Source of the DNA: Bradyrhizobium sp. WSM1417
GTDB lineage: Bacteria; Pseudomonadota; Alphaproteobacteria; Rhizobiales; Xanthobacteraceae
Direction: 5' to 3'
Assembly (NCBI RefSeq): GCF_000515415.1
Contig: NZ_KI911783.1
Span: 3,772,392-3,836,391 of the forward strand
Length of the DNA: 64,000 bases
The notes beneath the pieces are model-generated. The model was not told where the DNA came from. It searched no databases and worked only from the letters and a program-made list of their open reading frames with translations. Position 1 is the first letter of the stretch. Every line of letters begins with the position of its first letter. Shown here piece after piece: positions 1 to 64,000 of this stretch. A program made the position numbers and the translations under genes.

Positions 1-1860
1 GAACTGCGCGTGCGGCCGACACTCGCCGCGCTCGGCGTGCTTGCTTCCAGCAACTGGATCACGATTGCGGCGCGTGACGAGCTGACCACGGCGTACCAAT
101 TCCTGCGCCGGGTCGAGCATCGCCTCCAGATGATCGCCGACGAGCAGACCCATACGCTGCCCGAGGACAAGGAGGCGGTCGAGCGTTTCGCCTGGTTCTT
201 CGGCTATCCGGATCGCGAGGCCTTTGCCCGAGACCTCTTGCGCCAGCTCGAGATCGTTCAGGGCCACTACGAAAAACTGTTCGAGGGCGACGATCCGACC
301 GGGACGGCCAAGCTGCCCGCGCTCGACTACAGCGCGGGTCCCGACGATCCGCGGCTGCTTCAGTATCTGGCCACGCTCGGCTTCAAGAAGCCTGCCGCCG
401 TCGCGCAGACCGTGCGTGACTGGATCACCGGCGAGTACCGCGTGTTCCGCGTCGAGGCGACGCGAAACGCATTCGTCGAATTCGTGCCGGCCCTGATCGA
501 CGGTCTCGCTCATGCCGAGGAGCCGGATCGGGCCGTCGTGGCGTTCGACCATTTCCTTGGAGCGCTTCAGCGCGGCGGCCGGCTGATCACGCTGCTCGGC
601 CAGAACCGCGATCTCGTTGCGCTCGTGGCCCTGGTGCTGGGCGCGGCGCCCCGGCTCGGCGAGATGCTGGCGCGGCAGCCGCAGCTCATGGACGGCCTGA
701 TCGATCCGCGCTTCTTCGGCGCCATGCCCGACCGGCAGGAATTGTCAGGGCGGCTCGCGAGCACGGTGCAGGATGCCGGCTCTTACGAAGAGTTCCTCGA
801 CCGCCTGCGCCTGTTCGGGCAGGAGAGCCTGTTCCTGATCGGCACGCGCATTCTCTCCGGCACGGTCTCGGCACAGCAGGCGAGCACGGCCTTTGCCGAC
901 GTCGCCGAGGGCATCGTGCATACCGTGCATGGTCTCGTCGCCGACCGCTTCGCCGCCCAGCATGGCCGGATCAAGGGGCAGGAGAGCGCAATCATCGCGA
1001 TGGGCCGGCTCGGCAGCCGGGAGATGACCGCGTCGTCCGATCTCGACCTGATCCTGCTTTACGATTTCGACAGCGACAATCCGGACTCCGACGGTGCGAA
1101 GTCACTGCAAGGTGCGCACTACTTCGCCCGCTTCACCCAGCGCCTGATCAGCGCGTTCACGACGCGCACCAATTACGGGGTTCTTTACGAAATCGACATG
1201 CGGCTGCGCCCCTCGGGGCGGGCCGGCCCTGTGGCCTCGAGCCTCGTCTCGTTCGCGGACTACCAGGCCAACGAGGCCTGGACCTGGGAGCACATGGCGC
1301 TGACGCGGGCGCGCGTCGTGTCGGCTTCGCCCGAATTCCGGGAGCGGATCGAGCGCGTGATCCGCGATGTCCTGACCCGTCGCCGCGATCGCGCAATCAC
1401 CGCCAACGACGTTGCCGACATGCGGCGTGCGATTGCCCAGGAGAAGGGCGAGGCCGATTGCTGGGATCTCAAATATGCCGCCGGCGGCATGGTCGACATC
1501 GACTTCATCGCGCAATATCTCCAGCTCGTGCATGCGCACGAGAAACCGGAAATTCTCGACGTCGGCACCACGCAGGTGCTGGACAATGCATGCAGGCTCG
1601 GCGTGCTCGCGCAATCGGAGACCGAGATATTGCGTGCCGCGGCGCGGCTCTATCACGACCTGACGCAGATCCTGCGGCTCTGCGTCAGCGACCGGTTCAA
1701 GCCGGAAACCGCCGGCACCGACCTCTTGCGCGTGATGGCACGCGCCGGCGACGCGCCGCATTTCTCCTCGCTGGAGGCGCGCGTGAAGGAGACGCAGAGC
1801 GAGGTGCGTCGTGTCTTCAGGGCGCTGCTGGAAGGGACGTCGTCGGCTTCAGCGAGGTGA
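1..1860 (+). CDS. glnE: Glutamine synthetase adenylyltransferase/deadenylylase, 3' part (start outside window)
   Basis: Bifunctional enzyme that adenylylates and de-adenylylates glutamine synthetase in response to PII, setting nitrogen assimilation. The reading frame is open from base 1, so the true start and the N-terminal deadenylylase half begin upstream; 619 residues are visible. The second nucleotidyltransferase core is clear around residues 335-355 (GRLGSREMTASSDLDLILLY), with the G..E and DLD pattern of this fold, followed by the helical linker and a C-terminal domain containing YAAGGMVDIDFIAQYLQLVH, typical of the adenylylating half. It ends convergently with fdsD, overlapping its 3' end by 44 bp. 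Family assignment is secure; completeness cannot be judged here. Confidence 0.95.
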   Translation, partial: ELRVRPTLAALGVLASSNWITIAARDELTTAYQFLRRVEHRLQMIADEQTHTLPEDKEAVERFAWFFGYPDREAFARDLLRQLEIVQGHYEKLFEGDDPTGTAKLPALDYSAGPDDPRLLQYLATLGFKKPAAVAQTVRDWITGEYRVFRVEATRNAFVEFVPALIDGLAHAEEPDRAVVAFDHFLGALQRGGRLITLLGQNRDLVALVALVLGAAPRLGEMLARQPQLMDGLIDPRFFGAMPDRQELSGRLASTVQDAGSYEEFLDRLRLFGQESLFLIGTRILSGTVSAQQASTAFADVAEGIVHTVHGLVADRFAAQHGRIKGQESAIIAMGRLGSREMTASSDLDLILLYDFDSDNPDSDGAKSLQGAHYFARFTQRLISAFTTRTNYGVLYEIDMRLRPSGRAGPVASSLVSFADYQANEAWTWEHMALTRARVVSASPEFRERIERVIRDVLTRRRDRAITANDVADMRRAIAQEKGEADCWDLKYAAGGMVDIDFIAQYLQLVHAHEKPEILDVGTTQVLDNACRLGVLAQSETEILRAAARLYHDLTQILRLCVSDRFKPETAGTDLLRVMARAGDAPHFSSLEARVKETQSEVRRVFRALLEGTSSASAR

Positions 1861-2050
1861 GCGCCTCCCGCACGTTCGGCTCCAGGCCCGCGCCGCCGGC
1901 ATCGAGATGGGCGAAGATCGCGCGCTTCATCCGCGGATCCCAGAACTTCTTGATGTGGTCGGCGATGCCCGGCACGGCCTTGTCGTGGCCCTGGCTCCGG
2001 AAGAACGTGCCGATCTGGTTGGCCATGTAGATCAGGCGGTCAGGCGACAT
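1817..2050 (-). CDS. fdsD: NAD-dependent formate dehydrogenase delta subunit
   Basis: Small subunit (77 aa) encoded at the end of fds operons; in this family it is needed for a fully active enzyme, probably in cofactor maturation or assembly. The sequence MSPDRLIYMANQIGTFFRSQ and the later HIKKFWDPRMKRAIFAHLDAGG are the recognisable family core. The ATG at 2048-2050 was chosen because upstream in-frame residues have no family similarity and it overlaps the fdhD stop by 11 bp, the usual coupling in this operon. The 3' end runs 44 bp into the convergent glnE. Confidence 0.9.
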   Translation of the reverse strand: MSPDRLIYMANQIGTFFRSQGHDKAVPGIADHIKKFWDPRMKRAIFAHLDAGGAGLEPNVREALTSLKPTTSLPAAP

Positions 2051-2867
2051 CGGCAACCTCCGTGGCATGACGGGCGACAACCCGGCCGCCATGCGAAAAC
2101 ACTTCGAACCCGTCCTGCCGGGCAATGGCAATCAGCGTGATGCCGGCGGCCGCCGCGGTGCGCACCGCGAGCGCGGTCGGCGCAGAGACTGCGACCATCA
2201 CCGGCGCGCCGATGGCGGCAGTCTTCTGCACCATCTCGACCGAGACGCGGCTCGTCAGCAGCACGATGCCGTCGCTGGCAGCCGTGCGGCTGCGCGCCAG
2301 CGAACCGGCGAGCTTGTCGAGCGCGTTGTGGCGGCCGACATCCTCGCGCAGCGCGACGATACCGCAGGCAGGCGACCAGAACGCGGCGGCATGAACGGCG
2401 CGGGTTTGCAAATTGATCGATTGCAGCGGTGCGATGGCCTGCATCGCCGCCATGACCTGCTCGAGCGTAAACGTCTGTCCCTGCGGCACGACGGCCGCAG
2501 GCCGCACCGCCTCGGCAATCGAGTCGATGCCGCAGAGGCCGCAGCCGGTCGGACCGGCGATGTGGCGGCGGCGCTCGCTGATGCGCGCGGCATTTTCCGG
2601 TGCCAGCCACATGCGCAGCTCGATGCCGTCGTCGAGGCGGACGATTTCGAGCGACTTGACGTCATCGACGGATTTGATGATGCCTTCGTCCAGGCTGAAG
2701 CCGACCGCGAAATCTTCGAGGTTCTGCGGCGTCCCCATCATGACGGCATAGGTACCGCCATTGTAGGTCAGCGCCAGCGGCGTCTCCTCCGGGATCAGCC
2801 GTGCGCCTTCGGACGCGACACCGTCGCGCCAGATCTCGCGGTCGATGGCCTGGACCGGCACGTGCAT
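2040..2867 (-). CDS. fdhD: Formate dehydrogenase accessory sulfurtransferase FdhD
   Basis: FdhD passes sulfur from a cysteine desulfurase to the molybdenum cofactor before it is inserted into formate dehydrogenase. The 275-aa product has the conserved CxxC pair in GPTGCGLCGID, which carries the persulfide, and the C-terminal EDVGRHNALDK motif. The ATG at 2865-2867 follows the fdsA stop by 4 bp and gives the usual family length; a much longer arginine-rich extension in the same frame is the shadow of fdsA. It lies between fdsA and fdsD in a tightly packed operon, as in other fds clusters. Confidence 0.95.
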   Translation of the reverse strand: MHVPVQAIDREIWRDGVASEGARLIPEETPLALTYNGGTYAVMMGTPQNLEDFAVGFSLDEGIIKSVDDVKSLEIVRLDDGIELRMWLAPENAARISERRRHIAGPTGCGLCGIDSIAEAVRPAAVVPQGQTFTLEQVMAAMQAIAPLQSINLQTRAVHAAAFWSPACGIVALREDVGRHNALDKLAGSLARSRTAASDGIVLLTSRVSVEMVQKTAAIGAPVMVAVSAPTALAVRTAAAAGITLIAIARQDGFEVFSHGGRVVARHATEVADVA

Positions 2868-2871
2868 GCCG

Positions 2872-5757
2872 CTACTCCGCGGCCTCGGCCGGCGCGATGC
2901 GGCGGGAATGCCGCGCCTGCGCGTCGTAGGCCTTCTGCCAGTCGGACGGGCCGTTCGACGGCGAGATCTGCACCGCCGTGACCTTGTATTCGGGGCAGTT
3001 GGTCGCCCAATCCGAATAGTCGGTCGTGATGACGTTGGCCTGCGTGTCCGGATGGTGGAACGTGGTGTAGACGACGCCCGGCGCGACGCGATCGGTGATC
3101 TCCGCACGCAACGTGGTCTCGCCGGCGCGGCTCTTCAGCCTCACCCAGTCCCCGTCGCGCACGCCGCGCTGTTCGGCATCATGCGGATGGATCTCCAGCC
3201 GGTCCTCGGCATGCCAGACCACGTTCTCGGTGCGCCGGGTCTGCGCGCCGACATTGTACTGGCTGAGGATGCGGCCCGTGGTGAGCAGCAGCGGATAGCG
3301 CGGGCCGGTGCGTTCGTCGGTCGCGACATATTCGGTGACGACGAACTTGCCCTTGCCGCGGACGAAGCCGTCGATATGCATCACCGGCGTGCCCTCGGGC
3401 GCCTTGTCGTTGCAGGGCCATTGCACTGAGCCGAGCTCGTCCAGCTTGGCATAGGAGACGCCGGCGAAGGTCGGGGTCAGCGCCGCGATCTCGTCCATGA
3501 TCTCGGAAGGATGGCTGTAGCTCATCTCGAAGCCCATGGCCTTGGCGAGGCCGATGGTGACCTCCCAGTCGGCGAGGCCGTTCTTCGGCGTCATCACTTT
3601 GCGGACGCGCTGGATGCGGCGCTCGGCGTTGGTGAAGGTGCCGTCCTTCTCCAGGAAGCTGGAGCCAGGCAGGAACACATGGGCGTAGTTCGCGGTCTCG
3701 TTCAGGAAGAGGTCGTGGACGATGACGCATTCCATCGCCGATAGTGCTGCTACCACATGCTTGGTGTTGGGATCGGATTGCAGGATGTCCTCGCCCTGCA
3801 CGTAGATCCCCATGAACGTGCCTTCGACCGCGGCGTCGAACATGTTGGGAATGCGCAGGCCCGGCTCGGGATTGAGCTTGACGTTCCACAGCGCCTCGAA
3901 CTGGTCCCGCACGGCGTCGCCCGAGATGTGGCGATAGCCGGGCAGCTCGTGCGGGAACGAGCCCATGTCGCAGGAGCCCTGCACGTTGTTCTGGCCGCGC
4001 AGCGGGTTCACGCCGACGCCGGGGCGACCAATATTGCCCGTGGCCATCGCGAGGTTGGCGATCGCGATCACGGTGGTCGAACCTTGGCTGTGTTCCGTGA
4101 CGCCGAGACCGTAATAGATCGCGCCGTTGCCGCCGGTGGCGTAGAGGCGGGCGGCCTCGCGCAGATCCTTCGGATCGACGCCGGTGAGGATAGCGGTTGC
4201 CTCCGGGCTGTTGTTCGGCTGGGCGACGAACGCCGCCCATTCCTCGAACTCGCTCCAGTCGCAGCGTTCGCGCACGAAGGTTTCGTCGACGAGACCTTCG
4301 GTGACGATCACATGCGCCAGTGCCGTTATCACCGCAACGTTGGTGCCGGGCATCAGCGGCAGGTGCAGCGCCTTCACATGCGGCGATTCCACCATCTCGG
4401 TACGGCGCGGATCGATCACGATCAGCTTGGCGCCCTGGCGCAGCCGCTTCTTCAGACGGGAGGCGAACACCGGATGGGCCGAAGCGGGGTTGGCGCCAAT
4501 GATGACGACGACGTCGGTGTCCTCGACCGAGTCGAAATCCTGCGTGCCGGCAGAGGTGCCGAACGTGGTCGAGAGGCCATAACCGGTCGGGGAGTGGCAG
4601 ACGCGGGCGCAGGTGTCGACGTTGTTGTTGCCGAAGCCGGCGCGGATCAGCTTCTGCACCAGATAGGTCTCTTCATTGGTGCAGCGGGACGATGTGATGC
4701 CACCGATGGCGTCGCGGCCGTATTTCTTCTGGATGCCGCGCATCCTGTCGGCGGCAAACGAGAAGGCCTCGTCCCACGACACTTCGCGCCAGGGATCCTC
4801 GATCCGCTCGCGGATCATCGGGTTGAGGATGCGTTCCCGGTGGTTGGTGTACCCCCAGGCGAAGCGGCCCTTGACGCAGGAATGGCCGCGATTGGCCTTG
4901 CCGTCCTTGTACGGCACCATGCGGACGACTTCCTCGCCGCGCATCTCGGCCTTGAAGGCGCAGCCGACGCCGCAATAGGCGCAGGTGGTGACGACCGAGT
5001 GTTCTGGCTGGCCGATCTCGATCACGGATTTCTCGGTCAGCGTCGCAGTCGGGCAGGCCTGCACGCAGGCGCCGCAGGAGACGCATTCGGAGCCGAGGAA
5101 GCTCTCGCTCATGCCGGGCGACACGCGGCTGTCGAAGCCGCGGCCGGAGATCGTGAGCGCGAAGGTGCCTTGCACCTCCTCGCAGGCGCGGACGCAGCGC
5201 GAGCAGACGATGCACTTGGAGGGATCGTAGGTGAAGTACGGGTTGGACTCGTCCTTCGGCATCCAGGCGGCGTTGATCTCGCCATTGGACTTGCCAGGTG
5301 TCCTGGCGAAGACGTGGTTCTCGCCCTCATAACCGTAGCGCACGTCGCGCAGGCCCACGGCGCCGGCCATGTCCTGCAACTCGCAATCACCGTTGGCACC
5401 GCAGGTGAGGCAGTCGAGCGGATGGTCTGAGATGTAGAGCTCCATCACGCCCTTGCGCAGCTTCTTCAGCCGTTCGCTCTGGGTGTGCACAATCAGACCG
5501 GACATGACAGGCGTGGTGCAGGAGGCCGGCGTTCCGGCGCGGCCCTCGATTTCGACGACGCAAAGGCGGCACGAGCCGAACGCATCGACCATGTCAGTCG
5601 CACAGAGTTTCGGGATCTGGTGGCCGGCATCCATCGCCGCCCGCATGATCGAGGTGCCCTCGGGCACCGTGACCTGGTTGCCGTCGATGGTCAGTGTCAC
5701 CATCGTTTCCGATTTCGAGCGCGGCGTACCGAAGTCGATTTCTTCGATCAGAGACAT
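2872..5757 (-). CDS. fdsA: NAD-dependent formate dehydrogenase alpha subunit (Mo-bis-MGD)
   Basis: Catalytic subunit (961 aa) that oxidises formate to CO2 and sends electrons through Fe-S clusters to FdsB. Visible domains: a [2Fe-2S] ferredoxin-like region (about 20-95, cysteines in LCATDMVDAFGSCRLC and PASC), a NuoG-type HxxxCxxCxxxxxC site (DHPLDCLTCGANGDC, about 111-125), two [4Fe-4S] sites (CIVCSRCVRAC, about 182-192; CVSCGACVQACP, about 225-236), and the molybdopterin domain beginning with CAYCGVGC (about 259). The Mo ligand is cysteine at about 387 in CARVCHSPTG followed by His, so this is a Cys and not a selenocysteine enzyme. The C-terminal MGD-binding domain contains TTGRILSQYN. The oxygen-tolerant fds class is inferred from operon structure. 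Confidence 0.97.
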   Translation of the reverse strand: MSLIEEIDFGTPRSKSETMVTLTIDGNQVTVPEGTSIMRAAMDAGHQIPKLCATDMVDAFGSCRLCVVEIEGRAGTPASCTTPVMSGLIVHTQSERLKKLRKGVMELYISDHPLDCLTCGANGDCELQDMAGAVGLRDVRYGYEGENHVFARTPGKSNGEINAAWMPKDESNPYFTYDPSKCIVCSRCVRACEEVQGTFALTISGRGFDSRVSPGMSESFLGSECVSCGACVQACPTATLTEKSVIEIGQPEHSVVTTCAYCGVGCAFKAEMRGEEVVRMVPYKDGKANRGHSCVKGRFAWGYTNHRERILNPMIRERIEDPWREVSWDEAFSFAADRMRGIQKKYGRDAIGGITSSRCTNEETYLVQKLIRAGFGNNNVDTCARVCHSPTGYGLSTTFGTSAGTQDFDSVEDTDVVVIIGANPASAHPVFASRLKKRLRQGAKLIVIDPRRTEMVESPHVKALHLPLMPGTNVAVITALAHVIVTEGLVDETFVRERCDWSEFEEWAAFVAQPNNSPEATAILTGVDPKDLREAARLYATGGNGAIYYGLGVTEHSQGSTTVIAIANLAMATGNIGRPGVGVNPLRGQNNVQGSCDMGSFPHELPGYRHISGDAVRDQFEALWNVKLNPEPGLRIPNMFDAAVEGTFMGIYVQGEDILQSDPNTKHVVAALSAMECVIVHDLFLNETANYAHVFLPGSSFLEKDGTFTNAERRIQRVRKVMTPKNGLADWEVTIGLAKAMGFEMSYSHPSEIMDEIAALTPTFAGVSYAKLDELGSVQWPCNDKAPEGTPVMHIDGFVRGKGKFVVTEYVATDERTGPRYPLLLTTGRILSQYNVGAQTRRTENVVWHAEDRLEIHPHDAEQRGVRDGDWVRLKSRAGETTLRAEITDRVAPGVVYTTFHHPDTQANVITTDYSDWATNCPEYKVTAVQISPSNGPSDWQKAYDAQARHSRRIAPAEAAE

Positions 5758-5767
5758 TGTCGTTCTC

Positions 5768-7320
<1,553 letters not shown>

Positions 7321-7324
<4 letters not shown>

Positions 7325-7797
7325 CGCTGCGCCTCCGCAACGAGCGCATCGATACGCTTTTCATCGAGTCGGCCGATGAGCCGGCCGTCGAGCATCGCGG
7401 ATGGCGCGGTCGCGCACAATCCGAGGCAGTAGATCGGCTCCAGCGTGACGCGATCATCGGCCGTGGTGCCGCCCAGCAACACGCCGAGCTTCGCCTCGGC
7501 ACGCATCGCCAGCGCATCGCCCCCCGCCGCCTGACAGGCCTCCGCGCGGCAGAGCTTCAGCACATGGCGGCCGGCCGGCTTGTGGCGGAAGTCATGATAG
7601 AACGTGAACACGCCATGCACTTCGGCGCGGGACAGATTGAGCGCCTGCGCCACCATGGGAATGGCTGCCGCCGGCACGTAGCCGAACGCCTCCTGGAGCG
7701 CGTGCAGGATCACCAGCGTCGCGCCTTCCTGCTCGCTGTGTTCGGCGATGATCTCGGCGCCGCGCGTTTCGTCCCAAGGCTCAAAAACCGCTGTCAT
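7321..7797 (-). CDS. fdsG: NAD-dependent formate dehydrogenase gamma subunit
   Basis: NuoE-like [2Fe-2S] protein of 158 aa, first gene of the operon. The cluster ligands are visible as CRAEAC and CLGLC (C-x4-C and C-x3-C). The helical N-terminal region (EHSEQEGATLVILHALQEAFGYVP) is typical of the NuoE/HoxE group. The ATG at 7795-7797 gives the normal family length. The gene faces a LysR regulator across 222 bp, which fits divergent control. Confidence 0.95.
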
Positions 7798-7841
7798 TCT
7801 TCGTTCTCAACCGGAGCGTCTGCTCAGCGCAAACTATTTGG

Positions 7842-7917
7842 AATCATTCGAAGATCAATAAAGCTGTCTCATGCTGCGATTGCGGATTCCGATCGATTTG
7901 TGATGGCAATCATTCGA
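7842..7917. promoter_or_regulatory. Direct repeats between fdsG and the LysR gene, candidate regulator sites
   Basis: The 10-mer AATCATTCGA occurs twice, at 7842-7851 and 7908-7917, in the same orientation and 66 bp apart, each preceded by G and one variable base. The region between the divergent genes is otherwise A/T-rich compared with its surroundings. LysR regulators commonly bind such spaced sites, so these are plausible targets of the adjacent regulator. The repeats are seen; the binding is inferred. Confidence 0.4.
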
Positions 7918-8019
7918 TTTGAAATTGCGATTGGACCCGTCCGCGGGCGGTTTTTGCGTGTTGAACGGGGTGGGGCATGCTAGCTTGCATGCCACCACAC
8001 AATCCGAGGGGATGAGCGT

Positions 8020-8913
8020 TTGCTCGACAAGCTTGAACTGTTGCTGGCGCTGGCGAAGGAGCGGCATTTCGGACGCGCGGCGGAGGTCTGCGGCGTGACG
8101 CAACCGACGATGTCGACCGGGCTGAAGCAACTCGAGGAGATCCTCGGCGTGATGCTGGTCCAGCGCGGCTCCCGCTTCCAGGGTTTTACGCCGGAAGGCG
8201 AGCGGGCGCTCGATTGGGCGCGGCGGATCGTTGGTGATGCCCGTGCGATGCGTGACGAGATCAACGGCCTGAAGCATCAACTCTCCGGCGAGATACGCAT
8301 TGCCGCAATCCCCACCGTGCTCGGCATGGTCGCCGCGCTGACGACGCCGTTCCGCGCCAGGCATCCCGAGGTGCGTTTCCGCATCCAGTCGACCACGTCA
8401 TCCGAGGTGTTGGGGTTGCTCGAGAACCTCGAAGTTGATGCGGGGCTGACCTATATCGAGAACGAGCCGATCGGCAAGGTGCGCACCATCCCGCTCTACA
8501 GCGAGAGCTATCGTCTGCTCACCGCGCCGGATGGAATGTTCGGCGATCGCGAGACGGTGACGTGGCAGGAGGTCGGACAGGTGCCGCTGTGCCTGCTGAC
8601 GCCCGACATGCAGAACCGCCGCATCATCGACCGCGCGTTACGTTCGGTCGGCGCCGAGGCGACGCCGACCTTGACCTCGAATTCGCTGCTCGTGCTGTTC
8701 ACGCATGTGAAGACGGGGCGCTGGGCCAGCGTGATGCCGGCCAAGCTCGCCGAGACGCTCGGCCTGTCCGATACGGTGCGCTCGATCCCGATCACCGATC
8801 CCGATGTCAATTACAGCATCGGCATGGTGATCCCGCAGCGTGATCCGATGACGCCGTTGATCGCGGCGCTGGTCAATGTCGCGCGGGAAGTGGCGCCGTC
8901 GCTGCAATCGTAG
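8020..8913 (+). CDS. LysR-family transcriptional regulator of formate dehydrogenase (FdsR/CbbR type)
   Basis: 297-aa LysR protein. The N-terminal helix-turn-helix is visible as HFGRAAEVCGVTQPTMSTGLKQLEEILGVMLVQR (about 17-50), followed by a periplasmic-binding-like effector domain from about residue 88. It starts with TTG at 8020, preceded by GAGGGG at a suitable distance; the ATG at 8012 is out of frame. Divergent placement from fdsG is the usual arrangement for fds regulators, so control of formate dehydrogenase is likely; the effector is unknown. Confidence 0.88.
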   Translation: MLDKLELLLALAKERHFGRAAEVCGVTQPTMSTGLKQLEEILGVMLVQRGSRFQGFTPEGERALDWARRIVGDARAMRDEINGLKHQLSGEIRIAAIPTVLGMVAALTTPFRARHPEVRFRIQSTTSSEVLGLLENLEVDAGLTYIENEPIGKVRTIPLYSESYRLLTAPDGMFGDRETVTWQEVGQVPLCLLTPDMQNRRIIDRALRSVGAEATPTLTSNSLLVLFTHVKTGRWASVMPAKLAETLGLSDTVRSIPITDPDVNYSIGMVIPQRDPMTPLIAALVNVAREVAPSLQS

Positions 8914-8916
8914 CCA

Positions 8917-11247
8917 TCAGGCCGCGGCCGATATTCCTGACGCCGACTTGATCGCGTTGCGGGGCAGGGTGACGCGCACGACGGTGCCTACCTCCAGTTT
9001 GGAGCGCAGCCGCATCGAGCCGCCATGAAGCTGCGCCAGCGAGCGGGCGATCGCCAGCCCCAGTCCCGAGCCGTGATAGGTCTTGGTGAGCTGGCTCTCG
9101 ACCTGCTCGAACGGGCGGCCGAGCCGCGCCAGTGAATGCGGCGCGATGCCGATGCCGGTGTCGGCGATCATCAGCACGATCCTGTCGTCGAGCTGTCGGC
9201 TGCGCACCACGATGCGTCCGCCGTCGGGCGTGAATTTCACGGCGTTGGAGAGCAGATTGACGATGATCTGCTTGGTGGCGCGGCGGTCGGCGACGACGGA
9301 GATGGATTTCGCGATGTCGGCGTCGAGCGTCAGGTGCTTGTCCTGCGCGCGGCCGGTGACGACCCGCAAAGATTCCGCCAGCGTCTGCGCCAGGTCGAGC
9401 TCTTCCATATCGAGCTTCATGCGGCCGGCTTCGATCTTGGACATGTCGAGGATGTCGTTGATGACTTCGAGCAGGTAATGCCCGCTGGTCAGGATGTCGT
9501 GGCAGTATTCCTGGTACTTCTCCGAGCCGAGCTCGCCGAACATGCCCGAGCCCATGATCTCGGAGAAGCCGATGATCGCGTTCAGCGGCGTGCGCAGCTC
9601 GTGGCTCATATTGGCGAGGAATTTCGACTTGGTCTGGTTGGCCTCCTCGGCGCGAGTCTTCTCGCGCTGATATTTCTCGGCGAGATCGGCGAGTTCGCCT
9701 GCCTGGCGCTCCAGGGCTGCCTGCGAGCGCTTGAGATCGATGACGGTGGCGCGCAGGCGTAGATCGTTGTCGACCAGCTTCTGTTCGTGCTCTTTGATGC
9801 GGGTGATGTCGGTGCCGACCGAGACGTAGCCGCCGTCTTTGGTGCGGCGCTCGCTGATGTGCAGCCAGCTGCCGTCGTCGAGCTGCGCCTCGAAGGTGCG
9901 CGCGCCCGGGCCCTGGCTCGCCGTCTCGTTGTGCCGGGTGCGGACCTCCGGCATGCGGCCGACCTCGAGCACGGTCTCGTAGGAGGTGCCGGGGATGACG
10001 GCGGAGTCGGGCAGCTTGTGCAGGCGCTGGAAGTGCGAATTGCAGAGCACCAGGCGGTCGCTCGCGTCCCACAGCACGAAGGCTTCGGGAATGGTCTCGA
10101 TCGCGTCGCGCAGGCGCAAATCGGCTTCCACCGTCCGCTCGGCCAGGCTCTTCTGCTCAGTGATGTCGACGGCGATCCCGATCAGGTGCACGCTGGAGTC
10201 GGTCGCGCCGCTGGTCTTTTCGCAGCGGACGCGCAGCCAGATCCAGTGGCCGTCGACATGCTGCATGCGGAAGGTCTGGTCGATGTGGTCGATCTTCTCG
10301 GAGATGAGCTGGTCGGCGATCTCGAACAGGTCGATGTCGTCGGACTTCACCAGCGCGTTGACCTCGCCGAAGGTGAGGAGCTCGTTGCGGCCGTCGAGGC
10401 CGAGCATGGAAAACATCGACTGTGACCAGAAGATGCGGCCGCGTGACAGGTCCCAGTCCCACAGCCCGCAGCGGCCGCGGTTGAGCGCGGTGTCGATCCG
10501 GCCGCGCACGGCGTCGTTGATCAAATCGCCCTCGCGGGCACGGGTGGACTGCCAGTGGAAGGCGAAGCCGAGGATCAGGACCACGAAGCCGGTGGTGGCC
10601 GACAGCGTCACCGACAGCGCGGCGTCCGAGCCCCAGATCGGCTCGTTGCGCTCCTGGATCACGGTGACGAAGCCGGGCAGCGACTTGATCTGCCGCGAGG
10701 TCGCCATCGCGGCGTTGCCGTTCGGCAGCGTCATGTCGGAGATGTTGCCGTCCCGCGGCGGCGCCGCCAGCAGCTGCGCCGTCGTGATTGCGTCGAGCAG
10801 GCGGTCGTTGCCCGAGGGATCGCTATCGACCGGGATGCGGGCGAGGATGCGGCGGTCGAGTCCAGCCGAGGTGACGATGACGTGGCGGCCCGAAGCGGTG
10901 CCCCAGGATGGAATGAGGTCAGGCAGCAGCGCCGGCAGGCTTTCGATGTTCTTCAGCCGCTCCTGGCGCGCGGAGGTGAGGCGGTCGATGCGCTCGGCGA
11001 GCAGGTCAGCGAGCGCCGAGATGTCGTGGCGGATGACCAGGCGCTTCTGGCGCGTCTGGTCGACGACCTGCACGAACGCACCGAGGCAGATCGTGATCAG
11101 GAACGCGATGATGAGCGTCGGCACGGCACGGCGCAGCGCAGGCTCCGCGATCAGGAGCCGATGATAGGCAGGTCTCGCGATCGATTGCGCCAATCCTTTG
11201 ATCGAATCGGATTGGACGCACGCGTTCGCGGCGTCTGCACGCGACAT
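8917..11247 (-). CDS. Membrane PAS-domain sensor histidine kinase, PleC-like
   Basis: 776-aa kinase. Two membrane segments (about 43-60 and 213-232) bracket a periplasmic sensor region. Two PAS domains (about 250-365 ending DITEQK; about 378-485 ending DITRIKEHEQK), a coiled coil and a HisKA domain with phospho-acceptor His at about 549 (FLANMSHELRTPLNAIIGFSEIM) follow. The ATPase domain has NLLSNAVKF, DTGIGI and GSGLGLAI. Architecture and the HisKA sequence match the PleC/DivJ group that acts on the DivK phosphorelay in alphaproteobacteria. The ATG at 11245-11247 follows AGGGGG; an extra 18 residues in frame upstream are less likely. It converges with the LysR gene, leaving 3 bp between stops. 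No response regulator is adjacent. Confidence 0.85.
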   Translation of the reverse strand: MSRADAANACVQSDSIKGLAQSIARPAYHRLLIAEPALRRAVPTLIIAFLITICLGAFVQVVDQTRQKRLVIRHDISALADLLAERIDRLTSARQERLKNIESLPALLPDLIPSWGTASGRHVIVTSAGLDRRILARIPVDSDPSGNDRLLDAITTAQLLAAPPRDGNISDMTLPNGNAAMATSRQIKSLPGFVTVIQERNEPIWGSDAALSVTLSATTGFVVLILGFAFHWQSTRAREGDLINDAVRGRIDTALNRGRCGLWDWDLSRGRIFWSQSMFSMLGLDGRNELLTFGEVNALVKSDDIDLFEIADQLISEKIDHIDQTFRMQHVDGHWIWLRVRCEKTSGATDSSVHLIGIAVDITEQKSLAERTVEADLRLRDAIETIPEAFVLWDASDRLVLCNSHFQRLHKLPDSAVIPGTSYETVLEVGRMPEVRTRHNETASQGPGARTFEAQLDDGSWLHISERRTKDGGYVSVGTDITRIKEHEQKLVDNDLRLRATVIDLKRSQAALERQAGELADLAEKYQREKTRAEEANQTKSKFLANMSHELRTPLNAIIGFSEIMGSGMFGELGSEKYQEYCHDILTSGHYLLEVINDILDMSKIEAGRMKLDMEELDLAQTLAESLRVVTGRAQDKHLTLDADIAKSISVVADRRATKQIIVNLLSNAVKFTPDGGRIVVRSRQLDDRIVLMIADTGIGIAPHSLARLGRPFEQVESQLTKTYHGSGLGLAIARSLAQLHGGSMRLRSKLEVGTVVRVTLPRNAIKSASGISAAA

Positions 11248-11473
11248 GCCTAAAGCCCCCTGGAACCTGCTTGCAACTTGATTTTGGAAGCAGCCCCACA
11301 TCGCTTCCGAATCATGGTCGATTTGAATCCAGATTTCGCGGGCTGTCGAGAGTCAACGAATCGTTAACGCGAATTTATTCTTATCCAACGCGCAGTTTGT
11401 GCGTCGCGCGTCCGCAAACTTACGTGCGCGGCGAGTCCGAAACGAGAACGTGTGACTCCTCGCACATTCTCTG

Positions 11474-12847
11474 TCACGCGCGCGGCGGTTCGGCGTGACT
11501 GATGACGCGCTTCACGCTCGGGAACGCGCGCCGCAACGCGCGTTCGATCGCGTCGACATGCTCGTGCACCCTGATCACGCTCATCGACGGCTCGGCGCGG
11601 CAGTGGAAATTGACGATCTCACCGGCGTCGGTGTTGCGGACGCGGACATTGTGGATGTCGTGAATCTCGCCGCCGGCGGCATACTCTGTCAGGGCGGCGG
11701 CGATGGCCTGCACCCGTTCCGACGCGGCGTCGACCCCGAACGGCAGTTCCGGTTCCAGCGGCTCGATGTGGACGTCGACCTCGACGTCCGCGCCGAACTC
11801 TTCCTGAATGTTGCATTCCAGCGTGTTGGCGACCTCATGGGCGGCGTCGAGCTGCATCCCGGCGTCGACCTCGAGGTCGATGCTGACGATCAGCTTGGCG
11901 CCGAGATCGTGCACGGTGACGTGGTGGATGGCGAGGCCCGAATTGTGGGCGATGACCATGATGCGGTCGCGCACGGTCTCGTTGTCGCGCGCCACGGGGA
12001 CCGCGGTGAAGGTGAGGTCGGTATCGCCGAAGGCCTTCTCGACGGCTGCTTGCGCGTTGCGCTTGATGTCCTCGACCCGGTCGATGGGGTAAGTCCGCGG
12101 TACCTTTGCGATCGTGTCGATAAACGTGGTGGCACCGACCATGCGCACGCGGAGCCGCTCGATGTCGATCACACCCGGTACGCTGCGGATCGCGGCCGTG
12201 GCCGCCTCGTGCGCGCCTTCCGGAGCGCGGTCCACCAGGGTCTGCACGGTCGAGCCGGCCATGCGCAGGCCGAGCAGGGCGATCATCACGGCCACCGCGG
12301 CTGCGGCAGCCGCGTCGCCCCACCAGAAGCCGAGGCCGGCGAGGATCAGGCCCACGATCACGGCGAACGAGCCCATCACGTCGGAGGCGAAATGCAGCGC
12401 ATCGGCGGCGAGCGCCTGGCTCCTGGTCTCCCGTGCGGCACGGTGCAGGGCACGGGCGCGCCAGAGATTGACGGCGATGTCGATCACCAGCACCACGAAC
12501 GGCACGGCCGAAATGGTCGGCGGCGCGGTTCCCTCGCGCAGCCGGCTGTAGGACTCGACCAGGATGCCGCCGGCGAGCACGTAGAGCAGGGCGGTCACGC
12601 CCAATGCCGAGACGCTTTCGAGTTTGCCGTGGCCGTAATGATGCTCTTCATCCGCCGGCTTGTCGGACACCCGCACCACCGCCCAGGTGATGATGGTGGC
12701 GACCAGGTCGATCGAGGAATGCAGCGCCTCGGAAATCAGCGCCAGGGAGCCGATCGCGATGCCGACCGCGAACTTGGCCGCCGCCATGCCGCCACTGGCG
12801 AAGATCGAGATCGCTGCGACCGAGGTCTTGTTGTGCTGGGAGCTCAT
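11474..12847 (-). CDS. Cation diffusion facilitator family transporter with extended C-terminus
   Basis: 457-aa CDF protein expected to export Zn2+, Fe2+ or similar ions in exchange for protons. The N-terminal six-helix domain contains the metal site in HSSIDLVATIITW and the signature EEHHYGHGKLESVSALG. After the cytoplasmic dimerisation domain (about 205-285) there is a long tail (to 457) with a second region of the same type rich in D/E and H (VDVHIEPLEPELPFG), longer than the usual 300-aa members. The ATG at 12845-12847 was chosen because the 53 upstream residues match no CDF protein. Substrate cannot be read from the sequence. Confidence 0.88.
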   Translation of the reverse strand: MSSQHNKTSVAAISIFASGGMAAAKFAVGIAIGSLALISEALHSSIDLVATIITWAVVRVSDKPADEEHHYGHGKLESVSALGVTALLYVLAGGILVESYSRLREGTAPPTISAVPFVVLVIDIAVNLWRARALHRAARETRSQALAADALHFASDVMGSFAVIVGLILAGLGFWWGDAAAAAAVAVMIALLGLRMAGSTVQTLVDRAPEGAHEAATAAIRSVPGVIDIERLRVRMVGATTFIDTIAKVPRTYPIDRVEDIKRNAQAAVEKAFGDTDLTFTAVPVARDNETVRDRIMVIAHNSGLAIHHVTVHDLGAKLIVSIDLEVDAGMQLDAAHEVANTLECNIQEEFGADVEVDVHIEPLEPELPFGVDAASERVQAIAAALTEYAAGGEIHDIHNVRVRNTDAGEIVNFHCRAEPSMSVIRVHEHVDAIERALRRAFPSVKRVISHAEPPRA

Positions 12848-12940
12848 GGCGGGGGATTTAGCAGGCCACGGGTGAACATCAAGCGACGATCCACAGGCGT
12901 AGACGCTAGTGAGTTGCAGGAGCGGGATCCCCCTGGTTTT

Positions 12941-13023
12941 GTAGGGGGCAAAGGCGCGGAGCGCCGTGCCCACCATCTTTCGGGGACGCTGACGCATGCT
13001 GGGCACGCTTCGCTTTGCCCACC
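12941..13023. repeat. Short palindromic intergenic repeat
   Basis: Two imperfect stems lie side by side between the CDF gene and the oxidoreductase: GGGCAAAGGCGC...GTGCCC and GGGCACGCTTCGCTTTGCCC. Sequences of this form (GGGCAAAG with GTGCCCACC) are familiar to me as dispersed intergenic repeats in Bradyrhizobium, but copy number cannot be shown in this window. Confidence 0.45.
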
Positions 13024-13055
13024 CGACTAGACTTGGGTCTTTGGCCCCAGGAATG

Positions 13056-14026
13056 TTACGGCAGCGTCACCACGATCTTGCCGAGGTGCTTGTTCGCCTC
13101 CATGTGGTCGAACGCCTTGTCGATGTCGTCGAAGGCAAACACCTTGTCGATCGGCAGCTGCAGTTTTCGCGACTCGACCGCGCCCCAGATGTCCTTGCGG
13201 ACCTCCTCAAAAATCTCGCGGACCTCCTCGATGGTGCGGGTGCGGAAGGTGACGCCGACATAGTCGACGCGGCGGGCCGCGTGCAGGTCGAAGTTGAAAT
13301 CGGCATGGGTGCCGCCGAGCCGGCCGACATTGACGATGCGGCCTTTTACTTCGTCGCGGCGAGGTTCTGGTTGGCGACCTTGCCGGAGACCTGGTCGACG
13401 ATGAGGTCGACACCCTCGCCGTTGGTCGCCTTCAGCACTTCGTCGACCCATGTGGGATCGGAGGAATCGACCGCGAGGTCGGCGCCATACTCTTTCAGCC
13501 GGCCGCGGCGGGTGGCATCGGTCGAGGAGCCGATCACGAGTCTCGCGCCCTTGAGCTTCGCAATCTGCATCGCCATCAGGCCGACGCCGGAGCTTGCGCC
13601 CTGGATCAGCACGGCTTGCCCGGGCTGCACGCCGCCGATGGTGACGACGGCGTTGTGCATGGTCGCGAGCGCGACGGGTAGGGTGGCGGCTTCCTCGAAG
13701 TTCATGTTCGAGGGCGCGCGGAACAGCCGGCCGTGATCGGCCAGCGTGTATTCGGCAAACGCCGCGCCGCCCGAGCCCATGATACGGTCGCCGACCTTGA
13801 CGCCCTTGGCATCCGGTCCGAGCGCGGCGACCTCGCCGGCCCATTCCATGCCGAGCACGGTGCCGGCGCCGCCGGCCGCACCATGGGCGTGGCCCTTGCG
13901 CATGCCGGTGTCGGCGCGATTGAGGCCACAGGCGCGGACCCGGACCAGCACCTGCGTGCCTTCAGGCTTTGGTAGAGCGACGTCGGAAATCGTAGCGCCA
14001 CCAGGGCCGTAGACATAAGCCTTCAT
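13056..14026 (-). pseudogene. Zinc-free medium-chain NADPH:quinone oxidoreductase, interrupted by a -1 frameshift
   Basis: Two overlapping frames together form one medium-chain dehydrogenase/reductase. The upstream part (from 14026) has MKAYVYGPGG, CGLNRADTGMRKG and the nucleotide-binding loop GASSGVGLMAMQIAKLKGA, and stops at 13346 after NQNLAATK. The downstream part continues in the next frame with VKGRIVNVGRLGG and runs to KIVVTLP at 13056. At about 13346-13352 the coding strand reads ACGAAGTAAAAGGC; one extra G (AAGGTAAAAGGC) would restore a single frame of about 323 residues, the family's usual length. Either a genuine recent inactivation or a sequencing error in a short G run. Confidence 0.85.
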
Positions 14027-14051
14027 GTATTGCTCTCGCTTCTTGCAGTGA

Positions 14052-15962
<1,911 letters not shown>

Positions 15963-16637
15963 CTACTCCGCCGACAGCCGCACCATCTGGCGGCCGCCGT
16001 TCATTTCCTTGAGGCTGTTGACGAAGTTTTCGGGGCGCTGCCAGCGGTAGGGGACCTTCAATCCCATATACTCGGCGATGTCGCCGATGAAGCCGGTGCA
16101 ATTGGTGGTCTCGGCATTCCAGATCGGCGAGCTCGCCTGCAATTTCTTGATATAGGCAAACACGCGTTTGGCGTCGGCTTCGTTCAGATAGACGCGGTAG
16201 TTCGCGGTCAGATAGTCCGGGTCGAGATCGCCATAGCTCGCGCCGGTCTCCGCCGGCACCCAGGTGAGGTGACCGAGCACATAGGCCCAGGTGTCGCCGG
16301 CCGGCGTGAGCCCTGCCACCTCGACGGCGCGCTCGCTGGTCTTGCCGTACCAGACGAAGGCGTGGCCCCAGCTCGCGGCCGTGCGGGCGCGGAAATCGAC
16401 GTAGTACGGACCTTTCTCCGCGCGTGCGACCGCGCGTCGATTCGCTTGCGGCGCCAGCCGTGATGCGGTCTCGGTCGTGGCAAGCGCGTTTGCGTCGGCA
16501 ACGCGCTTGTTCGATTCGTGGGCCGAGGCCGAGGGTGTCGTGCACGCGAGCATGGCCGCGAGCGCGAAGCCCGCGAGGATGCAGGGTCCCGATCGATCAG
16601 GTTTGTTCGTCACGCTATGCCTTCGACTGTCGGCCAC
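15963..16637 (-). CDS. Exported protein, possible permuted NlpC/P60-like cysteine peptidase fold
   Basis: 224-aa protein with an N-terminal hydrophobic signal (ILAGFALAAMLAC, about 20-32); the cysteine there makes a weak lipobox, so it may be a lipoprotein. The mature part has two conserved-looking patches: SWGHAFVWYGK (about 88-98) and TTNCTGFIGDIAEYMGLKVP (about 178-197). A histidine in a G-H-A-F strand followed later by N-C-x-G-F at a helix start is the order seen in permuted papain-like NlpC/P60 proteins. Catalytic function is an inference from this pattern alone. Confidence 0.6.
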   Translation of the reverse strand: MADSRRHSVTNKPDRSGPCILAGFALAAMLACTTPSASAHESNKRVADANALATTETASRLAPQANRRAVARAEKGPYYVDFRARTAASWGHAFVWYGKTSERAVEVAGLTPAGDTWAYVLGHLTWVPAETGASYGDLDPDYLTANYRVYLNEADAKRVFAYIKKLQASSPIWNAETTNCTGFIGDIAEYMGLKVPYRWQRPENFVNSLKEMNGGRQMVRLSAE

Positions 16638-16679
16638 TCACGCAGAGTCTACGCTTGTTTCTGCGTATTTCGCTGCGTG

Positions 16680-16880
16680 TCAGTAGCGCGCCGCGACGGG
16701 GCCGGGCGCCTTGCCGATCGGGGCCTTTCCAACCGGGCTCTTGCCAATCGGCATCTTGCCGATCGGCGCTTGCTCCGAATAGACGGGAACGGGCTGGCGG
16801 CGCGGCAGATCCGCAGCGTTCGCAGCCGTCACCAGAGCAAGCGTAGCACCCACGACAAATACAATCTTCTTCACAGTCAT
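16680..16880 (-). CDS. Small secreted protein with PIGK-type tandem repeats
   Basis: 66-aa protein starting at the ATG at 16878-16880, just after AGGGG. A signal peptide ends at about residue 22 (ALVTAANA|ADLP). The short mature part contains five near-identical five-residue units: PIGKM, PIGKS, PVGKA, PIGKA, PG. The same repetition is visible in the DNA, so the array arose by local duplication. No function is recognised; it is basic and proline-rich, and would be periplasmic or extracellular. It lies alone between unrelated leftward genes. Confidence 0.65.
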   Translation of the reverse strand: MTVKKIVFVVGATLALVTAANAADLPRRQPVPVYSEQAPIGKMPIGKSPVGKAPIGKAPGPVAARY

Positions 16881-17050
16881 ACCCCTAGAAGGTTTGGTCC
16901 AAACACGGCACCGCCGTGCCCCCAGACACGCCTCACAGAAGGGCGGCCGAATGCGACCACAGTGCGGCATCGGCGCGACATGTTGGCGGCATCTGCCGAG
17001 CGCGCCGAAATGTGATGTGTCTGAATGTTCGCCTTCGCGCCGCTCGTTGG

Positions 17051-17767
17051 TCAGTGATCGGCGCTGAGGCGGAAATGCATCTCGATCTTCGCCGGTGACG
17101 CATCGCCCGCCACGCGCCAGGGTGAAAAGCCAGGGGTGGGATCAGGATCGGAGGGGAGATCGATAGGCCAGCTTTGCGTCGGCGAACCCGGAAGCGTCAG
17201 GCTGACGGCGCGGTGACGCGTTTTGTACGTCAACGACGTGGAGGCAATGATCGCTTTGCGCTCGCCTTCATGCGCGCGCCAGTTCGGAGGCAAATCGGCA
17301 TTGGCATAACCTGTCGCTTCCTCGACCTCGATGTGCACATCCTCCGCCTTGTCCGGCAGCGTCATGCCGGCGGGAAGGCGAAACTCGATGTGGAGCGTCA
17401 TGTAGCCGTGACTGAGATAGGGCGAGCGGATGAGTTCGTACCAGCCCCAATAGCCAAGGATTGCCGCGATGAGCAGAACGGTGAGAGCAAAGGGCGCAGA
17501 GAGCCGCGTGGTGTGGTGAGGCGTAGTGTCGGAGGTTTCCGTGGGCGGCTGTGGCGTTGCATTCCGGACCAGGCCGAAGCGCACGAACAGCCAGATGCCG
17601 GCGATCAGGCCAACCACACTGCCGATCGGACCGATGTCGAAGAAGGCGCCCATGGCGATGCCGCCATCGCGGTCTGGCCCGGCCAGCGCGATCACCAGTG
17701 CGGCAAGGGCGGACCAGCCGGCGAGCGCGCCAAGCAGGGCGGAGAGGAGGCCGAGGATGAAGCGCAT
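17051..17767 (-). CDS. Membrane protein of unknown function
   Basis: 238 aa from the ATG at 17765-17767. Three hydrophobic segments are visible: about 2-27 (ILGLLSALLGALAGWSALAALVIALA), 41-62 (PIGSVVGLIAGIWLFVRF) and 88-108 (FALTVLLIAAILGYWGWY). The C-terminal half, about 110-238, is soluble and beta-rich (LHIEFRLPAGMTLP, HIEVEEATGYANADLPPNW) and would lie on one face of the membrane. I do not recognise the family. It is 61 bp downstream of the coiled-coil protein gene and may share its transcript. Confidence 0.7.
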   Translation of the reverse strand: MRFILGLLSALLGALAGWSALAALVIALAGPDRDGGIAMGAFFDIGPIGSVVGLIAGIWLFVRFGLVRNATPQPPTETSDTTPHHTTRLSAPFALTVLLIAAILGYWGWYELIRSPYLSHGYMTLHIEFRLPAGMTLPDKAEDVHIEVEEATGYANADLPPNWRAHEGERKAIIASTSLTYKTRHRAVSLTLPGSPTQSWPIDLPSDPDPTPGFSPWRVAGDASPAKIEMHFRLSADH

Positions 17768-17828
17768 GTCCGGATTGGTCGCGCGGATCGGGATCGCGGT
17801 TCGAACCATCCCGACGGATCGGGTGCCT

Positions 17829-19235
17829 TCACCCGATCCGGTTCAGGCTGTTCCGGATCGTCGAGAAGATGCCGCCGATGTCTTTTCGCAAGCCGTCGAG
17901 CGCGTTGAAGTTGTCAAAGATGCGGGCGATGCGGTCTTCGACCTCGCGCTTGCTCTTGGTCAGCGCATCGACGCGCGAGGCGAGGGTGACGTCGCCGCTC
18001 GCCTCGATCTCGCCGACGGTTTTGGCGACGAGGTCGCGCGTGGTGCCGACGTCCGCGATCAGGGCCTCGATGCCGAACACGGGAGCCTTCAGCGGGACGA
18101 GGTCGGCCTGCGACTTCGACAGCTCCGTCTTGAAGGCGTTCAGCGTCGTCAGCGTCTCCTGTAACGCGCCGAGGCGCTGGCGCGACTGGAGAACAAAATC
18201 GTTCAGCGCATTCTGGCGGTCGGCAAGCGTTTTGCCGTCGGCGTCGGTCTCGACAGCGGCGAGGGAGCGGTCGAGCTGGGCCCGGCGCTGGCCGAGCTCT
18301 TCGAAGTCGAGCCCGATGCTTTTCAGGATGTGGAAGCTGTCGTCGATGCGGGCCAGGCGCTGCTCGATCTCGATCTTGTTCTTCGACAGCGTCTCGACGC
18401 GGGTGCCAAGCGGCGCTTCGCCGCCGGTTTCGAGCTCGTCGACGCTCTTGGCGAGGCGCTCATGACTGAGGCCCAGCTCGCCGATCAAGGCATTGAGGCC
18501 GGCGTCCGACGCGCGCAGCGGCACCAGCTCGGCGTGGGACTTCGCCAGATCTTCCTTGTACTGGTTCAGGGTCGCAAAGGTGTCCTGGACCGCGCCGACC
18601 CGCGACAGCAGCGTCGATACGTCGCGCGCGATGTCCTTGAGCCGGTCGGCGAGATTGTTCTTGCGGTCGTCGGTCTCGAGGTCGTGCAGTGAGCGTTCGA
18701 TCTGGTTCTGGCGGTCGCGGATCTCGGTGAAAACCGGCTCGACCGCGCGGCGCTGCTCGGCGACCTTGCCGACCATGTCGCGCAGCTCCTGCTGGCGGCG
18801 GCGGATTTCGGCGAGCTGGTCGTGCATGTCGGTGGATTCGTTGCGGCCTCGCTGCAGCAGGGCGCGCTGCTCGGTCTCGCCCAGCTTGTCGTGGAGGGCG
18901 GAGACGGCCTCCCGGGGATCGCTCTCGATCAGGTGCTGGACGGTGGCGTCGAGGTGGTTCTGCAGGGCGTGGGCGACGACGACGTCCTCGCGGGTCTTCT
19001 TGAGGCGGTCGCGCAATGTGTCGAGGCGCCGGTCCTGGCGCGAGAGCCGCCAGGCGGAGGCACCGATCAGTGCCAGCGCCAGAGCCAGGATCGCGCCGGT
19101 CGCAATCCGCTGCGGGACAGGCAGGTCTCCGAACCAGGCAGGCAGGTGGCCGACATCGTAACCGAGCGCCTGCTGGGCGAAGATCGCGATGGCAGTGAGC
19201 AGAACAAACCAGGCAACCAGGAAAAACAGCCACAT
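17829..19235 (-). CDS. Membrane-anchored coiled-coil protein with an internal duplication
   Basis: 468 aa from the ATG at 19233-19235, preceded by AGGAAG. Two N-terminal membrane segments (about 1-20 and 44-63) are followed by about 400 residues of charged helix. The helical part contains a duplication with a period of about 141 residues: ATLNQYKEDLAKSHAELVPL (221-240) matches TTLNAFKTELSKSQADLVPL (362-381), and the similarity continues through E..SGD/GGE..LGTRVETLSKNK versus VTLASRVDALTKSK. No catalytic motif is seen. It is probably a cytoplasmic rod tethered to the inner membrane; the role is unknown. Confidence 0.75.
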   Translation of the reverse strand: MWLFFLVAWFVLLTAIAIFAQQALGYDVGHLPAWFGDLPVPQRIATGAILALALALIGASAWRLSRQDRRLDTLRDRLKKTREDVVVAHALQNHLDATVQHLIESDPREAVSALHDKLGETEQRALLQRGRNESTDMHDQLAEIRRRQQELRDMVGKVAEQRRAVEPVFTEIRDRQNQIERSLHDLETDDRKNNLADRLKDIARDVSTLLSRVGAVQDTFATLNQYKEDLAKSHAELVPLRASDAGLNALIGELGLSHERLAKSVDELETGGEAPLGTRVETLSKNKIEIEQRLARIDDSFHILKSIGLDFEELGQRRAQLDRSLAAVETDADGKTLADRQNALNDFVLQSRQRLGALQETLTTLNAFKTELSKSQADLVPLKAPVFGIEALIADVGTTRDLVAKTVGEIEASGDVTLASRVDALTKSKREVEDRIARIFDNFNALDGLRKDIGGIFSTIRNSLNRIG

Positions 19236-19428
19236 GGTGACTTCCTCACGCCGGCGCACATTATCGCCATAATTGCTATTGGAGAGCGGAACCGAGATCA
19301 AGGGCAGCGGGCGCTTACCAGAGGTTTCCGGCAGCGCGATCCACGGCTGAATGCGACAGCCGATCGGTGGAGGGCGGTGGAGGGTTGTCGGGGTTTCCCG
19401 AGGCGGGTGGGGCGCTGGCACCCTCCGC

Positions 19429-19546
19429 CGTCATTCCGGGGCGCGCGCAGTGCGAGCCCGGAATCAATTTATCTGCAGTCTCTGCCGCCGGTGGCTTCCG
19501 CCCGATGGATTCCGGGCTCGGCGCTACGCGCGCCCCGGAATGACGG
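19429..19546. repeat. Palindromic REP-like element
   Basis: A long imperfect inverted repeat in the 317-bp gap upstream of the coiled-coil gene. The left arm CGTCATTCCGGGGCGCGCG (from 19429) pairs with CGCGCGCCCCGGAATGACGG at its right end (to 19546), and GAGCCCGGAATC pairs with GATTCCGGGCTC. This CATTCCGGGGCGCG type is a common dispersed palindrome in Bradyrhizobium as I remember it. The rest of the gap shows nothing else I can support. Confidence 0.6.
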
Positions 19547-19552
19547 ATTGCG

Positions 19553-20338
19553 CTACAGCCGAAACTCGTTGGTCAGCTCGCCAATGCCGTCGATCGCGAC
19601 GGTCACAATGTTCACCGGCTCTTTCATCACGCCGACGCCGACCGAGGTGCCGACGGCAATGAGGTCGCCGGGGAGCAGGGTCATGTCGTGGGAGATCCTG
19701 CTGACCAGCTCCTGCGCGGTGAAGATCATGTCCGATATCGGATAGTTCTGCCGCTCCGCGCCGTTGAGGATGGTGCGGACCACCAGCTTTGCCGGATCGA
19801 GACCGGTGGCGATGACGGGGCCGAACGGGCCGTAATCGTCGATGCCCTTGGCCCGCGCCCATTGCGGGAAAGTGGGATCGCTGGTCAGGATGTCGTTGGC
19901 AGTGATGTCGTTGACGCAGGTGTAGCCGAAGATGAAGCTGTCCGCTTCCGCCGGCGACACCCGGGCGCAGGTCTTGCCGATGACGATGCCGAGCTCGCCT
20001 TCGTACGTGGTCTTGCCATCGTAATAAGACGGACGGCGGATCACCGCGCCTGGCGTCGTGATGCTGGTGGTGGCCTTCAGGAGGTAGAGCGGCTGCGGCG
20101 GCTCGGGCTGGTTGAGCTTGGCCGCGAGCGCGTGAAAATTGTTCCAGAGCGCGACGATCTTGCTGGGCGCGCAGGGCGCGAGCAGTTCGACCTCCGACAG
20201 CGCCAGCGTCTTGCCGGTTGCCGCATGGCGGCCGAACATGTCGCCCTCATGCACGCTGATGCCTGACGAATTCAGCGTGCCGAAGCCGGTCGCACCGCTC
20301 TTGCGGAAGCGGAGCCATTGCTTGATCTCGCCAGCCAT
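19553..20338 (-). CDS. Fumarylacetoacetate hydrolase family protein
   Basis: 261-aa FAH-domain protein. The metal-binding carboxylates are visible in YEGELGIVIGK (E-x-E) and the distal TCVNDITANDI; the C-terminal LLPGDLIAVGTSVGVGVM is also typical. Members hydrolyse or decarboxylate 2-oxo acids such as acylpyruvates, oxaloacetate or 2-hydroxyhepta-2,4-dienedioate. The ATG overlaps the stop of the PanE-like gene by 1 bp, so the two are translated from one mRNA, suggesting action on a related 2-oxo acid. Exact substrate unknown. Confidence 0.85.
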   Translation of the reverse strand: MAGEIKQWLRFRKSGATGFGTLNSSGISVHEGDMFGRHAATGKTLALSEVELLAPCAPSKIVALWNNFHALAAKLNQPEPPQPLYLLKATTSITTPGAVIRRPSYYDGKTTYEGELGIVIGKTCARVSPAEADSFIFGYTCVNDITANDILTSDPTFPQWARAKGIDDYGPFGPVIATGLDPAKLVVRTILNGAERQNYPISDMIFTAQELVSRISHDMTLLPGDLIAVGTSVGVGVMKEPVNIVTVAIDGIGELTNEFRL

Positions 20339-21357
20339 CACGCCACCGCCAGTGCGCGCGGATCCGATCGTGTCGAGATGCCGTCGTAGAGGCCGGCGAT
20401 GCGGGCGCGCTGGGTCACCATCGCCAGCACTGAATCGAGCGCCGGGGTGGCGATGCCGGTGAGGCGGCCCATCTCCTGCACGACGGTGACGAGCGGGTCG
20501 ATCTCCATCGGGCGGCCGCGCTCGAGATCCTGGAGCATCGAGGTCTTGTGCGCGCCGACCTTGCGGGCGCCTTCGATGCGGCGCTCGACATCGACTCGGA
20601 ACTTGACGCCGAATGTTTCGGCGATGACTTGCGTCTCCATCATGATCGCGCGCGACAGCGCGCGGGTGGCCGGATCGGTGCAGATCACGTCGAGTGTTGC
20701 ATGGGTGAGTGCGCTGATCGGGTTGAAGCAGACATTGCCCCACAGCTTGAGCCAGATCTCGTCGCGGATGCGGTCGAGCACCGGCGCTTTCAGCCCGGCT
20801 GCGACGAAGAGATCGGCGAGGCGTTGCACGTCCGGGGTGGTCTCGCCGGAAGGCTCGCCGAGCGGAAAGTTGTTGCCGTAGACGTGACGGATCACGCCGG
20901 GCGCCTCGATCTCGGTGGCGGGATAGACGATGCAGCCGATGGCGCGCTCGGCGCCGATTTCGCGCCACTGCCGTCCGCCGGGGTCGATGCTCTCCAGCGT
21001 CGAATTCTCGTACTGGCCGCCATGCTTGTAGAAGTACCAATAGGGGATGCCGTTGACGGCGGTGACGATGCGGGTGTGGGGGCCGAGCAGCGGCTGCATT
21101 GTCTCGATCACGCCGGTGATCGAGTGCGCCTTCAGCGTGATGATGATGTAGTCCTGCACGCCGAGCTCGGCCGGGTCATCTGTGCAGCGCGGATGCACGT
21201 TGTGCTTCTCCTCGCCCGCCAGCAGCGTCAGGCCGCGCTCGCGCATCGCGGCAAGGTGCGCGCCGCGTGCGACCAGGCTGACGTCCGCGCCCGCGCGCGC
21301 GAGCTGAACCCCGAGATATCCGCCGATTGCGCCGGCGCCGTAGATGCAGATCTTCAT
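20338..21357 (-). CDS. 2-dehydropantoate 2-reductase family protein (PanE/ApbA-like)
   Basis: 339-aa NADPH-dependent ketoacid reductase. The N-terminal Rossmann motif is MKICIYGAGAIGGYLGVQLARAGADV, and the C-terminal helical domain has the catalytic lysine region IWLKLWGNVCFNPISALT. The ATG at 21355-21357 is preceded by GAGG. Bradyrhizobia carry several PanE-like paralogues; coupling to an FAH hydrolase instead of pantothenate genes argues for a catabolic 2-oxo acid reductase rather than the pantothenate enzyme itself. Confidence 0.85.
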   Translation of the reverse strand: MKICIYGAGAIGGYLGVQLARAGADVSLVARGAHLAAMRERGLTLLAGEEKHNVHPRCTDDPAELGVQDYIIITLKAHSITGVIETMQPLLGPHTRIVTAVNGIPYWYFYKHGGQYENSTLESIDPGGRQWREIGAERAIGCIVYPATEIEAPGVIRHVYGNNFPLGEPSGETTPDVQRLADLFVAAGLKAPVLDRIRDEIWLKLWGNVCFNPISALTHATLDVICTDPATRALSRAIMMETQVIAETFGVKFRVDVERRIEGARKVGAHKTSMLQDLERGRPMEIDPLVTVVQEMGRLTGIATPALDSVLAMVTQRARIAGLYDGISTRSDPRALAVA

Positions 21358-21407
21358 GGAATCCTCGCGAAGCAACGGAAGCCGGATTTCGGGACGAAAG
21401 ATCCGGT

Positions 21408-21431
21408 CCGGCTCGGAAGGGTCCGAGCCGG
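21408..21431 (-). terminator. Strong stem-loop between CBS and panE-like genes
   Basis: A perfect 10-bp stem (CCGGCTCGGA at 21408-21417 with TCCGAGCCGG at 21422-21431) with a 4-nt loop lies between the CBS gene stop and the PanE-like start. There is no T run on the leftward strand, so it is a weak or Rho-assisted terminator at best; an mRNA-processing site is possible. Confidence 0.35.
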
Positions 21432-21461
21432 GTCCGGTAGTCGCAGGGGAAGTGAGGCGCT

Positions 21462-21887
21462 TTAAGCTGCTTGCGGCGTGCCGTTGAGTGCTTCGTCGAT
21501 GACGGCCGCGATGTCACGCATGCTGATGACCGAGACGAGGCTGTAATCGTCGATGACAGGCAGGTGCCGGATGTGATTCCGGTTCATCAGATGGCGGACG
21601 TGCTCGATCGTGTCGCTCGAGGTGCAGGACACGAGTTGCTGCACCGAGACGAGCTGCGAGACCTTGACGTTGACGGCATTGACGCCGTGCTCGGCGACCG
21701 CGCGCACGACGTCGCGCTCGGTGAACATGCCGACCGCGGTGTTACCCTCGGAGCGGACCACGTCCTTCACCACCAGTGCGCTGATATTGTTGGCGCGCAT
21801 CAGCTTGGCGGCGATACCCACCGTTTCGTTCATTCGCACCGTGACAACGCGCGGTGTCTTCTTGCGCAGAATGTCTCCGACCAGCAT
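21462..21887 (-). CDS. Two-CBS-domain protein preceded by the oxalate-type operator
   Basis: 141-aa protein made only of a CBS pair. CBS1 runs from about 8 to 60 (TVGIAAKLMRANNISALVVKD...GMFTERDVVRAV) and CBS2 from about 75 to 130 (TIEHVRHLMNRNHIRHLPVIDDYSLVSVISMRDI). CBS pairs bind adenine nucleotides and sense energy state, often controlling partner proteins. The ATG at 21885-21887 follows GGGAGG. A copy of the six-member operator lies 34 bp upstream, which places this gene in the predicted oxalate regulon. Partner unknown. Confidence 0.88.
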   Translation of the reverse strand: MLVGDILRKKTPRVVTVRMNETVGIAAKLMRANNISALVVKDVVRSEGNTAVGMFTERDVVRAVAEHGVNAVNVKVSQLVSVQQLVSCTSSDTIEHVRHLMNRNHIRHLPVIDDYSLVSVISMRDIAAVIDEALNGTPQAA

Positions 21888-21920
21888 TGCAACCTCCCTG
21901 GGTGAATGATGTGGCGAGTG

Positions 21921-21937
21921 TGGTATACATAATGCCA
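21921..21937 (-). promoter_or_regulatory. Oxalate-regulon operator copy 1 (CBS gene)
   Basis: On the plus strand TGGTATACATAATGCCA; read towards the gene it is TGGCATTATGTATACCA, preceded by GCTTGACGAT. The half-sites TGGCAT and TATACCA match the other five copies. The TTGACG just upstream looks like a -35 box, so the operator would occupy the -35/-10 spacer and block transcription when bound. Confidence 0.75.
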
Positions 21938-22006
21938 ATCGTCAAGCATTCGGTTTGGCTGATCCGAAAATTCTTGCGGCAGCAATGCTGACATTTGTCG
22001 TGAGCC

Positions 22007-22036
22007 AAAAAGAAAGGGGCGCATCGCTGCGCCCCT
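22007..22036 (-). terminator. Rho-independent terminator of the first MFS gene
   Basis: AGGGGCGCA and TGCGCCCCT (22015-22036) form a 9-bp stem with a 4-nt loop. Read leftwards it is followed by TTTCTTTTT, so it ends the transcript 28 bp after the MFS stop codon. Confidence 0.8.
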
Positions 22037-22063
22037 GTCTCACCCGTGCAAGGTGCGTGTTCG

Positions 22064-23386
22064 TTATGCCGTCTCGGTCTTGGCGTTCCCCGTCGCGGCG
22101 TTGGCGCTCTCGGCTTCCTTGCCGAGGATGAAGGAGCGGCGCATCGGCTTGATCACGAACAGCGCCATCAGGGCCGCCGTCGCGTTCAGCGCCACCGCGA
22201 CCACGAACACGGCCTTCCAGCCATACGTGGCCGAGATCACGCTTGCGAGCGGAACGAGCAGGGACGCCGTCCCCTTCGCCGTGTAGAGCATGCCGTTGTT
22301 GGTGGTCGCGAACTTCGAGCCGAAGGTGTCGCCGCAGGTCGCCGGGAATAACGAGTAGATCTCGCCGAACACGCCGAAATAGACCGCGGTGGCGAGCACG
22401 AAGACGACAGGCACGTGGCCATAGGCCGACAACGTCAGCAGCATCAGCGCGGCGGTGCCGAAGGCGATGAACATGGTGTGCTCGCGGCCGATCGTGTCGG
22501 AGACGAAGCCGAAGAAGGGCCGTCCGAAACCGTCGAAGATGCGGTCGAGCGAGATCGCGAACGTCAATGCGGCCATCTGGAAGCCGGCGAGCGTGACCGG
22601 CGTGTCGGCGATCTTGAAGTCGTGCGCGATCGGAGCGATCTGCGCCGCGGTCATCAGGCCGCCGGAGGCGACCATGACGAAAACGAGATACATCACCCAG
22701 AAAATAGGGGCGCGCAGCACCTGGGGCGGGGTGAAGTCGATCTTGGTCTGCGGCAGATTGAGCTGCTTCTTCTTCGGTGGGATCGAGATCCGCGGCGGCT
22801 GGATGAAGAAGGCGAGCACGAAGACGATCAGGCCCTGGCCGATGCCGAAGGTGAGGAACGCGTGCTGATAGCCGCTCGTTGCGATCATGGTCGCGATCGG
22901 CACGACGGTGAGGGCCGCGCCTGCACCGAAGCCGGCGGCGGTTGCACCGGCGGCCAGGCCCCGGCGATCGGGAAACCATTTCAGCGCGTTGCCGACGCAG
23001 GTGCCGTACACAGCGCCCGCGCCCATGCCGCCGATGATCGCGGCCGCGTAGAGCAAGGTGAGGCTATCGGCATAGGAGTTGAGAATCCAAGACAGCGCGA
23101 TCATGACGCCGCCGAACATGATGACGATGCGCGGGCCGTATTTGTCGACGAACCAGGCCTCGATCGGCACCAGCCAGGTTTCGGTGACGACGAAGATGGT
23201 GAAGGCGAGCTGGATCGCGGCGCGTCCCCAATGGTGCGCGTGATCGATCGGATCGACGAACAGCGTCCAGCCGTATTGCAGGTTGGCGATCATCGCCATG
23301 CAGACGATGCCCATGACGAGCTGGAGCCAACGGAAACCTGTGCGAAGAGGCGCGGCCGTGACAGCGCCATCGGTGCTGGAAATCAT
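22064..23386 (-). CDS. OxlT-type MFS carrier, oxalate/formate antiporter family (copy 1)
   Basis: 440-aa major facilitator with about 12 membrane segments. The OxlT family exchanges oxalate for formate or takes up monocarboxylates. The sequence has the family pattern NLQYGWTLFVDPI, FTIFVVTETWLVPIEAWFVDKYGPR, GAGAVYGTCVGNALKWFPDRRGLAAG and LDRIFDGFGRPFFGFVSDTIGREHTM. The ATG at 23384-23386 follows CGGGAGG. An operator copy is located about 100 bp upstream and a terminator follows the stop, so it is a single-gene unit. Oxalate as substrate is inferred from operator sharing with oxc-frc. Confidence 0.9.
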   Translation of the reverse strand: MISSTDGAVTAAPLRTGFRWLQLVMGIVCMAMIANLQYGWTLFVDPIDHAHHWGRAAIQLAFTIFVVTETWLVPIEAWFVDKYGPRIVIMFGGVMIALSWILNSYADSLTLLYAAAIIGGMGAGAVYGTCVGNALKWFPDRRGLAAGATAAGFGAGAALTVVPIATMIATSGYQHAFLTFGIGQGLIVFVLAFFIQPPRISIPPKKKQLNLPQTKIDFTPPQVLRAPIFWVMYLVFVMVASGGLMTAAQIAPIAHDFKIADTPVTLAGFQMAALTFAISLDRIFDGFGRPFFGFVSDTIGREHTMFIAFGTAALMLLTLSAYGHVPVVFVLATAVYFGVFGEIYSLFPATCGDTFGSKFATTNNGMLYTAKGTASLLVPLASVISATYGWKAVFVVAVALNATAALMALFVIKPMRRSFILGKEAESANAATGNAKTETA

Positions 23387-23483
23387 CAAGAACCTCCCGA
23401 GCGCCTGTCTGGTTCGACACCGGCCGCAAGATGACCTGATGTCGCAATATTGTGGCTTATCGTCGCAAGCGCGATGGCGAGCT

Positions 23484-23500
23484 TGGTATACCATATTCCA
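23484..23500 (-). promoter_or_regulatory. Oxalate-regulon operator copy 2 (first MFS gene)
   Basis: Plus strand TGGTATACCATATTCCA; towards the gene TGGAATATGGTATACCA preceded by GCTTGCAATC. It contains the perfect 10-bp palindrome TGGTATACCA, a classical core for GntR proteins. The 5' half has one change (TGGAAT). Confidence 0.75.
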
Positions 23501-23589
23501 GATTGCAAGCCTTTTCTCGGCGCGCCACCGACAAAATACGCGGGGTTCCGCTTGGGAACGGCGGACTCATGAAAACGTCGCGCAAAACG

Positions 23590-23619
23590 AAAACGCCCGG
23601 CCGTGGGGCCGGGCGTTTT
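23590..23619 (-). terminator. Rho-independent terminator of the second MFS gene
   Basis: ACGCCCGGCC and GGCCGGGCGT form a perfect 10-bp stem with a 4-nt loop, flanked by AAAA and TTTT, 27 bp after the stop of the second MFS gene. The symmetric A/T flanks would allow it to work in both directions. Confidence 0.85.
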
Positions 23620-23645
23620 GCACGAGAAGGCGCTTTTGGAGCGCG

Positions 23646-24932
23646 TCAGACGGTCGATTGCGCGACCACCACCTTGCGCCAGGGCTTGAGCACCGCGATC
23701 GCCAGCGCCGAGGCCAGGATGTTGGCGCCGGCCGCGATGATGAACACGTTGTCCCAACTGCCCGACGACTGCTGCATGTAGTTGCCGATCGGGACCAGCA
23801 GCGCGGCCGTACCCTTCGCGGTGTAGAGCAGGCCGGCATTGGTGGTCGCGAACTTGGCGCCGAATGTGTCGGTGCAGGTCGAGGGGAACAGCGAGTAGAT
23901 CTCACCCCAGGCGAAGAACACGAAGCCCGAGAGCAGTACGAACCAGAGCGGATCGTGGCCCCAGAGGTAGAGCATCCAGATGCCGATACCTTCCATGCCG
24001 AAGGCGATGAACATCGTGTTCTCGCGGCCGATCATGTCGGAGATCCAGCCGAAGAACGGACGCGTCAGGCCATTGAGCACGCGGTCGATCGTGGCCGCGA
24101 AGGTCACCGCGGTCATGGTCACCGCCATCAGCGTGACCGGCACGTTGTCGATCTTCCAGTCGGCCGCGATCGGCTTCAAATTGGCCGTCACCATCAGGCC
24201 GCCGGCGCCGACGATCACGAACATGAAGTACATCAGCCAGAAGATTGGCTGACGCAGCACCTCGGTCGGCTGATAGTTGCGGCGGGTCTGTTGCAGATTG
24301 GCGTTCACGACCGCGTTCGGCACCTGGCCTGCTTTCGGCGCGAGCAGGAAGAAGGCGAGAATGCAGATAATGATGCCTTGTCCGAGGCCGAAATAGAGGA
24401 AGGTGGTCTGGAAACCGCTGTCCTTGATCATGGCCTGGATCGGCGCGACGGTCAGCGCGGAGCCTGCACCGAAGCCCGCTGCCGTGATGCCCGCGGCAAG
24501 ACCGCGCTTGTCCGGAAACCACTTCAAGGCGTTGCCGACGCAGGTGCCGTAGACGCCGCCGGCGCCGATGCCTGCGATGATCATGCCGAGATAGTAGCCG
24601 TTGAGCGTGGTCGCCTGCGCGTTGATGGCCCAGCCGGCGGCACAGAGCACGCCGCCGACCAGCACGACGAGGCGCGGGCCGTATTTGTCGACGAACCATC
24701 CTTCGATCGGCACGAGCCAGGTCTCGAACAGCACGAACAGCGTAAAGGCCCATTGGATCGACGCGCGATCCCAGCCGAACTTCTTCTGGATGTCGGGGAC
24801 GAAGAACGTCCAGCCGTATTGATAGTTGGCGATCATCACCATCGCCGCGACACCGACCGCCAATTGCGTCCAGCGATACGTGTCGCTAACGCGCGCGGCT
24901 GTCGGGGCGGTTGCTTGCACCATGTCCGTCAT
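23646..24932 (-). CDS. OxlT-type MFS carrier, oxalate/formate antiporter family (copy 2)
   Basis: 428-aa paralogue of the preceding carrier, same orientation, about 12 membrane segments. Shared landmarks include NYQYGWTFFVPDIQKKFGW, FETWLVPIEGWFVDKYGPR, GAGGVYGTCVGNALKWFPDKRGLAAG and LNGLTRPFFGWISDMIGRENTM. The ATG at 24930-24932 is preceded by GGGAGG. It has its own operator about 50 bp upstream and its own terminator, so the two copies arose by tandem duplication but kept separate control; they may differ in substrate (oxalate, formate, related anions). Confidence 0.9.
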   Translation of the reverse strand: MTDMVQATAPTAARVSDTYRWTQLAVGVAAMVMIANYQYGWTFFVPDIQKKFGWDRASIQWAFTLFVLFETWLVPIEGWFVDKYGPRLVVLVGGVLCAAGWAINAQATTLNGYYLGMIIAGIGAGGVYGTCVGNALKWFPDKRGLAAGITAAGFGAGSALTVAPIQAMIKDSGFQTTFLYFGLGQGIIICILAFFLLAPKAGQVPNAVVNANLQQTRRNYQPTEVLRQPIFWLMYFMFVIVGAGGLMVTANLKPIAADWKIDNVPVTLMAVTMTAVTFAATIDRVLNGLTRPFFGWISDMIGRENTMFIAFGMEGIGIWMLYLWGHDPLWFVLLSGFVFFAWGEIYSLFPSTCTDTFGAKFATTNAGLLYTAKGTAALLVPIGNYMQQSSGSWDNVFIIAAGANILASALAIAVLKPWRKVVVAQSTV

Positions 24933-24983
24933 AAAGCCTCCCGTGGCGCCTCTCATTTTTCTGCGAGCGCTGGAACGGCATTC

Positions 24984-25000
24984 TTGTATGCATTATGCCA
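24984..25000 (-). promoter_or_regulatory. Oxalate-regulon operator copy 3 (second MFS gene)
   Basis: Plus strand TTGTATGCATTATGCCA; towards the gene TGGCATAATGCATACAA, preceded by GCTTGAAGCT. It has the intact 5' half TGGCAT and a degenerate 3' half. Confidence 0.7.
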
Positions 25001-25086
25001 AGCTTCAAGCGCTGGTCCGGTCACCGTGCGCAAATGCCGCAGGACCTTGCCCGGTTGCGGCTGTGACTCAGGACAACACAAGTAGA

Positions 25087-25111
25087 AATGGCCCCGTGAT
25101 CCGGGGCCATT
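25087..25111 (-). terminator. Stem-loop downstream of the 45-aa gene
   Basis: AATGGCCCC (25087-25095) pairs with GGGGCCATT (25103-25111) over a 7-nt loop; leftwards it is followed by TCTACTTGT, a poor U tract. With the stem at 25147-25167 it would form a double terminator for the 45-aa gene. Confidence 0.5.
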
Positions 25112-25138
25112 CATCAAAAGTAGTATGCGGACTGATCT

Positions 25139-25167
25139 AAAACCGTCTCCCGCTGCGCGCGCGGGAG
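25139..25167 (-). terminator. Rho-independent terminator of the 45-aa gene
   Basis: CTCCCGC (25147-25153) pairs with GCGGGAG (25161-25167); read leftwards the stem is followed by ACGGTTTTAG. It begins 10 bp after the stop codon of the 45-aa gene, which supports that gene being transcribed. Confidence 0.6.
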
Positions 25168-25176
25168 GCTGCCGGC

Positions 25177-25314
25177 CTATAGGCCGAAGCGCGGCAGGTC
25201 GCCGTTGTGATTCGAGATCTTGGCGCTCGCCATCAGGAGGCGGTCGATCGTGGCCATCAGGCGGGCGAACAGCGAGGCGGAGGGCGCGAGAGCGATGGAG
25301 GCGGTCTTGGACAT
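25177..25314 (-). CDS. 45-aa micro-protein under the oxalate-type operator
   Basis: A short frame starting at ATG 25312-25314 (Shine-Dalgarno AAAGGGA) and ending with TAG at 25177-25179. The product begins MSKTASIALAPSASLFARLM and ends SNHNGDLPRFGL. The middle (about 12-32) can form an amphipathic helix. I recall a loose family of small Bradyrhizobium proteins ending in NGDxPxFGL but know no function. A well-spaced promoter with an operator copy lies upstream and a terminator lies 10 bp after the stop, so this is a complete transcription unit. Confidence 0.7.
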   Translation of the reverse strand: MSKTASIALAPSASLFARLMATIDRLLMASAKISNHNGDLPRFGL

Positions 25315-25365
25315 CGGAAATCCCTTTCTTGAGACGGTCAGCAGTGCTGTCTCATTTCGAAAGGG

Positions 25366-25394
25366 AGTTTATGTATACCAGATGCCAATGTCTA
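25366..25394 (-). promoter_or_regulatory. Promoter with oxalate-regulon operator copy 4 (45-aa gene)
   Basis: Leftward promoter: -35 TAGACA (25389-25394), spacer of exactly 17 bp, -10 TAAACT (25366-25371). The operator (25371-25387; plus strand ATGTATACCAGATGCCA, towards the gene TGGCATCTGGTATACAT) fills the spacer, the clearest example here of a repressor site blocking RNA polymerase. A further palindrome TATGCA...TGCATA lies at 25393-25410. Confidence 0.7.
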
Positions 25395-25593
25395 TGCATG
25401 TCATTGCATAGCAGCATTTAACTCTTCGCATTGCAGCATAATAATCCGTTAAATGGGCCGATTTGAGCGGGATATGCCCAAAACCGGCCGAAACTGAACC
25501 ATTTGACCGTCGATGTCCAAAAACGGAGCCTTGGCAGCGGTAAACGAAGTCGCTAGTGGTCTGCCCCCTTCCAATCATCTGTCAGAGTGGTTC

Positions 25594-26925
25594 ATGTCGA
25601 GCGCCTCGCCCGCCGTCTCGATCGGCATCGATTTTGGGACCAGCAACACGGTCGTGGCCCTTGCGGCGGACGACCGCCGGGTCGAGGCCATCCGCTTCGA
25701 CCATGGCGGACAGCGCCACAGCGTCTTCGTATCGGCGCTCTGCTTCTGGGAGGACCGGCCGGGAGCCGGCGCCCAGGCCGAAGGCGGCCCGTGGGCGATC
25801 GAGCAGTTCCTCGAAGGCCGCCATGTCTACCGCTTCCTCCAGTCGTTCAAGACCTTCGCCGCGAGCTCCAGCTTCAACACCACCCAGGTGTTCCGGCAGC
25901 GCTACAAGTTCGAGGACATTTTGGCGGCGTTCCTGCGGACGCTGGCGCGCCATGGCGGCGATAAATTCGGCTTCGAGACGTCCACCGTCACGGTCGGTCG
26001 CCCCGTCCGCTTCGCCGGCGGCAATCCCGACGAGGCGCTGGCGATGCAACGTTACCGGGCCGCGTTCGAGCGCCTTGGGGCCGGTCACGCCCGCTACGTC
26101 TACGAGCCTGTCGGAGCCGCGTTCTCCTTCGCCCGCCGGCTGGAGCGCGATGCGACCGTGCTGGTCGCGGATTTCGGCGGCGGCACCAGCGATTTCTCGG
26201 TGATGCGGTTCTCGCGGGCCGGCGGCGCCTTGCGCGCCGAGCCGCTCGGCCATGCCGGCATCGGGATTGCGGGCGACACCTTCGATTACCGCATCGTCGA
26301 TCACGTCGTCTCGCCGCGGCTGGGCAAGGGCTCGAGCTTCCGCTCATTCGACAAGGTGCTGCCGATCCCCACCGGCCACTACACCAATCTCGCGCGCTGG
26401 CATCAGCTCGCGATGATGAAGAGCAACGGCGACCTGCGCGAACTCCGAGAGCTAGCGCGCACCGCGGTGAAGCCGGCGCTGCTCGAGGATTTCATCACCA
26501 TCGTCGATCTCGACCTCGGCTTTTCGTTGTACCGCGCGGTGTCCGACGCCAAAGTCGCGCTGTCGGCGCAGGATCAGGTGGACTTCCGTTTCAAAGGCGG
26601 TGGCGTCGACATCGGCTCGACCATCACACGGAAGAATTTCGAAGCCTGGATTGCCGACGATATCGCGAGGCTCGGGGCTACCGTCGACAAGGTGCTTGGC
26701 GAAGCCGGCATCACCGCGCGCGAGATCGAGAAGGTGTTCTTGACCGGCGGCACGTCCTTTGTGCCCGCCGTTCGAAAACTGTTCGCCGAGCGGTTCGGCA
26801 ACGAACGGCTGATGTCGGGCGACCAGTTCGAGTCGATCGCCTACGGCCTTGCTTTGATCGGGCACAGCCCGGACCCCGACCGCTGGACCGCAAGCGGCGG
26901 GCTCCAGTCGAGGGCGGGCGCGTAG
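25594..26925 (+). CDS. Hsp70-family protein, YegD-like
   Basis: 443-aa actin/Hsp70-fold ATPase without the substrate-binding and lid domains of DnaK. Nucleotide-binding motifs: phosphate 1 IGIDFGTSNTVVALA (about 8-22), phosphate 2 VLVADFGGGTSDFSVMRF, and adenosine motif VFLTGGTSFVPAVRKLF near the C-terminus. The ATG at 25594 puts the first motif near the N-terminus, as in YegD; an in-frame ATG at 25513 would add 27 residues without similarity. Neither has a strong ribosome site. Role in folding or in an unknown ATP-dependent process is not established. Confidence 0.88.
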   Translation: MSSASPAVSIGIDFGTSNTVVALAADDRRVEAIRFDHGGQRHSVFVSALCFWEDRPGAGAQAEGGPWAIEQFLEGRHVYRFLQSFKTFAASSSFNTTQVFRQRYKFEDILAAFLRTLARHGGDKFGFETSTVTVGRPVRFAGGNPDEALAMQRYRAAFERLGAGHARYVYEPVGAAFSFARRLERDATVLVADFGGGTSDFSVMRFSRAGGALRAEPLGHAGIGIAGDTFDYRIVDHVVSPRLGKGSSFRSFDKVLPIPTGHYTNLARWHQLAMMKSNGDLRELRELARTAVKPALLEDFITIVDLDLGFSLYRAVSDAKVALSAQDQVDFRFKGGGVDIGSTITRKNFEAWIADDIARLGATVDKVLGEAGITAREIEKVFLTGGTSFVPAVRKLFAERFGNERLMSGDQFESIAYGLALIGHSPDPDRWTASGGLQSRAGA

Positions 26926-26964
26926 CCTACGGTTACGCGGCCGCCCCTAAGTCGCGTCCGGTCG

Positions 26965-27408
26965 CTATTGCTTGATCTCAGGCTCGACGAGCTTCGCCAG
27001 ATTGCGCAGCGATTCCTGCCAGCCGAGATAACAAGCCTCCGGCGGGATGACGTCGGGGATGCCCGCCTGCGTGATATCCAGCTCGGTGCCGACGGATACT
27101 TTCTTCAGGATCACGGTGACTTGGATTTCGCCCGGTAGATTGGGGTCGTCGAACCTGTCGGTGTAACGGAGACGTTCGCCGGGGACGAGCTCGAGATATT
27201 CGCCGCCGAAGGCGTGGCTGTTGCCCGTCGTGAAGTTACGGAATGACATCTTGAACGTGCCCCCGACCGTCGGCTCGAAATGATGGACGGTGCAGGTGAA
27301 GCCGTTCGGCGGAAGCCATTTCGCCTGCGCATCCGCCTCCAGGAAGGCGCGATAGACTTTCTCCGGGCTGGTCGTGAGAACGCGGTGCAGGCGGACAGTG
27401 CTGGGCAT
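26965..27408 (-). CDS. SRPBCC / AHSA1-domain protein
   Basis: 147-aa START-like protein. RVLTTSPEKVYRAFLEADAQAKWLPPNGFT, GGTFKMSFRNFTTG and the C-terminal GWQESLRNLAKLVEPE match the activator-of-Hsp90-homology group found widely in bacteria, which bind hydrophobic ligands in a helix-grip fold. The ATG at 27406-27408 follows GGAAG; the longer in-frame extension upstream is non-homologous. It converges with the Hsp70-like gene, leaving about 40 bp between stops. Confidence 0.82.
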   Translation of the reverse strand: MPSTVRLHRVLTTSPEKVYRAFLEADAQAKWLPPNGFTCTVHHFEPTVGGTFKMSFRNFTTGNSHAFGGEYLELVPGERLRYTDRFDDPNLPGEIQVTVILKKVSVGTELDITQAGIPDVIPPEACYLGWQESLRNLAKLVEPEIKQ

Positions 27409-27805
27409 GATCAGTCTTCCTCGTGAAGCGCCGGGCTCGACGTCAGCGTCTATTGCCCGTTCATGTGTAGATGACGGACGAGGTACCGCCGATCCGACGG
27501 GGCATCTCGAATTTTTTGATGGGTCCACGCATGTGGCGCTCGGCAGCGCTCCCAGAGCAGCTCGCCGGGGGCGAACGATGAGCGCCGAATAGCGCACGTC
27601 ACGTACCTACCGCCGGGCTCCCGAGCCGTTAAATTCGGTCAAGCCTTGCAAATGGCGAGGATGAGGTATACGTTGAGGCTGTTCGTTCAGCCGCTGTGCC
27701 TTGTTGAATGCGCCCGCGGGCTCCTTTTCCATAGACATCGACGAATAGAATTTGTTCTGCGTGACTATCACGCGGAACCTGCGCGTATGCGCTTTGGAGA
27801 AGAAA
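27409..27805 (+). promoter_or_regulatory. Upstream region and probable 5' leader of the cold-shock gene
   Basis: About 400 bp with no supportable gene. A possible promoter is TTGCAA (27646-27651) and TATACG (27667-27672), though the 15-bp spacer is short. If used it would give an untranslated leader of roughly 125 nt, the kind of long leader that cspA-type mRNAs use for temperature-dependent folding. GGAGAAG lies just before the ATG. Confidence 0.35.
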
Positions 27806-28015
27806 ATGACGACAGGTACTGTGAAGTGGTTTAACGGCCAGAAGGGCTTTGGATTCATTCAGCCGAACGACGGCGGCAACGATGTGTTCGTTCACATCAG
27901 CGCGGTCGAGCGGGCTGGTCTTGCAGGTCTCGCTGAAGGCCAAAAGGTCAACTTCGAGCTCAAGACCGACAAGATGCGGGGCAAGGTCAGCGCTGAGAAT
28001 CTCTCGCTGGCCTAA
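27806..28015 (+). CDS. cspA: Cold-shock domain protein (CspA family)
   Basis: 69-aa single OB-fold RNA/DNA chaperone. RNP1 is seen as KGFGFIQP and RNP2 as [28 protein letters not shown] is the standard family opening. The ATG at 27806 is placed by GGAGAAG. A strong terminator follows 44 bp after the stop. Confidence 0.96.
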
Positions 28016-28058
28016 AGCCTTGGTGCCGTTTCACGGATGTACTGAAACGGCCATGCCA

Positions 28059-28089
28059 CCCGCTCGATCCCAGGATTGAGCGGGTTTTT
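28059..28089 (+). terminator. Rho-independent terminator of the cold-shock gene
   Basis: CCCGCTC (28059-28065) pairs with GAGCGGG (28078-28084), extended by a few further pairs, and is followed by TTTTTG. Classical rightward terminator. Confidence 0.9.
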
Positions 28090-28113
28090 GTCCGTTGCAG
28101 AGCAGGGTGAATA

Positions 28114-28356
28114 ATGAGCGCCAAGAGACCGGCCGAACCGTCACCCGAAAGCATCGCGCGTTCTAACCGTCAGCGTTTGGCTGCTGAGGAAGGCGCCCGG
28201 GCGATGGTGGATGTTGGAAAGCAAGCCGTCGATGTTCGCAAGAACATGGCGCGGCTCCGAGAGCTGCGCGAAGCCAAGGAAGCGGCAGACGCCGCCCTTC
28301 AGGCTTCCTTGCCCGCAGCCACTCCGACGAAGCGCAAGAAGAAGGTGACGCCATAG
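28114..28356 (+). CDS. Small basic protein of unknown function
   Basis: 80 aa, starting MSAKRPAEPSPESIARSNRQ with a Shine-Dalgarno AGGGTGA. The middle is a charged alpha-helix (KNMARLRELREAKEAADAAL) and the C-terminus is lysine-rich (TKRKKKVTP). The length, codon use and ribosome site favour a real gene; no family is recognised. The basic tail would suit nucleic-acid contact, but this is speculation. Confidence 0.6.
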   Translation: MSAKRPAEPSPESIARSNRQRLAAEEGARAMVDVGKQAVDVRKNMARLRELREAKEAADAALQASLPAATPTKRKKKVTP

Positions 28357-28410
28357 CTGCCTTCCATTGCGCCGAAGACAGCTCGGTGAGGACCGATCAC
28401 ATGCCCAAGG

Positions 28411-28635
28411 GTGCGGGTCGTGCCTAGAATCAAGTCGGATGGCGGTGGCACCATCACTTTCTTTCTCGCGCTTGGCGCGGGCCGACAGATGTGCCGTCTT
28501 GCGACGACGTTCCTGACGCAGAAGCAGGCTTTCAGTTATCTTCGCAAGAACCGGACCGAGTTCGAGCGCATGGCGCGGGCGCAGCTCGCTTCTGGTGCAG
28601 TCGAAGACGGAATCGTCGTGCTCTCGATGCTGTAA
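28411..28635 (+). CDS. Small protein of unknown function
   Basis: 74 aa from a GTG at 28411; a second GTG at 28420 is better spaced from AAGGG and may be the true start. The sequence has a beta-like N-terminal part (GGTITFFLALGAGRQM) and a helical end (FSYLRKNRTEFERMARAQLASGAVEDGIVVLSML). Codon use is like the neighbours. No recognisable domain. Confidence 0.5.
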   Translation: MRVVPRIKSDGGGTITFFLALGAGRQMCRLATTFLTQKQAFSYLRKNRTEFERMARAQLASGAVEDGIVVLSML

Positions 28636-28677
28636 GGCAGGCGCAGATCCGCGGTCGGAGTCTGGGACCCGACGCTC

Positions 28678-28860
28678 TTATTCGGAGCCGCTTCCCGGCT
28701 TCGCCTCCCGAGCCAATCGCTCCGCTTTCAGCCGCTCGCGATTCTCGTTGAAGGAGTTCTGGTCCTTCGCATAGTCATTGATCGGCTTCTGCGTTGTCGC
28801 AGGCTTGAACGCCTTGTTGGCTTCACGCTTGGCGCGATCAGAGGATTGATCTTTCGACAT
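28678..28860 (-). CDS. Small hydrophilic protein of unknown function
   Basis: 60 aa, MSKDQSSDRAKREANKAFKP to KPGSGSE, with GAGGG before the ATG at 28858-28860. It is highly charged, without cysteine, tryptophan or membrane segment, and probably disordered or helical (NENRERLKAERLAREAK). It converges with the preceding rightward small gene. No function can be assigned. Confidence 0.6.
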   Translation of the reverse strand: MSKDQSSDRAKREANKAFKPATTQKPINDYAKDQNSFNENRERLKAERLAREAKPGSGSE

Positions 28861-29235
28861 TTAAGCCCTCAATTTGATCAACGAGCGTGGTCCGGGCGAA
28901 TGCCGGACGCGACGCCGCCCGTGCCTGAACTGAAAGGCCGACTTGCCACCTTCGGAAGCGAAGGCGACCAGTGCTTCAGCGTGGGGCAGGGTCTTTGCGA
29001 GGCGTGCTGCACTCGCCGTGGAGATGGCATGCTGGCATTTCCGGGCCTGCTCGCATTCCCGGGAGCACGCCGGTCGAGGGAGCAACGGCCGGCCACCGCG
29101 TCTGTTCCTCGCAGACCAATCTTTAATCCAGCCTTCGCGGCGCGGCAAGCGGGCCGATCGTGCGATGCAGCCCTTCCGCCTCAACAAAAAAGGCCGCCGA
29201 AGCCGGCGGCCTTTCGCGTCGTGAGATAAGCCCGC
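28861..29235. other. Intergenic interval without a supported gene
   Basis: Several short frames are open in both directions, but none has a ribosome site or a plausible product. The only feature I support is the frc terminator at its right end. Confidence 0.5.
29186..29214 (-). terminator. Rho-independent terminator of the gntR-oxc-frc operon
   Basis: GGCCGCCG (29192-29199) and CGGCGGCC (29204-29211) form an 8-bp stem with a 4-nt loop; read leftwards it is followed by TTTTTTG. It lies about 25 bp after the frc stop codon. Confidence 0.9.
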
Positions 29236-30513
29236 TTACTCGGCGGCCTGCTTTTGCGGCGGATCGAGTGCGCCGGACTTGTGGATATCGGCGACCTGAT
29301 GGTCCGAGAAGCCAAGCACCGTGCGCAGGATCTCGTCCGTGTGCTCGCCGAGCAGCGGGGAGCGCTCCACCTCGCTCGGGGAGTCCGACAGCTTGATCGG
29401 GTTGCCGACCGAGATGTACTTGCCGCGGGTGGGGTGGTCGACCTCGACCACGGTGCCGGTCGCGCGCAGCGACTGGTCCTCGGCGATCTCCTTCATCGAC
29501 AGGATCGGGCCGCAGGGGATGTCGTCCTTGTTGAGGATTTCCATCGCCTCGAACTTCGTCTTCGTCATCGTCCACTGTTCGATGCGGCCGAAGATCTCGT
29601 TGAGGCGCGGTAGGCGGACGGCCGGCTTGGCGTAGTTCGGATCGGTCTTCCAGGATGGCTCGCCGATCACGTCGCAGATCTTCTCCCAGACCGGGGCCTG
29701 GGTGATGAAGTAGATGTAGGCGTTGGGATCGGTCTCCCAGCCCTTGCACTTCAGGATGCGGCCGGGCTGGCCGCCGCCGGAATCGTTGCCGGCGCGCGGC
29801 ACGGCATCGCCGAACGGAATGCCTTCGCCGAACTGGCTGTATTCCTTGAGCGGACCATGGGCGAGGCGCTGCTGGTCGCGCAGCTTGACGCGCGCGAGGT
29901 TGAGCACGCCGTCCTGCATCGCGGCCGTCACCTTCTGGCCCTTGCCGGAATGGGTACGCTGATAGAGTGCGGTGACGATGCCGAGCGCCAGATGCAGGCC
30001 GGTGCCGCTGTCGCCGATCTGCGCGCCGGTCACGAGCGGCAGGCCGTCGCGGAAGCCGGTAGTGGAGGCGGCGCCGCCGGTGCACTGTGCGACGTTCTCA
30101 TAGACTTTGCAGTCTTCGTACGGTCCGGGACCGAAGCCCTTGATCGAGGCGACGATCATCTTCGGGTTGATCGCCTGGATCTTCTCCCAGGGGAAGCCCA
30201 TGCGGTCGAGCACGCCGGGACCGAAGTTCTCGACCAGCACGTCGCACTTTTTGATCAGCTCGGTGAGGACTTCCTTGCCCTTGGGGTTCTTGGTGTCGAG
30301 CGTGATCGAGCGCTTGTTGTGGTTGAGCATGGTGAAATACAGGCTGTCCACGTTCGGGATGTCCTGCAGCTGGCCGCGGGTGATGTCACCGACACCTGGA
30401 CGTTCCACCTTGATCACGTCGGCGCCGAACCATGCGAGCAACTGCGTGCAGGTCGGCCCGGACTGGACGTGGGTGAAGTCGAGAATGCGAACGCCCTCGA
30501 GCGCTTTTGTCAT
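29236..30513 (-). CDS. frc: Formyl-CoA:oxalate CoA-transferase
   Basis: Class III CoA-transferase (425 aa) that moves CoA from formyl-CoA to oxalate, making oxalyl-CoA for Oxc and releasing formate. The catalytic aspartate is D168 in IGDSGTGLH, at nearly the same position as D169 of the Oxalobacter enzyme. The glycine loop that closes over the active site is seen as NDSGGGQPG. The N-terminal [20 protein letters not shown] and [13 protein letters not shown] are family hallmarks. Last gene of gntR-oxc-frc, 65 bp after oxc, followed by a strong terminator. Confidence 0.96.
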
Positions 30514-30578
30514 CGTGTTGCTCCGTACTCTGATCTACCCCTGCACCCGCAGGGACCTTATGGGTTGAAGGGGAGTGC

Positions 30579-32312
30579 TTACTTCTTCTTCTGCAGAACG
30601 CTCTGCGGATTGAGATTGCCGATGCGGCCGCTCTCGGAACCGGCGGCGGGATCGATCACGGCGTTGATGAGCGTCGGCTTGCCCGAAGCCATGGCTTCGT
30701 TGACGGCGCGCTTGAGCTCGTCCGGCGAGGTCGCGTTCACGCCGATGCCGCCGAAGGCTTCCATCATCTTGTCGTAGCGGGCGCCCTTGACGAACACGGT
30801 CGTCGCCGGATCGGCGTTGACGCTGTTGACGTCGGTACCGCGATAGATGCCGTCATTGTTGAAGATGACGACGCAGATCGGCAAATTGTAGCGGCAGATG
30901 GTCTCGACCTCCATGCCGGAGAAGCCGAAGGCCGAGTCGCCTTCGACCGCGAGTACGGGATGGCCGGTCTCGAGGGCCGCCGCGATCGCCTGGCCCATGC
31001 CGATGCCCATCACGCCCCAGGTGCCGACGTCGAGACGCTTGCGTGGGCGATACATGTCGATGACGCCGCGGGCGAGGTCGAGCGTGTTGGCGCCCTCGTT
31101 GACGAGGATCGCCTCGGGATGATCCTTGATGACGTTCTTCAGCACGCCGAGCGCGCCGTGATAGTCCATCGGCGATTTGTTGTTCATGAGCTTCGGCGCC
31201 ATCTTGGCGACGTTCTCTTCGCGCTTGGTCGAAATCGCCTTGGTCCATTCGGCCGGCGGGGCGGTCCAGCCCGAAGCCATCGCCTGGTTGAAGGCGGAGA
31301 CGACCGAGCCGATGTCGCCGACGACGGGCGCGACGATCTCGACGTTGGAGTCCATTTCCCTGGGCTCGATGTCGACCTGGATGAACTTCTTGGGCGCTTC
31401 GCCCCAGTTCTTGCCTTTGCCGTGCGAGAGCAGCCAGTTCAGCCGGGCGCCGATCAGCAGCACGACGTCGGATTCTTTCAGCACCGTCGAGCGGGCAGCG
31501 CCTGCGCACTGCGGATGGGTGTCGGAGAGGAGGCCCTTGGCCATGCTCATCGGCAGGAAGGGAATGCCGCTCTTCTCGACGAAGGTTTTGATCTCCTCGT
31601 CGGCCTGCGCGTAGGCCGCGCCCTTGCCGAGGATGATGAGCGGACGTTTTGCGCCCTTCAAAACATCAAGCGCGCGCTTGATCGAAGCGGGCGAGGGGAT
31701 CTGCGCGGGAGCCGCGTCGATCACCTTGACCAGCGACTTCTGGCCGGCATCGGCGCTCATCACCTGACCGAACAGTTTTGCCGGCAGGTCGAGATAGACG
31801 CCGCCCGGACGACCGGAGACGGCGGCACGAATGGCGCGGGCAAGGCCGATGCCGATGTCCTGCGCGTGCAGCACGCGATAGGCTGCCTTGCACAGCGGCT
31901 TGGCGATCGCGAGCTGGTCCATCTCTTCGTAGTCGCCCTGCTGGAGGTCGACGATCTCGCGCTCGGAGGAGCCCGAGATCAGGATCATCGGGTAGCAGTT
32001 GGTGGTGGCGTGCGCGAGCGCGGTGAGACCGTTGAGGAAGCCGGGCGCGGAAACGGTGAGGCAGATGCCGGGTTTCTTGGTGAGGTAGCCGGCGATGCCC
32101 GCCGCATAACCGGCGTTCTGCTCGTGGCGGAACGAAATCATGCGAATACCGGCCGCCTGGGCCATGCGGCCCAAATCCGTGATCGGGATGCCCGGCACAT
32201 TATAGATGGTGTTGATGCCGTTCAGCTTGAGCGCGTCGATGACGAGATGAAAACCATCCGTCAATTCCTGCTCGGTGCCCGGTGCTTCGGACTTGGTCGC
32301 GGTATTCAGCAT
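30579..32312 (-). CDS. oxc: Oxalyl-CoA decarboxylase
   Basis: ThDP enzyme (577 aa) that decarboxylates oxalyl-CoA to formyl-CoA. The catalytic glutamate is E64 in [14 protein letters not shown]. The diphosphate/Mg site is [12 protein letters not shown]...[14 protein letters not shown] in the middle domain fits the ADP-activator site known for this enzyme. It shares a transcript with the GntR gene (78 bp upstream) and frc (65 bp downstream); no operator copy or terminator separates them. Confidence 0.96.
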
Positions 32313-32390
32313 GGGCCTTGTCTCCCTGGTCTCAAGATGCCGTTTCAGGCTTTAGGGGCGATGCCTCGCCCTTCTGGTGAACGTTGCTGG

Positions 32391-33119
32391 CTAGAAGAGT
32401 TCCTGACCATGCGCTTCGACGTAAGCGGCAAGGCCAAGGGTGTGATCACGGGCGCGCTTCTCGGCGAGCTCGGTATCGCGCGCCTCCAGGGCCTCGATCA
32501 TGCCGAGATGCTCGGGGAGCGAAGTCGCGGTGCGGTCCTTGCGTCCGATGGTCAGTTGCCGATAGCCGCGCACGTGCAGCAGCAGGTCGTTGGTGAGATC
32601 GACCAGCACCGGTGATTCCGACAGCGAGATCAGCGCCTGGTGGAAGGCGATGTTGGCGCGCGAATATTCCTCGACGTGATCCTCGGGCAGGCGATCCTTG
32701 CCAAATTCCCTGAAGTAGTCGCGGAGCGCAGTGATGTCTTTCTTGCGCGCGGTAGCGGTGATGAGGCGGGCCGCCATGCTCTCCAACGCCGCCCAGGCGC
32801 GGATCATGTCGACGATCTCGCTCTTGGTCCTCCGCACCACCATGATGCCGCGGCGCGGAACCGTCTTCACGAAACCGTCCTGCTCGAGCATCGCGATGGC
32901 TTCGCGGATCGGCGTGCGGCTTACGCCCAGGCGTTCGGACAACGCGCGCTCGTCGAGCATCACCGGCTCGGGCGTCGAGTAGATGTCCATCTTGAGGATG
33001 GCTTCCTTCAAGGCGTCGTACGCCTTGTTCTTGAAGCTCGACTCCGGGGCAATACGAACGATTGCGATATCTGCCTCGGCCATGTTCGGCAACGCCTTGG
33101 TTGGTTTCCGCAGTGACAC
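32391..33119 (-). CDS. GntR-family (FCD) regulator of the oxalate genes
   Basis: 242-aa regulator. The winged helix-turn-helix is ERALSERLGVSRTPIREAIAMLEQDGFVKTVPRRGIMVV (about 57-95). The FCD effector domain follows, with histidines in FHQAL, EHLGM and DHTLG likely to bind a metal and thus a carboxylate ligand. Start is GTG at 33117-33119 with GGAGGAG upstream. It is the first gene of the oxc-frc operon and has operator copies on both sides of its promoter region, so it most likely represses itself and the other operator-bearing genes until oxalate, oxalyl-CoA or a similar ligand is present. Confidence 0.92.
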   Translation of the reverse strand: MSLRKPTKALPNMAEADIAIVRIAPESSFKNKAYDALKEAILKMDIYSTPEPVMLDERALSERLGVSRTPIREAIAMLEQDGFVKTVPRRGIMVVRRTKSEIVDMIRAWAALESMAARLITATARKKDITALRDYFREFGKDRLPEDHVEEYSRANIAFHQALISLSESPVLVDLTNDLLLHVRGYRQLTIGRKDRTATSLPEHLGMIEALEARDTELAEKRARDHTLGLAAYVEAHGQELF

Positions 33120-33175
33120 GACGAATCTCCTCCAGTGGGAGTCGTCTTTTACAGGATTATTAACGGGAAAGTTTT

Positions 33176-33192
33176 TGGCATACCAAATACCA
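33176..33192 (-). promoter_or_regulatory. Oxalate-regulon operator copy 5 (gntR-oxc-frc)
   Basis: Plus strand TGGCATACCAAATACCA; towards gntR it is TGGTATTTGGTATGCCA, 3 bp after the leftward TTGACA. Located 57 bp before the gntR start codon, suited to autoregulation. Confidence 0.8.
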
Positions 33193-33256
33193 GAATGTCA
33201 AGCTGCCTATTTTTTGCAGCGTTCTAAGGTGCGCTGCAGCTTGACAAGTTGGCTTC

Positions 33257-33273
33257 TGGCATACCAAATGCCA
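33257..33273 (+). promoter_or_regulatory. Oxalate-regulon operator copy 6 (acyl-CoA synthetase)
   Basis: TGGCATACCAAATGCCA, a perfect inverted repeat of TGGCAT around a 5-bp centre. It begins 10 bp after the rightward TTGACA, so it overlaps the expected -10 region, and is the best-conserved copy. Confidence 0.8.
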
Positions 33274-33432
33274 TCGCCAGCCATTTTTGATCCAAGCCGG
33301 CGGAGTAACCTCGGCTTTATGCCACTCCGTTCCGCGACATGGAACAGAGCGCGGCGAATGGAAAGCATCACGGGCAGCCGCAACACGCGCGCGCTTTGAG
33401 AACGCAAGAACCAAGGTCAAGGGAGAAGCCAC

Positions 33433-35562
33433 ATGTCCAATTCCAAAGATGCCGTCCGCAAGGTGCTTGACCAGGTCAAGGCGGACAAGCGCACCAGCCT
33501 GACCGCGCCGGAAGGCAAGCTGGTCTGCGACGCCTACGGCATTGCGGTGCCGAAGGAGGGGGTGGCGAAGTCGGCCGGCGAGGCCGGCAAGATGGCCGCC
33601 TCGATGGGCTTCCCGGTGGTGATGAAGATCGTCTCGCCGGACATTCTCCACAAGACCGAAGCCGGCGGCGTCATCGTTGGCCTCAAGTCGGCCGAGGACG
33701 CCGAGAAGGCCTACGAGACGATCCTGTCGAATGCCAGGAAATACAAGTCCGATGCCAAGATCGAGGGTGTCCAGGTGCAGCAGATGCTGGCCGGCGGCAC
33801 CGAAGTGATCGTCGGCTCGATCACCGACGCCTCGTTCGGCAAGCTGGTTGCCTTCGGTCTCGGCGGCGTGCTGGTCGAAGTCCTGAAGGACATTACGTTC
33901 CGCCTCGCGCCCGCGACCAAGCAAGATGCGCTGTCGATGCTCGACGGCATCCAGGCGCATGAAATTTTGAAGGGCGTTCGCGGCGGCGAGCCGGTGAACC
34001 GCACGGCGCTCGCCGATGTCATCGTCAAGGTCTCGCAGCTCGTCACCGATTTCCCCGAGATCGTCGAGCTCGATCTCAACCCGGTGTTCGCGACGGCCAA
34101 GGACGCGATCGCGGCCGACGTCCGCATCGTCGTCGACTTTGCTTACGTGCCCAAGCCGAAGCCGCGCCCGACCGAAGAGATCGTCGCGGCCATGAGCCGC
34201 ATCATGCAGCCGAAGGCGGTTGCCGTGGTCGGCGCTTCGGCCGAAGACGGCAAGATCGGCAATTCCGTGATGAAGAACCTCATCAATGGCGGCTACAAGG
34301 GCGACATCTACCCGATCCATCCCAAGGCCGCCGAGATCCTCGGCTATAAGGCGTATAAGAGCGTCAAGGACGTGCCCGGTGTGATCGACACCGCGGTGTT
34401 CGCAATTCCCGCGAAGTTCGTGGCCGCGGCGCTCACCGAATGCGGCGAGAAGAAAATTCCCGGCGCGGTTCTGATCCCGTCGGGCTTCGCGGAAGCCGGC
34501 GCGCCGGAGCTCCAGGCCGAGATCGTCGAAGTCGGCAAGAAGTACGACATCCGCCTGATGGGACCGAACATCTACGGCTTCTATTATACGCCTGCCAACC
34601 TCTGCGCGACCTTCTGCACGGCCTATGATGTCAAGGGCCACGCGGCACTGTCTTCGCAATCGGGCGGTATCGGCATGGCCATCATCGGCTTCTCCCGTTC
34701 GGCCAAGATGGGCGTGTCGGCGATCGTCGGCCTCGGCAACAAGTCCGACATCGACGAGGACGATCTGCTCGCCTTCTTCGAGCAGGACCCGAACACGAAT
34801 CTGATCGCGCAGCACTGCGAAGACCTCAAGGACGGCCGCGCGTTTGCTGAAGCCGCAAAGCGCGTCTCCAAGAAGAAGCCTGTCATCGTGCTCAAGGCCG
34901 GTCGCACCTCGGCCGGTGCGAAGGCGGCCTCGTCGCACACCGGCGCGCTCGCCGGCAACGACAAGATCTACGAGGATGTCCTGGCGCAGTCCGGCGTGAT
35001 CCGCGCCCGTAGCTTGCGGCAGCTGCTCGAGTTCGCGCGGGGCGTGCCGGTGCTGCCGACGCCGAAGGGCGAGAACGTGCTGATCATCACTGGCGCCGGC
35101 GGCTCGGGCGTGCTGCTGTCGGACTCCTGCGTCGACAACGGCCTGTCGCTGATGGCGATGCCGGCGGATCTGGATGCGGCCTTCCGCAAATTCATCCCGC
35201 CGTTTGGCGCGGCCGGAAATCCCGTGGACATCACCGGTGGCGAGCCGCCGATCACCTACGTCAACACTGTGAAGCTCGGCCTGACGGACGAGCGCATCCA
35301 TTCGCTGATCCTCGGCTACTGGCACACCATCGTCACGCCGCCAATGGTGTTCGCCCGCAACATGGTTGAGGTGAAGAAGGAGATGGAGGCCAAGGGCTTC
35401 GTGAAGCCGATCGTCGCCTCGCTCGCCGGCGACGTCGAGGTCGAGGAAGCCGCCGAATATCTCTACCAGAACGGCATTCCGGCCTATGCCTATTCGACCG
35501 AGCTGCCGGTCGAGGTCCTCGGCGCCAAGTACAAATGGGCGCGCGGAGCAGGGCTGCTCTGA
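33433..35562 (+). CDS. NDP-forming acyl-CoA synthetase with ATP-grasp domain first
   Basis: 709-aa fusion related to acetyl-CoA synthetase (ADP-forming) and succinyl-CoA ligase. Order here: ATP-grasp (about 10-235; VVMKIVSPDILHKTEAGGV, VELDLNPVF), CoA-binding Rossmann domain (about 255-350; VVGASAEDGKIGNSVMKNL), then the succinyl-CoA-ligase-like domains. The phosphohistidine is H502 in SSHTGALAG. A beta-alpha order differs from Pat-type alpha-beta fusions. The reaction interconverts a CoA thioester with acid plus ATP. Operator sharing with oxc-frc suggests formyl-CoA, oxalyl-CoA or another product as substrate; this is inference. ATG preceded by GGGAGA. Confidence 0.88.
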   Translation: MSNSKDAVRKVLDQVKADKRTSLTAPEGKLVCDAYGIAVPKEGVAKSAGEAGKMAASMGFPVVMKIVSPDILHKTEAGGVIVGLKSAEDAEKAYETILSNARKYKSDAKIEGVQVQQMLAGGTEVIVGSITDASFGKLVAFGLGGVLVEVLKDITFRLAPATKQDALSMLDGIQAHEILKGVRGGEPVNRTALADVIVKVSQLVTDFPEIVELDLNPVFATAKDAIAADVRIVVDFAYVPKPKPRPTEEIVAAMSRIMQPKAVAVVGASAEDGKIGNSVMKNLINGGYKGDIYPIHPKAAEILGYKAYKSVKDVPGVIDTAVFAIPAKFVAAALTECGEKKIPGAVLIPSGFAEAGAPELQAEIVEVGKKYDIRLMGPNIYGFYYTPANLCATFCTAYDVKGHAALSSQSGGIGMAIIGFSRSAKMGVSAIVGLGNKSDIDEDDLLAFFEQDPNTNLIAQHCEDLKDGRAFAEAAKRVSKKKPVIVLKAGRTSAGAKAASSHTGALAGNDKIYEDVLAQSGVIRARSLRQLLEFARGVPVLPTPKGENVLIITGAGGSGVLLSDSCVDNGLSLMAMPADLDAAFRKFIPPFGAAGNPVDITGGEPPITYVNTVKLGLTDERIHSLILGYWHTIVTPPMVFARNMVEVKKEMEAKGFVKPIVASLAGDVEVEEAAEYLYQNGIPAYAYSTELPVEVLGAKYKWARGAGLL

Positions 35563-35573
35563 GCTTGCGTTTG

Positions 35574-35706
35574 CCTCTCCCCGCTTGCGGGGAGAGGTCG
35601 AATTGCGAAGCAATTCGGGTGAGGGGGACTCTCCCCGAGTCTGACTGTCACCGCCCTTGCGGAGACTCCCCCTCACCCTAACCCTCTCCCCGCAAGCGGG
35701 GAGGGA
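35574..35706. repeat. Composite palindromic REP element downstream of the synthetase
   Basis: Three hairpins: CCTCTCCCCGC...GAGAGG (35574-35597), GAATTGCGAAGCAATTC (35600-35616) and CCCTCTCCCCGCAAGCGGGG (from 35682) followed by AGGGAAAAAA. The outer two are inverted copies of each other, as in bacterial interspersed mosaic elements. It probably also limits transcription between the synthetase and the iclR gene. Confidence 0.75.
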
Positions 35707-35742
35707 AAAAAGAACAGGGCGAGGGAGAACAGTCAGGTCGCG

Positions 35743-36585
35743 ATGAGCAGGAACGTGATCCGGCGTAAACCGCTCGAGCCCCGCTCGCCATCGGAGGCCG
35801 ACAACGAGGTGCGCGACGGCGGCGTGCAATCCGTCGACCGCGCGCTGTCGATCCTCGAGACATTGTCCGAAGACGACGAAGGCTATCGCCTCAGCGATCT
35901 CGCTGTGCGCACCGGGCTCTCCGCCTCGACCGTGCACCGCCTGCTCGCGACGCTGGAAAGCCGCCGCTTCGTGCAGTTCGACCGCGCCGAATCCAAATGG
36001 CATGTCGGCGTGCGCAGCTTCACGGTGGGGGCGAGCTTTGCGCGGCGGCGCAATTTCAGCGCCCAGGCTATTCCTTATTTACGCAAGCTGCGTGATCTCA
36101 CCCGCGAGACTGCCAATCTTGCCATGGTCGACGACGAGTTCATCATCGTGCTGACCCGCATGGAGAGCCGCGAGATCATGCGCTCGCTGACCCAAGTGGG
36201 CGGCCGCGTCCCGATGGTGACCTCCGGCGTCGGCAAGGCGGTGCTCGCGACCTATTCCGACGAGGACGTCGGCGCCGTCATCCGCCATCACGGCATGCCA
36301 CGCCTGACCGAGAAATCCATCGTGCGACCGAGCGACCTGTTCAAGGAGCTCGAGAAAATTCGCAAGCAGGGCTACGCGCTGGATGATGAAGAGGCCTCCA
36401 TGGGCCTGCGCTGCGTTGCCGCGGTGGTCTATAACGACTGCGCCGAGCCGCTTGCGGCGATTTCGGTGTCCGGCATGACCAGTCGGCTGACCGATCAGCG
36501 GTTACCGGAAATCGGGCAGATCGTCCGTGATGTTGCTGCCGAACTGACGGCTGCGCTCGGCGGGGCAGTTCCGACACCCCGCTGA
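35743..36585 (+). CDS. IclR-family transcriptional regulator
   Basis: 280-aa regulator. The HTH is in VQSVDRALSILETLSED...RLSDLAVRTGLSASTVHRLLATLESRRFVQ (about 27-80), and the effector domain contains GGRVPMVTSGVGKAVLA and SMGLRCVAAVVYND, conserved in the PcaR/KdgR/IclR group. It sits upstream of and in the same direction as the tctCBA transporter genes, 103 bp before tctC, so it likely controls uptake of a carboxylate. A weak ribosome site precedes the ATG. Confidence 0.85.
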   Translation: MSRNVIRRKPLEPRSPSEADNEVRDGGVQSVDRALSILETLSEDDEGYRLSDLAVRTGLSASTVHRLLATLESRRFVQFDRAESKWHVGVRSFTVGASFARRRNFSAQAIPYLRKLRDLTRETANLAMVDDEFIIVLTRMESREIMRSLTQVGGRVPMVTSGVGKAVLATYSDEDVGAVIRHHGMPRLTEKSIVRPSDLFKELEKIRKQGYALDDEEASMGLRCVAAVVYNDCAEPLAAISVSGMTSRLTDQRLPEIGQIVRDVAAELTAALGGAVPTPR

Positions 36586-36688
36586 TCGGAAACCCGGGGT
36601 ATGTCACTGGACAGTGTCGGCCGTTTTGGCTGATATGCGACCAAACGACACGATGCGGCAAACGTCCGCATGAGCCCGGAGACGTCCC

Positions 36689-37657
36689 ATGTTTCAACTT
36701 CCCGCGCGCCTCGTCGGCGCAGCCGTCGCGCTGACCCTTGCGGCAGCCACGCCGGCCTTTGCCCAGCAGCTCGAGCTCAAGCTGATGGCGCCGGCGGCAC
36801 CGGGCGGTGGTTGGGACCAGACCGCCCGCTCGATGCAGCAGGCGCTGGTCGCCGCCGGCGTTGCACGCAGCGTGCAGGTCACCAACGTTCCCGGCGCAGG
36901 CGGCAGCGTCGGCATCGCGCAGTTCGTCAACGGCGCCAAGGGTGACGGCAACCAGCTGATGGTCAACGGCTTCGTCATGGTGGGCGCGCTCGCCATGAAC
37001 AAATCACCCGTCACGCTCGAGCAGGTGACGCCGATCGCCCGCCTCACCGAGGAAATCCAGGTGATCGTGGTGCCGGCGAATTCACCGATCAAGACCGCGC
37101 AGGATCTGGCCGCCGCGGTGAAGGCCGATATCGCCAAGGTAACCTTCGCCGGCGGCTCGGCCGGCGGCGTCGATCATGTGATGGCGGCATTGTTCGCCGG
37201 CGCCGTTGGCGCCGACGCGAAGAAGATCAATTACATCCCGTTCTCGGGCGGCGGGGAGTCGCTCGCCGCCATTCTCGGCGCGAAGGTCACTGCCGGCATT
37301 TCCGGTCTCAGCGAATATGACGGGCAGATCAAGTCCGGCAAGCTGCGCGCGATCGGCGTGACCTCGGAGAAGCGCATTCCAGGGAGCGACATCCCGACCT
37401 TCAAGGAGCAGGGCATCGACCTCGTGATCGCCAACTGGCGCTCGGTGGTCGCGCCTCCCGGAATCACGCCGGAGCAGCGCAAGACGCTGAGCGAGGCGGT
37501 CGAGAAGATGGTGAAGTCGGACGCCTGGAAAGACATCCTCAAGCAGAAGGGCTGGGAGGATGCCTATCTCGGCGGCGACGCCTTCGCCGACTTCCTGAAA
37601 AAGGAAACCGTGCGTGTCACCGACGTGCTGAGATCAGTCGGCCTGGTCAAGTCATGA
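36689..37657 (+). CDS. tctC: Tripartite tricarboxylate transporter substrate-binding protein
   Basis: 322-aa periplasmic receptor of the TctC/Bug family. The signal peptide ends near residue 25 (ATPAFA|QQ). LMAPAAPGGGWDQTARSMQQAL is the standard ligand-loop motif, with GGSAGGVDHVMAALFA further on. It starts at an ATG after GGAGACG and overlaps tctB by 4 bp (ATGA), so the three genes form an operon. Substrate is a carboxylate but cannot be specified. Confidence 0.92.
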   Translation: MFQLPARLVGAAVALTLAAATPAFAQQLELKLMAPAAPGGGWDQTARSMQQALVAAGVARSVQVTNVPGAGGSVGIAQFVNGAKGDGNQLMVNGFVMVGALAMNKSPVTLEQVTPIARLTEEIQVIVVPANSPIKTAQDLAAAVKADIAKVTFAGGSAGGVDHVMAALFAGAVGADAKKINYIPFSGGGESLAAILGAKVTAGISGLSEYDGQIKSGKLRAIGVTSEKRIPGSDIPTFKEQGIDLVIANWRSVVAPPGITPEQRKTLSEAVEKMVKSDAWKDILKQKGWEDAYLGGDAFADFLKKETVRVTDVLRSVGLVKS

Positions 37658-38139
37658 CCACAGGCGATCCGGTCCAGCCGCCGCGGCTTGTCGATCGCGC
37701 CGGCATCGTGATTGCCGCGCTGCTCGCAGGTCTTGCCGCGGTGCTGGTCTGGGACGCGCGCGGCCTGCAATCGACCACGATGTACGGGATGGGGCCGGAA
37801 GCCATGCCGGTCGTGATCGCCTCCGGCCTCGCGCTGCTCGCGATCGGCAATCTCGTCGACGCGCTGCGCGGTAGTCTGCCGGCGCGCGAGAGCGCCGATC
37901 CCGTGCCTGTGGTCTTGATCCTCGCCGGCCTTGCGCTGCTGATCGGCATCATTGGCTTCGGCGGCGGGTTCATCCTGGCGACGTCGGCGCTGTTCGTCAC
38001 GACCTCGGCGGCATTTGGGCGCCGCGCGGTCCTGGTCGATTCCGCCATCGCCCTCGTGATGTCGACCCTCATTTACCTCGCGTTCGACCGGTTGTTGACG
38101 TTGAGCCTTCCCGCCGGCCCCCTGGAGCGACTGCTGTGA
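37654..38139 (+). CDS. tctB: Tripartite tricarboxylate transporter small membrane subunit
   Basis: 161-aa four-helix membrane protein. Hydrophobic segments are at about 11-28, 46-63, 87-110 and 126-145. The motif [24 protein letters not shown] is typical of the TctB domain. The start overlaps tctC and the stop overlaps the tctA ATG by one base. Confidence 0.88.
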
Positions 38140-39638
38140 TGGACACCTTCGCCGCGTTGGCGCATGGCATGGCGGTCGCCGTCCAGCCGATGAATCTTCT
38201 CTACGCCCTGATCGGCGTGTTCCTCGGCACCGCCGTGGGCGTGCTGCCCGGCATCGGCCCAGCGTTGACGGTCGCGCTGCTGCTGCCGGTCACGTACAAG
38301 CTCGATCCCGGCGGTTCGCTGATCATGTTTGCCGGCATCTATTACGGCGGCATGTATGGCGGATCGACCACGGCCATCCTGATCAACACGCCCGGCGAGA
38401 GCGCCTCGATGGCGACGGCGCTCGAAGGCAACAAGATGGCCAAGGCCGGCCGCGGCGGGCCGGCGCTCGCAACCTCTGCGATCGGGTCCTTCGTCGCGGG
38501 CACCATCGCCACCATCGGGCTTGCCTTTCTCGCGCCGTGGCTGGTCGATTTTGCCGTGCGCTTTGGCCCGGAGGATTATTTCGCGCTGATGTGCGTCGCC
38601 TTCGTCACGGTGTCGGCGACCTTCGGCGATTCCCCGATCCGCGGCCTGACCAGCCTGTTCATTGGTCTGACGTTGGGGCTCGTCGGCATCGACAAGCTGA
38701 CGGGGCAGGCGCGGCTTGCGTTCGGCGTGCCCGAGCTGCTCGACGGCGTCGAGGTGACGACGCTCGCGGTCGGCCTGTTCGCGGTGGGCGAGGCACTCTA
38801 CGTCGCATCGCGCCGTCACCACACCGAGGAGAAGCTCGAGCCGGTGCGCGGCTCGCTGTGGATGACCAAGGAAGACTGGAAGCGATCGTGGAAGCCGTGG
38901 CTGCGAGGCACCATGTTCGGCTTCCCGATCGGTGCGCTGCCTGCCGGCGGCGCGGAGATCCCGACCTTCCTGTCCTATTCCTGCGAGAAGCGGCTGACCA
39001 AATACCCCGAAGAATTCGGCAAGGGCGCGATCGAAGGCGTCGCAGGACCGGAGGCCGCCAACAACGCTTCGGCCGCGGGCACCTTGGTGCCGCTCCTGAC
39101 GCTGGGATTGCCGACCTCCGCGACGGCCGCGATGATGCTGGCGGGCTTCCAGCAATACGGCCTCAACCCGGGGCCGCTGCTGTTCGCCGAGCGGCCCGAC
39201 CTCGTGTGGGGCCTGATCGCGAGCCTGTTCATCGCCAATTGCATGCTGCTGGTGCTCAATCTGCCGCTGGTTGGCCTGTGGGTGCGGCTGCTGGCGATCC
39301 CGCAGCCGTGGCTCTATGCCGGCATCCTCGTGTTCGCGACCATGGGCACCATCGCCGCAAAGCCGTCGGTGGTCGAACTGTCGATGCTGGCCGGCTTCGG
39401 CGTGCTCGGCTTTCTGATGCGGCGGTTCGATTTTCCGATCGCGCCCGTCGTCGTCGGCCTGATTCTCGGCCCGATCGCCGAGAGCCAGCTGCGCCGCGCG
39501 CTCGCGATCAGTCTCGGCGATCCCATGACGCTGCTCCAGAGCCCGATCTCGGCGACGCTGCTTGCGCTGGCGTTGATCGCGCTGCTGGCACCTTTCGTGC
39601 TGAAAGGGATGGGACGATTCAAGGCGAACGAGGACTAG
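38139..39638 (+). CDS. tctA: Tripartite tricarboxylate transporter large membrane subunit
   Basis: 499-aa permease with about 12 membrane segments. TctA signatures: [42 protein letters not shown] and the later [25 protein letters not shown]. The ATG at 38139 overlaps the tctB stop (TGATG); a GTG three bases earlier is also in frame. Works with TctC and TctB as an ion-gradient-driven importer. Confidence 0.93.
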
Positions 39639-39690
39639 CCATCCCGACGCGAGCGTCTTCTAATGCTACGTTCATCTCGTGGGAAAAGTC

Positions 39691-40491
39691 ATGCCGTCAG
39701 AGCTCCGTTCGCCCCGTCTCGCTGTCCTGATTGATGCCGACAATGCTTCGGCAAAGATCGCCGATGGACTGTTCGAGGAGATTGCAAAGATCGGCGAGGC
39801 CAGCGTTCGCCGCATCTACGGCGACTTCTCCAATGCCAGGTCGAGGGGCTGGGCCGACATCCTGTCGAAACACGCCATCATCCCGCAGCAGCAGTTCGCC
39901 TATACGACAGGGAAGAATGCGTCGGACATCACCCTGGTCATCGACGCGATGGACCTGCTTCACAGCGGCCGCTTCGACGGCTTTTGCCTGGTGTCGTCGG
40001 ACAGCGATTTTACCCGTCTCGCCGCCCGGATCCGGGAGCAGGGCATCGATGTCTTTGGCTTCGGCGAACAGAAGACGCCCGAGAGTTTCCGGCAGGCCTG
40101 TCGAAGGTTCGTCTACACGGAGAACCTGCTGCCCGCGCCGGCGAACACCCAGGATGCCGCCTCGCGATCGAAATCGCTTCAGCCGCTTGATGCCGCAACC
40201 CCCATCATCAAGAAGGTCATCACCCAGATGGAGAGCGAGGACGGCTGGGTGACGCTCGGGGAGGTCGGTCGCCAGCTCGCCAATCTCGCGTCCGATTTCG
40301 ATCCGAGAACGTTCGGCTTCCGCAAACTGAGTGACCTCGTGCGAAAGACGAATGCGTTCGAGATTGACGAGCAGAACGGGAGGTCGATGCGGATTCGCGT
40401 CAAGGCCGCTGCCGCACCGGCCCCGCGACGACGGAACTCGCGCAGACCCGCGAGGTCAGGGGCGGCAGGCGGTTCGCCGCCTAAGGCGTAA
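39691..40491 (+). CDS. NYN-domain (PIN-like) protein with C-terminal OST-HTH/LOTUS domain
   Basis: 266-aa protein of the LabA/DUF88 type. The NYN nuclease-like domain has acidic residues in LIDADNAS (about 13-20), ITLVIDAMDLL and VSSDSDFTRLA. The region of about 175-245 (PIIKKVITQMESEDGWVTLGEVGRQLANL...FGFRKLSDLV) is an OST-HTH/LOTUS domain, which binds RNA. The tail is arginine-rich. The ATG at 39691 follows GGGAAAA; a GTG at 39679 would add four residues. Probable RNA-processing or RNA-binding protein. Confidence 0.88.
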   Translation: MPSELRSPRLAVLIDADNASAKIADGLFEEIAKIGEASVRRIYGDFSNARSRGWADILSKHAIIPQQQFAYTTGKNASDITLVIDAMDLLHSGRFDGFCLVSSDSDFTRLAARIREQGIDVFGFGEQKTPESFRQACRRFVYTENLLPAPANTQDAASRSKSLQPLDAATPIIKKVITQMESEDGWVTLGEVGRQLANLASDFDPRTFGFRKLSDLVRKTNAFEIDEQNGRSMRIRVKAAAAPAPRRRNSRRPARSGAAGGSPPKA

Positions 40492-40576
40492 GCAGGGCGT
40501 GCCGTTATATTTGCGCTTGCCCGGTCCGGCGCGGAGCGTAACCATCGCAGGGTCATAACGCCACGCGAGGGTCCCG

Positions 40577-42379
40577 ATGACCAAACTTACCCGCTTCGCC
40601 GTCGCACCGTTGCATTTGATGACCCGGCGTCTCGCCGATGTGGCCTCCGCGCGTGTCGCGCCGGATCTCGTCGTCACCGGCGCGCGGGTGCTCTCGACCT
40701 ATTCGGAGCGTATCCACGCGAACCGCGAAATCTGGATCACCGGCGGCCGCATTGCTGCGGTGAAGCCGGCCGGTGCTGCGAAGAAAGTCTTTGGCAACGT
40801 GCCGGTTTACGACGCGGCCGGCGGCATCATTGCGCCCGGGCTGGTCGATCCGCACATCCACATTGAATCCTCGATGGTGACGGCCTGCGCCTATGCCGAA
40901 GCGGCCTTGCTCAACGGCACCACCACGATCTTCTGCGACAGCCACGAGATCGGCAACGTGATGGACGTCGCCGGCGTCGAAGCCATGCTGGAGGACGCGC
41001 GCGAGGCGCCGCTCTCGATCTTCCTGACGGTGCCGAGCACGGTGCCGGCCACCTCAGCCGCACTGGAGACTGCGGGCGGCGACCTCACGCCGGACAAGAT
41101 CGCCGGTCTGTTCGACCGCTGGCCCGAAGCCGTCGCGCTCGGCGAGAAGATGGATTTCGTGCCTGTCACCATGGGCGACGAGCGCAGCCACGCCATCCTC
41201 GCCGCCGCCCTGAAGCGCGGGCGCCCGGTGTCCGGTCATGTCTATGGCCGCGAATTCGTTGCTGCCTATGCGGCCAGCGGCGTCACCGACACCCATGAGG
41301 CGATCGATCGCGACATCGCCGACGATCTGCTCGATGCCGGCGTCTGGGTGTTCTTGCGCGGGGGACCGCCGACCACGCCCTGGCACTCGCTGCCGCAGGC
41401 GATCCGGACCATCACCGAGCTCGGGGCCTCGCACAAGCGCACCGCGGTGTGCACTGACGATCGCGATGCCGACGATCTCCTGCTGTTTGGGCTCGATTGG
41501 GTGGTGCGCGAAGCCGTGAAGGCAGGGATGTCGCCGGAGCAGGCTTGGTCGATGGGCTCGCTGCATGGCGCGACGCGCTTCAACATGGACAGCGATATCG
41601 GCGGGCTCGGCGGGGGGCGCCGCGCCGATCTCGTGCTGATGGATGATAATCTCAAGCCGCAATCGACCTGGTACGGCGGCGAGCTGGTCGTGGAAAACCG
41701 CAAGATCACGCCGAAGCTCGATCAGGCGCTGTCGCAGCGCTATCAATACCCGCAGGCGGCCTACGCGACTGTGAAGCTGCCGGAGAAGCTGAAGCTGACG
41801 CCGGAGCTGCCGGCGAAGGCCTGCACTGTCAACGCCATCAAGACCGCGCTGCCCGGCATCACGCTGATCCATGAGAGGATCGCGATCGAGCCGGCCAAGG
41901 ATTGGCCGGAATTGTTCGCGCGCTACGGCCTGTGCTTCGTCACGGTGGTCGAGCGCCATGGCAAATCGGCCGGCAATGTCGCCTACGGACTTTTGAAGGA
42001 TTTTGGTCTCAAGCGCGGCGCGGTCGCCTCCAGCGTCGGGCACGACAGCCACAACATCATCGTTGCCGGCACCAACGAGGCCGACATGCAGGTCGCGGTC
42101 GCCGCCATCAAGGAGCAACAGGGCGCCGTCTGCCTCGTCGCTGAGGGCAAGGTGAGGGCGCTGGTGCCGCTGCCGATCGCCGGCCTGCTGTCCGACAAGC
42201 GCGTTACCGAAGTGGCCGAAGAGGTCAAGGCGCTGAAGAAGGAATGGGCGGAAGCCGGCTGCACCATCCCCTACATGGGCTTCAATTTGATTCCGCTATC
42301 GGTCATTCCGGAAATTCGTATCACCGACAAGGGTCTCGTGCTGGTGCCGCAGATGGAGCTGGCGCCGCTGTTCGAGTGA
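40577..42379 (+). CDS. ade: Adenine deaminase
   Basis: 600-aa amidohydrolase that converts adenine to hypoxanthine and ammonia. The metal site motif is [14 protein letters not shown] (about 91-104), with GHVYG and THEAIDRD downstream; the C-terminal domain has [14 protein letters not shown], specific to the Ade family. The length is in the family range. It lies upstream of gcl in the same direction, so purine breakdown leading to glyoxylate is a possible link. Confidence 0.93.
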
Positions 42380-42530
42380 GCGCTTTCACGCGTGTCTCGA
42401 TCTAACTGACTGAAGCTGCCGCGATTTTTCCGCGGCTGCCGCATCGTGGAAAATAAAATCGATCTCGTTGAGTGAAGCCCTCGCGGGCCTGATGATCTCA
42501 CTCGCCAATGCAACTCAAGCGAGGTCCGAT

Positions 42531-44321
42531 ATGGCGAAGATGCGAGCCATCGATGCTGCCGTGCGAATTCTGGAGAAGGAAGGTATCTCGACTGCTTTTG
42601 GCGTTCCCGGGGCGGCGATCAATCCGCTTTACTCAGCGCTGAAGAAGCGCGGCTCGATCCGCCATATCCTGGCGCGGCATGTCGAGGGCGCCTCGCACAT
42701 GGCCGAGGGCTATACGCGGGCCAAGGCCGGCAATATCGGCGTCTGCATCGGAACCTCAGGGCCCGCGGGCACCGACATGATCACCGGGCTCTATTCGGCG
42801 ATCGCCGATTCCATCCCGATCCTCTGCATCACCGGGCAGGCGCCGCGCGCGCGGCTCTACAAGGAGGATTTCCAGGCCGTCGATATCGAGTCGATCGCAA
42901 AGCCCGTGACCAAATGGGCGGTGACCGTGCGCGAGCCGGCGCTGGTGCCCCGCGTGTTCAGCCAGGCGTTTCACGTGATGCGCTCGGGAAGGCCCGGCCC
43001 AGTCCTGATCGACATGCCGCTCGACGTGCAGCTCGCCGAAATCGAGTTCGACGACGAGACCTATGAGCCACTGCCCGTCTACAAGCCGACCGCGACCCGC
43101 AAGCAGGTCGAGAAGGCGCTGGAGATGCTCAATGCGGCCGAGCGTCCGCTGATCGTCGCGGGCGGCGGCGTGATCAATGCCGACGCCTCGGATCTGCTGG
43201 TGGAATTCGCCGAGATCGCCAACGTGCCGGTCGTGCCCACGCTGATGGGGTGGGGGGCCATCCCCGACGACCACGTGCTGATGGCCGGCATGGTCGGTCT
43301 TCAGACCAGCCATCGTTACGGCAATGCCACCATGCTCGAATCCGATTTCGTGCTCGGCATCGGCAACCGCTGGGCAAACCGCCACACCGGCTCGGTCGAA
43401 ACCTACACCAAGGGACGCACCTTCGTGCATGTCGACATCGAGCCGACGCAAATCGGGCGCGTGTTCAATCCCGATCTCGGCATCGTCTCGGACGCGAAGG
43501 CGGCGCTCGAACTGTTCGTCGCCGTCGCCAGAGAGTGGCGCCGGTCAGGCAGGTTGCGCGAGCGCCAGGCGTGGCCCGCTTCCTGCCGCGACCGCAAGAA
43601 GACGATGTTGCGCAAGAGCCATTTCGATAACGTCCCGATCAAGCCCCAGCGCGTTTACGAGGAGATGACCAAGGCGTTTGGCCGTGACACCTGCTACGTC
43701 TCCGTGATCGGCCTGTCGCAGATCGCCGGCGCGCAGTTCCTGGGCGTCTACAAGCCGCGCAACTGGATCAATGCCGGGCAGGCGGGGCCGCTCGGCTGGA
43801 CCCTACCTGCGGCTCTCGGCGTGCGCGCGGCGTGCCCGGATCGCGATATAGTCGCGCTCTCGGGCGACTACGACTTCCAGTTCCTGATCGAGGAGCTCGC
43901 GGTCGGAGCGCAATTCAACCTGCCCTACATCCACGTCGTTGTGAACAATTCCTATCTCGGCCTGATCCGCCAGGCCCAGCGTGGCTTCGACATGGACTAT
44001 CACGTCCAGCTCTCCTTTGAGAACATCAACGCGCCGGAGCTCGGCGGCTACGGCGTCGATCACGTCGCCGTCGCCGAAGGGCTCGGCTGCAAGGCGATCC
44101 GCGTCACCGATCCCAAGGACGCGCAGGCCGCGTTCGCCACCGCACGCGAATGGATGGCGAAGTACCGCGTGCCCGTGATGGTCGAGTTCATCCTCGAACG
44201 CGTCACCAACATCGCGATGGGTACCGAGATCGACAACATCGTCGAGTTCGAGGAGGTGCTGGATCTGCCGCTCGACGAGGTCGCGACAGCGCGGCCGGGC
44301 GTGCTGCAGCCGGCGGAATAG
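42531..44321 (+). CDS. gcl: Glyoxylate carboligase (tartronate-semialdehyde synthase)
   Basis: 596-aa ThDP enzyme that joins two glyoxylates to tartronate semialdehyde and CO2. Unusually for ThDP enzymes the conserved glutamate is replaced by valine, and here the residue is V51 in [15 protein letters not shown], the same position as in the E. coli enzyme, which is diagnostic. The cofactor motif is [16 protein letters not shown]...VVVNN. ATG at 42531 after GAGG; the longer in-frame extension is not conserved. First gene of gcl-hyi-glxR. Confidence 0.95.
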
Positions 44322-44332
44322 GGAACAGCAAC

Positions 44333-45118
44333 ATGCCGAAATTCGCCGCCAACCTCACCATGCTCTTCAACGAGATGCCGTTCATGGACCGCTTCGCCGC
44401 GGCCAAAGCGGCGGGCTTTTCCGGGGTCGAGTACCTCTTCCCCTATGAATTCGAGAAGGCGCAGTTGCGCGAGCAGCTCGACAGCCATGGGCTGACGCAG
44501 GTGCTGCACAATCTGCCGGCCGGCAATTGGGCCGCGGGCGAGCGTGGCATCGCGATCCTGCCGGATCGTGTCAGCGAGTTCAGGGACGGCGTGTTTCGCG
44601 CCATCGAGTATGCCAAGGCGCTCGATTGCGAGCAGCTCAATTGCCTCGTCGGCATCGCGCCTGTCGATGCCGATCCGCGTGAGCTCAACGAAACGCTGGT
44701 CGGGAATCTGCGCTTTGCGGCGTCGACCCTGGCGCGGGAGAACATCAAGCTTCTGGTCGAGCCGATCAACACGCTCGACATCCCCGGCTTCTTCCTGAAC
44801 GGCACCGAGCAAGCCGTGCAGTTGATCTCCGAGGTGCGCTCGAACAATCTGTTCATCCAGTACGATATCTACCACATGCAGATCATGGAGGGCGATCTCG
44901 CCCGTACCATGCAGGAATATCTCCCGCAGATTGCGCACATCCAGCTCGCCGACAATCCCGGCCGCCACGAGCCCGGCACGGGCGAGATCAATTATCCCTT
45001 CCTGTTCCGCCATCTCGACGCGATCGGCTATCGCGGCTGGATCGGTTGCGAATACAAGCCGCGCACCACGACGCTGGACGGCCTGTCCTGGCACGCGGCG
45101 CAGACTTTCGAGACCTGA
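44333..45118 (+). CDS. hyi: Hydroxypyruvate isomerase
   Basis: 261-aa TIM-barrel enzyme interconverting hydroxypyruvate and tartronate semialdehyde. MPKFAANLTMLFNEMPFMDR is the family start; the metal-binding residues appear in VEPIN, QYDIYHMQ and the later IGCEYKP. It begins 11 bp after gcl and ends 12 bp before glxR. Typical neighbour of gcl. Confidence 0.93.
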   Translation: MPKFAANLTMLFNEMPFMDRFAAAKAAGFSGVEYLFPYEFEKAQLREQLDSHGLTQVLHNLPAGNWAAGERGIAILPDRVSEFRDGVFRAIEYAKALDCEQLNCLVGIAPVDADPRELNETLVGNLRFAASTLARENIKLLVEPINTLDIPGFFLNGTEQAVQLISEVRSNNLFIQYDIYHMQIMEGDLARTMQEYLPQIAHIQLADNPGRHEPGTGEINYPFLFRHLDAIGYRGWIGCEYKPRTTTLDGLSWHAAQTFET

Positions 45119-45130
45119 GGAAACTTTGAC

Positions 45131-46018
45131 ATGATCGACATCGGCTTTATCGGACTTGGCACCATGGGACGGCCGATGGCCGGTCATCTTCTGGCCGCAG
45201 GCCATCGCGTTCTCCTGCACGATGTCGGGCCGGTCGCACCCGAGCTGATCGCCGCCGGCGGCGTTGCCTGCAAATCAAGCAAGGAGGTTGCGGAGGAGGC
45301 GGATGCGGTCATCATCATGGTGCCCGATACGCCGCATGTGGAGGCCGTGCTGTTTGGCAAGGACGGCGTCGCGGGCGGCATTTCCAAGGGCAAAATCGTG
45401 GTCGACATGAGCTCGATCTCGCCGCTGGCGACCAAGGAGTTTGCGAAGAAGATCGAGGCGCTCGGCGCGGATTATCTCGACGCACCGGTGTCAGGCGGGG
45501 AGGTCGGTGCCAAGGCGGCAAGCCTCACCATCATGGTCGGTGGCCCCGAGCGCGCCTTCAACACCATGAAGCCGATCTTCGACAGGATGGGAAAGAACGT
45601 CACCCGGGTCGGCGCCAATGGCGACGGCCAGACCACGAAGGTCGCCAACCAGATCATCGTCGCGTTGACGATCGAGGCGGTCAGCGAAGCGCTGCTGTTC
45701 GCGTCGAAAGCCGGTGCGGATCCGGCGCTGGTGCGGCAGGCCCTGATGGGCGGCTTTGCGTCTTCGCGGATTCTCGAAGTGCATGGCGAACGCATGGTGA
45801 AGCGCAATTTCGATCCCGGCTTCCGCATCGAGCTGCACCAGAAGGATCTCAACCTCGCGCTTGAAGGCGCCCGCGCGCTCGGCCTGTCGCTGCCGAGCAC
45901 CGCAGTGGCGCAGCAACTGTTCTCGTCCTGCACTGCGCATGGCGGCAAGGGCTGGGATCATTCGGCGATGGTGCGCGCGCTGGAACTGATGGCGGGGCAC
46001 GAGATCGCCGCGGCCTGA
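45131..46018 (+). CDS. glxR: 2-hydroxy-3-oxopropionate (tartronate semialdehyde) reductase
   Basis: 295-aa beta-hydroxyacid dehydrogenase making D-glycerate. The Rossmann motif is GFIGLGTMGRPMAGHLLAAG (5-24), the substrate loop DAPVSGGEVGA, and the catalytic lysine lies in TTKVANQIIVA. Third gene of the glyoxylate-to-glycerate operon. Confidence 0.92.
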   Translation: MIDIGFIGLGTMGRPMAGHLLAAGHRVLLHDVGPVAPELIAAGGVACKSSKEVAEEADAVIIMVPDTPHVEAVLFGKDGVAGGISKGKIVVDMSSISPLATKEFAKKIEALGADYLDAPVSGGEVGAKAASLTIMVGGPERAFNTMKPIFDRMGKNVTRVGANGDGQTTKVANQIIVALTIEAVSEALLFASKAGADPALVRQALMGGFASSRILEVHGERMVKRNFDPGFRIELHQKDLNLALEGARALGLSLPSTAVAQQLFSSCTAHGGKGWDHSAMVRALELMAGHEIAAA

Positions 46019-46019
46019 A

Positions 46020-46036
46020 CTGTTACTGGGTAACAG
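46020..46036 (+). terminator. Short hairpin after glxR
   Basis: CTGTTAC and GTAACAG form a perfect 7-bp stem with a 3-nt loop one base after the glxR stop. The following TCTCC is not a proper T run, so termination is only possible. Confidence 0.35.
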
Positions 46037-46133
46037 TCTCCGTTGTGGTTCTGCCTAGATGGGGCGAGGGAACCGGAACAATGATCCGGCCCGGCGGTTG
46101 AAGGCGCACAACAATCACTGGAGACATAAGCAC

Positions 46134-46517
46134 ATGAAAACCCGTCTTGCGATTTCGTTGGCTGCCGCGTCGCTGCTGGCGTCGAGTGCGGCCTTTGCTC
46201 AGTCGACGACCGAAGAGGGCGCCAGGAACGGCGCACGCGCGGGCGGCGACATTGGCGGTCCGGTCGGTGCGATGGTCGGTGGTACCGTCGGTGCGGCCGT
46301 GGGCGCTGGCCTTGAAATCCCGAACGCGATCCTGGGCGGAATTCCGCGCGATGATTCCGTCGTGGTCCACGAGCGCGTTGTGGTCGGCGAGCCACTGCCG
46401 CCGACCGTGGTGCTGCGGCCCGTCCCGAACTACACCGAATACCGTTATGCGGTCGTAAACGATCGCCGCGTGATCGTGGAGCCGCGCACGCGCCGCGTTG
46501 TCAAGATCATCGACTGA
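46134..46517 (+). CDS. DUF1236 exported protein
   Basis: 127 aa from the ATG at 46134 (GGAGA upstream). Signal peptide ends near residue 22 (SSAAFA|QS). A glycine-rich stretch resembling glycine-zipper segments (GGDIGGPVGAMVGGTVGAAVG) precedes the DUF1236 core PVPNYTEYRYAVVNDRRVIVEPRTRRVVKIID. DUF1236 proteins are abundant in Bradyrhizobium; their role is unknown, probably in the envelope. Confidence 0.85.
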   Translation: MKTRLAISLAAASLLASSAAFAQSTTEEGARNGARAGGDIGGPVGAMVGGTVGAAVGAGLEIPNAILGGIPRDDSVVVHERVVVGEPLPPTVVLRPVPNYTEYRYAVVNDRRVIVEPRTRRVVKIID

Positions 46518-46560
46518 TCGATCGCAGCGAGAGCTTTGAAGAGACGGGCCCTGCGGAGCA

Positions 46561-46938
46561 TCACTCCGCGGGGCCTTGGCTCGTCAGGGCCGAATTCGCG
46601 CGAAACCGCGTCAAGGCCCAATCGGCGACGGCCGCGAGCGCGAAGCCGATGCAGGTGGTGCCGGCATCGACCAGAAAGTCCTCCAGCCGCGCATGTCGTC
46701 CCGGTGCCCAGAATTGCATCAGTTCGAGCAGGCCAATCAGCACCACGGCGATGGCTGTCGCCGACAGGCGGCGGCGCGGATAGGCGAGGCCGAAGGCTAG
46801 TCCCACCAGGACGAAGGCGAGGGCGTGTTCACCGTCCTGGCCAAGGTCGGAATGGGGCCGCAGGCCGGGCGGGCCGAGGGTTGCAAAGGCGACGGCGGCG
46901 GCAAGCAGCCAGGCAGAGGAGCGAACCAAAATTGACAT
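46561..46938 (-). CDS. VanZ-like small membrane protein
   Basis: 125-aa membrane protein with four hydrophobic segments. The VanZ-like pattern is seen in SDLGQDGEHALAFVLVGLAFGLAYPRR and GLLELMQFWAPGRHARLEDFLVDAGTTCIGFALA. The family includes VanZ but most members have no known function; nothing else here suggests glycopeptide resistance. The ATG at 46936-46938 is preferred over a GTG two codons earlier. Its 3' end lies in a GC-rich stem (46548-46577) shared with the convergent DUF1236 gene. Confidence 0.75.
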   Translation of the reverse strand: MSILVRSSAWLLAAAVAFATLGPPGLRPHSDLGQDGEHALAFVLVGLAFGLAYPRRRLSATAIAVVLIGLLELMQFWAPGRHARLEDFLVDAGTTCIGFALAAVADWALTRFRANSALTSQGPAE

Positions 46939-47014
46939 CCGCACCGCTTAGCATGGATTGCAGCAGCCTGCCGAGGGGCCGGGATCAGATCGCCGTGTAG
47001 TTAATGACGAAACG

Positions 47015-47617
47015 TTAAAGCGGCTCGCGCACGCCAAGGCCGTGCATGAAGCGTTCCCGGATTTGTACGGGATCGCGTCGGGTGGCGCCGACGCCCGGCT
47101 TGTCATCGATACGAACGGCGATAAGGCTCGGATCGCCGGCCGACATGGCTTCCTCGACCAGACGCTCGAAATCCTCCTCGTCCGCGGCCCAGGCGCTGTT
47201 GGCAAGCCCGGAGCCGGTCGCGATGGCGACGATGTCAGCCACGTTCGCGGCCGGTGTCGGCTGCGCGCCGGTGATCTGATAGATGCCGTTGTCCATCACG
47301 ATCATGACGAGGTTCTTCGGCTTCAACGCCGCAATCGTCGAGAGTGCGCCGAGCTGCATCAGCAGCGAGCCGTCGCCTTCGAGCGCGAAGACGCGCCGGT
47401 CCGGCTGCGCCAGCGCCACGCCCAGCGCGATCGGGAAGGCGAGCCCCATGCTGCCGAGCATGTAGAAATTCTGCGGACGGTGGCCGGCGGCCCAGAGGTC
47501 GAAATTGGTGTTGCCGATGCCGCCGATCACGGCTTCCTCGTGCTTGAGTTTCGCGATCAGGCGCGAGGTGACGTCGAAGCGGTTCATTACTTTGGTGTTG
47601 CGCGCGTCTGTATTCAT
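47015..47617 (-). CDS. ThDP-dependent decarboxylase, C-terminal (beta) subunit
   Basis: 200-aa protein equal to the PP domain of ThDP decarboxylases. The cofactor motif is EGDGSLLMQLGALSTIAALKPKNLVMIVMDNG (GDG to DN). The small split architecture is that of sulfopyruvate and phosphonopyruvate decarboxylase beta subunits. The ATG at 47615-47617 has GAGG upstream; a GTG at 47632 would overlap the alpha stop. It needs the alpha subunit encoded just upstream to be active. Substrate is uncertain. Confidence 0.82.
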   Translation of the reverse strand: MNTDARNTKVMNRFDVTSRLIAKLKHEEAVIGGIGNTNFDLWAAGHRPQNFYMLGSMGLAFPIALGVALAQPDRRVFALEGDGSLLMQLGALSTIAALKPKNLVMIVMDNGIYQITGAQPTPAANVADIVAIATGSGLANSAWAADEEDFERLVEEAMSAGDPSLIAVRIDDKPGVGATRRDPVQIRERFMHGLGVREPL

Positions 47618-47628
47618 TTGGGCCGGCC

Positions 47629-48195
47629 TCACTTGTCGAACACCTTGCCGCCGGTGAGCAGCGGGTTGAGGATCAGCGCGACCGGCGCCTGCGTCGTGAC
47701 GGCCTGCTTGATCGAACGGTCGGCAATGAATTCGAGCTCGTCGAGCCGGGTAATGGTGTGATGCTCCAGCGCCAGCGAATCCAGCACCGGACGCATGGTG
47801 CGGCAGACCAGTGACTGGCCGTAGTTGAATTCGCCGAGCGTGCCGCGCTCGGACACGAACATGATCAGTGGAATCTGGTAGGGCACCGCGAGCGAGGCCA
47901 GCACGTTGGCGAGCGTCGCAAAGCCCGAGGTCTGCATCAGCACCGCGCCCCGCCGTCCGCCCATCCAGGCGCCCGAGATGATGCCGACGGCCTCCTCCTC
48001 GCGGGCGGTGGCAAAGGTGGTGAAGAACGGATCGGCGTGCAGGTTCTTGATCAGCGGCGTCAGCACGCGGTCGGGCACGTAAGGGACGAGGCTGATCTCG
48101 TTCCGCTTCAGGGTTTGCAGGACGATGCCGTGCCAGCTCTTGTCACCGGAGGTTTGCGCCGCCTCGGACGAGGTTTGTTGCTCCGCAATCACCAT
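47629..48195 (-). CDS. ThDP-dependent decarboxylase, N-terminal (alpha) subunit
   Basis: 188-aa Pyr domain partner. LVPYVPDRVLTPLIKNL and the catalytic-glutamate region TAREEEAVGIISGAWMGGRRGAVLMQTSG match sulfopyruvate decarboxylase alpha (ComD-like). Start ATG at 48193-48195. The alpha-beta pair diverges from a D-2-hydroxyacid dehydrogenase, so a 2-oxo acid or its reduced form may link the two enzymes. No sulfonate or phosphonate genes are adjacent, so the substrate is left open. Confidence 0.82.
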   Translation of the reverse strand: MVIAEQQTSSEAAQTSGDKSWHGIVLQTLKRNEISLVPYVPDRVLTPLIKNLHADPFFTTFATAREEEAVGIISGAWMGGRRGAVLMQTSGFATLANVLASLAVPYQIPLIMFVSERGTLGEFNYGQSLVCRTMRPVLDSLALEHHTITRLDELEFIADRSIKQAVTTQAPVALILNPLLTGGKVFDK

Positions 48196-48430
48196 TGCGT
48201 TCTCCCTTCGGCCGCACGCTTGTCTGGCCGGCACGGCGGTCTGCCGAACTTGACGCAGGCAGCGGGATTGTCAACATGTCCGGGCTGCACCGTGATCTGC
48301 GCCAGACGGCCTGCCGCGGCCGGTGCCGCCGTGTCATAAGCGGCAATAACAAGAGAACGGAGGAACGCATGACAGGAGCGCACGAAGCGCTGGCCCTGCG
48401 GATCTCCTGGAGAGAGCCGGAAGGGTCCTG

Positions 48431-49480
48431 ATGTCCGTCAACAGCAAGCGCGTCTTCTACGTCAAATATCTGGCCAATCCGATCTATATCGACATTCTGA
48501 AGGCGCGACCCGACGTCCGGCTCGATCGCATCGAGAACGAGAGCTCCGAAGACTTCTACGCGTCGATCATCGGAGCCGCTCATGTTTACCAAATCGGCGC
48601 CGCCCGCGACGAACTGGCCCCGCACTTCCATGTCGATGCTGCCTTCCTGAAGCGCGCGCCGAACCTGCTGCTCGTCTCCAGCAACGGCGCGGGATTCGAT
48701 CCTGTCGACGTCGAGGCCTGCACCGATGCCGGCGTGTTGGTCGTCAACCAGTCCGGCGGCAATGCCCATTCCGTCGCCGAGCACGCGCTGGCGATGATGC
48801 TGACGCTGTCCAAGCGCATCATCCAGTCCGACCGCAAGCTCCGCAGGGAGTCCAACGTCAACCGCAACGAACTCGTCGGCAACGAGATCGAGCACAAGAC
48901 CGTCGGCATTATCGGCCTCGGCAATGTCGGTCGCCGCATCGCCGCGCTGTGCAAGGGCCTGTTCGGCATGAAGGTGCTGGCCTACGATCCGTACCTGACG
49001 GCCGAGGTGATGGCCGAGCGGGGCGGCGAGAAGGTCGAGCTCGACGAGCTCTTGCGCCGCGCCGACTTCGTCTCGATTTCCTGTCCGCTCGACAAGGGCA
49101 GCCGCAACATGATCAGCGTGCGCGAGTTTGGGTTGATGCAGCCGCATGCGTACTTTATCACCACGGCGCGTGGCTTCATCCACGATGAAGATGCGCTGCT
49201 CCAGGCGTTGCGTGACAAGCGCATTGCGGGCGCCGGTCTCGACGTCTGGTCCAAGGAGCCGCCACCACCGGAGCATCCGCTGCTCCAGCTCGACAACGTG
49301 CTGGCGAGCCCGCATACCGCGGGCGTCACCATCGAGGCGCGGCAGAACATGGGCCGCATCGCCGCCGAGCAGGTGCTGCAGACGCTCGACGGCAAGCGCC
49401 CGCCGCGCATCATCAATCCCGAGGTCTGGCCACGCTATGCGGAGCGATTCAAGCAGGCGTTTGGCGTGACGCCGGCGTAG
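48431..49480 (+). CDS. D-isomer-specific 2-hydroxyacid dehydrogenase
   Basis: 349-aa NAD(P)-dependent dehydrogenase. Nucleotide motif GIIGLGNVGRRIAALCKGLFGMKVLAYDPY; catalytic triad in TTARGFI (Arg), DVWSKEPPPPEHP (Glu) and ASPHTAGVT (His). It belongs to the phosphoglycerate/glyoxylate reductase superfamily; the precise 2-oxo acid is not visible. Divergent from the split ThDP decarboxylase across 235 bp. Confidence 0.88.
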   Translation: MSVNSKRVFYVKYLANPIYIDILKARPDVRLDRIENESSEDFYASIIGAAHVYQIGAARDELAPHFHVDAAFLKRAPNLLLVSSNGAGFDPVDVEACTDAGVLVVNQSGGNAHSVAEHALAMMLTLSKRIIQSDRKLRRESNVNRNELVGNEIEHKTVGIIGLGNVGRRIAALCKGLFGMKVLAYDPYLTAEVMAERGGEKVELDELLRRADFVSISCPLDKGSRNMISVREFGLMQPHAYFITTARGFIHDEDALLQALRDKRIAGAGLDVWSKEPPPPEHPLLQLDNVLASPHTAGVTIEARQNMGRIAAEQVLQTLDGKRPPRIINPEVWPRYAERFKQAFGVTPA

Positions 49481-49666
49481 TCGACGGTCGCTTTGTCCTT
49501 CCGGGCTGCGATGCTCCTGCTGCCCAACGTCCCGGTTAGCGCTGCGCGCCACCGAATGATCGGCGGGCGGGAACCGCGCCCGACTTTGATCCGCGTCAAA
49601 ATCTCCCTCCCGCAATCCGGCTAAATGGGATTAGAGTGAGCGCCGCCGGGGCAGGCAGGAGGTCCC

Positions 49667-49879
49667 ATGTCAACTTATGTGGTCAGGTTCATGAAGGACG
49701 TGCTCGGCCAGTACGGCCGGCAGATCGAGGTGTGCCAGGGCACGCTCGAGGTCGACGCTTCCGACGAGGACGAAGCCAGAGAGCGGGCGAAGGCAAGGTT
49801 TTGCGAGGACCAGGCGTTGCACCACTGGTCGTTGCATGCCGACCGCATCCAGGTCAGACCGGCCGACTTTCCGTCGTGA
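49667..49879 (+). CDS. Small conserved-looking protein of unknown function
   Basis: 70 aa, preceded by a strong ribosome site AGGAGG. MSTYVVRFMKDVLGQYGRQI looks like a short beta-alpha fold, followed by an acidic helix (SDEDEARERAKARFCE) and a C-terminal strand. No domain is recognised; the excellent ribosome site and codon use favour a real gene. It converges with the PaoC-like gene. Confidence 0.65.
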   Translation: MSTYVVRFMKDVLGQYGRQIEVCQGTLEVDASDEDEARERAKARFCEDQALHHWSLHADRIQVRPADFPS

Positions 49880-49933
49880 GGCCTGGCGCTGGGCGCCCTG
49901 AGGTGACGCCGCCGAACGGATCGCTGCACCGTC

Positions 49934-52135
49934 TCAGTCGAGCAGCTTGTCCAGTGTGATCGGGAAGTGGCGGATGCGCTTGCCGGTGGCATGATAGACG
50001 GCGTTTGCGATCGCCGCCGGGACGCCGACAATGCCGATTTCGCCAATGCCCTTGATGCCGAGCGCGTTGATGTGCGGGTCCGGCTCGTCGACGAAGATCA
50101 CGTCGATGTCGTGAACATCTGCATTCACGGGGATGTGGTACTCGGCGATGTTGGCGTTCATGATCCGCCCAAAGCGGTGATCCATCACCGTCTCCTCATG
50201 GAGCGCCATCCCGATCCCCCAGACCACGCCGCCCATGATCTGGCTGCGGCCGGTCTTGGTATTCAGAATCCGCCCGGCCGCGACGGCGCTCACGACCCGC
50301 GTCACGCGAATGACGTTTAGCTCTTCGTCGACCTTGACCTCGGCGAAGACGGCCGAATGGGTATTGCGCGCGTGCTTCTTGTCCTCGCCGAATTGGTTGA
50401 GCTTTTCCTTCTCGATGCGTTCGACCCCGCCATGGCGCATCACGTCGGCGATCGAGACCGCGCGGCCGTTGTCGCTGGCCTCGGCAATGCTGCCGTCGAT
50501 CAGGGCCGTATCGACCAATTCGGCGCCGGCGAGCGGCGAGCCTGGCATCTTCCCGGCCAGTCGTAACAGCTCCTTGCGCACTTCCTCGGCGGCTGCGAGC
50601 ACCGCATGTGCGCTCGAGGCGGCCATCCAGGAGCCGCCCTCAACTGGCGCCTGCGGCAAGGTCGAATCGGCAAGCCGGACGCCGATGTTCTCGATCGGCA
50701 GGCCCAGCGCATCGGCCGCGACCTGCGCCACGATGGTATAGGTGCCGGTGCCGATGTCGGATGCGGCGCAGGACACCTCGGCATGTCCGTTCGACGTCAG
50801 CACGATACGGACGGCGACCGGCATCTGCAGTGCTTCCCACACGCCCGTCGCCATGCCCCAGCCGACCAGATCCTTGCCGTCGCGCATCGAGCGCGGCGCA
50901 GGATTGCGGCCGCTCCAGCCGAAGGCGTCCGCGCCGCGCGTGTAGCATTCCCGCAATTGCTTGCTGGTGTAGGGGAGGTTCTCGCTCTGGTCGTGATCCG
51001 AATAGCACTTCAACCGTAGTTCGATCGGGTCGAGCTTGAGCGCGACGGCGAGCTCGTCCATGGCGCATTCGAGCGCGCAGACGCCCGACGCCGCGCCCGG
51101 TGCGCGCATGTCGCAGGGCGTGGAGACGTCAAGGTGAACCAGCTTGTGGGAGAAGCGGCTGTTCGGGCTTTTGTAGAGCTGCTCGGCCCAGCCGGTATCG
51201 TTGCGTGCAAAATCCTCATAGCGCGAGGTGACGGCAATGGCCTCGTGCGTGACCGCATCGAGCGTACCGTCGGATTTTGCGCCCAGCGCGACGCGCTCGA
51301 TGGTCATCGGCCGGTAGCCGAGCCCATACATCTGCTGCCGCGTCAGCACGACGCGAACGGACCGCTTCAGCGCGAGCGCGCCGAGCGTTGCCAGGACCAC
51401 CTGATATTGCGGCCGCAAGCCGGAACCGAAGGCGCCGCCGACGTATGGCGAGATCACCCGAATGTCCTCCGGCTTCTTGTCGAACACGCCGCAGAGAAAT
51501 TTGTGGACGTTCTGGACGCCTTGGGTCTTGTCGTAGATCGTGAGCTTGCCATTGTTGTCCCAGACCGCCGTAGTCGCATAGAGCTCCATCGGGTTGTGAT
51601 GCTCGGTCGGTATCACGTAGTCCGCCTCGTGGCGCACATCGGCTCCTGCAAGGGCGGCTGCGGCGTCGCCGCGGGGCTTATGCGGCTTGTCCTTCTCGGC
51701 AGCGTTGCCGCGCTCGCCTTCGAGGTCGGTCGCAAAACTATGCTGCTCATAGTCGACCCGCACGAGCGTCGCGGCGAATTTCGCGATTTCCCAGTCCTCC
51801 GCGACGACCAGTGCGATCGGCTGACCGTTGAACTTGATCGTGTCGTCATAAAGCGGACGGAAGGGCGACCCATCCGGTGCGACCTCGTCCTTCCAAGCCT
51901 CGTCCTCGTCGGCCAGCGGCGGACGGTTCGCATGCGTGAGCACGTCGAGCACGCCCTCGACCTGCAGCGCCGCATCGGTGTCGAGGCGAGCAATGCGCCC
52001 GCATGGAATGGTGGCCTCGACGACGAAGCCATGGAGGAGCCTGTCGGCCGGGAATTCGCCGGCGTATTTGGCGGCCCCGGTGACCTTGGCCCGTCCGTCG
52101 ACACGCGACGTCGGCGTTCCCACATAAGCGTTCAT
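49934..52135 (-). CDS. Xanthine dehydrogenase-family molybdopterin subunit (PaoC-like)
   Basis: 733-aa large subunit that binds the Mo-MCD cofactor and oxidises aldehydes or purine-like heterocycles. The N-terminal RVDGRAKVTGAAKYAGEFP is the family opening; GGAFGSGLRPQYQ and GAASGVCALECAMDELA are Moco-contact loops; the catalytic glutamate is in IKGIGEIGIVGVPAAIANA near the C-terminus. ATG at 52133-52135. Third gene of a 2Fe-2S, FAD, Moco operon. Substrate range not known. Confidence 0.9.
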   Translation of the reverse strand: MNAYVGTPTSRVDGRAKVTGAAKYAGEFPADRLLHGFVVEATIPCGRIARLDTDAALQVEGVLDVLTHANRPPLADEDEAWKDEVAPDGSPFRPLYDDTIKFNGQPIALVVAEDWEIAKFAATLVRVDYEQHSFATDLEGERGNAAEKDKPHKPRGDAAAALAGADVRHEADYVIPTEHHNPMELYATTAVWDNNGKLTIYDKTQGVQNVHKFLCGVFDKKPEDIRVISPYVGGAFGSGLRPQYQVVLATLGALALKRSVRVVLTRQQMYGLGYRPMTIERVALGAKSDGTLDAVTHEAIAVTSRYEDFARNDTGWAEQLYKSPNSRFSHKLVHLDVSTPCDMRAPGAASGVCALECAMDELAVALKLDPIELRLKCYSDHDQSENLPYTSKQLRECYTRGADAFGWSGRNPAPRSMRDGKDLVGWGMATGVWEALQMPVAVRIVLTSNGHAEVSCAASDIGTGTYTIVAQVAADALGLPIENIGVRLADSTLPQAPVEGGSWMAASSAHAVLAAAEEVRKELLRLAGKMPGSPLAGAELVDTALIDGSIAEASDNGRAVSIADVMRHGGVERIEKEKLNQFGEDKKHARNTHSAVFAEVKVDEELNVIRVTRVVSAVAAGRILNTKTGRSQIMGGVVWGIGMALHEETVMDHRFGRIMNANIAEYHIPVNADVHDIDVIFVDEPDPHINALGIKGIGEIGIVGVPAAIANAVYHATGKRIRHFPITLDKLLD

Positions 52136-52142
52136 AGGGTCC

Positions 52143-53159
52143 TCACGCGATCTTCTTGTGGGCCTGGGATTGCGGCGTGGCGTTCGCCGCCTGTGTGAGC
52201 GTCCGCACGATGGCGCGGCGTGCGAGCTCGACCTTGAAGCCGTTATGTGAGCGGGCCGTTGCTCCCTGGAGCAAGAGATCCGCGGCGTGCGAGAAGTGAT
52301 CGGGCGTCGCGGCCTGGCCGCGCAACGCAGCTTCGGCTTCGAGGCTGCGCCAGGGCTTGTGAGCCACGCCGCCGAGCGCCAAGCGTGCCCCGATGATCGC
52401 GTTGCCCTCCAATTCCAACGCGGCGGCGACCGAGACCAGAGCAAAGGCATAGGACATGCGGTCGCGAATTTTGAGGTAGCTGTAGTTTTGAGCAAAGCCG
52501 CGCGGCGGCAGTTCGATCGCCGTGATGATCTCGCCGGTGCCGAGGTTGGTATCGACATGAGGCTTGTCGCCGGGCAGCCGATGGAAATCGGTCACCGCGA
52601 TGGTGCGTTCGCCGGAGGGACCCGCGACGTGCACGAGCCCGTCGAGCGCGGCCAGCGCCACGCTCATGTCGGATGGATTGGTCGCGATGCAGGATGCGCT
52701 CGTGCCCAGGATCGCATGGTTGCGGTTCAGCCCGTCCATCGCCGAGCAGCCGCTGCCGGGATGTCGCTTGTTGCAGGGCGTGGCCGTGTCATAGAAATAG
52801 GCGCAACGCGTTCGCTGCATCAGATTGCCGCCAACGGAGGCCATGTTGCGCAATTGCGCCGAGGCGCCGGCCAGAATGGCGCTGGCGAGCAGGGGATAGC
52901 GTTGCTCGATCAATGGATGGTAGGCGAGGTCCGAGTTCGGCACCAGGGCGCCGATGCGCAAGGACCCGTCCGCCGTCTCCTCGACCTCGCGGAGCGGCAG
53001 GCGGGAAATGTCGATGAGCCGGGTGGGGCGTTCGACATTCTCTTTCATCAGGTCGATCAGATTGGTGCCGCCGGCAATCAGTTTGGCGCCGGGATCGGCG
53101 GCGAGCAGGCGGATCGCGTCGGCGATATCAGTGGCTCGGGCGTACTGGAAGTTGTTCAT
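52143..53159 (-). CDS. FAD-binding subunit with extra [4Fe-4S] cluster site (PaoB-like)
   Basis: 338 aa. FAD-binding PCMH fold: LIAGGTNLIDLMKENVERP and SVGGNLMQRTRC. An insertion with four cysteines (C119, C129, C138 and C157, in RTRCAYFYDTATPCNKRHPGSGCS and SASC) is the signature of the PaoB group, which carries a [4Fe-4S] cluster absent from ordinary xanthine dehydrogenases. Overlaps the small subunit stop by 4 bp. Confidence 0.9.
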   Translation of the reverse strand: MNNFQYARATDIADAIRLLAADPGAKLIAGGTNLIDLMKENVERPTRLIDISRLPLREVEETADGSLRIGALVPNSDLAYHPLIEQRYPLLASAILAGASAQLRNMASVGGNLMQRTRCAYFYDTATPCNKRHPGSGCSAMDGLNRNHAILGTSASCIATNPSDMSVALAALDGLVHVAGPSGERTIAVTDFHRLPGDKPHVDTNLGTGEIITAIELPPRGFAQNYSYLKIRDRMSYAFALVSVAAALELEGNAIIGARLALGGVAHKPWRSLEAEAALRGQAATPDHFSHAADLLLQGATARSHNGFKVELARRAIVRTLTQAANATPQSQAHKKIA

Positions 53160-53647
53160 GGCTGGCCCATTGCCTGCTGGATGGCGGCGACGATGTTCGG
53201 GTAGGCGCCGCAGCGGCAGAGGTTTCCGCTCATCAACTCCCGGATCTCGTCAGTATCTTTGGCACGGCCTTCGGCGAGCAGTCCGGCCGCCGAACATATC
53301 TGTCCCGACGTGCAATAGCCGCATTGGAAGGCGTCATGGTCGATGAACGCCTGTTGCAGGGGATGCAGCGCGCCGTCTTTGGCAAGGCCTTCAATGGTCG
53401 TGATCTCCGCGCCGTCCTTCATGACGGCGAGCGTGAGGCAGGAATTGACGCGCCGGCCGTCCACCAGCACGGTGCAAGCGCCGCACTGACCATGGTCGCA
53501 GCCCTTCTTGGTGCCGCTCAGCGCGAGATGGTCCCGCAAGGCGTCGAGCAGCGTGGTCCATGGCACGAGATCGAGCGTGTGACTGACGCCGTTGACGACA
53601 AGCTGGATCGGAATGCGTTCGGAAATCTGATGCGTGAGATCGGCCAT
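53156..53647 (-). CDS. [2Fe-2S] subunit of the PaoABC-like dehydrogenase
   Basis: 163-aa protein with two [2Fe-2S] sites: GCDHGQCGACTVLVDGRRVNSC and CGYCTSGQI...GNLCRCGAYPNI. First gene of the operon. The E. coli PaoA homologue has a Tat signal peptide; here the N-terminus (MADLTHQISERIPIQLVVNG) has no twin arginine, so this enzyme is probably cytoplasmic. Confidence 0.9.
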   Translation of the reverse strand: MADLTHQISERIPIQLVVNGVSHTLDLVPWTTLLDALRDHLALSGTKKGCDHGQCGACTVLVDGRRVNSCLTLAVMKDGAEITTIEGLAKDGALHPLQQAFIDHDAFQCGYCTSGQICSAAGLLAEGRAKDTDEIRELMSGNLCRCGAYPNIVAAIQQAMGQP

Positions 53648-53785
53648 GTCCTGCTCCCTGCGACGGCGACGAGGCCGGACGTCAACCGTGTTGACGCGGG
53701 GGCACGCCTCCGCCGGCCAATAGCGCCCAACGGACCACCGACCGGTTGGTTCCTTGCAGCAGTTCGCCTTTCCGAGAGGTTGCGG

Positions 53786-54265
53786 TCAGCGCTTTGTTTC
53801 GCCGAACACCACATTCGGCACGGCGCGGTTGACAACTTCGCGCAGCGCGAAGCTCGATTGTACCCGCGCGACGCGCGGCAGGCGCGACAGCTCCATGCGG
53901 TGGATGCGCTCGAAATCCTGGATGTCGCGGGCGAGCACGATCAGTATGTAGTCGTCGGTCCCCGACATCAGGAAGCAGCGCACGACGGACGGGCATTTCA
54001 CCACCTCCGCCTCGAATGCCTTCAACGCCTCGTCGCTCTGGCTTTCCAGCGCGATACGAACCAGCACCGTGGTGGTGAGGCCGAACTGCGCGAGGTCGAG
54101 CGTGGCCTGATAGCCCTGGATATAGCCGTCGTCTTCCAGCGCCTTCTGCCGCCGCGCGAGCGCGGTGCTTGATAGCCCAACCTTGTTGGCGAGCTCGGTG
54201 TGGCTGGCCCGCGCGTTGGTCGTGAGTTCCGCGAGGATGGCGAGATCTTTCCGGTCGAGGGCCAA
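53786..54265 (-). CDS. Lrp/AsnC-family regulator of alanine dehydrogenase
   Basis: 159 aa. HTH in LDRKDLAILAELTTNARASHTELANKVGLSSTALARRQKALEDDGYI; the RAM effector domain follows. The start is taken as TTG at 54263-54265, giving the standard family N-terminus; a GTG at 54343 would add 26 unrelated residues. Divergent from ald, the same arrangement as AldR/ald in other bacteria, so alanine-responsive control of ald is likely. Confidence 0.88.
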   Translation of the reverse strand: MALDRKDLAILAELTTNARASHTELANKVGLSSTALARRQKALEDDGYIQGYQATLDLAQFGLTTTVLVRIALESQSDEALKAFEAEVVKCPSVVRCFLMSGTDDYILIVLARDIQDFERIHRMELSRLPRVARVQSSFALREVVNRAVPNVVFGETKR

Positions 54266-54399
54266 AGTTTCGTTTCCAGCGTGAAAGGGCGTTTGCGCGC
54301 CGGAAACCGGCGCAGGGAGGCCAAAGCTAGCGGATATTTGCACGAAACCAAACCGGGCACGTCGCTACGATCATGAGGTGAATCCAAAGGAGGCCCGGG

Positions 54400-55515
54400 A
54401 TGCGCGTCGGTGTGCCCAAGGAAATCAAAGTGCAGGAATATCGCGTCGGGCTCACCCCGGGTGCGGTCCGCGAATATGTCGCGGCGGGGCACGAGGTGAC
54501 GGTCGAGACCGGTGCGGGCGGCGGCATCGGCGCGTCCGACGAAGTCTACCGGCGGGCAGGGGCCGCCATTGCCGAGAGCGCGCGCGACATCTTCGCGAAG
54601 TCCGACATGATCGTGAAGGTGAAGGAGCCGCAGAAAAGCGAGTGGGTCCAGCTCCGCGAAAGCCAGATCCTGTTCACTTATCTCCATCTCGCGCCGGATC
54701 CCGAACAGGTCAGGGGTTTGCTCACCTCCGGCTGTACTGCGATCGCCTATGAAACCGTCACCGACGCGGCCGGTCACCTCCCCCTGCTTGCGCCGATGAG
54801 CGAAGTCGCCGGCCGCCTCGCCATCGAGGCCGCCGGCGCCGCGCTCAAGCGCTCGGCTGGCGGGCGCGGGCTGCTGCTTGGCGGCGTCCCTGGCGTGCAG
54901 CCGGCGCGGGTTGTCGTGCTCGGCGGAGGGGTGGTTGGGACGCAGGCCGCGCGCATGGCCGCAGGCCTTGGCGCCGAAGTCACCGTGATCGACCGCTCTA
55001 TTCGTCGGTTGCGGGAGCTCGATGATCTCTTCGCCGGGCGCGTACGCACCCGTTTCTCCACCATCGAATCAGTTGAGGAGGAGGTGTTCGCTGCCGACGT
55101 CGTGATCGGCGCGGTGCTGGTGCCGGGCGCGAGCGCGCCCAAGCTCGTCACGCGTGCGATGTTGACATCGATGCGACCGGGCGCCGTGCTGGTCGACGTC
55201 GCGATCGATCAGGGCGGCTGCTTCGAGACCTCGCACCCGACCACGCATGCCGATCCGACCTATCTGGTTGACGGCATCGTGCATTACTGCGTCGCTAATA
55301 TGCCGGGCGCGGTGCCGGTGACGTCGAGCCAGGCGCTGAACAACGCGACGCTGCCGTTCGGCCTGATGCTCGCGAACAAGGGCTTCGCGGCGGTGCTGGA
55401 AAATCCACATCTTCGCAATGGGCTGAATGTGCACCGCGGCCGCATCGCCAACAAGGCGGTGGCCGAAAGCCTCGGGCTGGAGTTTGCTCCGGTAGGGAGC
55501 GGGCTGGCGGCGTAG
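54400..55515 (+). CDS. ald: Alanine dehydrogenase
   Basis: 371-aa NAD-dependent enzyme interconverting L-alanine and pyruvate plus ammonium. [20 protein letters not shown] is the family start, the NAD motif is [30 protein letters not shown], and [17 protein letters not shown] and [25 protein letters not shown] complete the signature. A perfect AAAGGAGG lies before the ATG. Confidence 0.95.
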
Positions 55516-55524
55516 CGTTGCTGC

Positions 55525-56160
55525 TCATACCGGCTTGCGATGGCGGCTGCCGAGCGCGGCCTCGACCGTCTCGGGCTTCTCGATGCGCGCGATCAGCATG
55601 TCGATGCGATCGCCGCCCCAGAACAGCTCGCCGTTGAACACCATGGTCGGCACGCCGAACACGCCGAGCGCTTCGGCCTCGTCGATGATGCGGTCGTGTT
55701 CGGCGCGGGCAGGGCCGTGGACGTAAGCTTCGAACTCACTGGCTGAACCACCGCAGGACGTGATGACGTCGGTGATTGCGGCGAGATCGTCGATCTCGAG
55801 CTCATGGCTCCAGAACCGACGAAACACCATGTCGTGATACGCACGGAAGAAGCCGTGCTGTTGGGCGAACAGCATGCCGACGCTGGAATAGAACGCGTCG
55901 TAGATCCGCCGGGGCCCTTTCATGACGAGCCCTTGCGCATTGGCATAGCGCCGCGCGTCCATATAGGCGTAGCGCACCTTGCGCCAGAAATGCGGCGTGC
56001 GCTCTTCCACGGTCCCCATGAATTCGGCAACGCGCAGCGTATAGGGCAGCCATTCGATCTCGACGCCGTGCGTCTCCTGCAGTTCGAATAGGCGCTTGTT
56101 GGCCACGAACGCGTAGGGGCTCTTGTAGTCGGTGTAGACGCGCACGCGGGGGTTTGGCAT
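55525..56160 (-). CDS. 2-hydroxychromene-2-carboxylate isomerase family (kappa-class DsbA-like)
   Basis: 211-aa thioredoxin-fold protein. RVYTDYKSPYAFVANKRLFEL has Ser in place of the redox CxxC, as in kappa-class glutathione transferases and HCCA isomerases; GVFGVPTMVFNGELFWGGDRIDML is the conserved cis-proline end region. Glutathione-dependent isomerase or transferase activity is likely; no naphthalene-degradation genes are nearby. Converges with ald. Confidence 0.85.
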   Translation of the reverse strand: MPNPRVRVYTDYKSPYAFVANKRLFELQETHGVEIEWLPYTLRVAEFMGTVEERTPHFWRKVRYAYMDARRYANAQGLVMKGPRRIYDAFYSSVGMLFAQQHGFFRAYHDMVFRRFWSHELEIDDLAAITDVITSCGGSASEFEAYVHGPARAEHDRIIDEAEALGVFGVPTMVFNGELFWGGDRIDMLIARIEKPETVEAALGSRHRKPV

Positions 56161-56361
56161 TGGCAGATTCCTTTCATACGCGCGGCGCTACCTGCTAGCC
56201 GTGGCGCCGGTGCTCAAATAGGCCGGAAGAAGAAAACTATTGCCCCGGGCCCGTCGGGCGAAAGGAGTTTCCCCTCCGGGAGGTAAAAAAGCCAATCGCT
56301 TCCATTGCTGTTTGGGGCCGAAACGACGACATTTCCATCAGAAATTGATGGATTGACTGCT

Positions 56362-56580
56362 ATGGAACGCACCAGGTTTGAGCCTTTCGGCGAGCAATTG
56401 GTGTCCGCAACGGACACCCAGCCGCGCTCGCGCGGGTCAAAGCTGCTGCTGCGGGTTGGGACCGGCCTGTTCTGGTCGCTGGTTGCCGGCATCGTGCTGG
56501 CGCGTGCCGCCTTCTTCGAGCCCGGCGTCTACGACGGCTTCAGCCGCGTCGCCTCGCTGGCCAAGAGCCTGATCTTCTAA
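56362..56580 (+). CDS. Small single-span membrane protein
   Basis: 72 aa, MERTRFEPFGEQLVSATDTQ then one hydrophobic segment (about 35-53, GTGLFWSLVAGIVLARAAFF). The ribosome site is weak (GATGGA). No domain is recognised; a further 19 codons are open upstream but would lack a better start. Confidence 0.5.
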   Translation: MERTRFEPFGEQLVSATDTQPRSRGSKLLLRVGTGLFWSLVAGIVLARAAFFEPGVYDGFSRVASLAKSLIF

Positions 56581-56710
56581 GGCGCGCCTGATCTTCCGAG
56601 GCGGATTATTCCGGGCTGAGGATAGAACTTCCCTCTGCCCTGATATGTCGAAAACTTATTTCCCAATCGGATGGCGCTGCGTATAAATCCTTCTCCTTGG
56701 GGAGAGATTT

Positions 56711-57769
56711 GTGTCGCAGAATCAAGCATCCAGCCCGGCCGACGCCAAGCCGACCACGGCCACTGGCCGCATCGTCGCGCTGATTCCCGGAATCCTCCTT
56801 TGCATCGCCGTGGCCGGCGTTTCGGCCCTGCTCGAACGGGCGGAATTGGGCGTCTTCGAACATCCCTATGTCGAGGCGCTGGTGATGGCGATCTTGCTCG
56901 GCATGGCCGTGCGCAGCTTCTGGAAGCCCGCGCCGCGCTGGCAGTCCGGCATCGCCTTCAGCGCCAAGCAGCTGCTCGAAGTCGCCGTCATGCTGCTGGG
57001 GGCCTCGATCAGCTTCGCCGCAATCGCGGCGTCCGGCGTCGCGCTGTTGGCCTCGATCGCGGCGGTCGTCGTGATTGCGCTCAGCGTCTCCTTCGGCATC
57101 AGCCGCCTGCTCGGTCTCTCGACGCGGCTCTCGATCCTGATCGCCTGCGGCAACTCGATTTGTGGCAACTCGGCGATTGCGGCGGTAGCGCCGATCATCG
57201 GTGCCAACAATGACGAGATCGCATCCTCGATCTCCTTCACCGCGATCCTCGGCGTGATGATGGTGCTCGGCCTGCCGCTGCTGATCCCGCTGCTGCAGCT
57301 ATCGGCCACGCAATACGGTATCCTCGCCGGCCTCACCGTCTATGCCGTGCCGCAGGTGCTGGCCGCCACGGTCCCGGCCGGGCTCGTCTCGACGCAGATC
57401 GGCACGCTCGTCAAGCTGATGCGTGTGCTGATGCTCGGGCCGGTGGTCGTCGGCCTCTCGCTGACGGCCTCGCGCTGGCACAGCGACGCCAAGAAGACCA
57501 GTGTCGGCTTTTTCCGCCTGGTCCCATGGTTCATCCTCGGCTTCCTTGCGCTGGCGACCCTGCGATCCCTGGAGATCGTGCCGGGCACGGTGGTTGGTCC
57601 GGTGACGAAGATCACCAGCTTTCTCACGGTGGTGTCGATGGCGGCGCTGGGCCTGGGTGTCGACGTGCGCGTGCTGGCCAATGTCGGGGGCAGGGTGACG
57701 GCGGCCGTGACGTTGTCGCTGCTGCTGCTGCTCGGCATCAGCATCGCACTGGTGCACTGGTTCAAGTGA
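56711..57769 (+). CDS. YeiH/UPF0324-family membrane protein (putative sulfate exporter)
   Basis: 352-aa protein with about ten membrane segments. LVMAILLGMAVRSFW, KQLLEVAVMLLGASISF and ILIACGNSICGNSAIAAVAPIIGA are UPF0324 hallmarks. It starts with GTG at 56711 after GGGGAGAG. Members are annotated as sulfate exporters on the basis of links to sulfonate breakdown; the neighbouring ABC importer of the sulfonate/taurine/nitrate type fits, but this is indirect. Confidence 0.85.
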   Translation: MSQNQASSPADAKPTTATGRIVALIPGILLCIAVAGVSALLERAELGVFEHPYVEALVMAILLGMAVRSFWKPAPRWQSGIAFSAKQLLEVAVMLLGASISFAAIAASGVALLASIAAVVVIALSVSFGISRLLGLSTRLSILIACGNSICGNSAIAAVAPIIGANNDEIASSISFTAILGVMMVLGLPLLIPLLQLSATQYGILAGLTVYAVPQVLAATVPAGLVSTQIGTLVKLMRVLMLGPVVVGLSLTASRWHSDAKKTSVGFFRLVPWFILGFLALATLRSLEIVPGTVVGPVTKITSFLTVVSMAALGLGVDVRVLANVGGRVTAAVTLSLLLLLGISIALVHWFK

Positions 57770-57796
57770 GGCAAGCTGCTGCCGCACACTCCGCTT

Positions 57797-57819
57797 CCTT
57801 CTCCCACAACGGGAGAAGG
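57797..57819. terminator. Bidirectional stem-loop between YeiH-like and ABC ATPase genes
   Basis: CCTTCTCCC and GGGAGAAGG form a perfect 9-bp stem with loop ACAAC between two converging genes. No long T run; also resembles the small palindromes dispersed in these genomes. Confidence 0.45.
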
Positions 57820-57846
57820 TAAATCAGCGCCAAGCCTCGAGAATCC

Positions 57847-58719
57847 CTAAATCACATCCGCGAGCGAATGCCCGTGCAGCTCGATGTTCAGCCCCTGCAT
57901 GCCCATGTCGTTGAGCTCGCCGCCCATCGCCTTGATGCTCTCCTCGCGGATCAGCGACATCAATCCGCGGCGCAATGCCAGGAATTCCGACGACATCATC
58001 ATCGACTGCTGCCGCGGCCGCTCCAGCGGAATCGGTATCTCCGCCTTGATCGAGCCGGGGCGTGCGGTCATGCAGTAGACGCGGTCGGACAGGAAGATCG
58101 CCTCGTCGATGTCGTGGGTGACGAACAGCACCGAGATCTTCAGCCGCTGCCACATGTTGGTGAGGATCTGCTGCATGATGACGCGGGTCTGCGCATCGAG
58201 CGCGCCGAACGGCTCGTCCAGCAGCAACACTTTGGGTCCCGTCGCGAGCGCGCGGACGATGCCCACGCGCTGCTTCATGCCACCTGAGAGTTTTTCGGGG
58301 TAATGCTTTTCGAAGGCTTCGAGGCCTGCGAGTCCCAGCAGCGTGCGCGCGGCGCGCTCGCGCTGCGAGCGCGGCATGCCGCGCATCTTCAAGCCGAATT
58401 CGACGTTCTCCCGCACGGTCTTCCAGGGAAACAGCGAATATTGCTGAAACACCATGCCGCGCTCCGCGCTGGGGCCGTTCACCTTCTCGCCGTCGACGGT
58501 GACGATGCCCGTGGTCGGCTTGAGGAAGCCGGCGACCGCGTTGAGCAGCGTCGACTTTCCGCAGCCGGAGGGTCCGACGATCGAGACGAACTCGCCAGGC
58601 TTCACATGAATCTGCGTATCGGTGACGGCTTCGACCGGCCCCTCGATGCTGTCGTAGCTGAGGGAGAAATTCTTGACCTCGATATGGCCCTGCGGTGCCT
58701 TGACAACGATCTCACTCAT
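57847..58719 (-). CDS. ABC transporter ATPase, nitrate/sulfonate/taurine type
   Basis: 290 aa. Walker A GPSGCGKSTLLNAV, Q loop MVFQQYSLFPWKTV, signature KLSGGMKQRVGIVRAL, Walker B VLLLDEPFGALDAQT and the switch histidine in LFVTHDIDEA. ATG at 58717-58719 after GGAGG overlaps the permease stop by 4 bp. Last gene of the importer operon. Confidence 0.92.
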   Translation of the reverse strand: MSEIVVKAPQGHIEVKNFSLSYDSIEGPVEAVTDTQIHVKPGEFVSIVGPSGCGKSTLLNAVAGFLKPTTGIVTVDGEKVNGPSAERGMVFQQYSLFPWKTVRENVEFGLKMRGMPRSQRERAARTLLGLAGLEAFEKHYPEKLSGGMKQRVGIVRALATGPKVLLLDEPFGALDAQTRVIMQQILTNMWQRLKISVLFVTHDIDEAIFLSDRVYCMTARPGSIKAEIPIPLERPRQQSMMMSSEFLALRRGLMSLIREESIKAMGGELNDMGMQGLNIELHGHSLADVI

Positions 58720-59624
58720 CTTGACCTCCACGGCATCACCAATTGTCCGGCGCCTCGGATCAACATGCTCGATCCCAGGCCGAGCACGCCGATCGCGATC
58801 ATGCCAAGCGCGATGTCGGCATACTGAACCAGCGAATAGGCCTCCCAGGTAAAATAGCCGATGCCGTACTGCCCCGAGATCATCTCGGCGGCGATCAGCG
58901 ACACCCAAGCCACGCCCATGCCGACGGTGAGGCCGGTGAAGATGTGCGGGAGCGAGGCCGGAAAATACACATCGCGGAAGATCGAGCGCTCCCGCGCGCC
59001 GAGACATTGCGCGGCGCGCACCAGCACGGGATCGACCAGGGACATGCCGTGTAGCGTGTTGACCAGGATGGGGAAGAACGAGCCGAGGAACGTGATGTAG
59101 ACGATGCTCTGCTCGTTGGTCGGCCACAGCATGATCGCCATCGGCACCCAGGCAATCGCCGGGATCGGCCGCAGCACCTCCGCTACTGGGAAGATGATCT
59201 CGTGGATCAGCTTGAAGCGGCCCATGATCAGGCCGAGCGGCACGGCGACGATTGCCGCGAGCGAGAAGCCGAAGAAGATGCGCCGGCAGCTCAAGAGGAC
59301 GTGCAGCAGGAATTTCGGATCGTGGATCGCCTTGGTGAAGCTCGCATAGACCGCGAGCGGCGAGGGCACGTTGGTGAAGCGCACGAAGAACACGACGCGA
59401 TAGGTTGTCAGCAGATGCCAGACCAGCAGAAAGGCCAGCAGCGAGATGATGCCGATCGCGGTCGCGCGCAGCCCGCCCCGGTTGAGCCGGTACCAGCGCA
59501 GTGCGAGCGTGCCGAAGGAGGGTGGGGACGCGGGTGGCGTGGAGGCGGGCATGGCGCTTGCCTCCGCGATTGCACTTGCCGGCATGCTGTCCTCGGAATG
59601 TCTGAGGAGGGCGGGACTGCTCAC
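58716..59624 (-). CDS. ABC transporter permease, nitrate/sulfonate/taurine type
   Basis: 302-aa membrane protein with about six segments after a proline- and alanine-rich cytoplasmic N-terminus (about 1-50). The EAA loop is LGARERSIFRDVYFPASLPHIFTGLTVGMGVAW. The GTG at 59622-59624 overlaps the binding-protein stop (GTGA), which supports this start. Confidence 0.9.
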   Translation of the reverse strand: MSSPALLRHSEDSMPASAIAEASAMPASTPPASPPSFGTLALRWYRLNRGGLRATAIGIISLLAFLLVWHLLTTYRVVFFVRFTNVPSPLAVYASFTKAIHDPKFLLHVLLSCRRIFFGFSLAAIVAVPLGLIMGRFKLIHEIIFPVAEVLRPIPAIAWVPMAIMLWPTNEQSIVYITFLGSFFPILVNTLHGMSLVDPVLVRAAQCLGARERSIFRDVYFPASLPHIFTGLTVGMGVAWVSLIAAEMISGQYGIGYFTWEAYSLVQYADIALGMIAIGVLGLGSSMLIRGAGQLVMPWRSR

Positions 59625-61054
59625 GTCTTGCCCCCGCCGACCGCCGCCTTCACCGCGTCGTCGAAGCCGAGCACCTTGCCGCTGATCTTGGCGGCATAGG
59701 CCTCGGCATCCTTCTTCAGCAGGAACGGCGCAACCTCACCATTGCCGACCGCGAAGAAAGCCTGGTCTGCGAACAGCTTGATGCCGCGGGTGGTATCGAA
59801 GACGTAGGCGACGTTGATCTTCTTGCCCTTGGCCTTGTAGTCGGCGTAGGCGCCGAGCGTGCAGCTAGCTGACGAGAAGGGCATGATGCCTGCCTCGTCG
59901 ACCCAGACCTCGCCGGCCTTGCGCGGATCTGCGATCGGCTTCTTGCAGAAGGAATCGTGGCCGGAGATCTCGTAATTCTTGGTGCTCGCAAGCTGCTCGT
60001 CATAGTCGAGCTTCATCTCGGAATAGGCTTTGCGGATGTAGCTGTCGTCGACCCATTTCTTCGGGTCGAACTCCTTCATCCGGCCGAGGTTCTGCAGCAC
60101 CTTGACGTCGGCCGTGGCGGCGTCGATCAGCGCCGGCTTCACCGAGGGATCGGTGGTCATGTTGCCGCTGGGGCCGAGGAAGATGTAGACGACCTCCTTG
60201 TTAATGCCGGTCCATTCCTGGATTTTCTCGGCGGCGAGCTTGGGATCGTCGCGCAGCCATTGATTGGCGGCGATCAGCGCCTTGAAATATGCGACGACGA
60301 CTTCGGGGTATTTCTCGGCGAAATCGGTGCGGACCACGATGCCGTGGAAGGTCGGGAGATTGGTCTCGACGCCGTCAAAGATCTTTCGCGCAAAACCGCG
60401 GAACGGCAGCAACTCGGCGAACGGAACGAAGTCGGCATGAGCGTCGATCTTCTTCTCCTGGAGATTGGTCGAGCCGACCTCCGGGCTTTGGCTGACCAGC
60501 TGGAAGAAGTCCGATGGATAGCCGCGGTCCTGCATCGCCTTCAGCACCATGCCGTGCGCGGCAGAGCCGAACGGCACGCTGACGAGCTTGCCCTTGAGAT
60601 CAGCGAGATCGTAGTAGGGCGAATCCTTGTGAACGACGATGCCGTTGCCGGAGCCCGACAGGCTGTAGGCGGCGATGCCGATCAGCCGGCTCTTGCTCTC
60701 CGGATTGCTGTCGAACGTGAAGCCGTTCACGATCAGCGGATAGTCGCCCATCATGCCGATCTGCAGCTTGTTCGCCATCATCGCGTTGGTAACAGGCGGA
60801 CCGGAGGTGAAATTCTGCCACTCCAGCTCGAACTTGATGTTGGCGTATTTGCCGTCCTTCGGCAGATATTTCTCAAGGAGATGGAGCTGGCGGATGACGA
60901 CGCCGGCGGTCACCGTGTTGGTCGTGGTGTCCTGCGTTCCAATGCCGAGCGTAACGGTTTCCGCCGCGGCCGGCTGCGCGAGGAGAAGCGCCAGCGACGT
61001 CACCGACATCGCGATCGAGAGCGTGGGAAGACGGCGGACCATTCTCATCCTCAT
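59621..61054 (-). CDS. ABC substrate-binding protein with NosL-like C-terminal domain
   Basis: 477 aa. Signal peptide to about residue 31 (AQPAAA|ET). The NrtA/SsuA-like binding domain covers about 32-355 (VTAGVVIRQLHLLEKYLP, MANKLQIGMMGDYPLIVNG, LKGKLVSVPFGSAAHGMVLKAM). About 120 further residues follow: SFCKKPIADPRKAGEVWVDE, SCTLGAYADY and then FADQAFFAVGNGEVAPFLLKKDAEAYAAKISGKVLGFDD. The last part resembles the copper-binding NosL fold (A-F-x-x-V-G-x-x-x-x-P-F...G-x-V-L-x-F-D-D). Such a tail is not part of ordinary binding proteins. A start four codons later (61042) is possible. Operon first gene. Confidence 0.85.
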   Translation of the reverse strand: MRMRMVRRLPTLSIAMSVTSLALLLAQPAAAETVTLGIGTQDTTTNTVTAGVVIRQLHLLEKYLPKDGKYANIKFELEWQNFTSGPPVTNAMMANKLQIGMMGDYPLIVNGFTFDSNPESKSRLIGIAAYSLSGSGNGIVVHKDSPYYDLADLKGKLVSVPFGSAAHGMVLKAMQDRGYPSDFFQLVSQSPEVGSTNLQEKKIDAHADFVPFAELLPFRGFARKIFDGVETNLPTFHGIVVRTDFAEKYPEVVVAYFKALIAANQWLRDDPKLAAEKIQEWTGINKEVVYIFLGPSGNMTTDPSVKPALIDAATADVKVLQNLGRMKEFDPKKWVDDSYIRKAYSEMKLDYDEQLASTKNYEISGHDSFCKKPIADPRKAGEVWVDEAGIMPFSSASCTLGAYADYKAKGKKINVAYVFDTTRGIKLFADQAFFAVGNGEVAPFLLKKDAEAYAAKISGKVLGFDDAVKAAVGGGKT

Positions 61055-61207
61055 TCGGTTGGATGTGCTGTGGTTGCCATGATTGGGTGAGGGCGTGGGC
61101 AGGGCAAATCCGGAATGAGCGCCACAGTCGATTAGTTGCCGGGAAAAGTTGATTGCATACTCCTTGGGCAGTCCTGCACTATAAAGCTGCTTGCATGGGC
61201 ACCGGCC

Positions 61208-61984
61208 CTAGTCAGACCCTTGCCCTCGCATCTCTTCCAGCACGTCGGGCCGGCAGACCACGATCTGCGAGCGCTTGGTCAGCACGATTCCCTTCTCCTG
61301 CATGCGCTTCAGGCTGATCGTGACCCATTGCCTGGTGGCGCCGACCATGTGGGCGATATCGGCATGGGTGAAGGCGGCCGCGATCACCCGGCCGTCGGCG
61401 TCATCGACGCCATAGAGGTCGACGAGATGCAGCAACAGATGCGCAAGGCGCTGTGTGATCGAGCGCGTTCCCAGCATCTGGGCCAGCGCCGAATAGCACT
61501 TGCCCTTGAAGGTCAGACCTTCGATCAGGCCGATCGCGAGGTTCGGAATCTCGACCGCAAGGGATCGCAGCTCCTTTCCGGGCAGATGCACCACGCTGCA
61601 ATTGCTGGATGCAACGCCGGACCATTGATGCACGGTGCCTTCGAACACTTCCGGCCCGCCGACGAAATTGCCGACATGCCAATAGGCCAGCGTGATCTCG
61701 CGGCCGAGCGGGGAGGTGTAGAACACCCGGATACGGCCGCTCTCGATCAGCCAGATACCGTCATGCTTGCCACCCTGGCTGAACAGCGTCTGGCCGCGGT
61801 TGAGCACTTTTCGGCGGCCCTGCTTCAGCACCAGCTCCCGCTCGCGCTGGCTGAGCTTGTCCATCAACGCCGGCGGTCCGCCGATCCATTGCTGGTTCTC
61901 GGTGAGCAGCAGCGAGGAGCCGCCGGCAGGCCGGACCGTTGCGGGAACCGTCCCGCGAACCACATTGGCCGCTGCCTGCAACAT
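61208..61984 (-). CDS. Crp/Fnr-family transcriptional regulator
   Basis: 258 aa. The cyclic-nucleotide-binding-like domain spans about 45-160 (LNRGQTLFSQGGKHDGIWLIESGRIRVFYTSPLGREITLAYW), and the C-terminal HTH is FTHADIAHMVGATRQWVTISLKRMQEKGIV. No N-terminal cysteine cluster as in Fnr, so it is not an O2-sensing Fe-S protein of that kind. Upstream of and codirectional with the ABC importer operon, whose regulation it may control. Confidence 0.88.
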   Translation of the reverse strand: MLQAAANVVRGTVPATVRPAGGSSLLLTENQQWIGGPPALMDKLSQRERELVLKQGRRKVLNRGQTLFSQGGKHDGIWLIESGRIRVFYTSPLGREITLAYWHVGNFVGGPEVFEGTVHQWSGVASSNCSVVHLPGKELRSLAVEIPNLAIGLIEGLTFKGKCYSALAQMLGTRSITQRLAHLLLHLVDLYGVDDADGRVIAAAFTHADIAHMVGATRQWVTISLKRMQEKGIVLTKRSQIVVCRPDVLEEMRGQGSD

Positions 61985-62054
61985 CACCTGCCTCCGGAAC
62001 GTTCAAACCGTTCTAAAGAGGAGCAATGTCCGTGCCAGATGGCTGCGTTCTCCC

Positions 62055-62156
62055 TGTCATCGTCCGCGAAAGCGGGCGATCCAGTATTCCAGAGGCGTCA
62101 GTGGGAGATGGTGAGGGCGCGGCGTACTGGATTCCCCGCTTTCACGGGGAATGACA
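62055..62156. repeat. Palindromic REP-like element
   Basis: TGTCATCGTCCGCGAAAGCG...GATCCAGTA at the left faces TACTGGATTCCCCGCTTTCA...GGAATGACA at the right, forming an imperfect inverted repeat with small internal hairpins. This is the TGTCAT...CCAGTA type of dispersed element I associate with Bradyrhizobium. Confidence 0.6.
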
Positions 62157-62202
62157 GCGGAGTTTGTGGCCGCTGTGGTGCCAATCTACGGCTGCGTCGT
62201 GC

Positions 62203-62499
62203 CTACCGCCCCGCCAGGCTCAACAAATACGGCCTCGGGTAAATCCCCCGATTATGCCCATCCGAAAACGAGATGTTGAGCCCGTAACCGAGATCGCCGA
62301 TCTCGGTGATCGCGATGCCTGGAAACTGCTCGGGGAAGCGGCCGTCGAAGCGGGCGCGGGTGCAGTGGGCGCATTTGCAGGAGAGGCGGAGCGTTTCCGC
62401 CGGCAAGTCCAGCGTGTCGTCCTCAGCGGTGCGGACGCGGAGCGTCGCGAGGTCGGCGCTTGCTTCGTAGTCTGCCACGGTCGGTGCCACCAAGGTCAT
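62203..62499 (-). CDS. DUF971 (gamma-butyrobetaine hydroxylase N-terminal-like) protein
   Basis: 98 aa. The DUF971 pattern is LPAETLRLSCKCAHCTRARFDGRFPEQFPG and GYGLNISFSDGHNRGIYPRPYLLSL; the cysteines in CKCAHC are likely zinc ligands. Stand-alone members are associated in other genomes with Fe-S cluster proteins such as ApbC/Mrp. Its position beside ferredoxin-NADP reductase and an Fe-S-linked flavoprotein fits that. Confidence 0.85.
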   Translation of the reverse strand: MTLVAPTVADYEASADLATLRVRTAEDDTLDLPAETLRLSCKCAHCTRARFDGRFPEQFPGIAITEIGDLGYGLNISFSDGHNRGIYPRPYLLSLAGR

Positions 62500-62706
62500 G
62501 ACGTGCCTCCGACCCCTCTCTACGTTCCGCAGCGCTGCCGCGATAGCAACTAATTGCCAGGCGCAGGTGCGCGGCGCTGATCTTCGCTGCCTGCTGTTCG
62601 ATCATCGCCCACGAAATGTGAAACTAATCGACCGGGAATTTCAGTTCGGCGTTGCCGGATTCCTGTCTCTCCGAAACCTTGTGCGCAATCGAGGTCAGGA
62701 GAGACA

Positions 62707-63480
62707 ATGAGCACATTTCAGAAGGAAACGGTTCTGTCGGTCAGGCACTGGACCGATAGCCTGTTCAGCTTCACCGCGACGCGCGATCCGGGCTTCCGCT
62801 TCCAGAACGGCCAGTTCGCGATGATCGGGCTGGAAGTCGAGGGCAAGCCGTTGCTGCGGGCCTACAGCATGGCGAGCGCCAATCACGAGGAGGCGCTCGA
62901 GTTCTTCTCGATCAAGGTGCAGGACGGCCCGCTGACCTCGCGCCTTCAGAAGATCAGGGAGGGGGACGTCATCCTGGTCGGCCGCAAGGCCACGGGCACG
63001 CTGATCACCGGCAATCTCATTCCCGGCAAACGCCTGCTGCTGCTCTCGACCGGAACGGGACTCGCGCCGTTCGCAAGCCTGATCAAGGACCCCGACGTCT
63101 ACGAGAATTACGAGACCATCGTGCTCGCCCATGGCTGCCGCCAGGTCTCCGAGCTCTCCTATGGCGAGCACCTGGTCGAAGGCCTGCGCAATCACGAGTT
63201 CTTCGGGCCGCTGATCCGTGACAAGCTTGTCTACTATCCCACCGTTACCCGCGAGCCGTTCAGGAATCGGCGCCGCATCTCCGACCTGATCGCGTCGAAC
63301 CAGCTCTTCGACGACATCGGTCTATCAGGCCTCGATATCGAGACCGACCGCATCATGCTGTGCGGCAGCCCGGCGATGCTGGAGGAACTTCCCGCGATGT
63401 TTTCCGCACGTGGCTTTGTCGAGGGCAACCACAGCCGGCCCGGCCATTTCGTGATCGAAAAGGCCTTTGTCGAGCGCTGA
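62707..63480 (+). CDS. fpr: Ferredoxin--NADP+ reductase
   Basis: 257-aa FAD enzyme passing electrons between NADPH and ferredoxin or flavodoxin. FAD motif LLRAYSMASANHEEALEFFSI; NADP phosphate loop LLLLSTGTGLAPFASLI; C-terminal HFVIEKAFVER is the short subclass ending. Start ATG after AGGAGAG. Upstream of the flavoprotein by 104 bp in the same direction. Confidence 0.93.
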   Translation: MSTFQKETVLSVRHWTDSLFSFTATRDPGFRFQNGQFAMIGLEVEGKPLLRAYSMASANHEEALEFFSIKVQDGPLTSRLQKIREGDVILVGRKATGTLITGNLIPGKRLLLLSTGTGLAPFASLIKDPDVYENYETIVLAHGCRQVSELSYGEHLVEGLRNHEFFGPLIRDKLVYYPTVTREPFRNRRRISDLIASNQLFDDIGLSGLDIETDRIMLCGSPAMLEELPAMFSARGFVEGNHSRPGHFVIEKAFVER

Positions 63481-63584
63481 GGCGCAAATCGCAGCCCGGC
63501 GACAACTAATTGCTATCGCCGGGACGCCTGCTGAACAAATCTGATGCAAAGGCGCCGGATCTGCCGGCGGACCAGGAGCAAGCG

Positions 63585-64000
63585 ATGTCACTAGATCAGA
63601 TCGTCGACGGACTTTCGGAGGTTTCCTGCGACGTGCTCGTCATCGGCGGCGGCACGGCCGGCCCGATGGCGGCGTTGAAGGCGAAGCTAAAGAATCCGAA
63701 GGCCAACGTCGTCCTGCTCGAGAAGGCCAACGTCAAGCGCTCCGGAGCGATCTCGATGGGCATGGACGGCTTGAACAACGCCGTCATTCCCGGCTACGCG
63801 ACGCCGGAGCAGTACACCAAGGAAATCACCATCGCCAATGACGGCATCGTCGATCAGAAGGCGGTCTACAAATACGCGCAAAACTGCTACTCGATCATCG
63901 AGGAACTCGACAGTTTCGGCATTCGCTTCCTGAAGAACGAGAACGGCGACTACGCCGTCAAGAAGGTGCACCACATCGGCACCTACGTGCTGCCGATGCC
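63585..64000 (+). CDS. FAD flavoprotein, AprA/fumarate reductase-like, 5' part (cut by window end)
   Basis: Frame open from ATG 63585 (AGGAGC upstream) to the last base: 138 complete codons. The dinucleotide-binding motif is CDVLVIGGGTAGPMAALKAK with the acidic end VVLLEKANVKRSGAISMGMDG; histidyl-FAD flavoproteins of the succinate dehydrogenase/fumarate reductase/APS reductase superfamily have this layout. The piece GMDGLNNAVIPG favours the AprA-like branch, but the catalytic region is outside the window. A ferredoxin-like partner gene may follow. Confidence 0.8.
   Translation, partial: MSLDQIVDGLSEVSCDVLVIGGGTAGPMAALKAKLKNPKANVVLLEKANVKRSGAISMGMDGLNNAVIPGYATPEQYTKEITIANDGIVDQKAVYKYAQNCYSIIEELDSFGIRFLKNENGDYAVKKVHHIGTYVLPM

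Follow-up and report, generated by a model that had tools for sequence, protein, structure and literature searches.

The locus considered here lies in a 64,000-nucleotide stretch of Bradyrhizobium sp. WSM1417 DNA (the window) and carries genes for the uptake and breakdown of oxalate, a gene for a GntR-type regulator and several copies of a 17-bp sequence. The features are given below, with the 17-bp copies as putative operators. The ketopantoate-reductase-family protein of the window is called PanE2.

19553..20338, minus strand: FAA-hydrolase family protein (Pfam FAA_hydrolase), one-base overlap with panE2
20338..21357, minus strand: PanE2, ketopantoate-reductase-family protein, candidate oxalyl-CoA reductase (Pfam ApbA/ApbA_C)
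21462..21887, minus strand: CBS-domain protein (Pfam CBS), first gene of its operon
21921..21937, minus strand: operator TGGCATTATGTATACCA of the CBS-panE2-FAH operon, with the -35-like hexamer TTGACG beginning 8 bp ahead of it
22064..23386, minus strand: OxlT1, oxalate/formate antiporter family (TIGR04259 above cut-off)
23484..23500, minus strand: operator TGGAATATGGTATACCA of oxlT1 (pattern matches in window and genome)
23646..24932, minus strand: OxlT2, oxalate/formate antiporter family (TIGR04259 above cut-off)
24984..25000, minus strand: operator TGGCATAATGCATACAA of oxlT2 (genome pattern match)
25177..25314, minus strand: 45-aa protein with a conserved C-terminus (tblastn)
25371..25387, minus strand: operator TGGCATCTGGTATACAT of the 45-aa gene (pattern matches in window and genome)
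29236..30513, minus strand: frc, formyl-CoA:oxalate CoA-transferase (TIGR03253, 756.4 bits, cut-off 504.2)
30579..32312, minus strand: oxc, oxalyl-CoA decarboxylase (TIGR03254, 1055.9 bits, cut-off 739.4)
32391..33083, minus strand: regulator of the GntR/FCD type and candidate repressor (start MAEADIA, though translation may begin further upstream, at a GTG at 33119)
33176..33192, minus strand: operator TGGTATTTGGTATGCCA of gntR-oxc-frc, would be autoregulatory (pattern matches in window and genome)
33250..33266, plus strand: overlapping register TGGCTTCTGGCATACCA on the ACS side, with TTGACA at 33241-33246
33257..33273, minus strand: operator TGGCATTTGGTATGCCA in the gntR/ACS divergent region (pattern matches in window and genome)
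33433..35562, plus strand: ACS, NDP-forming acyl-CoA synthetase (Pfam ATP-grasp_5, Succ_CoA_lig, CoA_binding_2)

An earlier note on this DNA had claimed six copies of the 17-bp sequence, each just upstream of a gene; all six minus-strand sites listed above were found in that placement. With the pattern of that note and up to three mismatches, six matches were obtained in the window (0.06 expected from shuffles), namely five of these sites and the overlapping plus-strand register at 33250. The site at 24984 departs from the pattern at four positions and is therefore missed at this threshold; it fits TGGHATNHKGYATRCMW and recurs in relatives among the matches listed. Across the entire genome, a single contig of 8,048,963 bp, TGGHATNHKGYATRCMW was matched seven times and the reversed control not at all, the seventh site lying 58 bp before the start codon of sucC. 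All seven strict matches precede oxalate-cluster genes or sucC, and the motif is thus not scattered in this genome without regard to oxalate genes, the outcome that had been named as counting against a regulon. The statement that no clear copy exists elsewhere in the 64 kb is correct for the window if the 33250 register is set aside, and fails for the genome at the sucC site. Weaker sites stand upstream of the genes for NAD-formate dehydrogenase and a second PanE-like protein; the predicted regulon, which had been confined to genes of the window, thereby gains these two and sucCD as targets outside it. Allowing three mismatches gave 43 matches in the genome and 51 in the control, and such loose matches are therefore no evidence; only close matches are meaningful. 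Two of the three new matches at two mismatches (L002 and L004) were discarded, one having no called gene nearby and the other lying inside a called coding sequence.

The genes proposed as targets (CBS, two OxlT-like carriers, the 45-aa gene, gntR-oxc-frc and ACS) are those found behind the sites, with the addition of panE2 and the FAA-hydrolase gene in the CBS operon. The same operator precedes the CBS gene in three other loci (L261-L263), PanE2 matches at 83% a PanE2 of genome G010 that stands behind a double operator, and an FAA-hydrolase gene also lies near panE2 or sucCD in loci L122, L120 and L297. The 45-aa protein has no Pfam match; tblastn gave 28 matches, 25 of the 26 distinct sequences are exactly 45 aa long, and in the homologous loci found a similar site begins 71-88 bp upstream of the start codon. 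ACS is below the cut-off of every NCBIfam model that it matched, and its best relative in a sequence search of solved structures is an ADP-forming 4-hydroxybutyrate-CoA ligase. In the gntR/ACS region all 17 columns of the 33257 operator are invariant in 81 sequences, and this operator and the 33250 register have the inner 10-bp box 33257-33266 in common. The conservation of the 33176 site is equalled or exceeded by 88 of the 300 windows of its intergenic region.

The scan of this genome and of other Bradyrhizobium genomes, which had been proposed as a check, gave 290 matches to related patterns in 40 Bradyrhizobium genomes (3 in the control), beside the strict matches described above. Motif placement in the relatives is less clean than in the own genome: 13 of the 20 off-cluster regions inspected contain genes for formate dehydrogenase, a PanE-like protein, CBS-panE2 or sucCD/gcl, and the other seven (L123, L124, L126, L128, L130, L131 and L134) could be assigned to none of these. 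Formate dehydrogenase promoters could be parsed at 26 of 30 loci, the other four being left out, and all 26 hold a site within two mismatches, 21 of them within one (reversed control within one, 0/26). Additionally, a called gene at L246 contains one palindrome, another palindrome at L245 is some 500 bp away from transhydrogenase-like genes, and L238 gave one control match.

The operator is of the form TGGYAT-N5-ATRCCA, usually with a FadR-type box inside. The description of TGGTATACCA as a classical GntR core was borne out in part, since 31 of the 43 perfect outer palindromes contain the inner K9 G10 Y11 box (null mean 5.4), the remaining 12 having the outer palindrome only.

The protein encoded at the head of oxc-frc has an N-terminal GntR winged helix (PF00392, 1.8e-12, 47.1 bits, cut-off 27) and a C-terminal FCD ligand-binding domain (PF07729, 4.4e-21, 76 bits, cut-off 24.3). 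Three histidines are conserved in an alignment of 10 sequences that passed the motif filter, at what we take to be the usual places of the FCD metal site. GntR-family regulators are its best relatives among solved structures searched by sequence; the NanR model NF003011 is its second-best NCBIfam match, at 63.3 bits, far below the cut-off of 260. Orthologues were found in 36 of the 297 genomes of the order, where absence of GntR, oxc or PanE2 means no match at a set E-value (1e-70 for GntR). In other families the orthologues have oxalate genes around them, and the operator recurs there: 14 such loci hold 48 sites (control, 0), all 48 outside called genes, and six more loci hold 22 (control, 0). 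Genomes with GntR have a mean of 6.03 sites and those without 1.43 (Mann-Whitney p 2e-19), and the difference is also seen within single genera (5, 6 and 6 sites with GntR versus 0 and 1 without; 5 and 6 versus 0-2). Since at least four palindromes occur in 29 of the 261 genomes that lack a match at 1e-70, the motif does not belong to this protein alone. The earlier choice of this GntR as the obvious candidate fits these results, the 48 versus 0 sites at orthologue loci and the roughly fourfold number of sites per genome making it the best candidate for the regulator of the sites.

We consider it highly likely that the FCD-type GntR at 32391-33083 has the 17-bp site as its operator and would repress an oxalate regulon including sucCD until an inducer appears; binding, repression and induction are here predicted from sequence. 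Without inducer, GntR would occupy TGGYAT-N5-ATRCCA in the spacer between the -35 and -10 regions and block transcription, and the oxalate genes are probably all held off by this one repressor. When oxalate or a metabolite derived from it accumulates, GntR would release the DNA and the pathway would be switched on: uptake by OxlT1 and OxlT2, CoA transfer by Frc, decarboxylation by Oxc, oxidation of formate by formate dehydrogenase, and reduction of oxalyl-CoA to glyoxylate by PanE2 or the second PanE-like protein. ACS and the 45-aa protein would come under the same switch, and sucCD would be transcribed additionally. ATP-paid CoA thioesters, supplied by SucCD and probably also by ACS, would start the Frc/Oxc cycle and replace those lost when oxalyl-CoA is reduced.

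Of 30 Bradyrhizobium sucC promoters, 29 retain the sucC site, in identical form in 28, and no other of the 88 17-column windows of the promoter is as conserved, in a footprint that left out L105, which is without the site. In other genera and families, extra sucCD copies lie inside the gntR cluster or beside gcl and represent at least three independent lineage-specific duplications. The link through a sucC site is not universal, since the site was not found in six of eight GntR-positive single-sucC genomes of other genera of the family. No separate site lies within 400 bp of the cluster sucC copies in the f20, f28, f35 and f50 genomes, and the link of these copies is one of position; in f28 an opposite-strand ORF lies between ACS and sucC. 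In several other families a divergent SucC/SucD-like pair is preceded by the operator or lies within the gntR cluster, and some of these loci also have PanE2. In a sequence search of solved structures the SucC-like protein is closest to succinyl-CoA synthetase beta; the relatives found in this way for GntR, ACS and the SucC-like protein left the interpretation as it was. The pair may be an ADP-forming oxalate-CoA ligase, on which a literature search found no paper, and by NCBIfam score it could equally be a plain succinate-CoA ligase.

The site at sucC hints at the way cells pay for activating oxalate. It is conceivable, on somewhat less than even terms, that the Frc/Oxc CoA relay by itself does not sustain oxalate breakdown in these bacteria and that an ATP-dependent input of CoA thioesters is needed, which would have evolved repeatedly by placing SucCD under or beside the oxalate regulator, through the sucC-promoter site in Bradyrhizobium and extra copies elsewhere. 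YfdE and UctC do not use succinyl-CoA with oxalate according to the part of PMC3720670 available, a finding on those enzymes and not on the Frc of this locus. A CoA drain through PanE2 as the sole reason for the site is weakened, since the site persists in at least seven of ten Bradyrhizobium genomes without PanE2. This persistence also suits a reading, to which we give a similar and somewhat less than even chance, in which the sucC site raises TCA-cycle capacity or returns succinyl-CoA to succinate during growth on C2 compounds and SucCD has no direct role in the chemistry of oxalate. Consistent with it, sucA follows sucCD in the own genome, and in G159 one operator precedes ACS-sucC-sucD-sucA and a further 2-oxoglutarate-dehydrogenase-type gene. 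However, G159 is the only case among the annotated extra or cluster sucCD copies in which sucA follows; the others stand beside CBS, panE2, oxlT, gcl or ACS.

At five of the six window operators a -35-like hexamer starts 7-9 bp before the operator, which begins 1-3 bp after the hexamer and extends towards the -10 region. An operator between the -35 and -10 regions normally blocks polymerase. The sites had been said to follow GCTTGAC or a similar -35 directly; this is exact at 21921, 33176 and the ACS-side promoter, and the other sites have GCTTGCA (23484), GCTTGAA (24984) and ATAGACA (25371). In the logo of 65 distant sites, which were selected by the outer palindrome, orientation was set partly by the TTG upstream, and the counts are therefore given for both strands together: -35-like hexamers are most frequent at 8-9 bp (17) and at 16-18 bp (13). 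The placement in the window argues for repression by GntR; that it is instead an activator, or acts in both ways, is unlikely, although the subfamily also includes an activator, GlcC (PMC11323563, in part), and double sites occur in divergent regions.

Slightly less probable still is that another protein, either a GntR/FCD paralogue or the IclR-type regulator at 35743-36585, binds the sites, the neighbouring gntR being no more than a target. In favour of this, the motif is similar to TKGT/ACMA, the general consensus of the FadR subfamily (PMC4494728, in part), and GntR-negative genomes also have an excess of palindromes (the mean of 1.43 against 0.19 in the control). Against this, the number of sites tracks GntR within genera, the sites adjoin gntR orthologues in many distant loci even when the other neighbours differ, and the own genome has a single match to GntR at 1e-70. 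Chance or an unrelated repeat as the origin of the motif copies is refuted by the close matches (7 versus 0 in the own genome, 290 versus 3 in 40 genomes, 48 versus 0 in 14 distant loci), even though matches at three mismatches do not exceed the control.

How soil and nodule bacteria break down oxalate enzymatically is well established, but a literature search found no regulator of this catabolism for alphaproteobacteria. The present analysis provides a candidate regulator protein, its exact predicted operator and a list of targets. The link to sucCD raises the direct biochemical question of which source provides the CoA thioesters for oxalate. The common operator also suggests what the 45-residue protein, the NDP-forming synthetase, the SucCD-like ligase and the two distinct PanE-like reductases may do.

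An arabinose-induced oxalate branch of Bradyrhizobium diazoefficiens is described in PMC5996035, which cites Koch et al. 2014. In that organism Frc, Oxc, Gcl and a NuoF-like protein (blr2316) were raised or found only on arabinose (PMC5996035, in part). The likeness to the present system lies in frc and oxc rising together there, with gcl and a NuoF-like protein; the available part of PMC5996035 describes no regulator, operator or sucCD link for this branch, and names no succinyl-CoA enzyme in its main text. Methylobacterium extorquens AM1 degrades oxalate with the oxalyl-CoA reductase PanE (PMC9485241, in part), and a PanE-family reductase (ApbA and ApbA_C) likewise stands beside the oxc/frc pathway here. 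For that system the same partial source names no regulator, whereas here the reductase gene shares one operator with the genes for transport and formate dehydrogenase and with sucCD.

NanR recognizes direct repeats of TGGTATAW (PMC4494728, in part) and binds a (GGTATA)3 operator as three dimers (PMC8012715, in part). The sites described here share the TGGTAT-type half-site and the presence of several half-sites per operator, whereas their outer half-sites form an inverted 17-bp palindrome and no sialic-acid genes are among the targets identified. GlcR of Paracoccus denitrificans is a FadR-subfamily (FCD) GntR repressor of carboxylate catabolism (PMC11323563, in part), and operators of this subfamily have TKGT/ACMA boxes with GT and AC 2-3 nt apart (PMC4494728, in part). 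As with GlcR-type regulators, GntR and FCD domains are combined, the gene adjoins the target pathway, the palindromic operator in most cases has a TKGT/ACMA-like box (PMC4494728, in part), and metabolic induction would be expected. The present system differs from them in that it concerns the oxalate pathway, in that constant outer half-sites TGGYAT...ATRCCA lie around or overlap the inner box, and in that the predicted regulon reaches an enzyme of the TCA cycle.

The 17-bp operator TGGYAT-N5-ATRCCA is present in the window at all six positions proposed in the earlier note, and each copy is written here on the minus strand:

21921, minus strand, operator TGGCATTATGTATACCA
23484, minus strand, operator TGGAATATGGTATACCA
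24984, minus strand, operator TGGCATAATGCATACAA
25371, minus strand, operator TGGCATCTGGTATACAT
33176, minus strand, operator TGGTATTTGGTATGCCA
33257, minus strand, operator TGGCATTTGGTATGCCA

When up to three mismatches were allowed, the pattern of the earlier note matched the window six times versus 0.06 expected; one of these matches is an overlapping register at 33250, and the site at 24984, which has four mismatches, is not among them. The pattern TGGHATNHKGYATRCMW had seven matches in the 8.05-Mb genome, the six window sites and TGGTATATGGTATGCCA at 1174675, and its reversed control had none in the whole genome. With three mismatches genome-wide there was no excess (43 matches versus 51 for the control), and close matches alone were therefore used. 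The genes found behind the operator are the following:

CBS-panE2-FAH operon, in the window
oxlT1 and oxlT2, in the window
gene for a 45-aa protein, 25177-25314, in the window
gntR-oxc-frc, in the window
NDP-forming acyl-CoA synthetase (ACS) gene, divergent from gntR, in the window
sucC of the mdh-sucC-sucD-sucA cluster, beyond the window, operator 58 bp upstream of the ATG
NAD-formate dehydrogenase (fdsB-like), beyond the window, locus L003, operator TTGCATCTGGCATACCA
PanE-like gene, 354 aa, beyond the window, L115:3312-4376, operator TGGGATAATGGATACAA

The CBS gene was correctly named as a target before, and panE2 (20338-21357, a candidate oxalyl-CoA reductase) and the FAH gene (19553-20338, FAA-hydrolase family) downstream of it had been overlooked. 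The site of the PanE-like gene is weak in its own genome. In G038, G001 and G024, three of the ten Bradyrhizobium genomes lacking a PanE2 match, a relative (84-85%) of this PanE-like protein replaces PanE2 in the operator-bearing CBS operon, and this supports the membership of the PanE-like gene in the regulon. The PanE-like protein (L115:3312-4376, L261:15606-16631) is too distant for the PanE2 search to recover, and the genome under study carries both proteins. The 45-aa protein, which has its own operator, keeps its length in 25 of 26 distinct sequences, has a conserved C-terminus and occurs in genus g3 as well. A second formate-dehydrogenase-like gene set (2872-7324), at 35-36% to the operator-bearing one, has no strong operator match. 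The gcl-hyi-tsr genes of the window (42531-46018) have no operator; a gcl operon with an upstream operator was found in loci L238 and L242.

The operator contains two overlapping symmetries, an outer TGGYAT-N5-ATRCCA and an inner TKGYATRCMA at positions 8-17. Of 43 perfect outer palindromes, 31 also contain the inner element (null mean 5.4, maximum 13 in 2000 shuffles) and 12 show the outer symmetry alone. Judged by the consensus in the part of PMC4494728 consulted, the inner element is a FadR-subfamily box in which two bases separate GT from AC; the same part describes weaker additional half-sites 7-12 nt off centre in FadR-subfamily sites, with which the outer half-sites agree. A -35-like hexamer begins 7-9 bp upstream of the operators at 21921, 23484, 24984, 25371 and 33176 and, on the ACS side, 9 bp upstream of the 33250 register. 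Around 65 distant sites, both strands counted, TTGAC, TTGCA or TTGAA begins 8-9 bp upstream in 17 cases and 16-18 bp upstream in 13, and no other upstream distance has more than four cases. Because the operator sits in the promoter spacer, its position is consistent with repression by a bound protein.

The candidate repressor is the window protein with GntR and FCD domains (32391-33083); a search of 297 genomes of the order found orthologues of it (E 1e-70) in 36. Perfect palindromes average 6.03 per genome where an orthologue is present and 1.43 where it is absent (297 genomes, p 2e-19); the control means are 0.22 and 0.19, respectively. The difference is also seen within genera: 5, 6 and 6 palindromes in GntR-positive versus 0 and 1 in GntR-negative genomes of one genus, 5 and 6 versus 0-2 in ten GntR-negative genomes of a second, and 3-5 versus 0 in one genome of a third. 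Additionally, with one mismatch allowed, the operator gave 48 matches in 14 GntR-orthologue loci from outside the genus (265 kb), none of them within a called gene, versus no matches for the reversed control; these sites precede gntR, oxc, frc, oxlT, ACS, fdsB, tripartite-carboxylate transporter genes and a SucC-like gene. The motif is not exclusive to GntR carriers, as at least four palindromes occur in 29 of 261 GntR-negative genomes, and GntR-positive G249 has only one. G255, G050, G318 and G045, GntR-negative at 1e-70, have 7-11 perfect palindromes each, and the motif may serve a different or more distant regulator there; G045 has oxc. Seven GntR-positive genomes lack an oxc match at E 1e-200; in each of the four inspected, a ThDP enzyme only 25-27% identical to Oxc adjoins frc:

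L238:17751-19490, Oxc-distant ThDP enzyme
L239:7543-9300, Oxc-distant ThDP enzyme
L241:5027-6754, Oxc-distant ThDP enzyme, the one of the four that was scanned; top models acetolactate synthase and 2-hydroxyacyl-CoA lyase, both below cut-off
L244:9554-11308, Oxc-distant ThDP enzyme

Across 40 Bradyrhizobium genomes TGGNATNWKGNATRCMW had 290 matches, 4 to 10 per genome, versus 3 for the reversed control. Twenty motif regions distant from the gntR cluster were inspected: 13 map to genes for formate dehydrogenase, PanE-like proteins, CBS-panE2 or sucCD/gcl, and seven have no assignment. Both sites upstream of gntR are present throughout the matches listed for 80 Bradyrhizobium loci retrieved by GntR protein match. 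The 33257 site is invariant across 81 sequences; the 33176 site is not unusually conserved, since 88 of 300 windows of its intergenic region are at least as conserved. The formate dehydrogenase promoter carries the site in 21 of 26 parsed loci (of 30, four being left out) with at most one mismatch and in 26 of 26 with at most two, versus 0 of 26 for the reversed control at one mismatch. In Bradyrhizobium G232, oxc remains only as a 322-aa open frame (L237:6926-7894), and the other cluster genes and the operators are retained.

Of 30 Bradyrhizobium sucC promoters, 29 carry the site (identical in 28, with a single-base difference in one), beginning 69-76 bp upstream of the ATG, and none of 88 non-overlapping 17-column windows matches its conservation. 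Only G015 departs from this: of its two copies of sucC, the one after mdh has no site and the gcl-adjacent one has two. Among 18 genomes, only Bradyrhizobium G010, the second copy of G015 and G274 (genus g3) have a sucC-borne site, the housekeeping sucC of genomes with a cluster copy has none, G273 has the inner box alone, and the sucC of G115, 12 kb from gntR, has no site. Thirteen genomes from other genera of the family have a close GntR, and of the eight with a single sucC, two (G462, G466) have the site and six (G377, G359, G452, G339, G381, G442) do not. One of 11 GntR-negative genomes (G348) has a one-mismatch sucC match. Genus g141 shows a one-mismatch site in GntR-positive G462 and no site in GntR-negative G353.

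Elsewhere sucCD lies in or beside the gntR cluster. ACS, sucC, sucD and gntR are consecutive in G245 (family f20), with sites preceding ACS; in G144 (f28) sucCD lies between ACS and gntR, an opposite-strand ORF separating ACS from sucC. The order is operator-ACS-sucC-sucD-gntR in G236 (f50) and operator-ACS-sucC-sucD-sucA, plus a further 2-oxoglutarate-dehydrogenase-type gene, in G159 (f50); in G180 (f35) oxlT2 and gntR flank sucC and sucD. The cluster sucC copies of these four families lack a separate site within 400 bp of sucC and are therefore tied by position or operon. Within the family of the studied genome, a second sucC has a one-mismatch site in G357, G350 and G416 and a two-mismatch site in G440; a second copy adjoins CBS, oxlT or tct genes of the oxalate set in G350, G416, G440 and G374. 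The sole sucC of G434 stands in the row oxlT2-ACS-sucC-sucD-gntR with two sites upstream. A tree of 29 SucC proteins places the extra copies of G015, f50 and f35 beside the housekeeping copies from the respective lineages, so that at least three of the duplications were independent. A divergent SucC/SucD-like pair also occurs in several families, with the operator upstream or within the gntR cluster; PanE2 and FAH accompany it in some loci:

L165:7045-9104, SucC/SucD-like pair, palindrome upstream
L238:14022-16153, SucC/SucD-like pair, palindrome upstream
L240:7759-9818, SucC/SucD-like pair, palindrome upstream
L242:10450-12510, SucC/SucD-like pair, palindrome upstream
L243:2214-4274, SucC/SucD-like pair, palindrome upstream

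This pair, a candidate oxalate-CoA ligase, may ligate oxalate directly. A plain second succinate-CoA ligase is equally possible, because the scores straddle the succinate-CoA ligase cut-offs: the subunits slightly exceed one (376.2 versus 370; 356.4 versus 336) and both fall slightly below another. The beta subunit scores far below malate-CoA ligase.

In the oxalate pathway, oxalate is taken up by OxlT, receives CoA from formyl-CoA through Frc and is decarboxylated by Oxc, and the resulting formate is oxidised by formate dehydrogenase. The PanE of M. extorquens AM1 interconverts oxalyl-CoA and glyoxylate, as stated in the part of PMC9485241 consulted. Reduction of oxalyl-CoA would release CoA without yielding formyl-CoA, so that ATP-dependent CoA ligation would be needed; SucCD and ACS, which share the operator, would be candidates for this step. 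Two observations count against the simplest form of this proposal. The sucC site is kept in at least seven of ten PanE2-less Bradyrhizobium genomes (G001, G012, G024, G028, G031, G038, G039), where the second PanE-like gene may substitute for PanE2, and PMC3720670 reports that YfdE and UctC do not use succinyl-CoA with oxalate. Transhydrogenase genes downstream of panE2 in G236, and in G096 as seen via look-alike proteins, would fit an NADPH-dependent reduction.

Among the matches listed, the portions of the literature covered tie neither a GntR protein nor the present operator to oxalate genes, and the two consulted of the three papers joining GntR, oxalate, Bradyrhizobium and arabinose concern other matters. 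In B. diazoefficiens grown on arabinose, Frc, Oxc, Gcl and the NuoF-like blr2316 are higher or exclusive according to the part of PMC5996035 consulted, and we infer that blr2316 is the formate dehydrogenase subunit found here behind the operator. The regulon is real, small and well conserved, and it most likely belongs to the FadR-type GntR protein as candidate regulator. The protein would be a new member of an already known class of regulators, and its regulon would extend unusually into the TCA cycle.
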